Positions 1-64,000 of a stretch of 64,000 nt of DNA are shown here, piece by piece. Numbering within the stretch: the first letter of the stretch is position 1; each line of letters starts with the position of its first letter. The position numbers and the translations under genes are program-made. The stretch is from positions 1-64,000 of the forward strand of contig DAHUYF010000074.1 in assembly GCA_027315365.1 (NCBI GenBank), read 5' to 3'. The notes under the pieces are model-generated. The model did not search any database, had not been told where the DNA came from, and saw only the letters and a list, made by a program, of their open reading frames with translations. This DNA comes from Rhodospirillales bacterium (GTDB taxonomy: Bacteria; Pseudomonadota; Alphaproteobacteria; ATCC43930; CGMCC-115725).

Positions 1-615
1 GGGGAACGGGGGAAGCGCGGCGCGGGCGACCAGCGCCGTCGCCAGGTCGTCATATCGCGCGCGCGGCAGATCGGGCAGGAACACGCCGTCGAGGTCGAGG
101 CCGTGGAACGGCCGTTCGGTGGCGCGGTCCGGGGGGGCGCCGGTGGCGCGGGCGGCCCGCGCGCCCGGGGTCACCTCGCCGCGCTCCCACGGGAAGCGGA
201 ACAGTTCCGTCATCGGCTGCGAGAGGTCGGGGGTGAAGGACGTGCGCTCCGGGTCATGGACCACGGTCATGGTGAGGCAGGCGCGGCCCTCGGCCAGCAG
301 CGCGTCGCGCGCGGTGCGGAGCGTGGCGCCGGTGGAGCAGGCGTCGTCGATCAGCAGCACCCGGCCCTCGGGCGGCGGATCGCCGATCCAGCGCACCTCC
401 CCGGCGCGGGAGACCGCGAGCATCGCCAGCGGCAGCGCCAGCTGGCTCGCGGCCATGGCGGCCGGAACCAGCCCGCCGCGGGCGATGCCGGCGACCAGGT
501 CCGGCCCCCAGGCGGCGGCCCGGTCGAGGCGGGCGAGCAGCAGGCGCTCGGCCGCGTCGTAGGAAATGAAATGCGGGGGGCGGGAGGTGTCCAGGCCTTT
601 CCAGGGCGCGGTCAT
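1..615 (-). CDS. Phosphoribosyltransferase, probably fused to a HAD-type domain (partial, runs off window)
   Basis: The frame is open from an ATG at 615 to base 1, giving 205 codons with no stop, so the C-terminus is missing. Residues 1-110 read as a type I phosphoribosyltransferase. The PRPP-binding motif VLLIDDACSTGATL sits near residue 101 (two acidic residues followed by a small-residue loop). After a Pro/Ala-rich stretch, near residue 166, comes GLDLDGVF. This matches HAD motif I (DxDGV), whose first Asp is the nucleophile. Phosphoribosyltransferases followed by a DxDGV domain occur in other bacteria, but their substrates are not settled. The start overlaps the stop of the upstream altronate dehydratase (TGATG), so the two are probably translationally coupled. 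The PRTase part is seen clearly; the HAD part is inferred from one motif. Confidence 0.72.
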   Translation of the reverse strand, partial: MTAPWKGLDTSRPPHFISYDAAERLLLARLDRAAAWGPDLVAGIARGGLVPAAMAASQLALPLAMLAVSRAGEVRWIGDPPPEGRVLLIDDACSTGATLRTARDALLAEGRACLTMTVVHDPERTSFTPDLSQPMTELFRFPWERGEVTPGARAARATGAPPDRATERPFHGLDLDGVFLPDLPRARYDDLATALVARAALPPFP

Positions 616-2138
616 CACATCGTCGCGCCGACCACCCAGGGGGCGAATTCGTCGGCGCCGAAATCGAAGCTCTCGCTTTTCGTGCGCTCGCCGGAGGCCA
701 CCCGCAGCATGAGGTCGAAGACCCGCGCCCCGCAGTCCTGCACCGTTTCGTCGCCGTCCAGGATGGTGCCGCAGTTGACGTCCATGTCGTCCTCCATCCG
801 CCGGAACATCGGCGAATTGGTGGCGAGCTTGATCGAGGGCGCCGGCTTGCAGCCGAACACCGAGCCGCGGCCGGTGGTGAAGCAGACCAGATTGGCCCCG
901 CCGGCGACTTGGCCGGTGGCCGCCACCGGGTCGTAGCCGGGCGTGTCCATGAACACGAAGCCGCGCGCGGTCACCGGCTCGGCGTAGCGCACCACGTCCA
1001 CCAGATTGGTGCTGCCGGCCTTGGCCATCGCGCCGAGCGACTTTTCCAGAATGGTGGTGAGCCCGCCGGCCTTGTTGCCGGGCGAGGGGTTGGCGTTCAT
1101 CTCCGCCCCCTCGCGGGCGGTGTAGTCCTCCCACCAGCGCATCAGCGCCACCAGCTTCTCGCCGACCTCGCGGGAGACCGCGCGGCGGGTCAGCAGGTGC
1201 TCGGCGCCGTAGGTCTCGGGCGTCTCCGAGAGGATCACGCTGCCGCCGTGGCGCACCAGCAGGTCGCTGGCGGCACCCAGGGCCGGGTTGGCGGTGATGC
1301 CGGAATACCCGTCCGAGCCGCCGCATTGCAGCGCCACCGTCAGTTCCGAGGCCGGCACCGGCACCCGCGTCACCGCGTTCGCCTCCGCCAGCACCTCCCG
1401 GACGAAGGCGACGCCGGCTTCCACCGTCTTGCGGGTGCCGCCCAGGGCCTGGATGTCCATGCTGCGCAACCGCCCGGCCAGGCGCTGTTCGGCGAGCAGC
1501 CCGCCGATCTGGTTCACCTCGCAGCCCAGGCCGAGGGCGATGACATGCGAGAAATTCACATGCCGCGCGTAGCCGGCCAGCGTCCGGCGCAGCAGCCGGA
1601 GCGGCTCGCCCTCGGTCATGCCGCAGCCGGTCTTGTGGGTCAGCGCCACCACGCCGTCCACGTTCGGGAACTCCGCCAGCGGGTCGGCGCCCGCGAACGG
1701 GTTGCGCTTGAACACGTCGGCGATCAGCCCCGCGACATGGGCCGAGCAGTTCACCGAAGTGATGATGCCGATATAGTTGCGCGTCGCCACCCGCCCGTCG
1801 GCGCGGCGGATGCCCATGAAATGGGCCGGCGGGGTCAGCGCCTCGGTCGGACTTGCATCGACGCCATAGGCGTAGTCGCGGGCGAAATCGCCCATGCCGC
1901 AATTCTGCACGTGCACGTGCTGGCCGGGCGCGATCGCTTCGGTGGCGAAGCCGATGATCTGGCCGTAGCGGCGCACCGGCTCGCCGGCGGCGATCGGCCC
2001 GGTGGCGACCTTGTGGCCGGCGGGCACGCGCTCGGTCGCGGCGATGCCGGGGGCGACCGCGGCGCCGGGAAGCAGGGTGGCGCGGGCGATCACGACGTTG
2101 TCCGCCGGATGCAGGCGGATCACCGGAGGCGGGGTCAT
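615..2138 (-). CDS. UxaA family altronate/galactarate-type dehydratase
   Basis: Encodes 507 residues. The N-terminal part resembles the SAF domain seen in UxaA proteins. It is followed by GIRRADGRVATRNYIGI and SVNCSAHVA, the hallmark region of D-altronate and galactarate dehydratases, which are Fe-dependent enzymes that remove water from sugar acids to give 2-keto-3-deoxy acids. A cysteine-rich stretch (THKTGCGMTEGE, and GLGCEVNQIGG later) is also typical. A longer frame exists upstream, but the ATG at 2138 is preceded by AAGGGAG at good spacing, so I chose it. The gene lies 16 bases after the cobT stop and overlaps the next gene by one base, so it is probably part of the same minus-strand transcript. 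The exact sugar acid is unknown. Confidence 0.85.
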   Translation of the reverse strand: MTPPPVIRLHPADNVVIARATLLPGAAVAPGIAATERVPAGHKVATGPIAAGEPVRRYGQIIGFATEAIAPGQHVHVQNCGMGDFARDYAYGVDASPTEALTPPAHFMGIRRADGRVATRNYIGIITSVNCSAHVAGLIADVFKRNPFAGADPLAEFPNVDGVVALTHKTGCGMTEGEPLRLLRRTLAGYARHVNFSHVIALGLGCEVNQIGGLLAEQRLAGRLRSMDIQALGGTRKTVEAGVAFVREVLAEANAVTRVPVPASELTVALQCGGSDGYSGITANPALGAASDLLVRHGGSVILSETPETYGAEHLLTRRAVSREVGEKLVALMRWWEDYTAREGAEMNANPSPGNKAGGLTTILEKSLGAMAKAGSTNLVDVVRYAEPVTARGFVFMDTPGYDPVAATGQVAGGANLVCFTTGRGSVFGCKPAPSIKLATNSPMFRRMEDDMDVNCGTILDGDETVQDCGARVFDLMLRVASGERTKSESFDFGADEFAPWVVGATM

Positions 2139-2154
2139 TGCGGTCTCCCTTGTC

Positions 2155-4029
2155 TCAGGCCACCAGCGGCGCGCGCTCGGCGGCGGCGCGGGCCCAGGCG
2201 GCGTCGGCATCCTCGTCGAACAGCTCGGTCAGCTTCTTCATCATGGTGCCGCCCAGCTCCTCGGCATCGACGATGGTGACGGCGCGGCGGTAGTAGCGCG
2301 TCACGTCATGGCCGATGCCGATGGCGACGAGTTCGACCGGCGAGTTGCGCTCGATGTCGGTGATGACTTCGCGCAGATGCCGCTCGAGATAATTTCCGGG
2401 ATTGACCGAGAGCGTGCTGTCGTCGACCGGCGCACCGTCGGAAATGACCATCAGGATGCGGCGCTGCTCGGTACGGGCGATGAGCCGGCTGTGCGCCCAA
2501 AGCAGCGCCTCGCCGTCGATATTCTCCTTGAGGATGCCCTCGCGCAGCATCAGGCCGAGCGCGCGCCGCGCGCGCCGCCAGGGCGCGTCCGCCGGCTTGT
2601 AGATGATGTGGCGCAGGTCGTTGAGCCGCCCCGGATTGGCCGGCTTGCCGGCGGTGATCCAGCGCTCGCGCGACTGGCCGCCCTTCCAGGCACGGGTGGT
2701 GAAGCCCAGGATCTCGACCTTGACGCCGCAGCGCTCCAGCGTGCGCGCCAGGATGTCGGCACTCATCGCCGCCACGGTGATCGGGCGGCCGCGCATCGAG
2801 CCGGAATTGTCGATCAGCAGGCTCACCACCGTGTCGCGGAAATCGGTCTCCTTCTCGCGCTTGTAGGAGAGCGGGTAGATCGGGTTGGCGACGATGCGCG
2901 AGAGCCGGGAGGCATCCAGCATGCCCTCCTCGAGATCGAACTCCCAGGCGCGCGTCTGCTTGGCCAGCAGCCGGCGCTGCAGCCGGTTGGCGAGCCGGCC
3001 GATGACGCTCTGGAGATGCGCCAGCTGCTGATCGAGCAGGCCGCGCAGCCGCGTCAACTCGTCGGGATCGCACAGCGCCTCGGCCTCCACCGTCTCGTCG
3101 CATTCGGTGGTGAAGGCGCGGTAGGCGGTGGGATCGCTGTTGAGCCCGTGGCGCGGCAAATTGCCGGGGCGGCCGGGGCGGCCGGGATCGTCGTCGCCGG
3201 CGCCGGGCATGAGTTCGCCTTCGATCTCTTCGGCGCCCGCCGGCTGGCCCTCCTCCTGCTGATGCTCCGGCACGCCACCCTCCAGCGCGCCTTGCGCGCC
3301 GGCCGCGGCACCCTCGCCGCCGTCGCTCTGATTGTCGCTCTGATCGGCGTCCTCGCCCTCGCCCTCGCTGTCGTCGGTCTCGGCGTCCTGCTCGGTCTCG
3401 CCGAGATCGAGGTCGAGATCGTGGATCAGCTGGCGCGCGATCTTGGCGTAGGCGTCCTGGTTGCCGATGTGGCGGTTGAGCTCCAGCAGGTCGCGGCCGA
3501 CCTTGCCTTCGAGAAACGGCCGCCACATTTCGACCACGCGCTGCGCCGCCGGCGGCACCGGCGCGCCGCTCAGCGCCTCGCGCGTCAGCAGCCGCACCGC
3601 TTCCGCCAGCGTCGTGTCATTGCGTTCGGCGAGATGCTCGTAGCCCTGCCGCCGGTAGCGCTCGTCGAGCATCGCGGCGAGGTTCCCGGCCACGCCGCTC
3701 ATCCGCTTCGCGCCCAGCGCTTCGACCCGCGCCTGCTCGACGCCCTCGAAGATGGCGCGCGCGGTCTCGCCGCTAGGCAGCCGCCTGGCATGGAGCGCGG
3801 CGTCGTGATAGCGCAGCTTGAGCGCCACCGCGTCGGCCGCCCCCCGCACCGGCGCCGCGTCCGCGGCAGAGAGATCGCGCCCGGGCAGCGGCAGCCGGAC
3901 GCGCGGGCCCGCCGCCGCGGCCGGCTCGGCGCCGTAGCTCACCGTCACGTCCTCGCGCTCGGCGATGGCGCGCAGCGTGGCGGCGGTCGCACGCTTGAAA
4001 ATGTCGAGCGGGGTCTCGTTCTCTGCCAA
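2155..4029 (-). CDS. cobT: Aerobic cobaltochelatase subunit CobT
   Basis: The 624-residue protein matches CobT in length and plan. It has an N-terminal domain, a long Asp/Glu/Gly-rich low-complexity linker (about residues 195-280), and a C-terminal von Willebrand A domain. The metal-site motif [11 protein letters not shown] (DxSxS) lies near residue 410. CobT works with the AAA+ subunit CobS and with CobN (not in this window) to insert cobalt into hydrogenobyrinate a,c-diamide in aerobic B12 synthesis. The only sensible start is a TTG at 4029: an in-frame TGA lies three codons upstream, and the conserved N-terminus begins immediately after. This may mean low translation. cobS lies 111 bases upstream, separated by a small hairpin. 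Confidence 0.95.
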
Positions 4030-4096
4030 GGCTCAACCTACGACATGAACAGGCATCTCAATTCCTTTGGCGGCTCGCCCGCGCCGTGCGGCTCTC

Positions 4097-4115
4097 GCGG
4101 TTGCTGCGCAACCGC
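4097..4115. other. Hairpin in the cobS-cobT gap
   Basis: GCGGTTGC and GCAACCGC form a perfect 8-bp stem around a three-base loop in the 111-base gap between cobS and cobT. There is no T-tract, so it is not a classical terminator. It could tune relative output or protect the mRNA. Its role is inferred only. Confidence 0.4.
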
Positions 4116-4140
4116 TGACGCCGCCGACGACGCGCTCGCC

Positions 4141-5145
4141 TCAGACCAGCTGCGCCTTGACCCCGGTCTCCTTCAACTCGGTGCCGAAGCAGCGCTGGTA
4201 GTACTCGGCCACGGTCGCGCGCTCCACCTCGTCGCATTTGTTGAGGAAGGTGAGCCGGAAGGCAAAGGCCACGTCGTTGAAGATGCGCGCGTTCTCGGCC
4301 CAGGTGATGACCGTGCGCGGCGACATGACGGTGGAGATGTCGCCGTTGACGAAGCCGGCGCGCGTGAGCTCGGCCAGCGCCACCATGGCGTGGATGGCGC
4401 GCCGGCCCTCGTCGTTGTCCCAGCTCGGCGCCTTGGCGAGAACGATCTCGACCTCGGCCTCGTGCGGCAGATAGTTGAGCGTGGCGACGATGTTCCAGCG
4501 ATCCATCTGACCCTGGTTGATCTGCTGCGTGCCGTGATAGAGGCCGGTGGTGTCGCCCAGGCCCACCGTGTTGGCGGTGGCGAAAAGGCGGAAGGCCGGG
4601 TGCGGGCGGATGACGCGGTTCTGGTCGAGCAGGGTCAGCTTGCCCTCGACCTCGAGCACGCGCTGGATGACGAACATCACGTCGGGCCGGCCGGCGTCGT
4701 ATTCATCGAAGCACAGAGCGGTCGGGTGCTGCAGCGCCCAGGGGAGCAGACCTTCGCGGTACTCCGTCACCTGCTTGCCGTCGCGCAGCACGATCGCATC
4801 CTTGCCGACCAGGTCGATGCGGCTGATATGGCTGTCGAGATTGACGCGGATGCAGGGCCAGTTGAGCCGCGCCGCCACCTGCTCGATATGCGTCGACTTG
4901 CCGGTACCGTGATAGCCCTGGACCAGGACCCGGCGGTTGTAGGCGAAGCCGGCCAGGATGGCGAGGGTGGTGTCATGGTCGAAGCGGTAGGCTTCGTCGA
5001 CCTCGGGGACGTGGTCGTCGGACCGCGAGAAGGCCGGAACCTGCATGTCGCTGTCGAGGCCGAAGGTCTGTCGAACCGAAACGGTGATGTCGGGCCGATC
5101 CAGCGGTGTTTCTGCCGTACGCGTCGTGTTCTGTGCCGAAGCCAT
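4141..5145 (-). CDS. cobS: Aerobic cobaltochelatase AAA+ subunit CobS
   Basis: The 334-residue protein is a MoxR-like AAA+ ATPase. It has a Walker A motif GYHGTGKST at residues 77-85, a Walker B region [10 protein letters not shown], and a sensor-1-like FRLFATANT. The N-terminal segment with [15 protein letters not shown] is characteristic of CobS, which drives cobalt insertion together with CobT and CobN. Length and start fit the family. It lies directly downstream of the J-domain gene (58-base gap) and upstream of cobT. No room is left for a cobalamin riboswitch in front of it, so expression probably depends on the promoter upstream of the J-domain gene. Confidence 0.96.
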
Positions 5146-5203
5146 GGGAATATCGGTCGTCTGTGGAAGGGAAGTCGCGGGGTCTCCGGGAGCGCCGCCG
5201 GGG

Positions 5204-5770
5204 TCAGCCGGACGGAAAGTAGCTGCTCTTGAGCGTGGTATAGGCGCGGTTGATCACCTTCAATCGCTCCTCGGCGGCCTTGTCGCCGCCATGGGCATCG
5301 GGATGATGCAGCTTGACCAGCTCTTTATAGCGCGATTTCAGGCCGGCGACGGTGAAAGGCGGCGCCAGGTCGAAGACCGCCAGCGCCTGCTCCTGCTCGC
5401 TCAGCGGCCGGCGCTTTGCCGCCGCCGCCCGCTCTTCCTCGTCCTCGAGCCCGAATATGCCGAAATCCCGCACCTGCGGATCGAAGCGCAAGCCGACACG
5501 GCTGCCGAGCGGCCAGGTCGGGCGCTGCCAGACCGTATCGTTGCGGATGTCCGCCTCGATCTCGGCCGCGCTCATGCCCGCATAATAATTCCACTGGGCG
5601 TTGTAGGCGCGCACATGATCGAGACAGAACCAATAGAACTGGCTCAGTCGATCGCGCGCGCGCGGCGCCCGATAGTCGCCCGCCGCCGCGCAACCGGGAT
5701 GGTCGCACAGCCGAGTCGCCGCTGCTGCCGCAGCCGCGCCGGCACTCGTCTCTATGCTGGGGCGTGGCAT
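5204..5770 (-). CDS. J-domain (DnaJ-like) protein
   Basis: The 188-residue protein has its J-domain at the C-terminus (about 130-185). The HPD tripeptide that stimulates Hsp70 ATPase is present in [10 protein letters not shown]. The N-terminal half has a Cys pair (CDHPGC) and aromatic residues, and is a conserved feature of this alphaproteobacterial family rather than of canonical DnaJ. It is probably a specialised co-chaperone. Genes of this type commonly sit between bolA and cobS in alphaproteobacteria, as here. A candidate promoter lies so close to the ATG that the mRNA could be leaderless. Confidence 0.85.
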
Positions 5771-5776
5771 CGGTTA

Positions 5777-5805
5777 AGTATGGGGGCCGCACCAAGCCGT
5801 GACAA
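5777..5805 (-). promoter_or_regulatory. Candidate promoter for the dnaJ-like/cobS/cobT transcript
   Basis: On the minus strand, TTGTCA (5805-5800) and CATACT (5782-5777) are separated by 17 bases. The predicted start of transcription falls at or next to the ATG at 5770, which suggests a leaderless or very short leader. Found by eye only. Confidence 0.45.
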
Positions 5806-5808
5806 GCG

Positions 5809-5830
5809 CCGCAGCACTGCCGCAGCACTG
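5809..5830. repeat. 11-bp tandem duplication
   Basis: CCGCAGCACTG occurs twice with no gap (5809-5819 and 5820-5830) in the divergent region between the dnaJ-like gene and bolA. It sits just upstream of the -35 box of the minus-strand promoter. It is either a recent slippage event or a paired protein-binding site. Confidence 0.6.
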
Positions 5831-5880
5831 CCTTGCACCGGCGCCTTGACAGGCCGCGCGCCGCCTTCCACGCTCCTTTC

Positions 5881-6159
5881 ATGCGCGTCGCCCAACGCAT
5901 CCGTGACAAGCTCACCGCGGCTCTGCAGCCGCTCCGGCTCGATATCCGCGACGAGTCGCACCGCCATGCCGGCCATGCCGGCGCCCGTCCCGAGGGAGAA
6001 AGCCACTTTCACGTCGAGATCGTCGCCGCGGCCTTCGCCGGCGAAAGCCGCATCGCGCGCCAGCGGCGCATCTACGCCCTCCTCGCCGAAGAGCTGGCCG
6101 GGCCGGTGCATGCCCTCGGCCTGACCACTCTAACCCCCGAAGAAGACAGCAGAAATTAA
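5881..6159 (+). CDS. BolA family protein
   Basis: The 92-residue protein has the BolA signature: a DESHRHAGHAG motif, then ESHFHVEIV and a helical RQRRIYALLAEEL segment. The conserved His residues are those used by BolA proteins to share [2Fe-2S] clusters with monothiol glutaredoxins. The ATG at 5881 matches the family N-terminus. Possible roles are iron homeostasis or morphology control. The gene diverges from the J-domain gene and is followed by a terminator-like hairpin. Confidence 0.9.
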   Translation: MRVAQRIRDKLTAALQPLRLDIRDESHRHAGHAGARPEGESHFHVEIVAAAFAGESRIARQRRIYALLAEELAGPVHALGLTTLTPEEDSRN

Positions 6160-6194
6160 CCGATCCGGCGGCGGCTCGGGCCGCGCCGGCGCAA

Positions 6195-6228
6195 CGGCAA
6201 CCCGCAGTTGCCGAGTTGTTAATTTTTC
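6195..6228 (+). terminator. Terminator-like hairpin after bolA
   Basis: CGGCAAC (6195-6201) and GTTGCCG (6207-6213) form a 7-bp stem with a 5-base loop. A T-rich tract (TTGTTAATTTTT) starts at 6216. It lies 35 bases after the bolA stop and before the promoter of the next gene. Confidence 0.6.
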
Positions 6229-6237
6229 TCGAAATGA

Positions 6238-6266
6238 TTGCAAGCATTGCAAATTAAGCATAAAAT
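6238..6266 (+). promoter_or_regulatory. Promoter with overlapping TTGCAA repeat, ahead of the RHH gene
   Basis: TTGCAA (6238-6243) and TAAAAT (6261-6266) are separated by 17 bases and resemble a housekeeping promoter. The -35 box belongs to a symmetrical TTGCAA-gca-TTGCAA element (6238-6252). That could be an operator, possibly for the RHH protein itself. The area is strikingly AT-rich for this genome. Confidence 0.55.
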
Positions 6267-6311
6267 GCGTGCATGCGACGTGAAAGCGCACCTCCGTCCT
6301 CCGGCCACGCC

Positions 6312-6608
6312 ATGGACGTTGAATTTTCCCGGTCAGCCTCGACGCTGATCAATCGGAACGTCACCGTCGCCGGCCGGCGCACCAGCATGCGGCTCGAACC
6401 GGCGATGTGGGAGGCGCTGCAGCAGCTCTGTCGCCGCGAGGGCAAGACGCTCAACGAGCTGGTCACCGAAATCGACCGGCAGCGCTCGGAATCAAGCCTG
6501 ACCGCCGCGATCCGCGTCTACCTGCTGAGCTATTTCCGCGCCGCCGCCACCGACGAGGGCCATCGCCTCGCCGGCCACGGCGTGCCGCGGCATCATTTCC
6601 CGGTATAG
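6312..6608 (+). CDS. Ribbon-helix-helix domain protein (RHH_4 type)
   Basis: The 98-residue protein carries STLINRNVTVAGRRTSMRLEP, followed by two helices (MWEALQQLCRREG and LNELVTEID) and SLTAAIRVYLLSYF. This is the pattern of alphaproteobacterial RHH_4 domain proteins, dimeric DNA binders that place a beta-ribbon in the major groove. An ATG at 6273 in the same frame would give 111 residues, but the promoter's -10 box ends at 6266, so 6273 would need leaderless initiation and 6312 is preferred. Targets are unknown; autoregulation is plausible from the upstream repeat. The 3' end overlaps the convergent DUF2889 gene by 16 bases. Confidence 0.75.
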   Translation: MDVEFSRSASTLINRNVTVAGRRTSMRLEPAMWEALQQLCRREGKTLNELVTEIDRQRSESSLTAAIRVYLLSYFRAAATDEGHRLAGHGVPRHHFPV

Positions 6609-7168
6609 AAGTCCGGCCAATAGCGCCGCACCACCTCGCCATCGCCGGCGAAGGCGTGACAGCTGTCGACCAGCTTCGGCTTGCGGGTCGGGCGCTCGGG
6701 CGGCCGGCCTTCGCGCGCCAGGCGCTCCTCGTACTCCTTGGCGCGATAGGGGAAAACCGTCTGGTAGGCGGTGGTCGCCAGCGGCCCCAAGAGATCGACG
6801 AGATGGGTGCAGCCTTGGGTGCCACCCAGCAGCTCGCGCACCTGCTTCTGGAAGCCGGGATAAATCCGCAGCCCGGCGAGGCGTTGGAAATTGGGGGTGA
6901 TGGCGGGACAAACCGGGTAGGGGCTCGCCTCGGTCACCGCCTCGATGGCGTGGATGACCAGCCGGTCGTCGACGGTGATGCGCAGCCACATGTCGTGCAC
7001 CGGCGCGCCCGGCGGCAGCTCGCCGCGGAACTGGTTGTTGAAGGCGTAGGTCTTGGTGTCGGTGAGATGGCCTTCGATGTCCCAGAGTCCGTCTTCGCGG
7101 CGGTAGCCGCGGCAATCGATGGAGCGGGTGTGGATGGGCTCGCGCGGCGCGGCGGCGGAGAGCGGCAT
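6593..7168 (-). CDS. DUF2889 family protein
   Basis: The 191-residue protein matches the pattern I know as DUF2889. It starts with a conserved H-T-R-x-I-x-C-x-G-Y motif, contains a segment on the sequence's own metabolism-like beta-rich core, and carries GCTHLVDLLGPLATTAYQT, its hallmark. Function is unknown; in other bacteria the family occurs near aromatic or organic-acid catabolic genes. The start at 7168 (MPLSAAAPREP) is preferred to an upstream in-frame start, since the conserved region follows immediately. It lies 35 bases downstream of aroB on the same strand, so it may be co-transcribed with aroK-aroB. Confidence 0.75.
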   Translation of the reverse strand: MPLSAAAPREPIHTRSIDCRGYRREDGLWDIEGHLTDTKTYAFNNQFRGELPPGAPVHDMWLRITVDDRLVIHAIEAVTEASPYPVCPAITPNFQRLAGLRIYPGFQKQVRELLGGTQGCTHLVDLLGPLATTAYQTVFPYRAKEYEERLAREGRPPERPTRKPKLVDSCHAFAGDGEVVRRYWPDFYTGK

Positions 7169-7203
7169 GGCTCGGCTTGGATCGTTGAAACGGCCGACGC
7201 TAT

Positions 7204-8355
7204 CTAGGCGCCCGCGCCGGCGGTTGCCAGCGAATTCCGACCGGGCTCGAGCGCACCCGCAAGGAAGTCGGCCAGCGTCGCCGGCGCCACGTCGCGGCAC
7301 ACGAATGCGTCGCCGATGGCGCGGGCGAGAATGAGCGTCACCCGGCCGTCGGCCACCTTCTTGTCCTTGCGCATGAGTTCCAGCAGCGGTGCGGCGCCGA
7401 AGCGGCCGGCGGCGAGTTCCGCCGGCGAGGTGGGCAGGCCGATGGCGGCGAGATGGCGGCGCAGCCGCGCCGCCGCCTCGGCCGGGCAGAATCCGAGATG
7501 GACGGAAAGATCGAAGGCGAGCTGCATGCCCAGTGCCACGGCTTCGCCATGCAGCAGAGCGTCGCCGAAGCCGGTGGCAGCTTCCAGCGCATGGCCGAAG
7601 GTATGCCCGAAATTGAGCAGCGCGCGCTCGCCGCTCTCGCGCTCGTCGGCGGCGACGATGGCGGCCTTGGCGGCGCAGCTTTGCCGCACCGCCCGTTGGC
7701 GGGCATCGGCGTCGCCAGCGAGCAGCGCCGCGCCCTCGGCCTCCAGCCGGCCGAAGAAGGCGGCATCGCGGATGAGGCCGTATTTCACCACCTCGGCATA
7801 GCCCGAAACCAGCTCGCGCCGGGGGAGGCTCGCCAGCGCGTCGATATCGGCGATCACCCGCACCGGCTGATGAAAGGCGCCGACGAGATTCTTGCCGTGG
7901 CGCGTATCGATCGCGGTCTTGCCGCCGACGGAACTGTCGACCTGGGCGAGCAGCGTGGTCGGAACCTGGACGAAGTCGAGGCCGCGCAGCAGGGTCGCCG
8001 CGGCGAAGCCGGCGAGATCGCCGACGACGCCGCCGCCCAGCGCCACGATCGGCGTCGCGCGCTCGATGCCGAGCGCCAGAACGTCCTCGCAGAGTCGTGC
8101 GAAGTGCGCGAAATCCTTGGTCGCCTCGCCGGGCGGAAGGGTGATCGCATCATGCTCGATGCCCGCGGCGGCGAGTGCGGCGGCCAAGCGCGGAAGATAG
8201 AGCGGCGCGACATGGGCATCGGTGACGATGACAGCACGCTTGCGGCGGATCACCGGTGCCAGCAGCGTGCCCGCCCGGTCGATCAGGCCGCGGCCGAGCA
8301 CGATGTCGTAACTGCGCGCGCCCAGGCCGACGGTGAGCCGCTCGTCGCCGCTCAC
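7204..8355 (-). CDS. aroB: 3-dehydroquinate synthase
   Basis: The 383-residue protein shows family motifs: an NAD-binding GGGVVGDLAGFAAATLLRG segment, PTTLLAQVDSSVGGKTAID with the substrate-contacting Lys, and the zinc-ligand region LLNFGHTFGHALE. AroB converts DAHP to 3-dehydroquinate in the shikimate pathway in the cytoplasm. It starts with a GTG whose first bases overlap the aroK stop (GTGA), so aroK and aroB are translationally coupled. The C-terminal 20 residues are Ala-rich and not conserved. Confidence 0.96.
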   Translation of the reverse strand: MSGDERLTVGLGARSYDIVLGRGLIDRAGTLLAPVIRRKRAVIVTDAHVAPLYLPRLAAALAAAGIEHDAITLPPGEATKDFAHFARLCEDVLALGIERATPIVALGGGVVGDLAGFAAATLLRGLDFVQVPTTLLAQVDSSVGGKTAIDTRHGKNLVGAFHQPVRVIADIDALASLPRRELVSGYAEVVKYGLIRDAAFFGRLEAEGAALLAGDADARQRAVRQSCAAKAAIVAADERESGERALLNFGHTFGHALEAATGFGDALLHGEAVALGMQLAFDLSVHLGFCPAEAAARLRRHLAAIGLPTSPAELAAGRFGAAPLLELMRKDKKVADGRVTLILARAIGDAFVCRDVAPATLADFLAGALEPGRNSLATAGAGA

Positions 8356-8912
8356 GGCGCCGCCTCGGGCTGAGCCAGGGCGCCGTGGCCGGAGAGCGCC
8401 GCCACGACCCGCTCCACCATCACCTCCGGCGGTCCGTCGACGCTGTCGACGGTCACGTCCGCCTCGGCATAGAGGGGATGGCGCTCGGCGATCAGCGCCT
8501 CGAGCACGGCGCGGGGGTCGCGGCCCTTGAGCAGCGGCCGGTTGTTGATGTTGCGCCGCGCCACCCGCGCCAGCATGAGCTCCAGGTCGGCGCGCAGCCA
8601 GACCGTGACCGCGCGCGCGCGCAGCCGCGCGCGGGTCGCGGGATCCATGAAGGCGCCGCCGCCGGTGGCGAGCACATGCGCGGGGGTTTCGAGCAGGCGG
8701 GCGATGACGCGGCGCTCGCCGTCGCGGAACGCCGCCTCGCCATGGCGCTGGAAGATCTCCTCGATGCTCATGCCCGCAGCCGCTTCGATCTCGGCATCGG
8801 CGTCGACGAAAGGCAGCGCCAGGCGCTGCGCCAGGCGGCGACCGATGCTGGTCTTGCCCGCGCCCATCAGCCCGACCAGGGCGATGGTCTTGCGCGCTGG
8901 CGGCGCCGTCAT
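8352..8912 (-). CDS. aroK: Shikimate kinase
   Basis: The 186-residue protein begins with a P-loop GLMGAGKTSIGRRLA and has DADAEIE (shikimate-binding Asp), GEAAFRDGE, and the GGGAF motif of shikimate kinases. It phosphorylates shikimate in aromatic amino acid synthesis. A longer open frame extends upstream, but the family N-terminus begins at the ATG at 8912. It is the first gene of an aroK-aroB(-DUF2889) unit. Confidence 0.95.
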   Translation of the reverse strand: MTAPPARKTIALVGLMGAGKTSIGRRLAQRLALPFVDADAEIEAAAGMSIEEIFQRHGEAAFRDGERRVIARLLETPAHVLATGGGAFMDPATRARLRARAVTVWLRADLELMLARVARRNINNRPLLKGRDPRAVLEALIAERHPLYAEADVTVDSVDGPPEVMVERVVAALSGHGALAQPEAAP

Positions 8913-9068
8913 GCCGTACCCGGCCAAGCCGTTGAAACGCCGGGAGGGCGCCGATACACTGGTCGCAAATAAGCCATGAACGCACCCTAGCATATCGCGT
9001 GGCTTGATCGTCAACCGGCGGCGGCGCGGGCCGCCGCGCGCAGAACCGCGCAGGAACCTACGGAAAAG

Positions 9069-9209
9069 ATGGCAAAATTCGCTCTCATCGCCGCTGCCGC
9101 GCTGGTTGTCGTCGTGATCGGCGTCGCCGGCGCGCTGATGTTCTGGAACCCGCCGGCGCCAACCGCCCGAGTCGAGCACGTTATCCCGGATGCCAAGCTG
9201 CCGAAGTAA
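9069..9209 (+). CDS. Small single-pass membrane protein (46 residues)
   Basis: A short frame starts at ATG 9069 and ends with TAA at 9207-9209. Residues 4-26 form one hydrophobic helix (FALIAAAALVVVVIGVAGAL), followed by a Pro-rich tail ending in PDAKLPK. GGAAAA-type purine sequence precedes the ATG. Its 3' end overlaps the start of the next gene by 20 bases, which in turn overlaps xerD, so the three form one coupled unit. It looks like a membrane-anchored peptide with a periplasmic tail. Function is unknown. Confidence 0.6.
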   Translation: MAKFALIAAAALVVVVIGVAGALMFWNPPAPTARVEHVIPDAKLPK

Positions 9210-10929
9210 GCCGCGCCGCGGCCTCGCCGGGGCCGTCGCTGCCGCGCTGTTGCTGATGCCGGCAACGGCCATGGCGCAGCTCGGTCCGCCGGTGCGACTC
9301 GTACCCCCCAGCCCGGGGGCCGCCCCGGCCGCGCCGGCGCCGACACCGGCCGCGGCGCCCGCAGCGACGGCGCCGCCGGCGCCAAGCGACGATGCCATCC
9401 GCGCGACGCCGCTGGCCCCGGTCGATGCCGCCTGGGTCGGCGCGCTTCCCGACCAGACGCAGGCGCTTGGCGACAATTTGTGGCAGGGCACGCCGCGCAG
9501 CTTCGTCGCCGCCGCCTTGCCGCAGCTGCAGCCTACCACCTCGCCAGCGCTGCAATCGTTGGCGCGCCGCCTTCTCCTCAGCAACGCCGCGGCGCCTTCC
9601 GGCCAGGATGCGCCCGACCGGCCAAGCCTCGCGGCGCTGCGCGTCGAGCGGCTGATCGCGCTGGGCGAGATCGACGGCGCGCTGGCCGTGCTCGACGCGC
9701 TGCCGGCGGTGACGCATACCGACGACCTCGACCACCAGCGCGTGCAGCTCAGCTTCGCCAAGAACGATGCCGAGGACGGCTGCCGCCGGGTAGAGCAGGA
9801 CATCGCCAGCTATCAGGGCGTGTGGTGGCAGCGCGCGCTCATTGCCTGCCAGGCGCTGGCCGGGGATCAGGCCAAGGCGGCGCTCGGGCTGAGTCTGCTG
9901 CGCGAGCAGAAGGTGCCGCCCGATCCCGTTTTCGACGCCCTCGTCGCCGCCCTGGGCGGCCACGCCGCGAGGATCGAGAAGCTGCCGAGCCCGACGCCGA
10001 TCCTGGTGACGCTGCTGGCGGCGGCGAAGCTGCCGCTCCCGGCCGAGGCCGCCGCCGCCGCCGATCTCGCGACCTTGCGCGCCTGGGCCGGCAACGAGAA
10101 GGTGCCGCCGGCGCAGCGCCTCGCCGCCGCCGAACGCGCGGTATCGCTGGGCGCGCTGCCGCCGGCGGCGCTGGCCGATCTCTATGGCAAGGTGGAGTTC
10201 AAGCCCGAGGAACTCGGCCAGGCGATCCGGCAAGGCAAGCCCTCGGCAACCCCGCGCGACCGCGCCCTGCTCTATCAGGTCTCGCGCACCGACCCCGCCG
10301 CCGCCGGGCGGGCGACGGCGATCAAGGCATTGCTGGCAGACGCCAGGAAGCGCGGCGATTTCGCCGCCATGGCGCGGGTGGTGGCGCCGATCCTCGCGGA
10401 TCTGCCGGCCGGCGACGAGCTTGCGCCGTTCGCGCCCGAGGCGGTGCGGGCGCTGCTCGCCGCCGGGCGCGCTGATGCCGCGGCGCCTTGGCTCGCCTCG
10501 ATCGATCCCGGGCAGGCGCCGCTGCTGCTGGGGTTGGCGCGGCTGGCAAGCGCCGACAGGGACGACACCGCCTTGCGCGAGGCCGCTGCCGCCGGCGGGC
10601 AGCGGGAACCGGGCCAGGCGACGACGCTGCTGGCGCTGGCGGCGGCGCTCGGGCAGCCGGTGGGTCCGGCCGAATGGGCGCCGCTGATCGGGACGGAGCA
10701 TGCGGCCACCCTGCCGAGCGCCGCGCTCTGGCTCGACCAGCAGCAGGCGGCGACGGCAAAGCGCCTCGGCGAGACCGTGCTGGCAACGCTCATCCTGGCG
10801 CGCCAGGGCGAGCATCTCGCCGTCGACCCCATCATCGTCGGCCGCGCCGTAGCGGGACTCCAGGCGGTGGGCCTGGCACAGGACGCGCGCGCGCTCGCGG
10901 TCGAGGCGGCGCTCGGCGCCGGGATATGA
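9190..10929 (+). CDS. Secreted helical-repeat protein of unknown function, coupled to xerD
   Basis: The 579-residue protein has a clear Sec signal peptide (positively charged start, AAALLLMPATAMAQ) with likely cleavage near residue 30. A Pro/Ala-rich spacer follows to about residue 70. The rest is a long all-helical region of short amphipathic helices, reminiscent of TPR-like solenoids, though no canonical TPR is obvious to me. It probably acts in the periplasm. Its stop overlaps the xerD start (ATGA). I recognise no catalytic motif and cannot assign a function. Confidence 0.75.
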   Translation: MPSCRSKPRRGLAGAVAAALLLMPATAMAQLGPPVRLVPPSPGAAPAAPAPTPAAAPAATAPPAPSDDAIRATPLAPVDAAWVGALPDQTQALGDNLWQGTPRSFVAAALPQLQPTTSPALQSLARRLLLSNAAAPSGQDAPDRPSLAALRVERLIALGEIDGALAVLDALPAVTHTDDLDHQRVQLSFAKNDAEDGCRRVEQDIASYQGVWWQRALIACQALAGDQAKAALGLSLLREQKVPPDPVFDALVAALGGHAARIEKLPSPTPILVTLLAAAKLPLPAEAAAAADLATLRAWAGNEKVPPAQRLAAAERAVSLGALPPAALADLYGKVEFKPEELGQAIRQGKPSATPRDRALLYQVSRTDPAAAGRATAIKALLADARKRGDFAAMARVVAPILADLPAGDELAPFAPEAVRALLAAGRADAAAPWLASIDPGQAPLLLGLARLASADRDDTALREAAAAGGQREPGQATTLLALAAALGQPVGPAEWAPLIGTEHAATLPSAALWLDQQQAATAKRLGETVLATLILARQGEHLAVDPIIVGRAVAGLQAVGLAQDARALAVEAALGAGI

Positions 10930-11882
10930 CGGCGACGCGCCCGCGGCCGGGCCGCCGGCCGGCACCGCCCTCGCCGCTCTCGCATCACGTGGAGGCCTTT
11001 CTCGAGATGCTGGCCGCCGAGCGCGGCGCAGCGCGATTGACGCTCGCGGCCTATCGCGGCGACCTCGCCGATGCCGCGCGGTTTCTCGGCGCCGCCGGCC
11101 TGGAAGCGGCCGCGACGGAGGATCTGCGGCGCTACCTCGCCAAGCTCGCCGGCGACCGGCTGCTGCCGCGCACCGCGGCGCGGCGGCTCTCGGCGCTGCG
11201 CCAATTCTACAAATTCCTGGTCACCGACGGCCGGCGCCGGGACGATCCCAGCGCGGCGCTCGACGCGCCGCGCCTCGGTCGACCGCTGCCCAAGCTGGTG
11301 AGCGAGCCCGAGGCGGAAGCGCTCCTCGCCGCGGCGGCCGCCCGGGCCGGCGCCGAGGGTGCGCGTCTCGTCTGCCTGCTGGAACTGCTCTATGGCGCCG
11401 GCCTGCGCGTCTCGGAGCTGGTCAGCCTGCCGCTGTCGGCGGCGCGCGGCGACCGGCGCTTTCTCGTGCTCCGGGGCAAGGGCGGAAAGGAGCGGCTGGT
11501 GCCGCTGGGCGAGCGGGCGCGCGCGGCGCTGGCGGCCTATCTCGAGCGGCGCGGCGCCTTCCTCGGCGCGGGCGCGGCCTCGCGTTTTCTCTTTCCTTCG
11601 CGCGGCGCCGCCGGGCACCTGACGCGGCGGCGCTGCGGCCAACTGCTGAAGGAGCTCGCCGTCGCCACCGGCATCGACCCGGCGCGGCTGTCGCCGCACG
11701 TGCTGCGCCACGCCTTCGCCACCCACCTGCTCGACCACGGCGCCGATCTGCGCAGCGTGCAGGAGATGCTGGGCCATGCCGACATCGCGACGACGCAGAT
11801 CTACACCCACGTCGCCGGCGAGCGGCTGCAGCGGCTGGTCGGCGAGCACCATCCGCTGGCGCGCCGGAAACCGCGGCGCTGA
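10926..11882 (+). CDS. xerD: Tyrosine recombinase XerD
   Basis: The 318-residue protein has the N-terminal SAM-like core-binding domain and a C-terminal catalytic domain with the full residue set: R161 in GAGLRVSEL, K185 in RGKGGKER, H258 and R261 in HVLRH, H284 in LGHADIATT and the nucleophile Y293 in QIYTHV. XerD with XerC resolves chromosome dimers at dif. Context (housekeeping genes, no att-like repeats, no phage genes) argues against a mobile-element integrase. XerC versus XerD assignment rests on overall resemblance and is less certain than the family. Confidence 0.88.
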   Translation: MTATRPRPGRRPAPPSPLSHHVEAFLEMLAAERGAARLTLAAYRGDLADAARFLGAAGLEAAATEDLRRYLAKLAGDRLLPRTAARRLSALRQFYKFLVTDGRRRDDPSAALDAPRLGRPLPKLVSEPEAEALLAAAAARAGAEGARLVCLLELLYGAGLRVSELVSLPLSAARGDRRFLVLRGKGGKERLVPLGERARAALAAYLERRGAFLGAGAASRFLFPSRGAAGHLTRRRCGQLLKELAVATGIDPARLSPHVLRHAFATHLLDHGADLRSVQEMLGHADIATTQIYTHVAGERLQRLVGEHHPLARRKPRR

Positions 11883-11949
11883 GCCGCCACTTTACCTCTC
11901 CGCGCGCGTCCCCTATTGATCCCGCCTCTCTCGTCTCGCGAGGCAGGCC

Positions 11950-12927
11950 ATGAGCTTCACCATCATCGACAACGCGCGCGCACGCCTCAACCGCAGCGAA
12001 CTCGCCGTGCCCGGCAGCCAGCCGCAGTTCTTCGAGAAGGCGGCACAGGGGCCGGCGGACATCGTCTTCCTCGATCTCGAGGACGCGGTCGCCCCCGACG
12101 AGAAGGAAAAGGCGCGCAAGAACATCATCGCCGGGCTCAACACCCTCGACTGGCGCGGCAAGACGCTGTCGGTGCGCATCAACGGGCTCGATACCCACTA
12201 CATGTACCGCGACGTGGTCGACGTGGTCGAACAGGCCGGCGACAAGCTCGCGCTCATCATGATCCCCAAGGTCGGCACCGCCGCCGACGTCTACGCGCTC
12301 GACATGCTGGTGACGCAGATCGAGGCGGCCAGGGGCTTCAAGAACCGCATCGGCTTCGAGCTGATCATCGAGACCGCGCTCGGCATGCAGAACGTGCACG
12401 AGATCGCCGGCGCCTCCAAGCGTATCGAGTCGCTGCATTTCGGCGTCGCCGACTACGCCGCCTCGACGCGCGCCCGCACCACCAATATCGGCGGCGCCAA
12501 CCCGGACTACGCCATCCTGACCGACAAGGACGAGACGGGCAGCCGCGAGATCCACTGGGGCGACATGTGGCACTACGCCCTGTCGCGCATGGTGGTGGCG
12601 GCGCGCGCGAACGGCATCCGCCCGATCGACGGACCGTTCGGCGATTTCTCCGACTCCGAAGGCTATCGCGCGGCGGCGCGGCGGGCGGCGGCGCTGGGCT
12701 GCGAGGGCAAATGGGCGATCCACCCGTCGCAGGTGGCGCTCGCCAACGAGATGTTCACGCCCTCGGCGAAGGAGGTCGAGCGCGCGCGCCGCATCCTCGC
12801 GGCGATGGAGCAGGCCAAGCGCGACGGCCGCGGCGCGGTGGCGCTCGACGGACGCCTCATCGACATCGCGTCCATCCGCCAGGCCGAGGTGCTGGTGCGG
12901 AAGGCCGAGGCGATCGGCGCGGACTGA
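11950..12927 (+). CDS. mcl: L-malyl-CoA / beta-methylmalyl-CoA lyase
   Basis: The 325-residue protein belongs to the HpcH/HpaI-CitE superfamily. It closely follows the methylotroph MclA pattern: SELAVPGSQPQFFEKA, DIVFLDLEDAVAPDEKEKAR, RINGLDTHYMYRDVVD, FELIIETALGMQN (metal-binding Glu), HFGVADYAASTRARTTNIGG and RPIDGPFGDFSD. It cleaves malyl-CoA to acetyl-CoA plus glyoxylate, as in the serine cycle, or the methylmalyl form in the ethylmalonyl-CoA pathway. The RBS is weak but the start matches the family. It sits 21 bases upstream of accA. No other serine-cycle or ethylmalonyl-CoA gene is in the window. Confidence 0.9.
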   Translation: MSFTIIDNARARLNRSELAVPGSQPQFFEKAAQGPADIVFLDLEDAVAPDEKEKARKNIIAGLNTLDWRGKTLSVRINGLDTHYMYRDVVDVVEQAGDKLALIMIPKVGTAADVYALDMLVTQIEAARGFKNRIGFELIIETALGMQNVHEIAGASKRIESLHFGVADYAASTRARTTNIGGANPDYAILTDKDETGSREIHWGDMWHYALSRMVVAARANGIRPIDGPFGDFSDSEGYRAAARRAAALGCEGKWAIHPSQVALANEMFTPSAKEVERARRILAAMEQAKRDGRGAVALDGRLIDIASIRQAEVLVRKAEAIGAD

Positions 12928-12948
12928 CGCGGGGTGGCATCGCGCGCG

Positions 12949-13902
12949 ATGCGTCATTTCCTCGATTTCGAGAAGCCGCTCGCCGAGCTCGAGGGCAAGA
13001 TCGAGGAGCTGCGGCATCTCTCCAACGGCGGCGACATCAACATCGCCGACGAGGTGGCGCGGCTCGAGGCCAAGGTCGACCGGCTGCTGCGCCAGACCTA
13101 TGCCAAGCTGTCGCCCTGGCAGAAGGTGCAGCTTGCGCGCCATCCCGACCGGCCGCACGGCTCCGACTACATCCGGGAGCTGATCGCCGAGTTCACGCCG
13201 CTCGCCGGCGACCGCAGCTTCGGCGAGGACCGCGCCATCCTCGGCGGGATCGGCCGCTTCCGCGGCCGCAGCGTCGTCGTGCTGGCGCATGAGAAGGGCA
13301 CCGATACCGAAACCCGGCTGAAGCACAATTTCGGCATGGCCAAGCCCGAGGGCTACCGCAAGGCGCGCCGCCTGATGGCGCTCGCCGAGCGCTTTGGCCT
13401 GCCGCTGCTGACCTTCGTCGACACCCCCGGCGCCTATCCCGGCATCGATGCCGAGGCGCGCGGCCAGGCCGAGGCGATCGCACGCTCGATCGAGGCCTGT
13501 CTGCAGCTCACCGTACCGATGATCGCCACCATCATCGGCGAGGGCGGCTCGGGCGGCGCGCTGGCGCTCGCCACCGGCAACCGGGTGCTGATGATGGAGC
13601 ACTCGGTCTATTCCGTGATCTCGCCCGAGGCCTGCGCCTCGATCATCTGGCGGACGGCGGAGAACGCGCAGGACGCCGCCGAGGCGCTGAAGCTCACCGC
13701 GCAGGATCTGCTGAAGCTCGGCGTCATCGACGGCATCGTGCCGGAGCCGCTGGGCGGGGCGCATCGCGAGCGCCAGCCGGCGGTCGCGGCCGCCGGCGAG
13801 GCGATCGAGGCGGCGCTGCGCCCGCTGGTCGCGCTGGACGGGCCGAGCCTGCGCCAGCAGCGGCGCGAGAAATTCCTCGCCATGGGCAGCCGCGGCCTGT
13901 GA
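12949..13902 (+). CDS. accA: Acetyl-CoA carboxylase carboxyltransferase subunit alpha
   Basis: The 317-residue protein starts with the family N-terminus [15 protein letters not shown] and carries [45 protein letters not shown] and [12 protein letters not shown]. These are the crotonase-fold oxyanion and CoA-binding regions. With AccD it transfers the carboxyl group from biotin to acetyl-CoA, the first step of fatty acid synthesis. A GTG at 12934 in frame would add five residues, but the ATG at 12949 matches the family. It follows the malyl-CoA lyase gene closely. Confidence 0.97.
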
Positions 13903-13983
13903 CGCCGGGCTGACCGCCCCTTGCGGCGCCGCCCGCGCCATCCGATCTTTACGCCATCGCCGTCGCCACCGCCGAGGCCGATC

Positions 13984-14730
13984 ATGACACCGCAGGAACG
14001 CGACCTCATCACCGCCCTTCTCGCCCGGCTGAAGCAGCAGGGCAACCAGCCCAAGGACGCCGAGGCCGAGGCGCTGATCCGCCTGGGCATGGCCGAGCAG
14101 CCGGATGCGCCCTACCTGCTGGTGCAGACGGTGCTGATCCAGGACATGACGCTGCACGACGCCGAGGGCCGCATCGCCGAGCTCGAGCGCCGGCTGGCGG
14201 CGACATCGGTGCCGCCGCCGGCCACGAGCTTCCTCGGCGGCCGGCACGGCAGCGTGCCCGCCGCCGGCCCGTGGCAGCAGAACGCCCCGGCCCCCGCGGC
14301 CGCACCCGCGCCGGTCTGGACGCAATCGCGCGGCGGCGCGCCCGTCGCGCCGCCGCCGCCAGGCGCGCCCAGCGCACCGCAATACCTCTCGGGCTCGGGC
14401 TCCGGCTTTCTGCGCCAGGCGGCCGCGACCGCGGCCGGGGTGGCCGGCGGCGCGCTGCTGTTCCAAGGCATCGAATCGCTGTTCGGACCGCATTACGGCA
14501 GCGGCTTTCTCGGCACCTCGGCGATGCAGCCAGGGCTGAGCGAGACGGTCGTCAACAACTACTATTCCGGCGACCAGGCGCCGCCCGATACGACCCAGGC
14601 CGACCTGCCGGCGGACCAGAGCGATCTCCAGAGCGCCGGCCTCCCGGACGCCGGACAGGATTACGCCGCGGATCAGGACGTCTCCGACACCGGTGATTTC
14701 GGCGATGACGGCAGCGGCTACGACGTGTGA
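13984..14730 (+). CDS. DUF2076 family protein
   Basis: The 248-residue protein begins MTPQERDLITALLARLK and has the N-terminal helical region typical of DUF2076, with YLLVQTVLIQDMTLHDAEGRIAELE. A Pro/Ala-rich linker follows, then a glycine-rich hydrophobic stretch (SGFLRQAAATAAGVAGGALLFQGIESLFG), and an acidic Asp/Gly-rich tail. It may associate with the periplasm or envelope. Function is not known. The gene stands alone and ends 24 bases before the convergent response-regulator gene. Confidence 0.8.
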   Translation: MTPQERDLITALLARLKQQGNQPKDAEAEALIRLGMAEQPDAPYLLVQTVLIQDMTLHDAEGRIAELERRLAATSVPPPATSFLGGRHGSVPAAGPWQQNAPAPAAAPAPVWTQSRGGAPVAPPPPGAPSAPQYLSGSGSGFLRQAAATAAGVAGGALLFQGIESLFGPHYGSGFLGTSAMQPGLSETVVNNYYSGDQAPPDTTQADLPADQSDLQSAGLPDAGQDYAADQDVSDTGDFGDDGSGYDV

Positions 14731-14754
14731 GTCCGCGGCGCGGCAAGAGCGGCT

Positions 14755-15423
14755 CTATTCCGGCGGGCGGAGCGTGTAGCCGGCGCCGCGCACGGTATGC
14801 AGCAGCTGCGTGGCGAAGCCCTTGTCGAGCTTCTGGCGCAAGCGGCTGACATGCACGTCGATGACATTGGTCTGGGGATCGAAATGGTGGTCCCAGACCT
14901 TCTCCAGCAGCATCGTGCGGGTAACGATGTGGCCGGCGTGGCGCATCAGGTATTCCAGCAGGCGGAATTCGCGCGGCAGCAGGTCGACGACGCGGCCGGC
15001 GCGGGTCACGATGCGGGTCAGCAGATCCATCTCGAGATCGGCGACCTTGAGCCGCGTCTCGGCGTTGCCGCGGCGGCTCAGCGCCTCCAGCCGCGCCAGC
15101 AGCTCGGCGAAGGCGAAGGGCTTTGACAGGTAGTCGTCGCAGCCGGCGCGCAGGCCCTTGACGCGATCCTCGACGTCGCCGAGCGCGCTCAGCACCAGCA
15201 CCGGCGTCTGGTTGCGCGCCGCGCGCAGCGCCGCGACGATCGACAATCCGTCGATGCCGGGCAGCATCCGGTCGATGATCATCGCGTCGAAGCTCTCCTG
15301 CGTGGCGTGCTCGAGGCCGTCGCGGCCTTCCTCGGCCAGCAACACGCGGTGGCCGCTCTCGGTCAATCCCTTGACCAGATAGGCGGCCGCCTCGCGATCG
15401 TCTTCGACGAGCAGAATGCGCAT
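14755..15423 (-). CDS. OmpR/PhoB-type response regulator (no kinase gene adjacent)
   Basis: The 222-residue protein has an N-terminal receiver domain (acidic pocket in LLVEDDREAA, phospho-acceptor Asp in MIIDRMLPGIDG, Lys in LSKPFAFAEL) and a C-terminal winged-helix domain with PREFRLLEYLMRHAG and VDVHVSRLRQKLD. It binds DNA as a phosphorylated dimer. It follows the Do-type protease gene by 67 bases on the same strand, so the pair probably respond together to envelope stress. In many relatives a histidine kinase gene comes next; here a convergent DUF2076 gene does, so the regulator is an orphan in this window. Confidence 0.93.
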   Translation of the reverse strand: MRILLVEDDREAAAYLVKGLTESGHRVLLAEEGRDGLEHATQESFDAMIIDRMLPGIDGLSIVAALRAARNQTPVLVLSALGDVEDRVKGLRAGCDDYLSKPFAFAELLARLEALSRRGNAETRLKVADLEMDLLTRIVTRAGRVVDLLPREFRLLEYLMRHAGHIVTRTMLLEKVWDHHFDPQTNVIDVHVSRLRQKLDKGFATQLLHTVRGAGYTLRPPE

Positions 15424-15490
15424 GACGTGAACCGCACCAAAAACCGGCGGCGGGACCGGCAGCGCAAGCGCCGGCCCCGCCGCAGCCCGA

Positions 15491-17062
15491 TCAGCCGTTG
15501 CCGCCCTTGCTCATCGACAGCGCCAGGTACTGGTTGGTGCCGTGACGGTTGATGAGCAGCAGCAGGTTTTTGTTGGCGCCGGACTGCGCCTCCTTGAGCT
15601 TCGTCTCGGCCTGATGCGGCGTCGTCACCGGCTGCTGATTGACCTGCACGATAACGTCGCCGGGCTGGATGCCGATCTCGGCCAGCGGGCTGCTGTCCTC
15701 GATGCCGGTGACGACGACGCCCTTGACCGACTTCGGCACGCCGGCGCGCTGGCGCAGCTCGCTGGTGAGCGGCGAGAGCTTGACGCCGAGCGCGGTCGCG
15801 CTGTCGTCGCTGCTCTGCTGGCCGCCCTGCCGCTCGTTCTCCGCCACCTGCGGGTTTTCCGGCATCTTGCCGATGGCGACCGAGAGATCCTCCGTCTTGC
15901 CGTCGCGGAACACGGCGACCTTGGCCTTCTCGCCGACCGGCGTCTGCGCCACGACGATCGGCAGGTCGCGCACCTTCGCCACCTCGTGCCCGTTGAAGGA
16001 AAGGATGACGTCGCCCTGCTTCAGGCCGGCCTTGGCCGCCGGGCTGCCGGTGGTCACGTCGGCGATGAGCGCGCCTTCCTGCTTGGGCAGGCCGAGGCTC
16101 TTGGCGATCTCGGGGGTGACCTCCTGGATCTGCACGCCAAGCCAGCCGCGCTCAACCTTGCCGTGCTCGCGCAGCTGCTCGATCACCGGTTTGGCGAGGC
16201 TGGCCGGGATGGCGAAGCCGATGCCGACCGACCCGCCATTGGGCGAGTAGATTGCGGTGTTGATGCCGACCACCTGACCGTTCAGGTTGAAGGTCGGGCC
16301 GCCGGAATTGCCGCGGTTGATGGCGGCGTCGAGCTGGAGATAGTCGTCATAAGGCCCGGAATGGATATCGCGGCCGCGCGCCGAGATGATCCCCGAGCTG
16401 ACGGTGCCGCCGAGGCCGAAGGGGTTGCCGACCGCCAGGACCCAGTCGCCGACCTGCGCCGCGTTGCTGTCGCCCCAGCTGACATAGGGCAGCGGCTCCT
16501 TGGCGTCGATCTTCAACAGCGCCAGGTCGGTCTTGGGATCGCGGCCGAGAACCTTGGCGGGATGCTTGGTGCCATCCTGGAAGATCACCGTCACCTTGTC
16601 GGCATTGGCGACGACGTGGTTGTTGGTGACGACGTAGCCGGCGGGATCGATGATGAAGCCGGAGCCGAGCGCCATGCGCTGCTCGGCATGCGGGCTGGGC
16701 CGCGGCGGCATGCCGGGGAAACCCTGGCCCTGCTGCTCGAAGAATTTGCGCAGGAACTCGTCGAAGGGCGAGGACGGCATGCCCTGCTGATCGCCCTGGT
16801 CGCCGCCCATGTCCTGCTCGTCGGCGGCGGCCGTGTCCGGCTTCTCGGTGACCGAGATGTTGACCACCGCAGGCAGCACCTTCTTCACCAGCGGCGAGAA
16901 GCTCGGCAGCTGCGCGGCGGCGCCGGCGCCTAGCGGCGCCGCGGTATCGGCCCAGGCCATCGGCGCCAGAGCCAGGCTCAGGCCGACGCCCGTGGCGAGC
17001 GCCGCGGCGCGGACTCGCCGGAACGCCGAAGCCTTCGGGCGAGGGGAAATCAGGGAGTGCAT
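15491..17062 (-). CDS. Do family serine endoprotease (DegP/DegQ type)
   Basis: The 523-residue protein has a signal peptide (hydrophobic core about 19-36, cleavage near WADT). A trypsin-like domain follows with an intact triad: H149 in TNNHVV, D179 in DPKTDLALLK and S253 in GNSGGP. It ends with two PDZ domains (about 300-390 and 420-515). It degrades and refolds damaged proteins in the periplasm. A Gln/Gly-rich insert (about 80-125) is the flexible LA loop that mediates oligomer assembly. AGAGG precedes the start at suitable spacing. It precedes an OmpR-type regulator in the same direction. Confidence 0.95.
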   Translation of the reverse strand: MHSLISPRPKASAFRRVRAAALATGVGLSLALAPMAWADTAAPLGAGAAAQLPSFSPLVKKVLPAVVNISVTEKPDTAAADEQDMGGDQGDQQGMPSSPFDEFLRKFFEQQGQGFPGMPPRPSPHAEQRMALGSGFIIDPAGYVVTNNHVVANADKVTVIFQDGTKHPAKVLGRDPKTDLALLKIDAKEPLPYVSWGDSNAAQVGDWVLAVGNPFGLGGTVSSGIISARGRDIHSGPYDDYLQLDAAINRGNSGGPTFNLNGQVVGINTAIYSPNGGSVGIGFAIPASLAKPVIEQLREHGKVERGWLGVQIQEVTPEIAKSLGLPKQEGALIADVTTGSPAAKAGLKQGDVILSFNGHEVAKVRDLPIVVAQTPVGEKAKVAVFRDGKTEDLSVAIGKMPENPQVAENERQGGQQSSDDSATALGVKLSPLTSELRQRAGVPKSVKGVVVTGIEDSSPLAEIGIQPGDVIVQVNQQPVTTPHQAETKLKEAQSGANKNLLLLINRHGTNQYLALSMSKGGNG

Positions 17063-17240
17063 GGCTAATACCTCTTGGGGCTGAATGCGTCAGTCTGTCT
17101 CTAACGCCAATGCCGCAGGCGTGGCGCTCGCACCACCAAACATAAGCATCCGGCATTACGCCGCCCCGTCGACCGGATTAAATCGGTGTAACCCGGCCGG
17201 TGCGATGTTCGTGGCCGCCGGCGGCGGCGCGGACGGCCGG

Positions 17241-19931
<2,691 letters not shown>

Positions 19932-19985
19932 CCAAACCTCGAGCTGGGAGCGGGAAGGGTCAGGGGCCACAGGGATCCCGGGTGA

Positions 19986-20014
19986 CAGATAGGCGGACCG
20001 GACGGGAGTGTCAA
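19986..20014 (-). promoter_or_regulatory. Promoter of secA
   Basis: On the minus strand, TTGACA (20014-20009) and TATCTG (19991-19986) are separated by 17 bases. This is a perfect -35 box and a good -10 box, giving a leader of about 48 bases to the secA ATG. Confidence 0.7.
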
Positions 20015-20090
20015 TTCCAGCCGGACCGCCGGCCGCCGGCGGTCCTTTCCAGACGGCCGCGGGAGGCGCCTGGCGCGATTGCGATCGGCG

Positions 20091-20119
20091 TTGCCTCGGC
20101 CCGGGCAATGTGCTTTATG
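20091..20119 (+). promoter_or_regulatory. Candidate promoter of the parvulin gene
   Basis: TTGCCT (20091-20096) and TTTATG (20114-20119) are separated by 17 bases; a one- or two-base shift gives TTATGG or TATGGG instead. A leader of roughly 80 bases precedes the ATG at 20206. Confidence 0.45.
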
Positions 20120-20205
20120 GGCGCCCGAGCGTCCCCGGCAATGCGGATGGCGCATCATCCCGGCGCTGGCGGTCGGTTACGGCCGTTGGCCACAAAGGAA
20201 CTCTC

Positions 20206-21174
20206 ATGACGTTTAGAGCGATCCTCGCGCTTGCCCTGACGCTGCTCGTCTTCCCGGCTTGGGCGCAAATCGCAAAGCCGTCGCCGGCCGGCGGCGATCC
20301 GGTGGTGGCGCGCATCAACGGCTTCGAAGTGCACCGCTCCGACATCGAAGAGGCGGCGCGCAGCCTGCCGCCCCAGGTCCAGCAGCAGCAGGCGCCGGAC
20401 AAGATCTATATGGGGCTGCTCGAGCAGATGATCGCGACCCGGCTGATGGCGGATGCCGCGCGCAAGGCCAAGGTGCAGGAAGAGCCCGACGTGAAGCGTC
20501 GCCTGCTGCTCACCCAGGACCAGGTGGTCGCCCAGCTCTACGTCAACCAGCTGATGAAGAAGGGCGTCACCGATCAGAAGCTCAAGGCGGCGTATGACAA
20601 ATACGTTAAGGACGCGCCGCCGCGCGAGGAGGTCAAGGCGCGCCACATCCTGGTTGCCAGCGAGGCCGAGGCGAAGGCGATCATCGAGCAGCTCAAGAAG
20701 GGCGCCGATTTCGCCACCCTCGCCAAGGAGAAGAGCACCGATCCCGCGGCCAAGACCTCGGGCGGCGATCTCGGCTGGTTCACCAAGGATCAGATGGTGC
20801 CGGCATTCGCCGACGCCGCCTTCAAGCTGAAGAAGGACGAGATCACCGACACGCCGGTCAAGACGCAATTCGGCTGGCACGTGATCAAGGTCGAGGACCG
20901 CCGCACGGCGCCGACCCCGACCTTCGACCAGGTGAAGCCGCAACTCACCGATATGGTCGAACGCGAGGTCCTGGCGGAAAAGATGAAGGAGCTGAGGACC
21001 GCGGCCAAGATCGAGGTCTTCAACGCCGACGGCACCCGCCCCGGCTCGCCGCGGATCGGCCCGGCCCCGGGACCGAGCGTGTCGGGCGCTCCGGCGGGCG
21101 CCGCGCCGGGTGCCCCGGCGGGCGCGGTGCCGGGCGCACCGGTGCTCTCGCCGGCGACCAAGCCGAAGGACTAG
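20206..21174 (+). CDS. Parvulin-type peptidyl-prolyl isomerase (PpiC/SurA-like)
   Basis: The 322-residue protein has a signal peptide (ILALALTLLVFPAWAQ). An N-terminal helical SurA-like region follows, then a parvulin domain (about 140-235) with VKARHILVASEAEA, GGDLGWFTKDQMVPAFADAAF and TQFGWHVIKVEDR. It should act on exported proteins in the periplasm. The last 45 residues are a low-complexity Gly/Ala/Pro tail with repeats of the type GAPAGA, unusual for the family. AAAGGA lies at good spacing before the ATG. It diverges from secA and is followed by argJ in 31 bases. Confidence 0.93.
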   Translation: MTFRAILALALTLLVFPAWAQIAKPSPAGGDPVVARINGFEVHRSDIEEAARSLPPQVQQQQAPDKIYMGLLEQMIATRLMADAARKAKVQEEPDVKRRLLLTQDQVVAQLYVNQLMKKGVTDQKLKAAYDKYVKDAPPREEVKARHILVASEAEAKAIIEQLKKGADFATLAKEKSTDPAAKTSGGDLGWFTKDQMVPAFADAAFKLKKDEITDTPVKTQFGWHVIKVEDRRTAPTPTFDQVKPQLTDMVEREVLAEKMKELRTAAKIEVFNADGTRPGSPRIGPAPGPSVSGAPAGAAPGAPAGAVPGAPVLSPATKPKD

Positions 21175-21205
21175 CGGCGGCGGAGCTGCCGCCGGGAGCC
21201 GCGCC

Positions 21206-22435
21206 ATGGCCGCGCCGTCACCGCTCGCGCCCGACCGGACGCCCGACCTGCCGCCGCTCGCCGGGGTCAGGCTTGCCGCGACGAGTTGCGGCATCCGCTA
21301 CCGCGGCCGTCCGGATCTGATGGTGGCGCTGCTCGACCCCGGCACCAGCGTCGCCGGCGTCTTCACCCGCTCGCTCACCTGCGGCGCGCCGGTGGATTGG
21401 TGCCGCGCCGCGCTGCTGCGCGGCAAGGCGCGGGCGATCGTGGTCAATTCCGGCAACTCCAACGTCTTCACCGGCCGCAGCGGGCGCAAGGTGGTGGAAG
21501 ACACCGCGCGCGCCATGGCGACGCTCGTGCCGTGCCACCCGCGCGAGGTCTACATCTCCTCGACCGGCGTCATCGGCGAGCCGCCGCCCGGCGAGAAGAT
21601 CATCGCCGGGCTGGCGCCCGCCGTCGCGGCGGCCACCGCGACGGGGTGGATGGCGGCGGCGCAGGCGATCATGACCACCGACACCTTTCCCAAGCTCGCC
21701 ACGGCGCTGGCCGAGATCGACGGCGTCGCGGTGACGATCAACGGCTTCGCCAAGGGTTCGGGCATGATCGCGCCGGACATGGCGACCATGCTCGCCTATC
21801 TCTTCACCGACGCGGCGATCCCGGCCAAGGTGCTGCAGCAGCTGCTCGGCGCCGCGAACGAGCGCTCCTTCAACTCGATCACCGTCGACGGCGACACGTC
21901 GACCAGCGACACGGTCCTGCTGGCCGCGACCGGAAAGGCGCGGCACAAGCGCGTGACCCGCGCCGGCGATCCCCGGCTCAAGGGCTTCCGCCGCGCGCTC
22001 GAGCAGGTGATGGTCGATCTCGCCCAGCAGATCGTGCGCGACGGCGAAGGCGCCGAGAAATTCGTCACCATCGAGGTCAGCGGCGCCGCCTCGGCGCGGG
22101 CGGCGCGGCGCGTCGGTCTCGCGGTCGGCAACTCGCCGCTGGTCAAGACCGCGCTGGCGGCGGGCGACGCCAATTGGGGCCGCATCGTCATGGCGGTGGG
22201 CAAGGCCGGCGAGAAGGCCGATCGCGACCGCCTCGCCATCAGCGTCGGCGGCGTCCGCATCGCCGAGAAGGGCGGCCCGGTGCCGGGCTATGACGAGGCG
22301 CCGGTGACCAAGCACATGGCCGGGCGCCGCATCCACATCGCGCTCGATCTCGGCATCGGCAACGGCCGCTGGACGGTGTGGACCTGCGACCTCACGCATC
22401 GCTACATCGACATCAATGGCAGCTACCGGAGCTGA
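21206..22435 (+). CDS. argJ: Bifunctional glutamate N-acetyltransferase / amino-acid acetyltransferase
   Basis: The 409-residue protein has the ArgJ self-cleavage motif with the catalytic Thr in KGSGMIAPDMATMLAYL (the Thr of MATML becomes the N-terminus of the beta chain). It also has VNSGNSNVFTG and AGDANWGRIVMAVG. It recycles the acetyl group from N-acetylornithine to glutamate in arginine synthesis. The start at 21206 matches the family length. Its last 20 bases overlap the mutT start, suggesting coupled translation. Confidence 0.97.
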   Translation: MAAPSPLAPDRTPDLPPLAGVRLAATSCGIRYRGRPDLMVALLDPGTSVAGVFTRSLTCGAPVDWCRAALLRGKARAIVVNSGNSNVFTGRSGRKVVEDTARAMATLVPCHPREVYISSTGVIGEPPPGEKIIAGLAPAVAAATATGWMAAAQAIMTTDTFPKLATALAEIDGVAVTINGFAKGSGMIAPDMATMLAYLFTDAAIPAKVLQQLLGAANERSFNSITVDGDTSTSDTVLLAATGKARHKRVTRAGDPRLKGFRRALEQVMVDLAQQIVRDGEGAEKFVTIEVSGAASARAARRVGLAVGNSPLVKTALAAGDANWGRIVMAVGKAGEKADRDRLAISVGGVRIAEKGGPVPGYDEAPVTKHMAGRRIHIALDLGIGNGRWTVWTCDLTHRYIDINGSYRS

Positions 22436-22838
22436 GCGCCGGCCGGTCGTCCTGGTCGTCGCGGTGGCGCTGATCGACGCGGACGGGCGCGTGCTGCTGG
22501 CGCAGCGGCCCGAAGGCAAGATGATGGCCGGGCTGTGGGAATTCCCCGGCGGCAAGGTGCAGCCGGGCGAGACGCCGGAAGCGGCGCTCATCCGCGAGCT
22601 CAAGGAAGAACTCGGCATCGACGTCAGCGAAGCCTGCCTCGCGCCGCTGACCTTCGCCTCGCACCGCTACGAGGGCTTTCACCTGCTGATGCCGCTCTAT
22701 GTCTGCCGCCGCTGGAGCGGCACCGTGGCGGCGCAGGAGGGTCAGGCCCTCGCCTGGGCGCGGCCGCACACGCTCGACCGATACGCCATGCCGCCGGCCG
22801 ACAAGCCGCTGGTGGCGATGCTGCGCGACCTGCTGTAG
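22416..22838 (+). CDS. mutT: MutT-type NUDIX hydrolase (8-oxo-dGTP diphosphatase)
   Basis: The 140-residue protein has a complete NUDIX box, GGKVQPGETPEAALIRELKEELGID, read as GX5EX7REUXEEXGU at about residues 48-70. It also has LLAQRPEGKMMAGLWEFPGGK, typical of MutT. It should remove oxidised dGTP from the pool. It overlaps argJ by 20 bases, an arrangement common in alphaproteobacteria, and converges with the next gene over 9 bases. Confidence 0.92.
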   Translation: MAATGAERRPVVLVVAVALIDADGRVLLAQRPEGKMMAGLWEFPGGKVQPGETPEAALIRELKEELGIDVSEACLAPLTFASHRYEGFHLLMPLYVCRRWSGTVAAQEGQALAWARPHTLDRYAMPPADKPLVAMLRDLL

Positions 22839-22847
22839 GCGGTCCGG

Positions 22848-23513
22848 TCAGCCGCCGCCGGCCGCGGCGACTTCCTGCCGCCGCTGCAGCACGAAATCGA
22901 TCGCCTTGCCGTGCTCGGCGGTGCGGAAGGCGATCGGCGTGCCGCTGTCGTCGAACCAGACGAATTGGTGCTTGTCGCTGACGATCTCGTATTGGTGGAG
23001 ACGCAGCGTGGTGCCGGCGAGCGCCACCGGCTCGGTCTCGCCGCCGCTGATATGCACCGGCAGGACCTCGCCGGTGCGGGTCGACATCATGAATTTGGCG
23101 TTGAGCACCATCGCCGACCAGGGATTGGAGGGATGGACGCCGGCCGGCGCCATGACCGTCCCGGCGGGACCGCTGATGGCAAAGCCGCCGTCGCGCGCCT
23201 CGCCATGCACGGTGAGCGGCTTGCCGTCGGTGACGGTGACGCTGTCGAAGGAGACGAGCTTCTGGCCCTCCCAATGCTCGCTCCGCCGCGCCTCCTGGCG
23301 GTAGAGGGTGATCCCGAGCACCCGCACCGCGATGCGCAGGTTGCTCGTCACCTGGGTGGTCTGGCCGACGCGCTCGATCTCGTTGGTATAGGTGCCGATA
23401 TCCCCGTAGGTGGGGTGAATGACGCGGTATTCGTAGCGCTGGGCCGCCGCCGCCGGCGCGGCCAGGGCCGCCGCCAGCAGCCCGGCGAAGAGGAGGATGA
23501 TCGGTCGGCTCAT
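22848..23513 (-). CDS. Secreted beta-rich protein, DUF6134-like
   Basis: The 221-residue protein starts at MSRPIILLFAGLLAAALAAPAAAAQ, a clear signal peptide. The mature part is beta-rich, with YEYRVIHPTYGDIGTYTN, WEGQKLVSFDSVTVTDG and HPSNPWSAMVLNAKFMMSTRTGEV. This resembles a family annotated as DUF6134 in alphaproteobacteria; I am not certain of that name. It probably is a periplasmic or outer-membrane-associated protein. An in-frame ATG at 23540 would lengthen it by 9 residues and weaken the signal peptide. Confidence 0.65.
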   Translation of the reverse strand: MSRPIILLFAGLLAAALAAPAAAAQRYEYRVIHPTYGDIGTYTNEIERVGQTTQVTSNLRIAVRVLGITLYRQEARRSEHWEGQKLVSFDSVTVTDGKPLTVHGEARDGGFAISGPAGTVMAPAGVHPSNPWSAMVLNAKFMMSTRTGEVLPVHISGGETEPVALAGTTLRLHQYEIVSDKHQFVWFDDSGTPIAFRTAEHGKAIDFVLQRRQEVAAAGGG

Positions 23514-23587
23514 CTCGCGCTCACTTGACGGGCACGGCACGGGTCGGCTGCGATATTAAGGCAAATGCCGGCGCAAGGCTATCGGTG

Positions 23588-25510
<1,923 letters not shown>

Positions 25511-25645
25511 GAGCCGAGCGAGCCTTGGGCCGGAACAGCCCGAAGCCGCCCCGCGCCAGGCCGGATGGTCGCAAGACGAGCCTAAAGAGGGATTAACCGA
25601 CGGAACTATTCTCCTTATCGGCGCATTGGATAGATCGACTTCAAT

Positions 25646-26557
25646 CTATCCTGCCTTGTCCCCGGCGGGATGCTCGGTCGCGCCCAGCGCGTCGGCGAGC
25701 CGGCCTTGCGCGCTGCCGGGGCGCAGCGGCTGCGGCTGGGCCGGATGCGGCGCCCAGGCGGTCAGGGTCATGATCTCGAAGCGGACGGCGATGCGTCCGT
25801 CGGGCCGCCCGAACCGCTCGCGATAGAGCGCGACGGCGCGGCCCAGCGTCGCGCGCCGGGTGAAGCCGCGGCGGCGCTCGGCCACGGCGTTGCTCTCGCC
25901 CATGGCGCGCAGGTCGTGCATCAGCGCAAGCGCATCCGGATATGTCACCTCGATGGTGTCGCTGTCGGCCACCGGCAGGGCGAAGCCGGCGCGCTGCAGC
26001 AGCTGGCCGAGATCGCGCAGATCGGCAAAGGGCGACACCCGCGGGCTCGCCCCGCCCTCCTCGGCCAGCTCGGCCTCCATCAGCGCCCGGCGCAGCTCGG
26101 CCAGGGTCTCGCCGCCGAACAGCGAGGCCAGCAGCAGCCCGTCGGGCTTCAGCACCTGGCGCAGCTGCAGCAGGGCGCCGGGCAGATCGTTGGTCCAATG
26201 CAGGTCGAGATTGCTCAGCACGAGATCGAAGGCCCCGGGCTTGAACGGCAGCGCCTCGGCCTCGGCGACCGCCGCCGGTGGCGGCAGGCGCCGCGCGAAC
26301 CCCCAGGCGGCATCGACCTGGATCAGCGTCTCGATGCCGCCGCGGCCGGCCAGCCGGGCCGCCAGCACGCCGTGGCGGCAGCCGAGATCGAGCGCCAGCG
26401 GAAAGCCGCGGGCGACATCCGCCAGGCGGTCCACCAGGCGCTCCGCGGTCTCCTGAAACAGAAAATCGGCCCGGCCGGGATCGCGCGCGGCGCGGTCGCG
26501 ATGCAGGCGCAGCGCCCGGCGGTCGAAGACGCGCAAGGGATCGGCGGCGGGCGGCAT
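25646..26557 (-). CDS. BioC/NDUFAF5-like SAM-dependent methyltransferase
   Basis: The 303-residue protein is a class I methyltransferase with ALDLGCRHGVLAARLA (motif I) and LPFKPGAFDLVLSNLDLHWTNDLPGAL (post-II). It resembles the alphaproteobacterial BioC-like group related to mitochondrial NDUFAF5: the FDRRALRLHRDRAARDP start and LHWTNDLPG are both shared with that group. It could methylate a malonyl-thioester (BioC) or a complex I subunit arginine (NDUFAF5). It diverges from comF, a common neighbourhood. The longer upstream frame has no supporting homology and was not used. Confidence 0.83.
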   Translation of the reverse strand: MPPAADPLRVFDRRALRLHRDRAARDPGRADFLFQETAERLVDRLADVARGFPLALDLGCRHGVLAARLAGRGGIETLIQVDAAWGFARRLPPPAAVAEAEALPFKPGAFDLVLSNLDLHWTNDLPGALLQLRQVLKPDGLLLASLFGGETLAELRRALMEAELAEEGGASPRVSPFADLRDLGQLLQRAGFALPVADSDTIEVTYPDALALMHDLRAMGESNAVAERRRGFTRRATLGRAVALYRERFGRPDGRIAVRFEIMTLTAWAPHPAQPQPLRPGSAQGRLADALGATEHPAGDKAG

Positions 26558-26653
26558 GGCCGGTATATGGCACGGCCGCCGCGACCGCGCCAGATGTGGA
26601 CAAGGCGCGGCCGTCGTTGACAGCCGCGGGGCGGCGCGCTGACATTCCCGGCG

Positions 26654-27403
26654 ATGCAGAGCCTCGCCCGACCGCCGGCGCTGCGCCGCGCCGCCGCGGC
26701 GCTGCTCGACCTGGTGCTGCCGCCGCGCTGCCTTTCCTGTGGCGCGACGGTGACCAGCGCTGGCACGCTCTGCGCCCGATGCTGGCGCGCGGTGACATTC
26801 CTCGGCACCCCGTGCTGCGCCTGCTGCGGCCTGCCCTTCGAGTTCGAGCTGGAAGCGGCGGCGCTCTGCGGCGAGTGCCTGCGCTCTCCCCCGGCCTTCG
26901 ACCGCGCCCGCGCGGCGATGCGCTATGACGAGGCCAGCCGCACGCTGGTATTGGCCTTCAAGCATGGCGACCGGCTGCATCTCGCCCCGGCCTTCGGCCG
27001 CTGGCTGCGCCGCGCCGGCGGCGAGCTGGTCGCGCAGGCCGAGATCGCCGTCCCGGTGCCGCTGCATTGGACGCGGCTCTTCGCCCGCCGCTACAACCAA
27101 GCTGCGGTGCTGGCGCACGCGCTGCACGAGGCGGGTGGCCCGCCAGTCGGCGCCGACTGGCTGATCCGGCGGCGCCGCACGCCCTCGCAAGGCAAGCGCA
27201 ACGCCACCGCCCGCGCGCAGAACGTCCGCGCCGCCTTCGCCGCGAATCCGGGCCGCGAGATTCGCGGCAAGCGCATCCTGCTGGTCGACGACGTCTTCAC
27301 CACCGGCGCCACTGTCGCGGAATGCGCCCGCGTGCTGCGCCGCGCCGGCGCGGCACACGTCGACGTCCTCACCCTCGCCCGCGCGCTGCGCCAGGAGGGC
27401 TGA
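26654..27403 (+). CDS. comF: ComF family phosphoribosyltransferase-like protein
   Basis: The 249-residue protein has an N-terminal zinc ribbon (CLSCG, then CARCW, CCACCG and CGEC) and a C-terminal phosphoribosyltransferase domain with ILLVDDVFTTGATV near residue 215. ComF proteins are linked to DNA uptake in competent bacteria. It is in the classic alphaproteobacterial neighbourhood with grxC, a nitrilase-family hydrolase and DUF1178, though a 163-residue unknown gene interrupts it here. Confidence 0.9.
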   Translation: MQSLARPPALRRAAAALLDLVLPPRCLSCGATVTSAGTLCARCWRAVTFLGTPCCACCGLPFEFELEAAALCGECLRSPPAFDRARAAMRYDEASRTLVLAFKHGDRLHLAPAFGRWLRRAGGELVAQAEIAVPVPLHWTRLFARRYNQAAVLAHALHEAGGPPVGADWLIRRRRTPSQGKRNATARAQNVRAAFAANPGREIRGKRILLVDDVFTTGATVAECARVLRRAGAAHVDVLTLARALRQEG

Positions 27404-27416
27404 ATAAGGCGGATCC

Positions 27417-27442
27417 GGCGAGGCGGCGTCACCCTCGCCGCC
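27417..27442 (+). other. Two mutually exclusive hairpins after comF
   Basis: GGCGAGG (27417-27423) can pair with CCTCGCC (27433-27439), or GGCGGCG (27422-27428) can pair with CGCCGCC (27436-27442). Each gives a 7-bp stem and the two overlap. They follow the comF stop by 14 bases and may end its transcript, although no T-tract follows. Confidence 0.35.
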
Positions 27443-27465
27443 TGCCCGGGCGTTCATATAATATA

Positions 27466-27504
27466 TTGATTTATCTTGTATTTTCCTTGATAATACAAAA
27501 TAAA
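27466..27504 (+). promoter_or_regulatory. AT-rich promoter inside a 13-bp imperfect palindrome
   Basis: TTGATT (27466-27471) and GATAAT (27489-27494) are 17 bases apart. An imperfect inverted repeat overlaps them: TTTATCTTGTATT (27470-27482) matches the reverse complement of AATACAAAATAAA (27492-27504) at 12 of 13 positions, with a 9-base loop. The whole stretch (about 27455-27505) is AT-rich in a genome near 70% GC. It resembles a promoter overlapped by an operator. Confidence 0.6.
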
Positions 27505-27549
27505 CCAGGGACGGAGGATGATGGCGGGCTGGGGTGAAAGGGGCGTAGC

Positions 27550-28041
27550 ATGTCGTTCGCCACAGACGCCGCCAAAAAACGCGAAGCCGAGCAGCGCCTG
27601 CTCGATGCCGCCATGGCCGAATGCGACAAGATGCTCGAGGGCATGCGCATGGCACCGCCGGCCGAAGCCGACCGGACCAGAACGCGGCTCGACGAGAAGA
27701 TGAAAAGCAATTCCAAGCTGCCGACGGAGTTCAAGCGCAAGACGCTGGAAGCGGCCCGCGCCTTCGAATGCATGGCCAATATGCGCGCCACCGATACCGC
27801 GTTGAGCCAGGCCATGCACAAGGCGCGCAGCGACGATCTCATCGAGCGCAACCGCCTGGTTGGCGAAGCCCGGGTGTTCTGCGGCAAGGCCGCCTCGCTC
27901 GGCGCCGACGGCCATTTCCGGACCACGGTCGACCACAAGATCGAGATCATCATGCTGACCGGGCAGGTCGAGCATAAGGGCCCGACCATCGCCAAGCCGC
28001 GCGACACCGCGCCGAAGAACCCGCACGCTGCCAAGGCCTGA
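27550..28041 (+). CDS. Hypothetical helical cytoplasmic protein
   Basis: The 163-residue protein has no signal peptide or membrane segment and is predicted by eye to be nearly all-helical, rich in Ala, Lys, Glu and Arg. Three Cys residues (CDKML, FECMA and VFCGK) are spread out and form no known motif. The C-terminus is a Pro/Lys-rich tail. I do not recognise the family. GAAAGGGG precedes the ATG. It has its own AT-rich palindromic promoter and interrupts the usual comF-grxC neighbourhood. Confidence 0.65.
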   Translation: MSFATDAAKKREAEQRLLDAAMAECDKMLEGMRMAPPAEADRTRTRLDEKMKSNSKLPTEFKRKTLEAARAFECMANMRATDTALSQAMHKARSDDLIERNRLVGEARVFCGKAASLGADGHFRTTVDHKIEIIMLTGQVEHKGPTIAKPRDTAPKNPHAAKA

Positions 28042-28127
28042 CCGCCCCGCCGGCGGCCGCGATACCGCTTGATTTGCTGCGATTTTCGATTAGATGGAAC
28101 GGGCGAAACTTCCGGCTGGAGCGGGTC

Positions 28128-28394
28128 ATGGCGCGGGTTGAAGTCTATTCGACGCTGTTCTGCCCCTACTGCGCGCGGGCGAAAAGCCTGCTCGCCAGGA
28201 AGGGCGTCGACTTCATCAACATCGACATCATCGAGGACACCGCCCGGCGCGCCGAGATGGTCGAGCGCTCGGGCGGGCGCCAGACCGTGCCGCAGATCTT
28301 CATCGACGGCGAGCATATCGGCGGCTCGGACGACCTCTACGCACTCGACCGCGCCGGCGGCCTCGACGCCAAGCTCGGCATCGCCGGTCCATGA
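28128..28394 (+). CDS. grxC: Glutaredoxin 3
   Basis: The 88-residue protein carries the dithiol active site CPYC at residues 12-15, the cis-Pro loop QTVPQIFID, and the GSDD glutathione-binding turn. It reduces disulfides with glutathione. It overlaps the following hydrolase start by four bases (ATGA). It also matches GrxC in length. Confidence 0.96.
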   Translation: MARVEVYSTLFCPYCARAKSLLARKGVDFINIDIIEDTARRAEMVERSGGRQTVPQIFIDGEHIGGSDDLYALDRAGGLDAKLGIAGP

Positions 28395-29281
28395 GCGGCC
28401 GCTTCAAGGCGGCCTGCATCCAGCTCTCCTCGGCGCGCGAGGTCGAGCCCAACATCGCGGCGGCGAGCGCGCTGGTCCGCGCCGCGCGCCACGCCGGCGC
28501 CGATCTCATCATGACGCCCGAGGTTAGCGACATGATGGAGCCCAAGCGCGCCCAGCGCCTCGCCAAGGCCAGGGACGAAGACTCCCATGCCATGCTTGGC
28601 GCCTTCCGCGATCTCGCGCGCGAGACCGGCGCGTGGCTGCTGCTGGGCTCGGCGGCGGTACGCCGCGGCGACGACGCGGAGCGGCTCGCCAACCGTTCCT
28701 TCCTGATCGCGCCCGACGGCGATGTGGCCGCGCGCTACGACAAGATCCATATGTTCGATGTCGAGCTGGCCAGCGGCGAAAGCTATCGCGAATCGAATGC
28801 CTTCCGGCCCGGCGACGCGGCCGTGCTCGCGCCGCTGCCCTGGGGCCTGCTCGGCATGACCGTGTGCTACGATCTGCGCTTTCCCCATCTCTACCGCGCG
28901 CTGGCCCAGGCTGGCGCCGATTTCCTGTCGATCCCGTCGGCCTTCACCGTGCCGACCGGGCGGGCTCATTGGCATGTGCTGCTGCGCGCGCGGGCGATCG
29001 AGACCGGCGCCTTCGTCTTCGCCCCGGCGCAATGCGGCGAGCATGCCGAAGGGCGCAAGACCTATGGCCATTCGCTGATCGTGGCACCTTGGGGCGAGAT
29101 CCTGGCCGAGGCCGAGGACGGCACCGGCTTCGTCATCGCCGAGATCGACCCGGCCGAGACCGAGAAGGCGCGCCGCGCCGTACCGTCGCTCAGCCATGAC
29201 CGGCCCTATGCCGCGCCGGCGCGCTGGCGGCGGAATAGATCGGCGCGGCTCAGGCGGGCAGCGCGCCGACCTCGCCCTTGA
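28391..29281 (+). CDS. Carbon-nitrogen hydrolase (nitrilase family, Nit-like)
   Basis: The 296-residue protein has the triad Glu44 (TPEVSDM), Lys118 (DKIHMFDV) and Cys159 (TVCYDLRFP) of the nitrilase superfamily. It resembles the Nit subgroup, whose members remove deaminated glutathione. That fits coupling to glutaredoxin through an ATGA overlap. About the last 20 residues (Arg-rich) lie beyond the usual end and overlap the convergent methyltransferase gene by 32 bases. Confidence 0.9.
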   Translation: MSGRFKAACIQLSSAREVEPNIAAASALVRAARHAGADLIMTPEVSDMMEPKRAQRLAKARDEDSHAMLGAFRDLARETGAWLLLGSAAVRRGDDAERLANRSFLIAPDGDVAARYDKIHMFDVELASGESYRESNAFRPGDAAVLAPLPWGLLGMTVCYDLRFPHLYRALAQAGADFLSIPSAFTVPTGRAHWHVLLRARAIETGAFVFAPAQCGEHAEGRKTYGHSLIVAPWGEILAEAEDGTGFVIAEIDPAETEKARRAVPSLSHDRPYAAPARWRRNRSARLRRAARRPRP

Positions 29282-29810
29282 CCGCGGCGAGACGCTGGAT
29301 CACCGCCGGGCGCGGCGCCGCGACCAGCCCCTGCTCGAAGGCGACGATGCCGAGCCGGCCGAGATAGGCCGCCAGCAGCTCGCCTGGGCGCAGCAGGAAC
29401 TCCGGATTGGCGGGCCGGCCCAGCCGCTCGTTGCCGAGCATGAAGGTTTCGTAGAGCAGCGCGCCCTGCGGCGCCAGCGCCGCCGCCAGCGCCGGCAGCA
29501 GCGGCCGCCAGAGATAGTTGGCAACGATGATGCCGTCATAGCCCTCGCCCAGCCGCCACGGGCCGCCATCCTCGAGATCGAGCTCGACGATCTCGCAGCC
29601 GTTATCGCCGGCAAAACCCGCCCGGAGCGCGGCCGCGTCGCGGTCGGCCGCGACCACGCGGTATCCGGCCGCGCGCAGCAGGCCGACATGCCGGCCGCCG
29701 CCCGCGGCAAGGTCGAGCACCCGTCCGCCCGGTGCGATCAGCGGCAGGAAGCGGCGAATCCAGGCGGAAGGGGAGGTTGGCAGGGGCACCGGCGTTGACC
29801 TCGTTGGCAC
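29250..29810 (-). CDS. Class I SAM-dependent methyltransferase
   Basis: The 186-residue protein (from GTG 29810) has motif I VLDLAAGGGRHVGLL, the acidic residue at the end of strand 2 (VAADRD), and LVYETF-like LLYETFMLGNERLGRPANPEFLLRPGELL. The last segment is typical of a small TehB-like bacterial methyltransferase group. A second GTG at 29789 is possible. The longer frame to 29888 overlaps the DUF1178 gene and carries no homology-like sequence. Substrate is unknown. Confidence 0.78.
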   Translation of the reverse strand: MPTRSTPVPLPTSPSAWIRRFLPLIAPGGRVLDLAAGGGRHVGLLRAAGYRVVAADRDAAALRAGFAGDNGCEIVELDLEDGGPWRLGEGYDGIIVANYLWRPLLPALAAALAPQGALLYETFMLGNERLGRPANPEFLLRPGELLAAYLGRLGIVAFEQGLVAAPRPAVIQRLAAVKGEVGALPA

Positions 29811-29874
29811 TCGACAAGCATGATTGCTAAACCCTGGCGAGGCGTGTATCAACGGGCAAAAGGTCCGGTATGGC

Positions 29875-30303
29875 ATGATCCTGTTCAAGCTCAGATGCGG
29901 CGATGGTCATGAATTCGAGGGCTGGTTCCGCGACGGCGCCACCTATGAGCGCCAGGCGCAGCGCGGCCTGATCGCCTGTCCCGAATGCGGCGAAAAATCG
30001 GTCGAGAAGGCGCCGATGGCGCCGCGCCTCGCGCGCGCCGCGGCGGCGCCGGCCGCGGCCGAGCCGCAGGCGCCGCCCTCGCCGGAGCAGCTTCGCCGGA
30101 TGCTGCAGCAGGTGCGCAAGCACATCGAAGCCCAATGCGATTATGTCGGCGAGCGCTTTGCCGAGGAGGCGCGGCGCATCCACAAGGGCGAGAGCGAAGC
30201 GCGCGGCATCTATGGCGAGGCGAGCGAGGCGGAATCGCAGGCACTCGCCGATGAGGGCATCGAGGTCGCGCGCATCCCCTGGGTTCCCGCCAGCGACGCC
30301 TGA
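29875..30303 (+). CDS. DUF1178 family protein
   Basis: The 142-residue protein starts MILFKLRCGDGHEFEGWFRDGATYERQ and has CPECGEKSVEKAPMAPRL, a match to DUF1178 with its single CxxC (plus the N-terminal Cys). A helical C-terminal part ends with IPWVP. It is probably a small zinc-binding protein. It accompanies grxC and the Nit-like hydrolase in many alphaproteobacteria. An earlier in-frame start exists, but this ATG fits the family exactly. Confidence 0.9.
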   Translation: MILFKLRCGDGHEFEGWFRDGATYERQAQRGLIACPECGEKSVEKAPMAPRLARAAAAPAAAEPQAPPSPEQLRRMLQQVRKHIEAQCDYVGERFAEEARRIHKGESEARGIYGEASEAESQALADEGIEVARIPWVPASDA

Positions 30304-30327
30304 GCGCCGCTGCGGGACCGGCCGCCG

Positions 30328-30915
30328 ATGCTGTTCCAGGTCGTCCACTGCCATCCGCTGGCCGACAGCTACAGCCACGCCCTCTTCCGCGCCATCGTCG
30401 ACACGCTGGAACAGCGCGGCCACGCGGTGGTGGCCAGCGACCTCTATCGCGACGGATTCGATGCCGCGATGAGCGCCGCGGAGCGGCGCAGCTATTTCCA
30501 GCCCGCCTATGACGACCGCGCCGTCGCCGCGCTGACCGCACTGCTGCGCCGGGTCGACGGCGTGATCTTCTGCTTTCCGCAATGGTGGTTCGCCATGCCG
30601 GCGTTGCTCAAGGGCTATGTCGATCGCGTCTGGGCGCCGGGCATCGCCTTCGCGCACGGCCCCCGCGGCGGCCTGCGCCCGCTGCTCACCCACCTCAAGG
30701 TGTTCGGCGTCGTCACCAGCTACGGCTCGCCCTGGTGGATGGCGCGCCTCGTCGCCGGCGATCCCGGCCGCAAGGTGATGATGCGCGCGCTGAAGCCGAT
30801 GTGCGGCCGCGGTGTGCGCTCGTTCTATCTCGCGCAGTACGACATGGACCGCGCCACGGCGCGGGCGCGGGAGGCGTTTATCGCGCGGGTGCGCGAGAGG
30901 GTGGCGCGGCTCTGA
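30328..30915 (+). CDS. Flavodoxin-fold NAD(P)H oxidoreductase (NQO/MdaB-like)
   Basis: The 195-residue protein has the Flavodoxin_2 pattern: HCHPLADSYSHAL at the start, IFCFPQWWFAMPALLKGYVDRVW around residue 75, and HGPRGGLRPLLTHLKVFGVVTSYGSPW. It should be an FMN/FAD quinone or azo reductase. It lies 24 bases after DUF1178 and may be co-transcribed. Confidence 0.85.
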   Translation: MLFQVVHCHPLADSYSHALFRAIVDTLEQRGHAVVASDLYRDGFDAAMSAAERRSYFQPAYDDRAVAALTALLRRVDGVIFCFPQWWFAMPALLKGYVDRVWAPGIAFAHGPRGGLRPLLTHLKVFGVVTSYGSPWWMARLVAGDPGRKVMMRALKPMCGRGVRSFYLAQYDMDRATARAREAFIARVRERVARL

Positions 30916-31040
30916 GGGGCGGACACGGCGCGACGTTGAATCCGACAACCCGAATTTGAAGATCAGGCCGCTATGTGCAAAAGCGGCGCTGCAAGTCGAC
31001 CGCTTTCCGTGACGGCTGCCGACCCCTTTCGGACGTTTCT

Positions 31041-31598
31041 TCAGTCGGCAATCGAACGAATGACCCGCGCCGGATTTCCTCCAACAAGGGTATTCGGCGG
31101 AACGTCCTTTGTGACTACCGCACCCGCCGCGACGACCGAATTCTCGCCTACCGTTACGCCACCGATGATGGTCGCACCGGCTGCGATCCAGACGTTTCTT
31201 TCGATCACGATGGGCTTGGCGATTACGAAGGTGCGGCGCCGGGAAGGTTCAATGGGGTGGCCAGACGTGATGATGCTCACGTTCGGCCCGATCATCACAT
31301 CGTCGGCAATGTCGAGTCCGCCAAGGTCATAGAAAGTGCAATTCTGATTTACGAAGACATTGCGCCCGACACTGATATCGAATCCGCCGGTTGTGTAGAA
31401 TGGTGGTATCAATAAAAAGCTGTCGTCGACCTTCTTGCCGATGAGATCGCTGAACAAGGCGCGGACTTCATCCCCGTCGTTGAACGTCAAACGGTTGAGA
31501 GCGGCGGTGATCGCCATCGCTCTTTTGACGTTTGCCGACATGGCCGCTGATTCCGGCGTTCTCCTGGGAATTATCTTGGTGCGATCATCATTCGTCAT
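31041..31598 (-). CDS. Maltose/galactoside-type O-acetyltransferase (LacA/Maa family)
   Basis: The 185-residue protein has left-handed beta-helix hexapeptide repeats (IGPNVSIITSG, VWIAAGATIIGGVTVGENSVVAAGAVV) and the catalytic His in TSGHPIEPSRRR. The ending NPARVIRSI is standard. A good GGAGG precedes the ATG at 31598; a longer frame to 31676 is disfavoured. Base composition is clearly lower than its neighbours: sampled 60-base lines give about 45-62% G+C. The RBS and codon use also differ, so it was probably acquired by transfer. Acceptor is unknown. Confidence 0.88.
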   Translation of the reverse strand: MTNDDRTKIIPRRTPESAAMSANVKRAMAITAALNRLTFNDGDEVRALFSDLIGKKVDDSFLLIPPFYTTGGFDISVGRNVFVNQNCTFYDLGGLDIADDVMIGPNVSIITSGHPIEPSRRRTFVIAKPIVIERNVWIAAGATIIGGVTVGENSVVAAGAVVTKDVPPNTLVGGNPARVIRSIAD

Positions 31599-31769
31599 TC
31601 GTGATTTTCCTCCGGGCGCGGTCGAACGAGCGTTCGGCGCATGACGGCCGCGTCGAGACTCGCCGAGTGTAGGCACAAGGCGGAAGGGCCGGTATCCACC
31701 GTCGCGGTCGATCCCGGTGCGTCTGCCGAATGACGGCTCCGCGCGATGAACGGAAATGCCGGCCCCACC

Positions 31770-32804
31770 CTACCCCGCCTTCCGGAACGTCATCACCTTC
31801 GCGAAATACGCGACCCGGCTCTCCTCCAGCGCCAGCCCTGCCGCGGCGAACAGCGCGGCGAGGTCCTCGCGGGCGTACTGGGCGTAATAGGGCTCGTGGA
31901 AGGCGAGCGGGAAATAGTCGACCAGCGCGTCGTAATCCGGGACGTCGCCGAGCTGGATCGAATCGACCAGGATCGCGGCACCGCCCGGCCGCAGCAGCCG
32001 CGCCATCTCGCCCGCCACGGCCCGGCGCGCGCGCGCCGGCAGTTCGTGGAAGAGGAAGATCGAGGTGGCGACGTCGAAGCTGGCATCGGGGCGCGGCACG
32101 CGCTCGGCCGGGGCGGCGACGAACTCGGTGCGCGACCACGCCCGCAGCGCGTCGCGCGCGGCGTCGAGATAATAGGGGCTGAGATCGAGCGCGGTGACCG
32201 CGAGCCGCGGATAGTTGCTTTTCACTGCACGCAGGAAGCGGCCGGTGCCGCAGGCGAGGTCGATGAGCCGCGCCCGGCGCACGCCGCGTTCGGCCAGCAC
32301 GCGCTGCAGCGGCACCAGCGCCTGACGCCGCATGGCGTCGGCGCCGCCGCCGAACAGCACCTCGACCTGGTGATCGTAGAGCTCGGCCGAGCGGCGGCTG
32401 AGATAGCCGTCGGTCTGGTAGTGGAAGTTCTGCAGGAAATAGCGGGGATAGTCGCCGGCCGGGGCGGCGCGGAACACCTCCTCCTTGGCCGCCGCGCGGC
32501 GGCGCTCCTCGACCCGCGGCAGGTCGGCGAAATAGCGCCCGGCCTTGCGCAGCGCGGCGAGCGGCCGGATGACGAGGTCCTCGGGCAGGCGATAGCGGCC
32601 CTCGGCGATGTTGCGCCAATCCTGCTCCAGCAGCGCGCGCAGATCGGCGAGGATGCGCGCGCGCTCGGGCATGCGCGCCGCCAGCTCGGGCGGCACCGCG
32701 ACACCGTCGGCGATCCGGGCGCTCAGCCATTTCTGGCCGGAATACCACGAGGTCCGCAATCGCTGCGCGGCATGGTAGGCGAGCCGTTCGAGCGCGCTGC
32801 TCAT
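31770..32804 (-). CDS. SAM-dependent methyltransferase of unknown target
   Basis: The 344-residue protein has an N-terminal helical domain (about 130 residues, with YPRYFLQNFHYQTDGYLS) and a Rossmann methyltransferase domain. The latter shows LIDLACGTGRFL (motif I), VTALDLSPYYL, and SFDVATSIFLFHELP. The helical domain is reminiscent of proteins annotated as type 11 methyltransferases near pgk. It diverges from pgk. No substrate can be assigned. Confidence 0.83.
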   Translation of the reverse strand: MSSALERLAYHAAQRLRTSWYSGQKWLSARIADGVAVPPELAARMPERARILADLRALLEQDWRNIAEGRYRLPEDLVIRPLAALRKAGRYFADLPRVEERRRAAAKEEVFRAAPAGDYPRYFLQNFHYQTDGYLSRRSAELYDHQVEVLFGGGADAMRRQALVPLQRVLAERGVRRARLIDLACGTGRFLRAVKSNYPRLAVTALDLSPYYLDAARDALRAWSRTEFVAAPAERVPRPDASFDVATSIFLFHELPARARRAVAGEMARLLRPGGAAILVDSIQLGDVPDYDALVDYFPLAFHEPYYAQYAREDLAALFAAAGLALEESRVAYFAKVMTFRKAG

Positions 32805-32861
32805 GATCGCTCCGCTGCGGCGCGACGCCCCGTGCGGCGCGCCATGACCATGTTTGGCAAA

Positions 32862-32891
32862 TTGACGCAGCCGGCGCGCTTTGGCTAGGAC
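32862..32891 (+). promoter_or_regulatory. Candidate promoter of pgk
   Basis: TTGACG (32862-32867) and TAGGAC (32886-32891) are separated by 18 bases. The predicted start of transcription is next to the ATG at 32899, implying a very short leader or none. The -10 box is weak. Confidence 0.35.
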
Positions 32892-32898
32892 TGGCGGC

Positions 32899-34095
32899 AT
32901 GGCGACATTCCTCACCCTCGACGACGTCGATCCCGCCGGCAAGCGCGTGCTGCTGCGCGCCGACCTCAACGTGCCGATGAAGGACGGCAGGGTGAGCGAT
33001 GCGACACGGATCGAGCGCCTGGCGCCGACCATCCGCGAACTGGCGGAGCGCGGCGCAATGGTCGTGGTCCTGTCGCATTTCGGCCGGCCCAAGGGCAAGC
33101 CGGAGGCCGCCTTCTCGCTGCGGCCGCTGGTCGAGCCGCTCGCCGCCGCGATCGGCCGCACAGTCGTCTTCGCCGAGGATTGCGTCGGGCCTGCGGCCGA
33201 GCGCGTGGTTTGGGCGCTGAAGCCGGGCGAGGTGGCACTCCTTGAGAATCTCCGCTTCCACCAGGAGGAAGAAGCCGACGATCCCGGCTTCGCGCGCCGG
33301 CTCGCGGCGCTCGGCGACCTCTATGTCAACGACGCGTTTTCCGCCGCGCATCGCGCGCACGCCTCGACCGCCGCGCTGGCGCAGCTGCTGCCGGCGGCGG
33401 CGGGGCGGCTGATGCAGCGCGAGATGGAAGCGCTGGCGAGCGCGCTCGAGACGCCGCAGCGCCCGTTGGCGGCGCTGGTCGGCGGCGCCAAGGTCTCGAC
33501 CAAGCTCGACCTCCTGGGCTTCCTCATCGGCAAGGTCGACACGCTGATCATCGGCGGCGCGATGGCCAACACGCTGCTCTTCGCGCAAGGCCTGGCGGTG
33601 GGCCGGTCGCTCTGCGAGCGCGACATGGCCGACACGGCGCGCGACATCATCGCACGCGCCGGGCAGGCAGCATGCCGGCTGGTGCTGCCGGTCGACGCGG
33701 TGGTCGCACGCGAGCTGAAGCCAGGCGCCGCCGCCAGCACGGTGGCCATCGACCGCGTGCCCGAGGATTGCATGATCCTCGATATCGGCCCGCAGACGGT
33801 GGCGGAGATCGCCGAACGGCTCGGCCACAGCCGCACCCTGGTCTGGAACGGGCCGGTGGGCGCCTTCGAGACGCCGCCCTTCGACGCCGGCACGACCGCG
33901 CTTGCCCGTGAGGTCGCCGACCTCACCCGGGCGGGCCGGCTGCTGAGCGTCGCCGGCGGCGGCGATACCGTGGCGGCGCTCGCCCAAGCGGGAGTGACCG
34001 ACGCGCTCAGCTACGTCTCGACCGCCGGCGGCGCCTTCCTGGAATGGCTCGAAGGACGCGAGCTGCCGGGCGTCGCCGCGCTTACCCGGCGTTAA
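32899..34095 (+). CDS. pgk: Phosphoglycerate kinase
   Basis: The 398-residue protein has [66 protein letters not shown] and [17 protein letters not shown]. These are the substrate-, ATP- and hinge-region motifs of Pgk. It makes ATP from 1,3-bisphosphoglycerate in glycolysis (or the reverse). Start and length fit. The nearby window has no gap or tkt, so it is not in a glycolytic operon here. Confidence 0.97.
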
Positions 34096-34114
34096 CCATG
34101 ATTACGGGAAATTC

Positions 34115-34144
34115 TTGCCTAGCAACACCCACAGATGATATGGT
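34115..34144 (+). promoter_or_regulatory. Candidate promoter of the 73-residue protein
   Basis: TTGCCT (34115-34120) and TATGGT (34139-34144) are separated by 18 bases, in a locally AT-rich patch after pgk. A leader of about 22 bases precedes the ATG at 34174. Confidence 0.5.
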
Positions 34145-34173
34145 CTCCCGTTGGTGCGCAGGAGCGTTCGACC

Positions 34174-34395
34174 ATGCAGATCGCGCCAGTACCGGGAATT
34201 GGCCAGCCGCCGCCGCTTGCGGCGAGCGCGGCCGCGCCTCCGGTCGGGGCCGCCGCTCCCGTGGCGCCGATGGAGCCGGAGCGGCGCGTCACCGCCAACC
34301 GCCATGGCGGGCGCGGCGAGTCCCAAGGCCAGCAGCAGGCGCCGAAGGCCCCACCGGCGCAGACCCGCGGCCGGCTGATCGACCTGTCGGTCTGA
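34174..34395 (+). CDS. Small Pro/Ala-rich protein (73 residues)
   Basis: The frame begins MQIAPVPGIGQ and ends GRLIDLSV. The middle is disordered (Ala/Pro, Gln and Arg rich). AGGAG precedes the ATG at good spacing, and a promoter-like pair lies upstream, so it is likely expressed. No signal peptide or domain is seen. The defined ends around a variable middle suggest short linear motifs; function is unknown. Confidence 0.55.
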   Translation: MQIAPVPGIGQPPPLAASAAAPPVGAAAPVAPMEPERRVTANRHGGRGESQGQQQAPKAPPAQTRGRLIDLSV

Positions 34396-34433
34396 GCCGC
34401 CGCGCCGCGCCGGCGGCCGGGGCCGGCTGAGCC

Positions 34434-34961
34434 ATGTCCAGCCCGTCCGTCCCGCGCGGCCCCAGCATCCTCGCCATCCCCGAAGGCGACAACCGGGAGC
34501 GCATGGTCTGCCCGGATTGCGGCTTCATCAATTACGAGAACCCCAAGATCGTGGTCGGCTCGGTCTGCCTGTGGCAGGAGCGCTTCCTGCTGTGCCGGCG
34601 CGCGATCAACCCGCGGCGCGGCTACTGGACCTTGCCGGCGGGATTTCTCGAGCTCAACGAGGGCACCGCCGCCGGCGCCATGCGGGAGGCCTGGGAAGAG
34701 GCCCAGGCGCGGATCGTCATCGACGGGCTGCTTGCCATCTACGACATCCCGCGTATCAGCCAGGTACAGCTCATCTATCGCGCCCATCTCGAGGCGCCCG
34801 ACTTCGCGGCCGGGCCGGAGAGCCTCGAGGTGAAGCTCTTCGCCTGGGACGATATCCCGTGGGAGGAGCTTGCCTTTCCCTCGGTGCGCTGGGCGCTCGA
34901 CCACTACCGCGACAGCATGGCGACCGGCGACTTCGCCGCGCGCGCCACGCCGGCCGGCTGA
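34434..34961 (+). CDS. Zinc-ribbon NUDIX hydrolase
   Basis: The 175-residue protein has [17 protein letters not shown] (half of a zinc ribbon) then [26 protein letters not shown] and a NUDIX box ending REAWEEAQA. The usual Gly near the end of the box (EExGU) is replaced by Gln/Ala, as in several ADP-ribose/NADH-like bacterial NUDIX proteins. It probably hydrolyses a nucleotide-sugar or dinucleotide diphosphate. It follows the 73-residue gene by 38 bases. Confidence 0.85.
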
Positions 34962-35123
34962 GGCGCGCAACGTCCCTCCGCACTTCCCGGCCCCCTTGAG
35001 GACAATGGGATGCCTTGGCTTGGACGGGGATGCGGACGGAATTCGCCCTCGTCGGCCTCCCACAAGCGCAGACGGATGGGCTAGGCTCACCCCATCGAAC
35101 AACGAAACGAAGGGAGCGCCGCC

Positions 35124-36125
35124 ATGGCTCGGAAAAACCTGCAAGTCCTGCTCGCCAACCGTCCCGCCGGCTGGGTCAAGGAAAGCGATTTCCGCATCGT
35201 CGAGACCGATATCCCGGCGCCCGCCGACGGCCAGGTGCTGATCCGGAACCACTATCTCTCGCTCGATCCCTACATGCGCGGCCGCATGAACGACCAGCGC
35301 TCCTACGCCGCCAAGGTCGAGCTCGGCGAGGTCATGACCGGCGAGACGGCGGGCGAAGTCGTCGAGAGCCGCAACCCGCGGTTCCAGCGCGGCGACACGG
35401 TGGCCGGCCGCGTCGGCTGGCAGCAATACGCGCTGTCCGACGGCAGCGATCTGCGCAAGGTCGACGCCCGGCAGGTGCCGCTCTCGGCCCATCTCGGCGT
35501 CGTCGGCATGCCCGGCGTCACCGCCTGGGTCGGCCTCAACGACATCGGTCAGCCCAAGCCCGGCGAGACCGTGGTGGTCTCCGCCGCCTCGGGCGCGGTC
35601 GGCGGCGTCGTCGGCCAGCTTGCCAGGATGAAGGATTGCCGCGTGGTCGGCGTCGCCGGCGGCCCGGAAAAATGCGAGTACGTCGTCAAGGAGCTGGGCT
35701 TCGACGCCTGCATCGACCATCGCGCCGGCAACCTGCCGCAGGCGCTGGCCGCGGCCACGCCCAAGGGCATCGACGTCTATTTCGAGAATGTCGGCGGGCC
35801 GCTTCTCGACGCAGTGCTGGCGCGCTGCAATCCCTTTGCCCGCATCCCGCTTTGCGGCATGGTCTCGCAATACAATGCGGTCGATCGCTACGGCGTGCAG
35901 AACCTGATGGCGGCGGTCGGCATGCGCATCAAGCTGCAGGGCTTCATCGTCTCCGACCATCTGGCGCGCTGGCCCGAGGCGCTGAAGGAGCTGACGCAAG
36001 GCGTGCGCGACGGCCGGATCAAATACCGCGAGAGCGTGACCGAGGGGCTGGAGAACGCGCCGCGCGCCTTCATCGGCATGCTGAAGGGCGAGAATTTCGG
36101 CAAGCAGCTGGTGAAGCTGGCTTAG
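35124..36125 (+). CDS. Zinc-independent MDR oxidoreductase (CurA/prostaglandin-reductase-like)
   Basis: The 333-residue protein has the MDR pattern of leukotriene B4 dehydrogenase-like enzymes: LSLDPYMRGRMND, the nucleotide loop VVSAASGAVGGVVGQLARMK, and IDVYFENVGGPLLDAVL. It lacks the zinc ligands of alcohol dehydrogenases. It likely reduces an activated carbon-carbon double bond with NADPH. CGAAGGGAG precedes the ATG. It appears monocistronic. Confidence 0.92.
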   Translation: MARKNLQVLLANRPAGWVKESDFRIVETDIPAPADGQVLIRNHYLSLDPYMRGRMNDQRSYAAKVELGEVMTGETAGEVVESRNPRFQRGDTVAGRVGWQQYALSDGSDLRKVDARQVPLSAHLGVVGMPGVTAWVGLNDIGQPKPGETVVVSAASGAVGGVVGQLARMKDCRVVGVAGGPEKCEYVVKELGFDACIDHRAGNLPQALAAATPKGIDVYFENVGGPLLDAVLARCNPFARIPLCGMVSQYNAVDRYGVQNLMAAVGMRIKLQGFIVSDHLARWPEALKELTQGVRDGRIKYRESVTEGLENAPRAFIGMLKGENFGKQLVKLA

Positions 36126-36151
36126 CGGGCGATCCGGGCGCGGCCGGCGAA

Positions 36152-36171
36152 AGATTGATATCAAACAATCT
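36152..36171 (+). promoter_or_regulatory. Palindromic operator-like site upstream of the first Liv operon
   Basis: AGATTG (36152-36157) and CAATCT (36166-36171) form an inverted repeat that encloses the perfect palindrome TTGATATCAA (36155-36164). It lies about 14 bases upstream of the -35 box of the operon promoter, so it could be an activator site. The protein that binds is unknown. Confidence 0.45.
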
Positions 36172-36184
36172 GCCGCGCGCATTG

Positions 36185-36214
36185 TTGCCCATGGCTGCCG
36201 ACCGCCGGTATAGT
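36185..36214 (+). promoter_or_regulatory. Promoter of the twin-receptor ABC operon
   Basis: TTGCCC (36185-36190) and TATAGT (36209-36214) are separated by 18 bases. A leader of about 58 bases leads to the ATG at 36279. Confidence 0.6.
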
Positions 36215-36278
36215 GGCGACGCGTCACGAGACCGCGCCGGCGCATACCGGCGGGCGAAGCAGGGAGGCTCGAAACCCC

Positions 36279-37478
36279 ATGACCTACAGAATTCAGGCGG
36301 CGCTGCTGGGAGCGGCGCTGCTGGGAGCGATGTCGGCGCATCCGGCGGCGGCCGAGACCATCAAGATCGGCGTCATCCTCACCTATTCCGGGCCGATGGC
36401 CTCGCTCGGCGACCAGATCGACAAGGGGCTGAGCCTCTACGTCAAGGAGCACGAGAAGGACCTGCCGCCCGGCACCACGGTCGAGATCGTCCGCCGCGAC
36501 GACACCGGCCCCAACCCGGAGACCGCCAAGCGGCTGGCGCAGGAGCTGATCACCCGCGACCACGTCAACTTCCTCACCGGCGTCGTGTGGTCGCCCAACG
36601 CGCTGGCCATCGCGCCGCTGACCGCCGAGGCGAAGGTGCCGTTCATCGTCAGCAACGCCGCGGCGGTGACCGTGCCGCGGCTGTCGCCTTACGTCGCGCG
36701 CGTGTCCTTCACGCTGTGGGAGGAATGCCTGCCGCTCGGCCAATGGGCGGCGAGCAAGGGCGGCCTCAAGAAGGTCTTCATCGCGGTCAGCGACTTCGCG
36801 CCCGGCCACGAGGCGGCTCAGGCCTTCACCAAGGGCTTCAAGGATGCCGGCGGCCAGATCGTCGACAGCGTCGCCTTCCCGCTCAAGGACCCCGACTTCG
36901 TGCCCTTCATGCAGCGCGTCAAGGACGCGAAACCCGACGCGGTCTTCGTCTTCGTGCCGTCGGGCAAGCAGGCAACGGCGGTGATGAAGGCCTATAACGA
37001 TCTCGGCATGAAGGCCGACGGCATCAAGATCATCGGCCCGCAGGACATCGTGCCGGACGAGGAGCTGCCCAGCATGGGCCAGGAGCCGCTCGGCGTGATC
37101 ACCGCCGGCACCTATTCGAACGCCGCCCAGCGCCCGGCCAACAAGGCCTATGTCGCGGCATGGACGCGCGAATACGGCACGAAGACCATGCCGGGCTTCA
37201 TGTCGGTCGGCGGCTGGGACAGCATGGCGGCGATCTTCTCGGCGATCAACGCCACCAAGGGCCATGTCGACGGCGACAAGGTGATGGCGGTGCTCGAGGG
37301 CTGGAAGAACCCGCAGAGCCCGCGCGGCGAGATCATGATCGATCCCGACACCCGCGACATCGTCCAGCACATCTACATCCGTCGCGTCGAGAAGCTGGGC
37401 GATCGGCTCGCCAATATCGAGTTCGTCACCCTGCCGATGACCAAGGACCCATGGAAAGAGCTCAACCCGCCCAAGTGA
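36279..37478 (+). CDS. ABC transporter substrate-binding protein 1 (Liv/HAAT family)
   Basis: The 399-residue protein has a Sec signal peptide (ALLGAALLGAMSAHPAAA) and a type I periplasmic binding fold starting with IKIGVILTYSGPMASLGDQID. It belongs to the branched-chain amino acid / amide receptor group. AGGGAGG precedes the ATG. It is followed within 41 bases by a paralogue; both carry SPYVARVSFT near the middle and end with KDPWKELNPPK. They may bind different ligands for one permease. Confidence 0.93.
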   Translation: MTYRIQAALLGAALLGAMSAHPAAAETIKIGVILTYSGPMASLGDQIDKGLSLYVKEHEKDLPPGTTVEIVRRDDTGPNPETAKRLAQELITRDHVNFLTGVVWSPNALAIAPLTAEAKVPFIVSNAAAVTVPRLSPYVARVSFTLWEECLPLGQWAASKGGLKKVFIAVSDFAPGHEAAQAFTKGFKDAGGQIVDSVAFPLKDPDFVPFMQRVKDAKPDAVFVFVPSGKQATAVMKAYNDLGMKADGIKIIGPQDIVPDEELPSMGQEPLGVITAGTYSNAAQRPANKAYVAAWTREYGTKTMPGFMSVGGWDSMAAIFSAINATKGHVDGDKVMAVLEGWKNPQSPRGEIMIDPDTRDIVQHIYIRRVEKLGDRLANIEFVTLPMTKDPWKELNPPK

Positions 37479-37519
37479 TGCGTCAGCGGGCGAAGCGAGG
37501 GTCAGCACCGAAGGGAACG

Positions 37520-38722
37520 ATGATCGAGCGAGCAGGTCGAGGGCGGCTGGCCGGCGCGGCCGCCGCCGCACTGGCGGTCGCGCTGGCGCTGCCGGCGGCG
37601 GCACAGACGGTCAAGGTCGGCGTCATCCTGACCTATTCCGGCGCCCAGGCGTCGCTCGGCGACCAGGTCGACAAGGGCATCGACCTCTACGTCAAGGAGC
37701 ACGCCCAGGACCTGCCGCCGGGCGTGACGGTGAGCCTGGTCAAGCGCGACGACACCTTCAACGCCGACGTCGCCAAGCGGCTGGCGCAGGAGCTGGTCAC
37801 CCGCGAGCACGTCAACATCCTGGCCGGCGTCATCGGCACGCCCGCGGCCAACGCCATCGCGCCGCTCGCCACCGCGGCCAAGGTGCCGTTCGTGGTGATG
37901 AACGCCGCCGGGGTGACGACGACGCGGCTGTCGCCCTATGTGGCGCGCGTCTCGTTCACCCATTGGCAGCTGTCGCTGCCGCTGGGGCGGTGGGCGGCGC
38001 AGCATCTGGGCAAGCGCGCCGCGACCGCGGTCAGCGACTTCGCGCCGGGCTATGACGGCGAGGGCGGCTTCAGCAAGGGCTTCACCGATGCCGGCGGCAC
38101 CATCGTCGGCGCGATCCGCATGCCGATCCTGACGCTCGATTTCGCGCCCTTCTTCGAGCGCGTCAAGGCGCTGCATCCCGATGTGCTCTACGTCTTCATT
38201 CCCGCCGGCCAGGAGGCGACGGCGGTGATGAAGGCCTATGCCGATGTCGGCCTCAAGGCCGCCGGGGTCAAGCTGGTAGGGCCGCAGGACATCGTCACCG
38301 ACGAGGAGCTGCCGAACATGGGCGACGCGCCGGAAGGCGTGATCACCACCGGCAACTACTCGCCGGCGGCGCGACGGCCGCAGAACCTGGCATTTCTCGC
38401 CGCCTGGCACCGCGCCTATGGCGACAAGGCGGTGGCCAATTTCATGTCGGTGGCGGGCTGGGACGGAATGGCGGCGATCTACAGCGTGATCAAAGAGACC
38501 GGCGGCAAATTCGACGGCGACCGGGCGATGGCCATCCTCCGGGGCTGGACGGACAAGGACAGCCCGCGCGGCCCGATCATGATCGATCCCGAGACTCGCG
38601 ACATCGTACAAAACGTCTATATTCGCCGCACCGAGAGGCTCGACGGCCATCTTGCCAACGTCGAGTTCGAGACGATCGAGCAGGTCAAAGATCCTTGGAA
38701 AGAGCTGAATCCGCCGAAATAG
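37520..38722 (+). CDS. ABC transporter substrate-binding protein 2 (paralogue of the preceding)
   Basis: The 400-residue protein has a signal peptide (AAAAALAVALALPAAAQ) and the same fold as its neighbour (VKVGVILTYSGAQASLGDQVDKG). Long stretches align without gaps, including RLAQELVTREHVN, SPYVARVSFT, and the C-terminal DPWKELNPPK. It therefore arose by tandem duplication. Differences lie in the putative ligand-facing segment (VIGTPAANAI here, VVWSPNALAI in paralogue 1). AAGGGA precedes the start. Substrate is unknown. Confidence 0.93.
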   Translation: MIERAGRGRLAGAAAAALAVALALPAAAQTVKVGVILTYSGAQASLGDQVDKGIDLYVKEHAQDLPPGVTVSLVKRDDTFNADVAKRLAQELVTREHVNILAGVIGTPAANAIAPLATAAKVPFVVMNAAGVTTTRLSPYVARVSFTHWQLSLPLGRWAAQHLGKRAATAVSDFAPGYDGEGGFSKGFTDAGGTIVGAIRMPILTLDFAPFFERVKALHPDVLYVFIPAGQEATAVMKAYADVGLKAAGVKLVGPQDIVTDEELPNMGDAPEGVITTGNYSPAARRPQNLAFLAAWHRAYGDKAVANFMSVAGWDGMAAIYSVIKETGGKFDGDRAMAILRGWTDKDSPRGPIMIDPETRDIVQNVYIRRTERLDGHLANVEFETIEQVKDPWKELNPPK

Positions 38723-38741
38723 CCCGGCCAGGAGGCGCGGG

Positions 38742-39602
38742 GTGAGCGCCGCCCTCAGCATCGCCTTTCACGGCGTCGCCTATGCGATGGTGCTCTACCT
38801 CATCTCGGTCGGGCTCTCCGTCACCATGGGGCTGATGGGCTTCGTCAACCTCGCGCATGGCGTCTTCGCCGCCGCGGGCGGCTATGTCATGACCCGGTTG
38901 ATGAACGGCCACGGCGTGCCCTTCCCGCTTGCCGTCGCGGCCGCCTTCGTCGTGGTCGGCGCCGCCAGCATGGTGGTCGAGCGGCTGCTCTATCGCCGGC
39001 TCTATGGCGCCGACGAGCTGTCGCAGGTGCTGATGTCGGTCGGCCTCATTTTCATGTCGGTGGCCGGCGCCAAGTTCCTGTGGGGGCCGCTCGCCCAGCC
39101 GATGACGCCGCCCGACTATCTCAGCGGCCAGATCGATCTCGGATTCCGCGCCTTCCCCGCCTATCGCAGCTTCCTCATCGTCGCCGGCGCGGTGCTGGTG
39201 ACGTTGCTCTGGCTCGGGCTCGAGCGCACCCGCTTCGGCGCGCGCATCCGCGCCGCAGTCGACAACCGCCGCATGGCGCAGTCGATCGGCATCAACACCA
39301 CCCTGCTCTTTACCTGGACCTTCGCGCTGGGCAGCGGGCTGGCGGCGCTGGGCGGCGCGCTCGGTGCCGAGATCCTGGCGATCGACCCGGGCTACGCGCT
39401 CGAGCACCTCATCTACTTCCTCATCGTCGTCGCCGTCGGCGGCCTCGGCAGCATCCGCGGACCGTTCTTCGCGGCGCTGCTGGTCGGCGTCACCGATACC
39501 GGGTTCAAATATCTGCTGCCGGAGTTCGGCGCCTTCTTCATCTATGCCTTGACGCTTGGCCTGCTGCTGTGGCGGCCGCAGGGCCTGTTCGGGCGCGCAT
39601 GA
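38742..39602 (+). CDS. livH: Branched-chain amino acid ABC permease, LivH type
   Basis: The 286-residue membrane protein has about eight hydrophobic segments and the LivH pattern: VTMGLMGFVNLAHGVFAAAGGY at the start, and LGSIRGPFFAALLVG near the C-terminus. It starts at GTG 38742 with GGAGG upstream at good spacing. Its stop overlaps the LivM start (ATGA). Confidence 0.93.
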   Translation: MSAALSIAFHGVAYAMVLYLISVGLSVTMGLMGFVNLAHGVFAAAGGYVMTRLMNGHGVPFPLAVAAAFVVVGAASMVVERLLYRRLYGADELSQVLMSVGLIFMSVAGAKFLWGPLAQPMTPPDYLSGQIDLGFRAFPAYRSFLIVAGAVLVTLLWLGLERTRFGARIRAAVDNRRMAQSIGINTTLLFTWTFALGSGLAALGGALGAEILAIDPGYALEHLIYFLIVVAVGGLGSIRGPFFAALLVGVTDTGFKYLLPEFGAFFIYALTLGLLLWRPQGLFGRA

Positions 39603-40591
39603 CGAGCGAGACCGCCGCGCCGCTTGCCGTCGAGGCGCTGGTGCGCGGGCACCGGCTGCGCCTCGTCGAGATCGCGCCGTGGCTGATCGGCGGGCTCGCC
39701 TATTTCCTCTTCCCCGACTATCTCGCGCTCGGCGCACAGATCCTGATCGGCATCATCTTCTCGCTGTCGCTCGATCTCATCCTGGGTTATGCCGGGATCG
39801 TCACCCTGGGCCAAGCGGCATTCTTCGGCGCCGGCGCCTATACCGCGGGGCTGCTGGCGGCGCATGGCTGGGGCGAACCGCTGAGCGCGCTGGTCGCCGC
39901 CGGCGCGGTGGCGGCAATCCTGGGATTGATCAGCGGCGCGATCATCCTGCGCACGCGCGGCCTCACCCTGCTGATGCTGACCCTGATGATCTCGTTCATG
40001 CTGCAGGAGGCGGCGAACAAGGCGGGCTCGATCACCGGCGGCGCCGACGGGCTGCAGGGCATGGCGGTCTGGCCGGTGCTGGGCGTGTTCCATTTCGACC
40101 TCTATGGCCGCACCGCCTATCTCTATTGCCTGGCCGTGCTGTTCCTGGCCTGGCTGGCAGCGCGGCGCATCGTCCATTCGCCGTTCGGCCGATCGCTGAC
40201 CGGCATCCGCGAGAACGAGGCGCGCATGCACGCCATCGGCTCGCCGGTCTTCGGCCGCCGCCTGGTGATCTACACCATCGCCGCCGCCTTCGCCGGCGTC
40301 GCCGGCGCGCTGCTGGCGCAAACCACGCAGTTCGTGGCGCTGGAGGTGCTGAGCTTCGAGCGTTCGGGCGCCGGGCTGATCATGCTGATCATCGGCGGCG
40401 TCGGCCGGCTCTACGGCCCGTTCATCGGCGTGCCGCTCTACATGATCGCGCAGGACCGCTTCGCCCAGGCCGATCCCGTCTATTGGGACTTCTGGATCGG
40501 CCTGCTGCTGATCCTCGTCGTCGTCTTCGCGCGCGGCGGCGTGCTGGGATTGGCCGACCAGCTCCGGCGCAGGCTGAGGCGGACGCGATGA
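39599..40591 (+). CDS. livM: Branched-chain amino acid ABC permease, LivM type
   Basis: The 330-residue protein has about nine membrane segments and LivM signatures: LDLILGYAGIVTLGQAAFFGAGAYTAG and RRLVIYTIAAAFAGVAGALLAQTTQF, plus SGAGLIMLIIGGVGRLYGPFIG. With LivH it forms the heterodimeric channel. It is coupled by four-base overlaps to genes on both sides. Confidence 0.93.
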   Translation: MTSETAAPLAVEALVRGHRLRLVEIAPWLIGGLAYFLFPDYLALGAQILIGIIFSLSLDLILGYAGIVTLGQAAFFGAGAYTAGLLAAHGWGEPLSALVAAGAVAAILGLISGAIILRTRGLTLLMLTLMISFMLQEAANKAGSITGGADGLQGMAVWPVLGVFHFDLYGRTAYLYCLAVLFLAWLAARRIVHSPFGRSLTGIRENEARMHAIGSPVFGRRLVIYTIAAAFAGVAGALLAQTTQFVALEVLSFERSGAGLIMLIIGGVGRLYGPFIGVPLYMIAQDRFAQADPVYWDFWIGLLLILVVVFARGGVLGLADQLRRRLRRTR

Positions 40592-41340
40592 GCGCCGCGC
40601 TCGAGACCACCGGCCTCTGCAAGAATTTCGGCGCGCTGGCGGTGGCCAGCGCCATCGACTTCCGCCTCGAGCGCGGCGCGCGCCACGCGCTGATCGGCCC
40701 GAACGGCGCCGGCAAGACCACCTTCATCAATCTCGTCACCGGCGCGCTCCGCCCGAGCGCCGGGCGCATCCTGCTCGACGGCGGCGACGTCACCGCGCTG
40801 CCGCAGGCGCAGCGGGTCAAGCGCGGCCTCGCCCGCACCTTCCAGATCAACACGCTGTTCCGCGGCTTGAGCGTGCTCGAGAATGTCTGCATGGCGATCA
40901 GCGAGCGGCTCGGCGTCGCCGGCGACATCCATCGCCCGGCGGGCTCGCGCCGCGAGGTCATCGACCAGGCCTATGCCGCGCTCGAGCGCCTGGGCATCGC
41001 CGACGACGCGCCGCGGCTGGTGCGCGAGCTGCCCTATGGCCGCCAGCGCCTGGTCGAACTGGCGGTGGCGCTGGGGCTCGAACCCAAGGTGCTGCTGCTC
41101 GACGAGCCGGCGGCGGGCGTGCCCTCGACCGAGAGCGGCATCATCGTCGAGGTCATCGAGAGCCTGCCGCAGGACATCGCGCTGCTCATCATCGAGCACG
41201 ACATGGACCTGGTCTTCCGCCTGGCGCGGCGCATCACCGTGCTGGTGCAGGGTGCGATCCTGGTCGAAGGCACGCCGCAGGAGATCGCCGCCGACCCGCG
41301 GGTGCGCGAGGTCTATCTCGGCGAGCACGTCAGCCCATGA
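40588..41340 (+). CDS. livG: Branched-chain amino acid ABC ATPase, LivG type
   Basis: The 250-residue ATPase has Walker A GPNGAGKTT and Walker B VLLLDEPAAGV. The H-loop is IIEHDMDLVF. The ABC signature is LPYGRQRLVELA, a variant of LSxGQ. LivG forms one half of the nucleotide-binding dimer. Both ends overlap neighbours by four bases. Confidence 0.94.
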   Translation: MSAALETTGLCKNFGALAVASAIDFRLERGARHALIGPNGAGKTTFINLVTGALRPSAGRILLDGGDVTALPQAQRVKRGLARTFQINTLFRGLSVLENVCMAISERLGVAGDIHRPAGSRREVIDQAYAALERLGIADDAPRLVRELPYGRQRLVELAVALGLEPKVLLLDEPAAGVPSTESGIIVEVIESLPQDIALLIIEHDMDLVFRLARRITVLVQGAILVEGTPQEIAADPRVREVYLGEHVSP

Positions 41341-42056
41341 GCGGCCGCGGCATCACCCTCGACGGCGTGCGCGCCGGCTACGGCGAGACGGTCGTGCTCG
41401 AAGGCGTGTCGCTGGAGCTGCCGGCCAAGGGCACGCTCGCACTGCTCGGACGCAACGGCGTCGGCAAGACCACCCTGCTCGCCACCATCATGGGCCACAC
41501 CACGCTGCATGGCGGCACGATCGCGTTCGACGGGCAGTCGATCGGCGGCATGGCACCGCATCGGCGCGCCCGGCTCGGCCTCGGCTGGGTGCCGCAGGAG
41601 CGCGACATCTTCCGCTCGCTGACGGTCGAGGAGAACCTCGCCGTGGCCGAGCGGCCGGGCCGCTGGACCATGGCGCGGGTCTACGATCTCTTCCCGAAGC
41701 TCGCCGAGCGCCGCCGCCATTACGGCAACGAGCTGTCCGGCGGCGAGCAGCAGATGCTGGCGATCGGCCGAGCGCTGATGGGCAATCCCGCGGTGCTGCT
41801 GATGGACGAGCCGATGGAAGGCCTGGCGCCGGTGATCGTCGACGTCGTGCTGAAGGGCATCGAGCGGCTGAAACGCGAGGACGACCTCGCCATCCTGCTG
41901 GTCGAGCAGCATGCGCGCCTCGCGCTGGGCGCGACCGAGCGCGCAGTGGTGCTCGACCGCGGCAAGGTCGTGCATGCCGGCGCCAGCAGCGACCTCCTCC
42001 GGGCGCCGGAGCGGCTCGCCGCGCTGATGGGGGTCGAGCGCCGCCCGATGGTCTGA
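41337..42056 (+). CDS. livF: Branched-chain amino acid ABC ATPase, LivF type
   Basis: The 239-residue ATPase has Walker A GRNGVGKTT, a canonical signature LSGGEQQMLAIGRAL, Walker B VLLMDEPMEGLAP and LVEQHARLAL. It completes the first importer. It ends 12 bases before the convergent TPR-oxygenase gene. Confidence 0.95.
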   Translation: MSGRGITLDGVRAGYGETVVLEGVSLELPAKGTLALLGRNGVGKTTLLATIMGHTTLHGGTIAFDGQSIGGMAPHRRARLGLGWVPQERDIFRSLTVEENLAVAERPGRWTMARVYDLFPKLAERRRHYGNELSGGEQQMLAIGRALMGNPAVLLMDEPMEGLAPVIVDVVLKGIERLKREDDLAILLVEQHARLALGATERAVVLDRGKVVHAGASSDLLRAPERLAALMGVERRPMV

Positions 42057-42068
42057 GCGGCACGCGGA

Positions 42069-43391
42069 TCAGGCGATGGGCACCGCGTCGAAGGCGATCG
42101 AGACGCGCGGCTCGGCGGCGCGGAACGGCACGGTGCGGTGATAGAAATAGGACGGGAAGAGCAGCATCATGCCGTCGCGCGGCTGGATGGTGCGGGTCGG
42201 CGGCACAGTCGTGCACGGGAAGCGCTCGGGGCCGCCGCCAAATTCGAACCAGCCGGCCTGGCCTTCGCCCGGCGCGCCGATCGGCTGCGGAATCCGCGGA
42301 TAGTAGACGCCGCTGACGTAGCCGGCGTAATGCACATGCGGGTTGAGATTGCCCTGGCCGTCGAGCACCGCGGCCCAGGAGGTCAGCCGCCAGCGCCGCG
42401 GCGGATCGACCAGGAAGGGATGCGCGGGATCGCGCTGCGCGAACCCCCGGATATAGCCGTCGACCGCGGCCTCGATCATCCGCTCGAACGCCGCCGCCGG
42501 CCCCTTCGGTTCGGCGAGGAACTCCTCGGTGATGCGCAGGCTGGCGCAATGATAGCGCGGGTCGGCGGCGGGCGGCAGGTGCAATGTGGGATGCTCCAGC
42601 GCATGGCGCGCCAGCGCCGCGTTGAACGCCGCGATGTCGGCAAACCCGTCGGGGGGCGCGGCGAACTCCAGCACCTGGACGAAGCGCTCGAAATCCACCA
42701 GGCGCCGCGCGCCGGCGCCGTCGCCGAGCTCCGCGAGCGCCACCGCCTTGAGGCCCAGCGCCTCGACATTGGCCGGGACCAGCCGCAGCCAGGCGTCGCA
42801 AGCCTCGACCGCCGCCCGCCAGTCGCCGCGCTCCATCACTCCGTTCGCCAGGCTCTGCCACGCCTGCGGCCAGTCCGGCTTGAGCGCGACGGCGCGGCGG
42901 TGGCACGCGATCGAGCCGTCGAGATCGCCGGCCTCATGGAGCGCGATGCCGAGGTTGCGATGCGCCTGCGCCGCGTCCGGGGCGAGGCGCACCGCCTGGC
43001 GATGGCTGACGACCGCCTCGTCGTAGCGGCCGAGCGCGTAGAGCGCGTTGCCGAGATTGGCGTGCGCCGGCAGCAGGTCGCGCCGCAGCGCCGTTGCGCG
43101 GCGATATGCCGAGACCGCTTCCTCGCTGCGGCCGAGCGTCATCAGCGCATTGCCGAGATTGTACTGGGCCTCGGCGAAGTCCGGCTCGCACGCCACCGCG
43201 GCGGCGTAGTGCTCGGCCGCCGCCGCGACCTGGCCCAGCTCCATCGCGAGCTTGCCGGCAAGCGCCATCACATCGGCGCGGCGCTCGACCAGGAGCAGGT
43301 GGCGACAGGCATCGAGCGCCTCGCGCCGCCGCCCGGCGCGATGATGCGCGACGATCTGCTCGATCAGCGGCGCGGGACCGGGACGCGTCAC
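42069..43391 (-). CDS. TPR-repeat protein with C-terminal 2OG-Fe(II) oxygenase-like domain
   Basis: The 440-residue protein (from GTG 43391) has five or six TPR units (about 40-240), such as AEAQYNLGNALMTLGRSEEAVSAYRRA. A C-terminal domain follows, matching the putative 2OG-FeII_Oxy_5 group, with NPHVHYAGYVSGVYYP (ligand His), GWFEFGGGPERFPC and LFPSYFYHRTVPF (second His) and the Arg of RVSIAFD. It may hydroxylate a protein held by the TPRs. An in-frame ATG at 43592 would read through a palindromic repeat; it is disfavoured. The start has no strong RBS, so it is the least certain part. Confidence 0.75.
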   Translation of the reverse strand: MTRPGPAPLIEQIVAHHRAGRRREALDACRHLLLVERRADVMALAGKLAMELGQVAAAAEHYAAAVACEPDFAEAQYNLGNALMTLGRSEEAVSAYRRATALRRDLLPAHANLGNALYALGRYDEAVVSHRQAVRLAPDAAQAHRNLGIALHEAGDLDGSIACHRRAVALKPDWPQAWQSLANGVMERGDWRAAVEACDAWLRLVPANVEALGLKAVALAELGDGAGARRLVDFERFVQVLEFAAPPDGFADIAAFNAALARHALEHPTLHLPPAADPRYHCASLRITEEFLAEPKGPAAAFERMIEAAVDGYIRGFAQRDPAHPFLVDPPRRWRLTSWAAVLDGQGNLNPHVHYAGYVSGVYYPRIPQPIGAPGEGQAGWFEFGGGPERFPCTTVPPTRTIQPRDGMMLLFPSYFYHRTVPFRAAEPRVSIAFDAVPIA

Positions 43392-43443
43392 GGCCGGCGC
43401 GCGCCAGCGGGCGCGCCCATCCTGGGGGAGATGCTCTGTTCTA

Positions 43444-43473
43444 CCCCTCTCCGCCCCCAGGGGCGGAGAGGGG
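43444..43473. repeat. Perfect 14-bp extragenic palindrome
   Basis: CCCCTCTCCGCCCC (43444-43457) and GGGGCGGAGAGGGG (43460-43473) form a perfect 14-bp stem with a CA loop. There is no T-tract on either strand. It lies upstream of the TPR-oxygenase gene. The form resembles REP-like extragenic palindromes seen in other alphaproteobacterial genomes. Confidence 0.7.
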
Positions 43474-43565
43474 AAAATACCTGATGGGAAACAATTGACC
43501 GATAGGTGTGAACACGATCGCTCGCGCCTGATCCCGGCGATGGCGTCATCCGCTGCTCTCCCACC

Positions 43566-43590
43566 GCCGCCCTTCATTCCTTCGGGCGGC
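43566..43590. other. Hairpin downstream of the AsmA gene
   Basis: GCCGCCC (43566-43572) and GGGCGGC (43584-43590) form a 7-bp stem with an 11-base loop, 43 bases past the AsmA stop on its own strand. No T-tract follows, so termination is uncertain. The rest of the roughly 240-base gap holds the 14-bp palindrome and no gene that I can support. Confidence 0.35.
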
Positions 43591-43632
43591 ACCGCAGTCT
43601 AGCAGGCGCCGGCGCCCGACGCATCGCGCCAC

Positions 43633-45582
43633 CTACTTCTTGCCGCCGAACAGGTCGTTGAGCACGCCGCCGACCCCGCCGGGCGCAGATTTGAGGGTGT
43701 TGCCGATGCCCTGGGCGCCGCCCTTGAGCAGCTTGCCGGTGTCGCCGACGAGAGCGGCAAGGTCCGGCTGGTAGGAGAGATCGTCCCACGGCCCCTTGAT
43801 CAGCACCGGCACGGCGATCGCGCCGGCGACGCGCGGCGTGATCCGGTAGTCGACGGTGCGACGCGGCAGGTCGACGGTGCCGGCGCCGGTCATCGGCAGG
43901 TCGGCCGATTTGAGCTGCAGGTCGTTGTTGCGCAGAATGCCGTTCTGGATGGTGTAGGTGCCGGAGAGCGAGGCGAAGTCGGTCTCCTGCGTGCCGCCCT
44001 TCTGGAACGCGGAGGCGATGTTCTTGACCATCGCCACCAGGTTCATGCCCCGGATATTGCCGTCGGCGAGATTGAGATCGCCCTTGCCGTCGAGCGTGCC
44101 GACGATCTCGCGCTGGCTGTGCCCGCGGCCGGTCACCGCCAGGTCGACGGCGCCGACGCCGGCCAGCCGGTCGACGTCCACGGCATCCTTGAGCAGCGGC
44201 TCCATCTGTACCTGGCTCAGATTGAACTGCGCCTCGATCGCCGGCACCGCGCCGCTGCCATCGACCACCACCTTGCCCTTGCCGCTGCCCTGATAGAGCG
44301 CGATCTGGGACAGATCCGCCTCAAGCCTGCCATCCTTCAGATGCAGCCAGAGCGCACTCTTGCCGATACGGATCTTGCGGTAGAGCAGGCTGTTGGCGCT
44401 CAAGACGAAATCGACATCGGCGGATTTCAGCGGCGCGACGTCGATCGGCTGATCGCTCCAGCCGGCGGGTTTGGCGCTGCCGGCGGGGGCGCCGGCAGGA
44501 CCGCCGGCACCAGGCGCCGCGGATTTTCCCTGACCCTGGGTCTCCGGCGGCAGGTAGGGGTTGATATCGAGCGTGTCGACGGCGAGCCGGCCGGTGACCA
44601 CCGGCCGCGGGCCGCCGGTGTCGAGCGCCAGATCGCCCGTGGCGTTGATCTGGTCGAGCACGAGGCTCGCATCGCCGAAGCCGATGCGATCGCCGGCGTA
44701 GCTCACCTTGCCCGTCACCACGAACAGGCCGAAGCCGGTGCCAGGGGCGGTCAACGGGCTGCCCGCCCATTGCGCCAGCCCGCGCAGCGACGGGATCTTG
44801 AGCTCGATGGCGCCGTCGAGCGTCGCCGGCGTCGTGCCCGCCGCATTCCCCTTGAAACCGAAGGCGATCGGCTTGGAATCGAGCCCGAGCTCGGCGGCGG
44901 TGCGGTTGCCCGCGAGAAACGCCCGAGGATTGGCGATGCCGATCGACAGCGACAGCTTCTCGCCGCGATAGACCGCTGAGCCGTCGGCCTGGAACCGGCT
45001 GTCAAGATCGGGCAGCGACAGCTTCATCGCGATCTGCTCGAGCAGCAGCGTCTTGCCGGTGCGCTGGTCGACATAGCCGACCTGGCCGTTTTCCAGCCGG
45101 ACATCGTCGAGCGTGAGGCCGGACAGCGCGTCGCCGCCCGAGGACGCGGCCGGCGCCGGGGCGGGCTGCGCCGCCCGCGACGGCGCGGCGGCCACCGTGG
45201 CGAAGCGCCAATTCGGCCGCCCCTGCTTGTCGACCTCGAGCGCGATGACGGGATCGACCAGCACCAGCTTGTCGACCTCGATGCGCCGGCGCAGCAGCGG
45301 CCAGAGCTTCAGCCGCAGTTCGAGCTTCGACAGCTTCGCCATGTCGGGGCTGAGAGCGCCGGGCGGGTTGGAGAGCGCGACGTCGTTGGCCTCGAGCCCG
45401 AGGCTCGGCAGCAGCGAGAACGAGACCTTGCCGTGGATCCTGAGGTCGCGGCCGGTCGACTGCCGTACTGCGGCGACGAGCTCGCTCTTGTAGGTGTCGA
45501 CGGGAATGAAGAAGGGCGCGACGACGGCAATGGCGAGCAGCACCACGATGACGACCGCCACTCCGATCAGCAGCTTCTTCAT
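43633..45582 (-). CDS. AsmA family envelope protein
   Basis: The 649-residue protein has one N-terminal membrane helix (LLIGVAVVIVVLLAIAVVAPFF), then the AsmA N-terminal domain with RQSTGRDLRIHGKVSFSLLPSLGLEANDVALSNPPG. The C-terminal AsmA domain follows with DRLAGVGAVDLAVTGRGHSQREIVGTLDGKGDLNLADGNIRGMNL. Family members are large periplasmic proteins linked to lipid transport to the outer membrane. GGGAG precedes the ATG. It is a single gene between the two ABC operons. Confidence 0.92.
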   Translation of the reverse strand: MKKLLIGVAVVIVVLLAIAVVAPFFIPVDTYKSELVAAVRQSTGRDLRIHGKVSFSLLPSLGLEANDVALSNPPGALSPDMAKLSKLELRLKLWPLLRRRIEVDKLVLVDPVIALEVDKQGRPNWRFATVAAAPSRAAQPAPAPAASSGGDALSGLTLDDVRLENGQVGYVDQRTGKTLLLEQIAMKLSLPDLDSRFQADGSAVYRGEKLSLSIGIANPRAFLAGNRTAAELGLDSKPIAFGFKGNAAGTTPATLDGAIELKIPSLRGLAQWAGSPLTAPGTGFGLFVVTGKVSYAGDRIGFGDASLVLDQINATGDLALDTGGPRPVVTGRLAVDTLDINPYLPPETQGQGKSAAPGAGGPAGAPAGSAKPAGWSDQPIDVAPLKSADVDFVLSANSLLYRKIRIGKSALWLHLKDGRLEADLSQIALYQGSGKGKVVVDGSGAVPAIEAQFNLSQVQMEPLLKDAVDVDRLAGVGAVDLAVTGRGHSQREIVGTLDGKGDLNLADGNIRGMNLVAMVKNIASAFQKGGTQETDFASLSGTYTIQNGILRNNDLQLKSADLPMTGAGTVDLPRRTVDYRITPRVAGAIAVPVLIKGPWDDLSYQPDLAALVGDTGKLLKGGAQGIGNTLKSAPGGVGGVLNDLFGGKK

Positions 45583-45790
45583 GGCCCGATCTCCCTTCGC
45601 CGAGACGCGGGCCCAAGTCTAGCCCAAGCGGCAAACGCGCGACAGCACGGCGAATTCCCCAAGGGGTAGAGCGCCGTCGCGGCAGGGCAGATTTGCCTGA
45701 ATTTTCGGCGCGACTTGCCGCGCCGGGCGAGGCTAGTATCGGCGCCGCAAGGCGGCGCGGCACGGCCGTCGCAGGGACAGGAACACCACG

Positions 45791-47026
45791 ATGAAGCACA
45801 TGCTCGCCATCCTCGCCGCGGCCATGCTCGCCGCCGCCGGTCCCGCGCGCGCCGCCGACACCATCAAGCTCGGCGCGCTCTATCCGCTGACCGGCAATTC
45901 CGCGCCCGCCGGGCAGGCGGCCAAGGCGGCGATCGCCGTGGCGGTCGACATCGTCAACACGGCGCATCCCGAGTTCAAGGGCCTGCCGCTCGCCGACACC
46001 GCCGGCCTGCCCAATCTCGGCGGCGCCAAGATCGAGGTGATCGACGCCGACCATCAGGGCGACCCTTCGGTGGGACAGCAGCAGGCGCTGCGGCTCATCA
46101 CCCGCGAGCATGTGGCGGCGCTGCTCGGCACCTATCAATCCTCGGTCGCGCTGACGGCGACGGCGGTGGCGGAGCGCTACGGCATTCCCTTCGTCATCGG
46201 CGACAGCGTCGCCGCGAACATCACCCAGCGCGGCTTCAAATGGACCTTCCGCGTAACGCCGATCGCCGGCGATTTCGCCGTCAGCTACGTCGACTTCCTG
46301 ACGCAGATGAAGCGGTCGGGCAGGAAGGTGGACAGCATCGCGGTGCTCAACGAGAACACCGATTACGGCACCTCGATCGGCGGCAGCATCGTCGAGGCGG
46401 CGCAAAAGGCCGGATACCAGGTGATGCGGATCGTCTACAACGCCAAATCCACCGACGTTTCGGCGCAGGTGCTGCAACTCAAGGACAAGAACCCCGACGT
46501 GGCGATCTTCGTCGGCTACACCGCCGACGAGATCCTCTACATGAAGACGCTGAAAGAGCTCGACTACAAGCCGGCGATGATCATCGGCGACGATGCCGGC
46601 TTCTCCGACCCGTCCTTCATTCCCGCCGTGGGCGACATATCTCAGGGGGTGCTCGACCGCAGCGCGTGGGACGCCGGCAAGCCGGGCAGCGTCACCTACC
46701 GCATCAACGAGATGTACAAGGCGCGGACCGGCCGCGACATGGACGATACCAGCGGCCGCTGGATGCAGGCCTTCTTCGTCCTGGCCGATGCAATCAACCG
46801 CGCCGGCTCGACCGATCCGGCCAAGATCCAGAAGGCGCTGCGGGAGACCGACCTGAAGCCGGCGCAGCTGATGATGGGCTATCGCGGCGTCAAATTCGAC
46901 GCCAGCGGCCAGAACCTGCTGGCCTCCACCTATCTCATCCAGCTCCAGGGCAAGTCCTACAAGGCGGTCTGGCCCGAGGCGCGCGCCACTGCGACGCTGC
47001 AATGGCCGATGACCGGCTGGAAGTAG
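45791..47026 (+). CDS. ABC transporter substrate-binding protein (second Liv system)
   Basis: The 411-residue protein has a signal peptide (MLAILAAAMLAAAGPARA) and a type I binding fold starting with DTIKLGALYPLTGNSAPAGQAAKAA. It has NENTDYGTSIGGSIVEAAQKAGY and a long insertion not seen in the first system's receptors. It is the single receptor for the livHMGF set downstream. The 208-base upstream gap holds no promoter I trust. Confidence 0.93.
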   Translation: MKHMLAILAAAMLAAAGPARAADTIKLGALYPLTGNSAPAGQAAKAAIAVAVDIVNTAHPEFKGLPLADTAGLPNLGGAKIEVIDADHQGDPSVGQQQALRLITREHVAALLGTYQSSVALTATAVAERYGIPFVIGDSVAANITQRGFKWTFRVTPIAGDFAVSYVDFLTQMKRSGRKVDSIAVLNENTDYGTSIGGSIVEAAQKAGYQVMRIVYNAKSTDVSAQVLQLKDKNPDVAIFVGYTADEILYMKTLKELDYKPAMIIGDDAGFSDPSFIPAVGDISQGVLDRSAWDAGKPGSVTYRINEMYKARTGRDMDDTSGRWMQAFFVLADAINRAGSTDPAKIQKALRETDLKPAQLMMGYRGVKFDASGQNLLASTYLIQLQGKSYKAVWPEARATATLQWPMTGWK

Positions 47027-47054
47027 CCGCGGGAACCGCCCGGCGGCCGGCGCC

Positions 47055-47912
47055 ATGATCCTGCTGCAGGTCATCGTCGACGGGCTTCTGCTGGGTGCGG
47101 TCTACGCGCTGTTCTCGTCGGGCCTGACGCTGATCTGGGGCATGATGAACTTCATCAACTTCGCCCATGGCGAATTCGTCATGCTCGGCATGTACGTGGC
47201 GCTGCTGGCGGTAACCTGGATCGGCGGCGGGCCGGTCGTGTTCGGGCTCGCGGCGGCGCTCGGGCTTTTCCTGCTCGGCGTCGTCATCTACTTCGCGCTG
47301 ATCCGCGCCGTCATGCGCGGGCCGATGCTGGCGCAGATTCTCTCCACCTTCGGCCTCGCGCTGTTGCTGCGCTACGCCGCCTTCTGGGTCTTCTCGCCTA
47401 ACTTCGTCACGCTGCCGCGCAGCGTGCTCAGCGGCACGCTGCGCCTCGACGGCATCCTGCTCAGCGTGCCGCGGCTCGCCGCCGGGCTGGCGGCGGCGGC
47501 GCTCACCCTCGGCATGCATCTGCTGCTGACCCGCACGGCGCTGGGAAGCCGGCTTCTCGCCGTCGCCGAGGATCGCGACGCGGCGACGCTGATGGGCATC
47601 CGCCCCGACCGCATGCAGGCGTTTGCCTGGGGCCTCGCCGCGGCGAGCGCCGGGATCGCCGGCGCGCTGATGGCGATCTCGTTTCCGTTTTCGCCGGCGG
47701 TCGGCGAGACCTTCGCGCTCACCGCCTTCGTCGTGGTCACGCTGGGAGGCTTCGGCAGCGTCCCCGGCGCGATGCTGGCCGGGCTGCTGGTCGGCCTGAT
47801 CCAAGGGCTCTCCGCCTATTGGCTGGGCCCGGTCTACAAGGACGTGGTCGTCTACGGGCTGTTCGTGGCATTGCTGTGGCTGCGGCCGCAGGGGCTGCTG
47901 GGGGCGGCATGA
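47055..47912 (+). CDS. livH: Branched-chain amino acid ABC permease, LivH type (second system)
   Basis: The 285-residue membrane protein has LLGAVYALFSSGLTLIWGMMNFINFAHGEFVMLGMY, the LivH hallmark, and a C-terminal VTLGGFGSVPGAMLAGLLVGLIQGL. It lies 28 bases after the receptor gene. It is coupled to LivM by a four-base overlap. Confidence 0.94.
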   Translation: MILLQVIVDGLLLGAVYALFSSGLTLIWGMMNFINFAHGEFVMLGMYVALLAVTWIGGGPVVFGLAAALGLFLLGVVIYFALIRAVMRGPMLAQILSTFGLALLLRYAAFWVFSPNFVTLPRSVLSGTLRLDGILLSVPRLAAGLAAAALTLGMHLLLTRTALGSRLLAVAEDRDAATLMGIRPDRMQAFAWGLAAASAGIAGALMAISFPFSPAVGETFALTAFVVVTLGGFGSVPGAMLAGLLVGLIQGLSAYWLGPVYKDVVVYGLFVALLWLRPQGLLGAA

Positions 47913-48895
47913 CGCGCCGGGGCTGGGTTGTGCTCGCGGCGGCGCTGCTGGCCTATCCCTGGGCCGTCGCCGGCAGCGACGGCGCCGCCTTCCTGCAGGA
48001 TATGGGCGCGCTGGTGCTGCTGGCGGCGATCGGCGCCTCGGCCTGGAACATCCTCGGCGGCTATGCCGGGCAGATCTCGGTGGGCCATGCCATGTTCTTC
48101 GGCGCCGGTGCCTATGTGCCGCTGCTCGTCTACCAGCATTGGCAGGCGCCGCCGCTGCTCGGCGTGCCGCTCGGCGTCGCCGCCAGCCTGGGCATCGCGC
48201 TGATCGTCGGACATCCGACCTTCCGCTTGGCCGGCCACTATTTCAGCATGGCGACGATCGCCGTCGCCGAGCTGGTGCGCATCATGGTCGGAAACTGGGA
48301 CTTCCTCGGCGCCGCGATCGGATTGCAGGGGCCCGCGACCGGGCGCGGCTGGTACGATCTCACCTTCCGCAGCGCCGTGCCCTATTACTACATTTTTCTC
48401 GCGGTGCTGGCGCTGCTGCTGGCGGTCACCGCGCAGATGCAGCGCAGCCGCCTCGGCTACTACCTGCATGCCATCGGCGCCGGCGAGCGCGCGGCGCGCA
48501 GCCTCGGCGTGCCGGTGCGGCGCTACAAGCTCTACGCGCTGCTGCTGAGCGCCGGCTTCACCTCTCTGGCGGGATCGCTCTATGCGCTCAAGACCGGCTT
48601 CGTCGATCCCGACAGCGGGCTCGGCATCCTGGTGTCGGTGCAGATGATCATCACCGCGGCGCTGGGCGGCGCCGGCACGCTGCTGGGGCCGCTGCTGGGC
48701 GCGGCGATCCTGGTGCCGCTGCAGACCGCGACCAACACCTGGTTCGGCGGCGGCGGTTCGGGCCTCACCTACGTCATCTATGGCGGCGTCATCGTGCTGA
48801 TCGCGCGCTTCGAGCCCGGCGGCCTGCTGGAGCTGTGGCATCGCCGGGCGGCGGCGCGGCTGGCGCGCCGCGGCAGGGTTCGTCATGCTGCTTAG
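47909..48895 (+). CDS. livM: Branched-chain amino acid ABC permease, LivM type (second system)
   Basis: The 328-residue protein has SAWNILGGYAGQISVGHAMFFGAGAYVP, GIGAGERAARSLGVPVRRYKLYALLLSAGFTSLAG-like signature and LGGAGTLLGPLLGAAIL. These are LivM features. It has about ten hydrophobic segments. Its 3' end overlaps livG by 11 bases. Confidence 0.93.
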   Translation: MTRRGWVVLAAALLAYPWAVAGSDGAAFLQDMGALVLLAAIGASAWNILGGYAGQISVGHAMFFGAGAYVPLLVYQHWQAPPLLGVPLGVAASLGIALIVGHPTFRLAGHYFSMATIAVAELVRIMVGNWDFLGAAIGLQGPATGRGWYDLTFRSAVPYYYIFLAVLALLLAVTAQMQRSRLGYYLHAIGAGERAARSLGVPVRRYKLYALLLSAGFTSLAGSLYALKTGFVDPDSGLGILVSVQMIITAALGGAGTLLGPLLGAAILVPLQTATNTWFGGGGSGLTYVIYGGVIVLIARFEPGGLLELWHRRAAARLARRGRVRHAA

Positions 48896-49625
48896 CGCCG
48901 AGAAGGTCGCCAAGCATTTCGGCAGCTTCCGCGCCGTCGCGGGCGCCGATGTAGCGGTCGCCGCGGGCGAGATCGTCGGCCTCATCGGCCCCAACGGCGC
49001 CGGCAAATCCACCTTCTTCAATTGCATCGCCGGCGACGTCGCGCCCACCTCCGGCCGCATCCTGTTCGACGGCGTCGACGTCACTGGCGCACCGGCCGAG
49101 ACCCGCGCGCGGCTCGGCATCGGCCGTACCTTCCAGGTGCCGACCACCTTCGAGGACATGACCATCCTCGACAACGTCATGGTTGGCGCCTTCCTGCGCC
49201 ATCCGCGGCGCGGCGAGGCGCGCGACCGCGCGCTCGAGGTGATCGAGATGACCGGCCTCAAGGAGCAGGCCGGCCAGCGCGCGCGCAGCCTCGGCACGCC
49301 CGGCCGCAAGCGGCTCGAGATCGCGCGCGTGCTCGCCGCGCGGCCGCGGCTGATGCTGCTCGACGAGGCGCTCGCCGGCCTGACGCCGAGCGAGGTGCGG
49401 CGCGCGATCGAGCTGGTGCGCGCCATTCATGCCCAGGGCATCACGCTGGTCATCGTCGAGCACATCATGGAGGTGATCCTGACGCTCGCCGAGCGCGTGT
49501 TGGTGTTCAACCAGGGCCACGTCATTGCCAGCGGCACGCCGCGGCAGGTGGTCGACGATCCCGCGGTGATCGAGGCCTATCTCGGACGCGGGCATGGGCG
49601 TCCGCGGCGAGCGAGGACCCCGTGA
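48885..49625 (+). CDS. livG: Branched-chain amino acid ABC ATPase, LivG type (second system)
   Basis: The 246-residue ATPase has Walker A GPNGAGKST, Walker B LMLLDEALAGL and IVEHIMEVIL. The signature is LGTPGRKRLEIARVLA, which departs from LSGGQ; the Walker B is DEALAGL rather than DEPxxGL. The second site's catalytic set may therefore be asymmetric. It overlaps livF by four bases (GTGA). Confidence 0.92.
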   Translation: MLLSAEKVAKHFGSFRAVAGADVAVAAGEIVGLIGPNGAGKSTFFNCIAGDVAPTSGRILFDGVDVTGAPAETRARLGIGRTFQVPTTFEDMTILDNVMVGAFLRHPRRGEARDRALEVIEMTGLKEQAGQRARSLGTPGRKRLEIARVLAARPRLMLLDEALAGLTPSEVRRAIELVRAIHAQGITLVIVEHIMEVILTLAERVLVFNQGHVIASGTPRQVVDDPAVIEAYLGRGHGRPRRARTP

Positions 49626-50353
49626 CGCGGCGCATGACGCTGCTCTCGGTCAGGCATCTCGAAGTGCGCTACGGCGACCTTGTCGGCGTCGCCGACGTGT
49701 CGCTCGACGTGCCGGACGGCGCGGTCGTAGCGCTGCTCGGCTCGAACGGCGCGGGCAAGACGACGACGCTCAACGCCATCGCCGGGCTGGTACGGACCAG
49801 CGGCGGCAGCATCCGCTGGCGGGAGGACGCGATCACCAACCTGCCGGCGTTCGCCATCGTGCGCCGGGGCCTCGCGCTGTCGCCGGAGGGGTGGCGCCTC
49901 TTCGTCGGCCAGACGGTCGAACAGAATCTGCGGCTGGGCGCCACGACGCTCGCCGAGACGCGGCGGATACCGGCGCTGCTGGACCGCGTCTTCGCCATCT
50001 TCCCGCGGCTGGCCGAGCGCCGGCGGCAGCGCGCCGGCACCTTGTCGGGCGGAGAACGGCAGATGCTGGCGATGGGACGCGCCCTGATGAGCGATCCCAA
50101 GCTGCTGATGCTGGACGAACCTTCGCTCGGCCTGGCGCCGGCGATCGTCGACGCGCTCTACGACACCCTGCGGCGGCTCCACGGCGAGGGACTGACCCTG
50201 CTGCTCGCCGAGCAATCGGTGCCGCTGGCGCTCGAGATCGCCGATTACGGCTATGTGCTTCAGACCGGGCGCACCGTGCTCGACGGCATGGCCCAGGCGC
50301 TGGCCGAGGACCCGCAGGTGCAGCGCATCTATCTCGGCGTTAACCCTCCCTAA
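49622..50353 (+). CDS. livF: Branched-chain amino acid ABC ATPase, LivF type (second system)
   Basis: The 243-residue ATPase has Walker A GSNGAGKTT, signature LSGGERQMLAMGRAL and Walker B LLMLDEPSLGLAP. I chose GTG 49622, which overlaps the upstream stop; ATG 49634 is an alternative four codons later. It ends the second importer operon; the next gene starts 164 bases later. Confidence 0.93.
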   Translation: MTRRMTLLSVRHLEVRYGDLVGVADVSLDVPDGAVVALLGSNGAGKTTTLNAIAGLVRTSGGSIRWREDAITNLPAFAIVRRGLALSPEGWRLFVGQTVEQNLRLGATTLAETRRIPALLDRVFAIFPRLAERRRQRAGTLSGGERQMLAMGRALMSDPKLLMLDEPSLGLAPAIVDALYDTLRRLHGEGLTLLLAEQSVPLALEIADYGYVLQTGRTVLDGMAQALAEDPQVQRIYLGVNPP

Positions 50354-50517
50354 CGGCGCCGCCGGCCGCGCGGCGGTTTTTCCTGGTGATCGTTAACGAG
50401 AAAGCCTCTATCGTATCTCCTCAAAGGTGTAAGGGCCGACGATATCGGCCGCGCGCGAGGCGCGCCGGGAGGAAAATCTCGCAAGGCGCAACGCAGTCCG
50501 TGCGAGGAGCCCGGTCG

Positions 50518-52266
50518 ATGCAGGAACCGACGAGCAGCACTGCGGATTTCCGCGCCTTCTTCGAGCGCGCCCCCGGGCTCTGCCTGGCGCTGGCACCGGA
50601 TCTGACCATCGTCGCGGTCAGCGACGCCTATGCGCGGGCGATGATGACGACGCGCGGCGGGCTGATCGGCCGCCGCATCTTCGACGTGCTGCCGGAAGAC
50701 CCCGCCGCCGACGCCGCCATCGCGCTGTGCCGCTCGCTCGAATCCGTGCGCGAGCTGAAGCGGCCGGACGTGGTGGCGGCGCAGAAATACGCGGCGCCAC
50801 GACCGATCACCGCCGGCGGCGGCATCGAGGAGCGCTACTGGAGCGCGATCAACACTCCGGTACTGGACGTCAACGGCGAGCTGCGCTGGATCATCCATCG
50901 CATCGAGGATGTGACTGAACTGGCGACTCTGCGCGCCGAGGTAGCGTCCCGCGACGCGCTGCTGCACGAACAGCGGCACAAGATCGAGCAGCTTCGCGCC
51001 ACGCAGCACGCGCTCGCCCGCCGCGTCGACGACCTCATCGGCCGGCAGCGCGAGATCGAGCAGCGGGCGGCGCGGCGCACGCTGGGCGACAGCACGGCGA
51101 CGATCGCGACGCTCACCGGCGGGATCGCGCACGACTTCAACAATCTGCTCGCCGTGATCATCGGCAATCTCGAGCTGCTGCGCGAAGGCAATGTGGGCGA
51201 CGGCGAAGCGCCGGAGCTGCTCGGCGAGGCGCTCGCCTCCGCCTTGCGCGGCGCGGCGCTGGCGCAGCGGCTGCTCGTCGTCGCCCGGCATCGGAAGCTG
51301 CAGCCCGCGCGCCTCGACATCAATGCGCTGATCGGCGGCATGGCGGAACGCGTCGGGCGCGAACTCGGCGAGGCCATCGGCGTCTCGCTCGAGCTCCTGC
51401 CGGAGCTGTGGCCGGTCATGGCCGATCCCGGGCAACTCGAAGCCAGCCTCGCCGCTCTCGTCGCCAATGCGCGGGACGCGATGGGCAATGGCGGGAGGCT
51501 GATCATCGGCACGCGCAACGGCCATCTCGACGCCGACTATGCCGGCGAGCATCCCGGCGCGAGGCCCGGCGACTACGCCATCATCGAAGTCAGCGACACC
51601 GGAAGCGGCATGTCGCGCGTGGTGGCGAACCGCGCCTTCGAGCCGTTCTTCACCACCAAGGAGCGCGGCCTTGGCAGCGGCCTCGGCCTCACCATGGTCG
51701 AGGGCTTTATCGCCCAGTCCGGCGGCCATATCGACGTCAGCAGCGAGCCCGGCATCGGCACCGCAATCCGCCTCTACCTGCCGCGCCTCGCCGCGCAAGC
51801 CGCGCGCGCCGAGCCGGTCGCGGCGAGCGGCGCGGCCGGCGGCGGCAACGAGACCGTGCTGGTGGTCGAGGACGACGTCGCGATGCGGCGCATCGTCCGC
51901 CGCCAGCTTTACGAACTCGGCTATCGCGTGCTCGAGGCCGAACACGCAACGGCGGCGCTGCGGCTGCTCGAGACGGAGAGCGTCGCGGTGCTCTTCACCG
52001 ACATCGTGACGCCGGGGAGCATCGACGGCATCGCGCTGGCGCGCACCGCCGCTTCGCGCTGGCCGGAGCTCAAGGTCCTGCTCACCACGGGCTTTCCCCA
52101 AGCCGCCCGCGACGGGCACGGCACGGCCAACGGCTTCCGCCTGTTGGCCAAGCCGTATCGGCGCGAGGAACTGGCGCGCGCACTGAGCGATATGCTGAGC
52201 GACCCCGGCAAGACGCCGTCGCGTGTCGGCGCGACCTCCCCGCCGCAGGCGCGCTCGGTCGGCTGA
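50518..52266 (+). CDS. Hybrid PAS histidine kinase with C-terminal receiver domain
   Basis: The 582-residue protein has no membrane segment, so it is soluble. It contains a PAS domain (about 10-130), a short coiled coil with LATLRAEVASRDALLHEQ, a kinase core with the phospho-acceptor His in GIAHDFNNLLAV, the ATPase boxes (NARDAMGNGG, DTGSGM, GLGSGLGLTMVEGF), and a receiver domain (about 440-555). The latter has the acceptor Asp in LFTDIVTPG and Lys in AKPYRR. It is the HDFNN-type hybrid kinase. GAGGAG precedes the ATG at 50518. It follows the second Liv operon but has no DNA-binding domain, so an output protein must lie elsewhere. Confidence 0.9.
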   Translation: MQEPTSSTADFRAFFERAPGLCLALAPDLTIVAVSDAYARAMMTTRGGLIGRRIFDVLPEDPAADAAIALCRSLESVRELKRPDVVAAQKYAAPRPITAGGGIEERYWSAINTPVLDVNGELRWIIHRIEDVTELATLRAEVASRDALLHEQRHKIEQLRATQHALARRVDDLIGRQREIEQRAARRTLGDSTATIATLTGGIAHDFNNLLAVIIGNLELLREGNVGDGEAPELLGEALASALRGAALAQRLLVVARHRKLQPARLDINALIGGMAERVGRELGEAIGVSLELLPELWPVMADPGQLEASLAALVANARDAMGNGGRLIIGTRNGHLDADYAGEHPGARPGDYAIIEVSDTGSGMSRVVANRAFEPFFTTKERGLGSGLGLTMVEGFIAQSGGHIDVSSEPGIGTAIRLYLPRLAAQAARAEPVAASGAAGGGNETVLVVEDDVAMRRIVRRQLYELGYRVLEAEHATAALRLLETESVAVLFTDIVTPGSIDGIALARTAASRWPELKVLLTTGFPQAARDGHGTANGFRLLAKPYRREELARALSDMLSDPGKTPSRVGATSPPQARSVG

Positions 52267-52399
52267 ACTCCGCCGCGCGCACCGCACGCAGGACTTGCCG
52301 GATGCGGCAGCCGGCGGCATCTTCGCCCCGGGCCTCGCGCCCGCGCAGCAGCGCGGCGTTCTGCGGGCCCCGATAGACCGCGCCGGGGGAGATACATCC

Positions 52400-53314
52400 A
52401 TGTTCGCCGCGCCGCCCGTGATCGAGACGACGGTCTTCGCCCGCGTTCCGGAGCGGCTGTCGCGGGCGTCCGGCCGATCGCCCTGGGTCGATATGCTGCG
52501 CGAGGGCGCGCCGACCGCCTCGTTCCTCGAAGGTCCGTCCTTCGACCGCGAAGGCAATCTGTGGGTGACCGACATCCCGTGGGGACGGCTCTTCAAGATC
52601 ACGCCCGAGGGCGCGCTGAGCCTCGCCTTCGAATATGACGGCGAGCCCAACGGCCTCAAATTCCACCGCGACGGCCGGGCCTTCATCACCGACCACAAGC
52701 ATGGCCTCATGGTGTTCGATCCCAAGGGCGGCAGGATCGAGCCTTGCCTGGAGCGGGGACGGTTCGAGCGCTTCAAGGGCGTCAACGATCTCGTCTTCGC
52801 CTCGAACGGCGATCTCTACTTCACCGACCAGGGCATGACCGGACTGCACGACCCGACCGGCCGGGTCTGGCGTCTCGAGGCGGGCGGCCGGCTGGAGTGC
52901 CTGCTCGACAACGTTCCGAGCCCCAACGGGCTCGCGCTGAACAAGGCCGAGACCGTCCTCTATCTCTGCGTCACCCGCAACAACGCCATCTGGCGCGTGC
53001 CGCTGCTCAAGGCGGGCGGCGTCGGCCGGGTCGGCATCTTCATCCAGATGTCGGGGGGCACCGGGCCCGACGGCATGGCGATGGACGAAGACGACAACCT
53101 CGCCATCTGCCATGTGGGGTTCGGCGCGGTCTGGCTTTTCAGCGCGCTGGGCGAGCCGCTCTATCGCATCAAATCCTGCGCCGGACTCGCCACGACCAAC
53201 TGCGCCTATGGCGGCGCGGAGCGGAAGTCGCTGTTCATCACGGAATCGGCGAGCGGCAGCGTGCTGCGCGCGGAGCTGCCGGTGGCGGGACGGCGGATGT
53301 ATTCGCATCTCTAG
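52400..53314 (+). CDS. SMP-30/gluconolactonase/LRE family protein
   Basis: The 304-residue protein has the six-bladed propeller pattern with the divalent metal site: FLEGPSFDREGNLWVTD near residue 45 (Glu ligand), FKGVNDLVFASNGDLYFTD and GPDGMAMDEDDNLAI. It should be a sugar-lactone hydrolase. No signal peptide is seen. GGGGGAGA precedes the ATG at 52400. Substrate is unknown. Confidence 0.87.
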   Translation: MFAAPPVIETTVFARVPERLSRASGRSPWVDMLREGAPTASFLEGPSFDREGNLWVTDIPWGRLFKITPEGALSLAFEYDGEPNGLKFHRDGRAFITDHKHGLMVFDPKGGRIEPCLERGRFERFKGVNDLVFASNGDLYFTDQGMTGLHDPTGRVWRLEAGGRLECLLDNVPSPNGLALNKAETVLYLCVTRNNAIWRVPLLKAGGVGRVGIFIQMSGGTGPDGMAMDEDDNLAICHVGFGAVWLFSALGEPLYRIKSCAGLATTNCAYGGAERKSLFITESASGSVLRAELPVAGRRMYSHL

Positions 53315-53427
53315 GGCCGCCACCGGGAAGCAGGCGCCGCGGCAGTTTTCGGTCGCACCCCGGACGGCCAGGCGCTAAGATCGCCGGTGATTTCGCCGCT
53401 GTTTCAGCCGTGTACGCCCTCTTCGCC

Positions 53428-54393
53428 ATGAGCAACATCGCCGCATCGCGCAGCCGTGGACGCCGACCGGCCCTCGCCCGCTTTTGGATCGAAGGCCTGC
53501 GCCGCGCAGGGCGCCACGCCGGGAATTTGCTTGAGGCCGCGGCGCTGCTGGCGGTGATGGCCGTCTTCGCCGGCCTGCCGATCGACTGGGCGTCAGCGCT
53601 GGGCGGCGCCATCGGACGAACCATCGGACCGCGGCTCGGCGTATCGCGTCGCGCGCTGCGCAACATCAGGACCGCGCTGCCGCAGAACGACGAAGCCGAG
53701 AACCGGCGCATCCTGCACGGCATGTGGGACAATCTCGGTCGCGCCGTCGGCGAGCATCCGCACCTGTCGCGGATCTGCGCCGCGACGTCCGGCCGCGTCG
53801 AGATCGTCAACGGCGAGGCGGTGAGCGGTCTGCTGGCCGATGTCAGGCCCGCGATCCTGTTCGGCGGCCATTTCGGCAATTGGGAGGTGGGTCCGTCGAC
53901 CATTCATCGCCTGATGGGACGCTCGCTCCTCTCGGTCTATCGGGCGGCAAACAATCCCTGGGTCGACCGGCTGCTGCGCTATCGGCTGCCCTCGCGCAAT
54001 GCCGTCGCCAAGGGCGCCAAGGGCGCCCGCGATCTGCTCCGCCATCTCCGGTCCGGCGGCCATGTCGCGATGCTGGTCGACCAGAAGCAGAATGACGGCA
54101 TCGCCGTGCCCTTCTTCGGCCGCGACGCAATGACCGCGCCGGCGCTGGCGCGCCTCAGCCGCCACTTCAACTGCCCGATCGTGCCGATCCGGGTCGAACG
54201 CCTCGGCGGCGCCCGTTTCCGCTTCACGGTCATGTCAGCGATCGAAGCCGCCAGCGGCGGCGACGACGCGGCCGACGTGCTCGCCACCATGACGCATGTC
54301 AACACCATCATCGAAGGCTGGATCCGCGCCCGGCCGGAGCAATGGCTGTGGCTTCACCGGCGCTGGCCGGATGCGGCGACGGCGGCGATATGA
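53428..54393 (+). CDS. Lysophospholipid/lipid A acyltransferase (LpxL/HtrB-like)
   Basis: The 321-residue protein has one N-terminal hydrophobic segment (LLEAAALLAVMAVFAGLP) and the HX4E catalytic motif in GGHFGNWE, with MLVDQKQNDGIAVPFFGR later. These are typical of Kdo2-lipid A late acyltransferases and their relatives. It could add an acyl chain to lipid A or an ornithine-type lipid. A GTG at 53410 is a possible start. It precedes a tiny zinc-ribbon gene by 28 bases. Confidence 0.85.
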   Translation: MSNIAASRSRGRRPALARFWIEGLRRAGRHAGNLLEAAALLAVMAVFAGLPIDWASALGGAIGRTIGPRLGVSRRALRNIRTALPQNDEAENRRILHGMWDNLGRAVGEHPHLSRICAATSGRVEIVNGEAVSGLLADVRPAILFGGHFGNWEVGPSTIHRLMGRSLLSVYRAANNPWVDRLLRYRLPSRNAVAKGAKGARDLLRHLRSGGHVAMLVDQKQNDGIAVPFFGRDAMTAPALARLSRHFNCPIVPIRVERLGGARFRFTVMSAIEAASGGDDAADVLATMTHVNTIIEGWIRARPEQWLWLHRRWPDAATAAI

Positions 54394-54421
54394 TCTCGGC
54401 GGCCACCAGAAGGAGCATGCA

Positions 54422-54646
54422 ATGACCGGCTATCATTACGCCGACCTGCTATCGCTGAGACTTACTTGTCCCGACCCGCAATGCGGCCAATCGTTCCAGA
54501 AGAGCATCGCGCAGCTTGCCAGCCGCGAGGCGGTCGCCTGCCCACGCTGCAGCAAGCCGGTCGATCTCGCCGGTCACCGCGTCGCCCTCGACAAGCTCGC
54601 GGACCTTGCCGCCGCGCTCGAACGGCAGACATCGCCCGCGGCCTGA
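54422..54646 (+). CDS. Small zinc-ribbon protein (74 residues)
   Basis: The frame begins MTGYHYADLLSLRLTC and has two Cys pairs (CPDPQC, then CPRC 18 residues later), a zinc-ribbon pattern. It ends with an Ala-rich helix (LDKLADLAAALE). AAGGAG precedes the ATG. Probably a small cytoplasmic DNA- or protein-binding protein; target unknown. Confidence 0.65.
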   Translation: MTGYHYADLLSLRLTCPDPQCGQSFQKSIAQLASREAVACPRCSKPVDLAGHRVALDKLADLAAALERQTSPAA

Positions 54647-54743
54647 ATCGCCTCGTCAAAGCAAGAGGTTGGCGTACACTAGCGCCGGCGCGGCCGATCG
54701 CGATAAGATCGATGTCGAGCGCGGCCCACGACGGGGATGGCAG

Positions 54744-55718
54744 ATGCCCAAGAAGTCCGACTGGGAAATTCCGATCGTGGCGCAGCCCCAGCCCGAGGAA
54801 TTCGATTTCGATCTCGATCGCGTGCTGCAATCGGTCGTGGGATTGCAGGCGCATATCGCCGAGGACGCCTTCACCGCCCAGACGCTCGGCACGGAGCGCG
54901 CCGGCAGCGGCGTGGTGATCGGCGACAACGGCCTCGTCCTCACCATCGGCTATCTCGTCACCGAGGCGGAGAGCGTCTGGCTCAGCACCGCCGACGGCCG
55001 CGCCACACCGGGCCACGCGCTCGCCTACGACCAGGAGACCGGCTTCGGCCTAGTGCAGGCGCTGGGCCGGCTCGGCCTGCCGGCGCTCGAGCTCGGGCAG
55101 TCGAGCGACATCGAGCCCGGCGATCCCGTCATCCTCGCCGGCGGCGGACGGCGCCAGTCCGTCCGCGCCAGCGTCATCGGCCGGCAGGAATTCGCGGGAT
55201 ACTGGGAATACCTGCTCCCCGACGCGATCTTCACCGCCCCGGCGCATCCCTTCTGGGGCGGCACCGCGCTCATCGGCCGCGATGGCAGGCTGCTGGGCAT
55301 CGGCTCACTGATGGTGCAGCAGATGACCGAGCGCGACAACGTGCGTGACATCAACATGATCGTACCGATCGATCGGCTGAAGCCGATCCAGCAGGATCTC
55401 GTCACCTACGGCCGCCAGAACAAGCCGGCGCGCCCGTGGCTCGGCGTGTTCTCGGCCGAGCGCGACGGACGCGTCGTGGTCGCCGATGTGAGCCCGCGCG
55501 GGCCCGCCGCCGCGGCAGGCCTTCGTGAAGGTGACGTGCTCTGGGCGGTGCGCGACGAGAGCGTCACCGGACTTGCCGATTTCTACCGCAAGATCTGGGC
55601 GAGCGGACCGGCCGGTACCGAGATCCCGATCGAGGTGGTGCGCGAAGGGCGCACGGTCTGGGTGCGAGTCAAATCCGCCGACCGCGCCGCCCTGCTCAAG
55701 ACGCCGCGGCTGCAATAG
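54744..55718 (+). CDS. DegP-like protein with PDZ domain that has lost its catalytic triad (pseudoprotease)
   Basis: The 324-residue protein has a trypsin-like domain (about 30-215) and a PDZ domain (about 225-310, with ARPWLGVFSA and AAAAGLREGDVLWAV). Aligned by motif to the intact Do protease in this window, the triad positions read Y70 (in TIGYLV, where TNNHVV has His), G100 (in DQETGFGLVQ, where DPKTDLALLK has Asp) and W171 (in AHPFWGGTAL, where NRGNSGGP has Ser). All three are replaced. No signal peptide is present, so it is probably cytoplasmic. It is likely a binding or scaffold protein. The frame is intact, so it is not a decaying gene. Confidence 0.85.
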   Translation: MPKKSDWEIPIVAQPQPEEFDFDLDRVLQSVVGLQAHIAEDAFTAQTLGTERAGSGVVIGDNGLVLTIGYLVTEAESVWLSTADGRATPGHALAYDQETGFGLVQALGRLGLPALELGQSSDIEPGDPVILAGGGRRQSVRASVIGRQEFAGYWEYLLPDAIFTAPAHPFWGGTALIGRDGRLLGIGSLMVQQMTERDNVRDINMIVPIDRLKPIQQDLVTYGRQNKPARPWLGVFSAERDGRVVVADVSPRGPAAAAGLREGDVLWAVRDESVTGLADFYRKIWASGPAGTEIPIEVVREGRTVWVRVKSADRAALLKTPRLQ

Positions 55719-55749
55719 GACGAAACGCCGGAGACCGGCACCCGCCGCG

Positions 55750-56385
55750 CTAGTCGCGCGCCACGGCGCGCGCGAGATGCGCCGCGATCAGCGCCTCGGC
55801 GGCCTCTGCGACCGCACCGGCGGGGCCGCCGGCGCCGAAGGTCTGCGCGCTCGAATAGGCGCCTTCGAACAGCAGCACGAGCTGATCGGCGAGCTGCGCC
55901 GGACGCCGCGCGTCGAGGGCGCGGGCGAGATCGAGCAGGCGGCGGCGCAGTTCGTGCTTGTGCCGCTCGGCGACCTGGCGCGCGGGATGAGCCGGCTCGG
56001 GAAACTCGGTAGCGGCGTTGGTAAATGGGCAGCCGCGCCAATCCGCGCGCGTTGCGCGCCGGGCCAGGGCGCGAAACAGCGCGCGCGACTGTTCGCGTGG
56101 ATCGCCCCGATGGCGCGCCGCCACGTCGTCCCACCGGGCCCAATAGCGCGCGTCATGCGCCTCGAGACATGCCGCGACAAGCTCGTCCTTGGAGGGGAAG
56201 CTGCGATAGAGGCTCATCTTGGCGACGTCGGCGGAGGCCACGATCTCGTCGATGCCGACCGAGCGGATGCCCCGGCGATAGAACAGATCACCCGCCGCCG
56301 CGAGCAGCCGCTCGCGCGCCGAGGGCGCCAGCGCACCTTCCGCCAGTTCGCGCGTTTTCGCCGGTGCCGCCTTCCGCCGCCGCAT
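55750..56385 (-). CDS. TetR family transcriptional regulator
   Basis: The 211-residue protein has a TetR N-terminal DNA-binding domain: ARERLLAAAGDLFYRRGIRSVGIDEIVASADVAKMSLYRSFPSKDELVAACL. The C-terminal half should bind a small molecule. Two ATGs are possible (56391 and 56385); the second sits six bases after GAGG and is chosen. It diverges from the MFS gene across a palindromic promoter. It probably represses that promoter and is released by a substrate of the operon. Confidence 0.92.
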   Translation of the reverse strand: MRRRKAAPAKTRELAEGALAPSARERLLAAAGDLFYRRGIRSVGIDEIVASADVAKMSLYRSFPSKDELVAACLEAHDARYWARWDDVAARHRGDPREQSRALFRALARRATRADWRGCPFTNAATEFPEPAHPARQVAERHKHELRRRLLDLARALDARRPAQLADQLVLLFEGAYSSAQTFGAGGPAGAVAEAAEALIAAHLARAVARD

Positions 56386-56406
56386 GGCCATCCTCGTCAG
56401 CCGGGC

Positions 56407-56440
56407 TTTACACGATAGAGACCGACCGGTATCGTGTAAA
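56407..56440. promoter_or_regulatory. Symmetric overlapping divergent promoter (tetR / MFS operon)
   Basis: TTTACACGATA (56407-56417) is repeated inverted as TATCGTGTAAA (56430-56440), with 12 bases between. On each strand this gives the same promoter: TTTACA, 17 bases, TATCGT. One 34-base element thus drives both directions. The central 12 bases hold AGACCGACCGG, related to the operator 6 bases downstream. Confidence 0.65.
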
Positions 56441-56445
56441 GAGGT

Positions 56446-56455
56446 AGACCGGTCT
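56446..56455. promoter_or_regulatory. TetR-type operator
   Basis: AGACCGGTCT is a perfect 10-bp palindrome, close to the predicted start of the MFS transcript. Palindromes of this kind are known operators of TetR regulators (the E. coli NemR box has TAGACC/GGTCTA halves). A related sequence AGACCGACCGGT lies inside the promoter at about 56419-56430. Confidence 0.6.
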
Positions 56456-56474
56456 GTCTCACGGAGGCATGAGG

Positions 56475-57755
56475 ATGAGAACGCTCGCTCAGATGCTGGC
56501 GGGGCGCGTGCATTATGCCTGGGTCGTTGCCGGCGTCATCTTCCTCGTCCTGCTCGCCGCGGTCGGCGTGCGCGCCACGCCGAGCGTGCTGATCGTGCCG
56601 CTCGAGCGCGCCTTCGGCTGGAGCCGCGGCACCATCTCCTTCGCGATCTCGCTCAACATCGTGCTCTACGGCCTGGTCGGACCGTTCGCCGCGGCGCTGA
56701 TGCAGCAGCTCGGCATTCGCCGCACCGTGCTGCTGGCGCTGACGCTGATCAGCGTCAGCGTCGCATCGAGCACCTGGATGACCGCGCCCTGGCAGCTGGT
56801 GCTGAGCTGGGGGCTCGCGGTCGGGCTGGGCACCGGCGTCACCGCGCTGGTGCTCGGCGCTACCATCGTCAACCGCTGGTTCGCCAAGCAGCAGGGGCTG
56901 GTGATGGGCATCATCACCGCCAGCACCGCCACCGGCCAGCTCGTGTTCCTGCCGATGCTGGCGGCGGTCGCCGAAAGTGCCGGCTGGCAATGGGTGGCGT
57001 GGATCGCGGCGCTGGCCATCGCCGCGATGATCCCCGCCGTGGCCCTGCTCGTGCCGGAGAGTCCGGCGGCGATCGGCCTTGCCCCTTACGGCGCGGCGGC
57101 GGACGACATCGCCGCCGCGACGGCGCGCGCCAACCCGATCGGGGTGGCGATGGCGACGCTCGGCCGCGCATCGAGATCGGGTGGCTTCTGGCTGCTCTTC
57201 GCCAGTTTCTTCGTGTGCGGCGCCAGCACCAACGGACTGATCGGGACCCACCTCATCTCCTACTGCGTCGACCACGGCATTCCGGAAGTGCAGGGCGCGA
57301 GCCTGCTGGCGGCGATGGGCATCTTCGATCTCGTCGGCACCACCGCCTCGGGCTGGCTCTCCGACCGCTTCGACAGCCGCCGCCTGCTGTTCTGGTATTA
57401 CGGCCTGCGCGGGCTGGCGCTGATCTATCTGCCCTATTCCGGCTTCTCGCTCTACGGCCTGTCGATCTTCGCCGTCTTCTACGGCCTCGACTGGATCGCC
57501 ACCGTGCCACCGACGGTGCGGCTCACCACCGAGCTCTTCGGCAAGGCGGATGCGCCGATCATCTTCGGCTGGCTGCTGGCGGGCCATCAGCTCGGCGCCG
57601 GCGTCACCGCCTTCGAGGCGGGGGTGCTGCGCTCGGTGCTCGGCGCCTATCTCGTGCCGGTGCTGATCTCAGGCGGGCTCTGCCTGATCGCGGCGCTGCT
57701 GGTGCTGCGCATCGGCCGCGGGCGCGCCGGCGGGATTGCGCCGGTTCCGGCCTGA
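56475..57755 (+). CDS. MFS transporter (monocarboxylate / organic anion type)
   Basis: The 426-residue protein has twelve likely membrane helices. It begins with HYAWVVAGVIFLVLLAAVGVRATPSVLIVPLERAFGWSRGTIS, the pattern of monocarboxylate/oxalate-formate MFS carriers. The MFS loop 8-9 motif is DLVGTTASGWLSDRFDSRRLL. GGAGG at 56463-56467 is one base before ATG 56469 but seven before ATG 56475, so the latter is the start. It leads the operon with a dehydratase and split decarboxylase, so its substrate is probably an acidic metabolite. Confidence 0.9.
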   Translation: MRTLAQMLAGRVHYAWVVAGVIFLVLLAAVGVRATPSVLIVPLERAFGWSRGTISFAISLNIVLYGLVGPFAAALMQQLGIRRTVLLALTLISVSVASSTWMTAPWQLVLSWGLAVGLGTGVTALVLGATIVNRWFAKQQGLVMGIITASTATGQLVFLPMLAAVAESAGWQWVAWIAALAIAAMIPAVALLVPESPAAIGLAPYGAAADDIAAATARANPIGVAMATLGRASRSGGFWLLFASFFVCGASTNGLIGTHLISYCVDHGIPEVQGASLLAAMGIFDLVGTTASGWLSDRFDSRRLLFWYYGLRGLALIYLPYSGFSLYGLSIFAVFYGLDWIATVPPTVRLTTELFGKADAPIIFGWLLAGHQLGAGVTAFEAGVLRSVLGAYLVPVLISGGLCLIAALLVLRIGRGRAGGIAPVPA

Positions 57756-57821
57756 GACGCCGGTTGCCCGACGCAGCGCGCTCCTCCTAGGATCAACCTC
57801 CCGGAGGAGAGAACCGCGTCC

Positions 57822-58946
57822 ATGACCCGCATCGCCAGCATCCGCGCCCGTGCCGTCTGCGTACCGCTCGCCGCGGCGACCGCATTTTCGAGCCGCTTGG
57901 TGAGCGAGCGGCACTATGCGCTGGTCGAGGTCGAAGGCGATGACGGCGTCACCGGCATCGGCTTCTGCTACGCCGGCCATGCCGGCGGCGCGCTGATCAC
58001 CAAGGCGATCCACGACCTGCTGGCGAAGAAGCTCCTCGGCCAGGACGCGCATCGCGTCGAAGGCCTCTGGGAGGAGATGTATCAGGAGGCGCTGCTCGCC
58101 GGCCGCCTCGGCGCGGTGCTACGCGCCATCAGTGCGCTCGACATCGCGCTCTGGGACCGCAACGCGCGCGCGGCCAGCCTGCCGCTTTACAAATACCTCG
58201 GCGCCGCGGTCACCGACCGCGTGCCGGCCTATGCCAGCGGCGGCTACTATCTCGACGGCAAGACGCCAGAGATGCTGGGCGACGAGGTGGCGGGCTATGT
58301 CCGCCAGGGCTTTGGCGCGGTCAAGATCAAGGTCGGGCGTGGACGCGATCTCGGGCTCGAGCGCGCGCGCATCGAGGCGGCGCGCGCCGCCATCGGCGAG
58401 GACGTACTGCTGATGCTCGACGCCAACAATGCCTGGGCCGACCTGCCGACGGCGCTGCGCTTCATGCGCGCCTATGAGCCGTCGGCCCCCTATTGGATCG
58501 AGGAGCCTTTCGGCCCGGACGACATCGACAATCATGCGCGCCTGGCGCGGCTGACACCGGTGCCGGTGGCGACCGGCGAGATCGAAGGCGGCCGCTGGCG
58601 CTTCAAGGAACTGCTCGACAAAGGGGCGGCGATGATCCTGCAGACCGACGCCTGCGTCTGCGGCGGCATCAGCGAGTTCCGCCGCATCGCCGCCACGGCG
58701 GCGAGCTACGGCGTGACGCTCTGCCCGCACTGGTTCCACGACGTTCATGCGCATCTGGTGGCGGCGACGCCCAATGCGCGCTATGTCGAGCTCTTCCCCG
58801 ACGACAAGGTGCTCAATTTCCGCCGCCTCGTCACACCTCAGCTCGCCTTCGCCAACGGCATGATCGAGCTGCCGGACCGGCCGGGCCTCGGCTGCGACTT
58901 CCTGCCCGAGGCGGTCGAGCGCCATGCGGTGGAGCCCTGGGCGTGA
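57822..58946 (+). CDS. Enolase-superfamily acid-sugar dehydratase-like enzyme (mandelate racemase group)
   Basis: The 374-residue protein has the MR/MLE residue set: KIK at 168-170, metal ligands D200 (MLDANNAW), E227 (IEEPF) and E253 (ATGEIEGG), D276 in QTDACVCGG and H303 in CPHWFHDVH. These bases abstract a proton next to a carboxylate. The enzyme probably dehydrates or epimerises a hydroxy acid. GGAGGAG precedes the ATG. It overlaps the next gene by four bases (GTGA), so the two are coupled. Confidence 0.9.
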   Translation: MTRIASIRARAVCVPLAAATAFSSRLVSERHYALVEVEGDDGVTGIGFCYAGHAGGALITKAIHDLLAKKLLGQDAHRVEGLWEEMYQEALLAGRLGAVLRAISALDIALWDRNARAASLPLYKYLGAAVTDRVPAYASGGYYLDGKTPEMLGDEVAGYVRQGFGAVKIKVGRGRDLGLERARIEAARAAIGEDVLLMLDANNAWADLPTALRFMRAYEPSAPYWIEEPFGPDDIDNHARLARLTPVPVATGEIEGGRWRFKELLDKGAAMILQTDACVCGGISEFRRIAATAASYGVTLCPHWFHDVHAHLVAATPNARYVELFPDDKVLNFRRLVTPQLAFANGMIELPDRPGLGCDFLPEAVERHAVEPWA

Positions 58947-59470
58947 GCGCCGCGCCCGTCGCCGACTGGCCCCGCGACATCCACGCCGCGCTGGCGGCGG
59001 CCGAAATCCGCCAGGTGGCCTATGTCCCCGATGCCGGCCATGCGCGGCTGATCACGCTCTGCGCCGGCGATGGCGCGATGCACATGGTGCCGCTCACCAG
59101 CGAGCAGGAGGGCGTCGGCCTCGCCGCCGGCGCCTGGCTCGGCGGCCAGCGCTCGGTACTGCTGATGCAATCGAGCGGCGTCGGCAACTGCATCAACGCG
59201 CTGACGCTGATCGAGACCTGCCGCTTGCCGCTGCTGATGCTGATCACCATGCGCGGCGAGTTCGGCGAGTTCAATCCGTGGCAGGTGCCGATGGGCCGTG
59301 CCACGCCGCAGGCGCTGCAGCTCGCCGACGTCCTGGTGCAGCGCGCGAGCCGCGCGGAAGAGGTCGGCGCGGTCGTCGCCGGCGCAGCGCGGCTCGCCTT
59401 CGCCAGCTACCGCGCCGTCGCGGTGCTGCTGTCGCAGCAGCTCATCGGCGCCAAATCCTTCCAGAAATGA
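58943..59470 (+). CDS. ThDP decarboxylase alpha subunit (PYR domain; sulfopyruvate/phosphonopyruvate decarboxylase-like)
   Basis: The 175-residue protein is a lone pyrimidine-binding domain. It has LTSEQEGVGLAAGAWLGGQRSVLLMQSSGVGNCINAL and ITMRGEFGEFNPWQVPMGRAT, close to the alpha subunit (ComD) of sulfopyruvate decarboxylase. The catalytic Glu is E54 or E56. It starts at GTG 58943 overlapping the dehydratase. It needs the next gene's product to form the active site. Confidence 0.88.
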   Translation: MSAAPVADWPRDIHAALAAAEIRQVAYVPDAGHARLITLCAGDGAMHMVPLTSEQEGVGLAAGAWLGGQRSVLLMQSSGVGNCINALTLIETCRLPLLMLITMRGEFGEFNPWQVPMGRATPQALQLADVLVQRASRAEEVGAVVAGAARLAFASYRAVAVLLSQQLIGAKSFQK

Positions 59471-59477
59471 GCCCGCC

Positions 59478-60074
59478 ATGAGCCGCGCCAACACGCTCGA
59501 CCGCCGCGCCGTCGTCCGTTCGCTGCTCGCCCGGCGCGGCGGGCTGCTGCTGGTGACCGGGCTGGGCGCGCCGGCCTGGGACGCGACTGCGGCCGGCGAC
59601 AGCCCGCTTACCTTCCCGCTCTGGGGCGCGATGGGCAGCGCGGCGATGATCGGCCTCGGCCTGGCGCTGGCGCAGCCCGAGCGCGCGGTGTTGGTGCTCA
59701 CCGGCGACGGCGAGATGCTGATGGGGCTGGGCAGCCTCGCCACCATCGGCGTGCAGCGCCCGGCCAATCTCGCGCTGGCGGTGCTCGATAACGAGCGCTA
59801 CGGCGAGACCGGCATGCAGGAGACGCACACCGCCCACGGCGTCGACCTCGCCGCCATCGCCGCCGGCTGCGGCTTTGCGCAGAGCGAGACGATCCGCGAC
59901 ATGGCCGGGATCGAGGCGCTCGGCGCGCGGCTCGACGCGCGGCAGGGCCCGCTCTTCGCGCAGGTGAAGATCGCCGCCGACACGCCGCCGCTGGCGCTGC
60001 CGCCGCGCGACGGCGCGCTCCTCAAGAACCGGTTCCGCGCGGCACTGCTGGGGCCGCAGGCCGATCTGGCGTAG
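59478..60074 (+). CDS. ThDP decarboxylase beta subunit (PP domain)
   Basis: The 198-residue protein is a lone pyrophosphate-binding domain with the ThDP-Mg motif GDGEMLMG (GDG at 76-78) and LDNERYGETG (N105), 27 residues later. MGSAAMIGLGLALAQPERAVLVLTGDGE matches the beta subunit (ComE) of sulfopyruvate decarboxylase and phosphonopyruvate decarboxylase. It lies seven bases after the alpha subunit. The complete enzyme should decarboxylate a 2-keto acid to an aldehyde. Confidence 0.88.
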   Translation: MSRANTLDRRAVVRSLLARRGGLLLVTGLGAPAWDATAAGDSPLTFPLWGAMGSAAMIGLGLALAQPERAVLVLTGDGEMLMGLGSLATIGVQRPANLALAVLDNERYGETGMQETHTAHGVDLAAIAAGCGFAQSETIRDMAGIEALGARLDARQGPLFAQVKIAADTPPLALPPRDGALLKNRFRAALLGPQADLA

Positions 60075-60080
60075 GCTGAT

Positions 60081-61007
60081 CTACGCCACGGGATGGCGCG
60101 GCGGCTGTCCCGCCAGCACCTCGAGCACTTGCTCGACCACGAGCAGGCCGACGCGGTCGAGCGCCTCGGCGGTGGCGGCGCCGATATGCGGCGTGGCGAT
60201 GAAATTTGCGAGACGCAGCAGCGGGTGGTCGGGCGGCGGCGGCTCGGTGACGAAGACGTCGCTCGCCGCCGCCGCCGGCCGCCCGCGCTCGAGCGCTGCG
60301 GCCAGCGCCGCCTCGTCGACGATGCCGCCGCGCGCGGTGTTGATGAGGATGCTGCCGTCCGGCATCAGCGCCAGCTCGCGCGCGCCGATGAGGCCGCGCG
60401 TCGCGGCGGTGAGCGGCAGATGCAGGCTCAGCACGTCGCTGGCAGCGACGAGTTCGTCGATCGCGCCGGCCGGCGCCGCTCCGGCGGCGCGGATGGTCTC
60501 TGCCGGCAGCGCGGGATCGTAGGCCATCACCGGCGCGCGCAAGGCGCGGGCGAACAGGTCGGCGACACGGCGGCCGACTTGGCCGAAACCGGCGACCCCG
60601 AGGCGGCGGCCGGCCAGCTCTCGCCCGGCCGGCAAAGCCGCCTGCGCCGGCCGGCCGTCGCGCAGCGCCCGATCGGCGGCGACCAGATGCCGCGACGACG
60701 CCAGCGCCAGCGCCAGCACCAGCTCGGCCACACCGTCGGCATTGGCGCCCGGCGTGTTGACCACCGGGATGCCGCGGGCGCGGGCGGCGTCAAGCGCGAT
60801 ATTGTCGATGCCGACGCCGTGCTTGCCGATGACCTTGAGCCGTCGCGCACGGGCGATATCGGCGGCAGCGACCGGGCTGGTGCGGGTGATGATCGCATCG
60901 GCGCGCTCGGGCCAGGCGGACAGCGCGGGATCGCGCCAATCGACGACATCCGGACCGAGACGCGCCAAGGCGCGGGGGCTGATGGGATCAAGCACGAAAA
61001 CCGGCAC
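60081..61007 (-). CDS. D-2-hydroxyacid dehydrogenase
   Basis: The 308-residue protein has NAD-binding GVAGFGQVGRRVADL and the catalytic set Arg (NTARGGIVDE), Glu (FVTEPPPPDHPLL) and His (ATPHIGAAT). It reduces a 2-keto acid to a D-hydroxy acid, or oxidises in reverse. I chose GTG 61007 because GAGG lies seven bases before it and the family N-terminus (VPVFVLDPISPRALARL) follows. It converges on the decarboxylase operon with a six-base gap. Confidence 0.9.
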   Translation of the reverse strand: MPVFVLDPISPRALARLGPDVVDWRDPALSAWPERADAIITRTSPVAAADIARARRLKVIGKHGVGIDNIALDAARARGIPVVNTPGANADGVAELVLALALASSRHLVAADRALRDGRPAQAALPAGRELAGRRLGVAGFGQVGRRVADLFARALRAPVMAYDPALPAETIRAAGAAPAGAIDELVAASDVLSLHLPLTAATRGLIGARELALMPDGSILINTARGGIVDEAALAAALERGRPAAAASDVFVTEPPPPDHPLLRLANFIATPHIGAATAEALDRVGLLVVEQVLEVLAGQPPRHPVA

Positions 61008-61171
61008 GGAAGGACCTCGCTCGGCAGGAAGAGGGGCGCGCGCCACTTTCCCCCGTCATGATCCATTGCTCAAGCGCCACAGGCGACTATCATGCGCCCC
61101 ATGCAGGATCGTGCGATCCAAAACCCGATACCCTCAGACCGCACCAAGGGGCCGGTTCGCGGCCGGACGCC

Positions 61172-61780
61172 GTGACGGCGGCGCCTGCCGACCCCCTCGA
61201 CTGGCAGCGCGTCGAGCGTTGGGCAGCAGCCATCGCCGCCGACAATCCCGCCGAGATGCGCGAGGTGTTCGCAGCCGCCGGAGCACGCGGGCCGGAGCTG
61301 CGGTGGGGTCCCTCGGTCGACAGTCTCGGCGCACCACAGCACCAGTTCCTGCTGCGCTATTGGAGCGATCTGCGCGGCGCGCGACGCATGCCGCATGTCA
61401 ACGAGATCGATGCGATGGAGATGCGGCCCGCGCTGGGCTACGTCAACCTGCTCGAGGCGGTCGAGGACGGCCGCGATTTCCGGTATCGGGTGTTCGGCAG
61501 CACGGTCGCCTCGGTATCCGGCTTCGACCTTACCGGCCAGCTCGCCTCGCAGCTCAAGGCCAGCCCCTACATCGTCGAGTTCGGGGTGGCGGTGTACCGC
61601 GCCGCCCGCCGCCGCGGCGAGGTGCTCGTCACCGAGCACGGGCCGCCGACCGCGGTCTATACCTCGTCCTGGCATCGCCTGGTGCTGCCGTTCGGCGACG
61701 ACCGCGGCGAGGCGGCCCGCCTGCTTGTCGGCATGGTGCCGATGACCCATGACGGAAGGCCCGTGATACCGCGGCTCTAG
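61172..61780 (+). CDS. PAS_5 family sensory-domain protein
   Basis: The 202-residue protein has the PAS_5 pattern: LLRYWSDLRGARRMPHVNEIDAMEM, VNLLEAVEDGRDFRYRVFGS and ASVSGFDLTGQ. These alphaproteobacterial proteins have a lone PAS-like domain and unknown function. No membrane segment or output domain is seen. GTG 61172 is the most likely start; earlier in-frame starts lack support. It precedes the ECF sigma gene by 119 bases. Confidence 0.78.
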   Translation: MTAAPADPLDWQRVERWAAAIAADNPAEMREVFAAAGARGPELRWGPSVDSLGAPQHQFLLRYWSDLRGARRMPHVNEIDAMEMRPALGYVNLLEAVEDGRDFRYRVFGSTVASVSGFDLTGQLASQLKASPYIVEFGVAVYRAARRRGEVLVTEHGPPTAVYTSSWHRLVLPFGDDRGEAARLLVGMVPMTHDGRPVIPRL

Positions 61781-61819
61781 CCCGGGGCTGCATCCGGTCG
61801 CCGGGCCCGGCCGTAGTAC

Positions 61820-61851
61820 CCACTGGCCGGCCCCAGGCTGCCGGCCAGTGG
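61820..61851. other. Perfect 11-bp inverted repeat upstream of the ECF sigma gene
   Basis: CCACTGGCCGG (61820-61830) and CCGGCCAGTGG (61841-61851) form a strong hairpin with a 10-base loop between the PAS_5 stop and the sigma factor start. No T-tract follows. It may end the PAS_5 transcript or bind a protein. Confidence 0.5.
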
Positions 61852-61899
61852 ACAAGCCGACAGTCTCGATGCAGGGTGGCGCGCCGCCGCGGGAAGGTC

Positions 61900-62454
61900 A
61901 TGGAACCGAACATCGCCGCCTTGTCCTCGCCGGAGGAATTGATCGCCGCGGTGCGGCGCGGCAGCCGCGCCGCGCTGAAGCGGCTCTACGAGCTGGAATC
62001 CCGTCGGCTCTATGGCGTTGCGCTGCGCATCGCGCGCCGGCCGGAACTGGCCGCCGATGCGCTGCAGGACGCCTTCGTCCAGGTCTGGCAGAACGCTGCC
62101 AGCTTCTCCGCCGAGCGCGGCAGCGCGGCCGGCTGGCTTACCGGCATCGTCCGCTTTCGCGCGCTCGACATCGTCCGCAAGCTCGGCCGCGAGGTCTTGA
62201 GCGACGATCCCGCCCTGGGCGAGGCCGCCCACGAGCCCGATATGGCCGCCGAGATCGACCTAAAATTGACGCAGGACGCGCTGCGGCGTTGCCTGCGCGC
62301 CCTCGACGTGAAGCAGCGGCACTGCATCCTGCTTGCCTTCGTCGACGGGCTATCCCACGCCGAGATCGCCACCCGCCTGCCGGCACCGCTGGGCAGCGTC
62401 AAGAGCTGGGTGCGGCGCGGGCTCCTCTCGCTGCGGAGTTGCCTCGAGCCATGA
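61900..62454 (+). CDS. ECF sigma factor
   Basis: The 184-residue protein has region 2 (LKRLYELESRRLYGVALRIARRPELAADALQDAFVQVWQ) and region 4 (LDVKQRHCILLAFVDGLSHAEIATRLPAPLGSVKSWVRRGLLSLRS). It lacks regions 1 and 3, as in ECF sigma factors. GGGAAGG precedes the ATG at 61900. It is coupled by ATGA to an RskA-type anti-sigma factor. The regulated genes probably include the ferritin-like gene downstream. Confidence 0.94.
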   Translation: MEPNIAALSSPEELIAAVRRGSRAALKRLYELESRRLYGVALRIARRPELAADALQDAFVQVWQNAASFSAERGSAAGWLTGIVRFRALDIVRKLGREVLSDDPALGEAAHEPDMAAEIDLKLTQDALRRCLRALDVKQRHCILLAFVDGLSHAEIATRLPAPLGSVKSWVRRGLLSLRSCLEP

Positions 62455-63134
62455 TCCCCGATCACCCGGAAGAGCTGCAGGCCCTGGCCGGCGAATACGT
62501 GCTCGGCGTGCTCGACCCAGAAGCGGCGCGCGAGGTCGAGGCCGCCGTGGTGCAGAACGCCGCCCTCGCCGCCGCGATTGCCTTCTGGCAGGAGCAGCTC
62601 CATCCGCTCTCCCGCCTCGCCGCGCCGGCCGAGCCGCCGGCCGGGCTGTGGCGGCGGATCGAGGGCGCCCTCGCCGGCGCAGCAGCACCAGCGCCGCCGC
62701 GCCTCTGGGACCGGGTCGCGACGTGGCGCTGGTCGACCGCGGCGGCCGTGGCGGTCGCCGCCGGTCTCGCGCTCTATATCGCGCTGGCGCCCCCCGCGCC
62801 GGGTCCCGGCTATGTCGCGGTGCTGCACGCGCCGCAGCGCGCCGATGCGGCGTTTGTCGCCACCGGCGGCGAGCGCGGGCTGCTGCTGCGCGCGGTGGCA
62901 CAGGAGAGGCCGCCGGGCGACCGCGGCTTCGAGCTCTGGGCGATCCCGGCAGGCGCCAAGCCGCGCTCGCTCGGCGTCATTCCGCCCGACGGCCGCATCG
63001 AGCTCGGCCACCTTCCGGTGCCGCTCAGCGAAGGCATGACGCTCGCTATCAGCATCGAGCCCAGGACCGGATCGCCCACCGGCCAGCCGACCGGACCGGT
63101 GGTGTTCGTCGGCGCGCTGATGGCGGCGCGATAG
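62451..63134 (+). CDS. RskA-type anti-sigma factor
   Basis: The 227-residue protein has an N-terminal anti-sigma domain (LAGEYVLGVLDPEAAREVEAAV), one membrane helix (TAAAVAVAAGLALYIALA, about 96-113) and a periplasmic RskA domain (FELWAIPAGAKPRSLGVIPPDGRIEL). It should hold the ECF factor inactive at the membrane. It overlaps the sigma gene by four bases and its stop lies in the terminator hairpin. Confidence 0.93.
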   Translation: MIPDHPEELQALAGEYVLGVLDPEAAREVEAAVVQNAALAAAIAFWQEQLHPLSRLAAPAEPPAGLWRRIEGALAGAAAPAPPRLWDRVATWRWSTAAAVAVAAGLALYIALAPPAPGPGYVAVLHAPQRADAAFVATGGERGLLLRAVAQERPPGDRGFELWAIPAGAKPRSLGVIPPDGRIELGHLPVPLSEGMTLAISIEPRTGSPTGQPTGPVVFVGALMAAR

Positions 63135-63153
63135 CGCAGCCGCCGCTTTTTTT
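63122..63153 (+). terminator. Rho-independent terminator after the anti-sigma gene
   Basis: GGCGGC (63122-63127) pairs with GCCGCC (63139-63144), with an inner GCG/CGC stem. Seven T's follow (63147-63153). The anti-sigma stop codon sits in the loop. Confidence 0.75.
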
Positions 63154-63183
63154 CGGCTGGCTGCATCCGGCGCTCCCGCCGGC

Positions 63184-63217
63184 GCGTAAGGAGGAGGATG
63201 GGGCGAAATCCTTACGC
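63184..63217 (+). promoter_or_regulatory. Inverted repeat upstream of the ferritin-like gene
   Basis: GCGTAAGGA (63184-63192) and TCCTTACGC (63209-63217) are perfect 9-bp arms separated by 16 bases. They lie between the terminator and the ATG at 63261. They could be a control site for the ferritin-like gene, perhaps read with the ECF factor, or an mRNA hairpin. Confidence 0.5.
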
Positions 63218-63260
63218 CCCTCGGCCCTCACCAACGCGCAACCCATCGGGAGAAAAACTC

Positions 63261-63851
63261 ATGACCCCCTCTTCTCTGATCGCGCCGGCGCGCCTCGCCT
63301 CTCGGCGCAGCCTGATCAAGGGCGCCGGCGGCGTCACGCTTTCGGCAGTGGCGATCAGCCTCCTCGCAGGCTGCGACGGCATGGCCGCCGACCGGCAGAT
63401 GGCCGCCGATCCCGGCAGCGATGTGGACATCCTCAATTCCGCCCTCGGCCTCGAATACCAGGCGATCGCCGCCTACGAGGTCGGGGCCGAGAGCGGGCTG
63501 CTGCAGAAGCCGGTGCTCGCCCTCGCCGTGCAGTTCCAAGACGACCACAAGCAGCACGCGCAGCTGCTTGCCAGCACCGTCGCCAAGCTCGGCGGCACGG
63601 CCGTCGCGGCGAAGAAGCCGGCCGACTATCATTTCCCGGTCGATACGCTGAAATCGCAGGCCGACGTGCTGCGTTTCGCCGCCGGCCTCGAAAAGGGCGC
63701 CGCCTCCGCCTATCTCGGCGCGGTGCCGCTGTTCGCCAACAAGGATCTCGCCAAGGCCGCCGCCAGCATCCTCGGCGACGAGACCATGCATTGGGCGGTG
63801 CTGCGCAACGCGCTGGGCGAGAACCCAGTACCGATGTCCTTCATCGCCTGA
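63261..63851 (+). CDS. Ferritin-like domain protein with Tat-type lipoprotein signal
   Basis: The 196-residue protein starts with a twin-arginine signal SRRSLIKGAGG and a lipobox LLAGC, so it should be an exported lipoprotein. The mature part is a four-helix ferritin-like bundle with LNSALGLEYQAIAAYE, QFQDDHKQHAQLL, ALEKGAASAYLGAV-like segment and GDETMHWAVLRNAL. Glu and His residues on the helices can bind a di-iron centre. GGGAG lies nine bases before the ATG. It follows the ECF/anti-sigma pair, a known arrangement for stress-induced ferritin-like proteins. Confidence 0.88.
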   Translation: MTPSSLIAPARLASRRSLIKGAGGVTLSAVAISLLAGCDGMAADRQMAADPGSDVDILNSALGLEYQAIAAYEVGAESGLLQKPVLALAVQFQDDHKQHAQLLASTVAKLGGTAVAAKKPADYHFPVDTLKSQADVLRFAAGLEKGAASAYLGAVPLFANKDLAKAAASILGDETMHWAVLRNALGENPVPMSFIA

Positions 63852-63922
63852 CGGGCAAAGGGCGGGGCGGCGGCGCATCTGCCGTCGTCTCGCCCTCCGC
63901 CGCGCCGATATCGCCAGCGACC

Positions 63923-64000
63923 GTGCCCCGATCCCCGTACATCCGGTACCTGCTCGCCGCAAGCCTGCTGCTGGCGGCGCCGGCCGCGGCTCAGCCGGCG
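63923..64000 (+). CDS. Start of a secreted protein (partial, runs off window)
   Basis: GTG 63923 opens a frame that stays open for 26 codons to the window edge. It reads as a signal peptide (YLLAASLLLAAPAAAQ) with cleavage near the last residues. It lies 71 bases after the ferritin-like gene on the same strand, so it may belong to the same stress unit. The rest is not visible, so no function can be given. Confidence 0.5.
   Translation, partial: MPRSPYIRYLLAASLLLAAPAAAQPA

Follow-up and report, generated by a model that had tools for sequence, protein, structure and literature searches.

Closest described systems

The mandelate pathway of Pseudomonas putida, in which mandelate racemase, mandelate dehydrogenase and benzoylformate decarboxylase act in sequence, resembles the operon described here in combining an enolase-superfamily enzyme with a ThDP decarboxylase. 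It differs in having a racemase, a single-chain decarboxylase and an aromatic substrate.

The nonphosphorylative Routes I–III of sugar-acid degradation proceed through a lactonase and an acid-sugar dehydratase to a 2-oxo-3-deoxy sugar acid, whose fates are aldol cleavage, dehydration and dehydrogenation, and their genes are clustered with a carrier and a regulator (PMC6336799). The present locus appears to share this arrangement, but a putative ThDP decarboxylase occupies the place that an aldolase, dehydration or dehydrogenation of the intermediate takes in Routes I–III. In its predicted chemistry, by which a ThDP enzyme removes CO2 from a 2-oxo-3-deoxy sugar acid and leaves an aldehyde, it resembles the engineered 1,2,4-butanetriol branch (PMC7341569, PMC10644656), although that branch uses the borrowed single-chain enzymes MdlC and KivD, whereas a two-subunit enzyme of another family is encoded here in a natural operon. 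The keto-acid-decarboxylase branch of sugar acids has been called non-natural in a review (PMC7341569).

Two-subunit ThDP decarboxylases are considered rare (PMC12746152) and include ComDE (sulfopyruvate), RhiEF (phosphonopyruvate) and LumKL (quinoxaline) (PMC12746152, PMC12141560). The enzyme encoded here is likewise divided into two subunits, but these score below the ComDE and phosphonopyruvate decarboxylase cut-offs, and their genes accompany that of a predicted sugar-acid dehydratase. This dehydratase (hereafter ENO) resembles L-talarate/galactarate dehydratase (2pp0, 3cb3) in fold (TM about 0.91) and catalytic residues, but is about 33% identical and lies below the NCBIfam cut-off for that enzyme. 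In the literature searched, mostly without subscription papers, we found no description of an enolase-superfamily enzyme paired with a sulfopyruvate-type decarboxylase. Nor was a pathway with this exact gene set found there, in line with the original prediction, which knew of none.

Locus organization

The window, a stretch of 64,000 nucleotides from a Rhodospirillales bacterium, carries all of the originally described genes, present and intact at 55750–61046, and a lactonase gene that had been missed:

52400–53314, + strand, SMP-30/gluconolactonase-family lactonase (Pfam SGL 140.7 bits)
55750–56391, − strand, TetR-family regulator (Pfam TetR_N 49.9 bits, TetR_C_13 28.4 bits)
56406–56460, both strands, putative divergent promoter/operator (motif pairs, inverted repeat, palindrome)
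56475–57755, + strand, MFS carrier, monocarboxylate-porter-like (Pfam MFS_1 105.3 bits)
57822–58946, + strand, mandelate-racemase-group enzyme (ENO), predicted sugar-acid dehydratase (MR_MLE_C 216 bits)
58943–59470, + strand, ThDP decarboxylase alpha half, pyrimidine-binding domain (GTG start; TIGR03845 120.9 bits)
59478–60074, + strand, ThDP decarboxylase beta half, pyrophosphate-binding domain (TPP_enzyme_C 54.6 bits; GDG motif intact)
60081–61046, − strand, D-2-hydroxyacid dehydrogenase, phosphoglycerate-dehydrogenase-like, judged to lie outside the unit (PGDH model 270.8 bits, cut-off 454)

The unit is the divergent tetR together with the four-gene operon MFS/ENO/ThDP-alpha/ThDP-beta, a narrower set than first proposed. 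The overlap between genes in that proposal is real: the ENO stop and the ThDP-alpha start share a GTGA at 58943–58946. The GTG start of ThDP-alpha is confirmed by an ATG at the same position in sister locus L003, and in sister locus L004 the alpha frame extends into the beta start; these two features support translational coupling. The MFS carrier scores 107.7 bits against the NCBIfam SfMCT L-lactate transporter model (cut-off 320), is 83% identical to its counterpart in L004, and starts at ATG 56475, the start conserved there.

Elsewhere in the window, a GarD/UxaA-family dehydratase gene is found at 615–2210 (− strand; TIGR03248 393.7 bits, cut-off 730.85), 55 kb from ENO, and genes of this family recur beside ENO orthologs in other genomes. 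Two branched-chain-amino-acid-type ABC transporter gene sets, judged from their translations, lie at 36330–42056 and 45791–50353 (+ strand).

Conservation of the unit

In L004, which belongs to a sister species, the order tetR/MFS/ENO/ThDP-alpha/ThDP-beta is retained, and ENO is found with both ThDP genes on the short contigs L003 and L005. This layout is not due to chance, since the full order is kept in one sister and the ENO/ThDP order in three. ENO and both ThDP genes are intact in the three sister loci, with dN/dS of 0.13–0.49 against the reference operon, indicating purifying selection. Among the best 80 ENO loci, none of the 77 outside the genus has this split ThDP pair beside ENO; among the loci examined the pairing is confined to one genus, where it was seen in a few genomes, all MAGs. 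The operon is real and lineage-specific. Outside the genus, the Candidimonas nitroreducens locus L034 has a distant split ThDP pair at 2207–3270 (32% and 44% identity), ∼7 kb from its ENO ortholog.

The D-2-hydroxyacid dehydrogenase, initially suggested as a pathway step that forms or uses the hydroxy acid, does not share this conservation. It is convergent with the operon on the opposite strand and is therefore not cotranscribed with it. In L004 it is 7 kb away, and in L003, where ENO and the ThDP genes are intact, it is a remnant with several frame breaks (2400–3120; a pseudogene or an assembly fault). A strong match is absent from the related genomes G021 and G022, and an ortholog is present in G020, a genome in which the ENO search gave no match better than 1e-60. 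On the basis of strand, lost synteny, decay in L003 and this occurrence in G020, we rejected it as a pathway gene.

The SMP-30/gluconolactonase is a better candidate partner, probably an upstream one: its gene precedes ENO in L004 and L093 as well, and relatives 58–59% identical are found near ENO in L046 and L076. In L093, which carries a second ENO allele of G021, the lactonase and protease genes come immediately before ENO, with no tetR/MFS between.

Regulation

A dedicated TetR switch, as proposed earlier, is supported by the divergent tetR, a conserved palindrome and an operator that occurs once in the genome. The tetR/MFS gap contains the pair TTTACA-N17-TATCGT on each strand, mirror-image and overlapping; such promoter-like pairs have a mean of 0.0 in shuffled sequence (2 matches against 0 expected). 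It also carries a 12-nt inverted repeat and the palindrome AGACCGGTCT. The L004 intergenic stretch is almost identical to this gap, the flanking coding sequence diverges more, and a TetR ortholog 75% identical lies at the same place. A TetR-autoregulated divergent operon is expected to have a conserved palindromic operator in the gap that separates it from tetR, as is the case here, and the TetR-family protein is probably a repressor of both the operon and its own gene, predicted to bind at the palindrome and to respond to a ligand. A search of the whole genome with the operator 14-mer, allowing at most one mismatch, returned this single occurrence and no further pathway genes, so the regulator looks local.

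The enolase-superfamily enzyme

ENO belongs to the mandelate racemase group of the enolase superfamily by its sequence signatures: MR_MLE_N and MR_MLE_C are both over cut-off, and the KxK motif, the three metal-binding acids and the His/Asp pair are present. Residues K168/K170, D200, E227/E228, E253, D276, H303 and E323 are invariant across 37 aligned orthologs. The best NCBIfam model is L-talarate/galactarate dehydratase NF047820, at 245.6 bits (cut-off 500). The predicted structure (pLDDT 93) best matches the fold of L-talarate dehydratase 3cb3 (with L-glucarate), followed by a Bordetella enzyme with xylarate/lyxarate and by cycloisomerase structures.

The best 80 ENO loci (62–92% identity) come from many proteobacterial genera and a few MAGs of other phyla; orthologs outside the genus are 62–71% identical. 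Seventy-four of the 77 loci outside the genus were long enough for neighbour counts, which were made with labelled queries. Within 6 kb of ENO we found an IlvD/Edd dehydratase in 35 of the 74, GntR in 35, a DHDPS-family aldolase/dehydratase in 31, a GhrB-type reductase in 30, TctA in 18 and a GarD-type dehydratase in 16; FMN-type hydroxyacid dehydrogenases lie near 10 of the 74. As background, 40 loci around ThDP-alpha homologs were searched with the same queries, which gave 0/40. Annotated plasmid loci are consistent with a sugar-acid setting of the ENO orthologs, and the NCBIfam models leave aldonate and aldarate undivided among the neighbours.

Fold and gene neighbourhood point to ENO being a sugar-acid dehydratase, one that dehydrates rather than racemizes or cycloisomerizes its substrate. 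Of the earlier suggestion that a mandelate-racemase-group dehydratase yields a 2-keto acid, group membership is upheld by the residues and the nearest fold is that of a dehydratase, with dehydration itself a prediction.

The split ThDP enzyme

The adjacent genes for pyrimidine- and pyrophosphate-binding subunits and the GDG motif identify a putative two-subunit ThDP decarboxylase, and among decarboxylases of solved structure RhiEF (9iz3) scores best with both subunits. ThDP-beta also has weak homology to benzoylformate decarboxylase. The enzyme had been called ComDE-like, which is apt for the split halves and the general resemblance, but both subunits fall below the sulfopyruvate decarboxylase (ComDE) cut-offs: ThDP-alpha scores 120.9 bits against TIGR03845 (cut-off 147.95) and ThDP-beta 123.6 bits against TIGR03846 (cut-off 221.5) and 129.9 bits against PRK06163 (cut-off 240). 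Against phosphonopyruvate decarboxylase TIGR03297 (cut-off 312.5) the two subunits score 67.5 and 108.7 bits, so neither qualifies as that enzyme. Three related ThDP pairs likewise miss curated cut-offs. PDB “Pizza” matches of ThDP-alpha were set aside as repeat-protein artefacts.

At E ≤ 1e-15, ThDP-alpha has homologs in 98 of 385 genomes from the class, and the closest ThDP homologs outside the genus (67–69% identical) are in other gene contexts. An aldehyde dehydrogenase lies within the locus in seven of nine annotated plasmid loci of the ThDP pair, as expected for an aldehyde-forming enzyme. The contexts are so varied that the substrate cannot be read from these homologs, and assignment from neighbouring genes was rejected, there being no constant partner in 40 loci and the gene calls being noisy. 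A paralogous ThDP-alpha, 52% identical, is encoded in the same genome (L144, G000:C163) near a Rieske oxygenase, an amidohydrolase and GntR. In one other genus (L126, L127, L134) the split pair is near phosphonate-type ABC transporter genes, the transporter substrate-binding protein in L127 being recognized by Pfam.

Proposed pathway and alternatives

We predict that the MFS carrier brings in a sugar acid (aldonate or aldarate), which the nearby lactonase may free from a lactone form. ENO would dehydrate the acid to a 2-oxo-3-deoxy acid, from which the two-subunit ThDP enzyme would remove CO2 to give an aldehyde one carbon shorter, and TetR would leave the shared promoter in response to a pathway ligand. 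Gene order, overlaps, the conserved operator, the intact ENO catalytic residues and the family placement of both enzymes are read directly from the sequence; family and context suggest the chemistry. The more general part of the original prediction is supported: an operon for acid catabolism under a dedicated TetR switch, encoding a dehydratase that probably forms a 2-oxo acid and a ThDP decarboxylase of two subunits. We put at about even the chance that the operon, under TetR control, serves specifically for sugar acids and includes a decarboxylative branch. Against this count the ENO score, well under the talarate/galactarate cut-off, the small number of genomes, from one genus, that carry the pairing, the lack of an aldehyde dehydrogenase or reductase gene in the operon, and the varied contexts of the ThDP homologs, some of them beside a phosphonate-type ABC transporter.

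Those contexts bear on an unlikely reading in which the ThDP pair and ENO share only an operon and act on unrelated compounds, for example if a general 2-oxo-acid decarboxylase had been recruited by chance. The ThDP-alpha homologs are widespread with no constant neighbour, and ENO in other genera works without the pair, but sister loci retain the overlapping frames, and a single operator serves the whole operon. Similarly unlikely is a mandelate-like route: racemization of a 2-hydroxy acid by ENO, then oxidation by a hydroxyacid dehydrogenase to a 2-oxo acid, which the split ThDP enzyme would decarboxylate. The KxK motif and the His/Asp pair, the two bases of the mandelate racemase site, are both retained in ENO, GhrB- and FMN-type hydroxyacid dehydrogenases recur near ENO orthologs, and ThDP-beta is distantly related to benzoylformate decarboxylase. 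The identical residues, however, also serve acid-sugar dehydratases of the mandelate racemase group, sugar-acid genes dominate the ENO neighbourhoods, mandelate racemase is a poorer match than talarate dehydratase in both fold and sequence, and the local dehydrogenase is of another subfamily without a conserved place.

Quite unlikely is that ENO is a galactarolactone- or anhydrogalactonate-type cycloisomerase acting between the lactonase and the ThDP enzyme. Galactarolactone cycloisomerase 4hpn and the anhydrogalactonate cycloisomerases 5olc and 5xd9 are close folds, and a lactonase gene lies upstream of ENO here and near it in other genera; dehydratases nevertheless come first in the fold and NCBIfam rankings, and a cycloisomerase product would still need conversion to a 2-oxo acid before the ThDP step. 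We regard it as very unlikely that the operon serves organosulfonate or phosphonate use, with the ThDP pair decarboxylating sulfopyruvate or phosphonopyruvate and ENO taking a sulfonated or phosphonated acid as its substrate. ComDE and RhiEF are the best characterized relatives of the subunits, and the phosphonate-type transporter genes of the other genus fit such a role, but all subunit scores are under the curated cut-offs and ENO relatives lie in sugar-acid clusters. Profile searches of the genome (99.25% complete) gave best scores of 262.7 for Xsc (cut-off 676.4) and 106.8 for PEP mutase (cut-off 319.55), so neither marker of sulfonate or phosphonate catabolism was found above its cut-off, and a sulfonate/phosphonate route is not supported. 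Of the three substrate classes originally named, sulfonate, phosphonate and sugar acid, we favour the last because the ThDP subunits, Xsc and PEP mutase are all below cut-off and the ENO relatives occur in sugar-acid clusters.

Within the preferred sugar-acid reading, our best guess for the ThDP substrate would be a dicarboxylic 2-oxo acid, because the ComDE and RhiEF substrates carry a second negative group and the nearest folds to ENO bind aldarates. It is possible, at somewhat less than even chances, that the operon represents a natural fourth sugar-acid route in which a dehydratase-made 2-oxo-3-deoxy acid is decarboxylated by a two-subunit ThDP enzyme. If so, the operon would be the natural counterpart of a branch so far described only as engineered. 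It would also provide, for the first time, a class of substrates on which to test a ThDP subunit family that has homologs in as many as one in four of the genomes sampled from the class.
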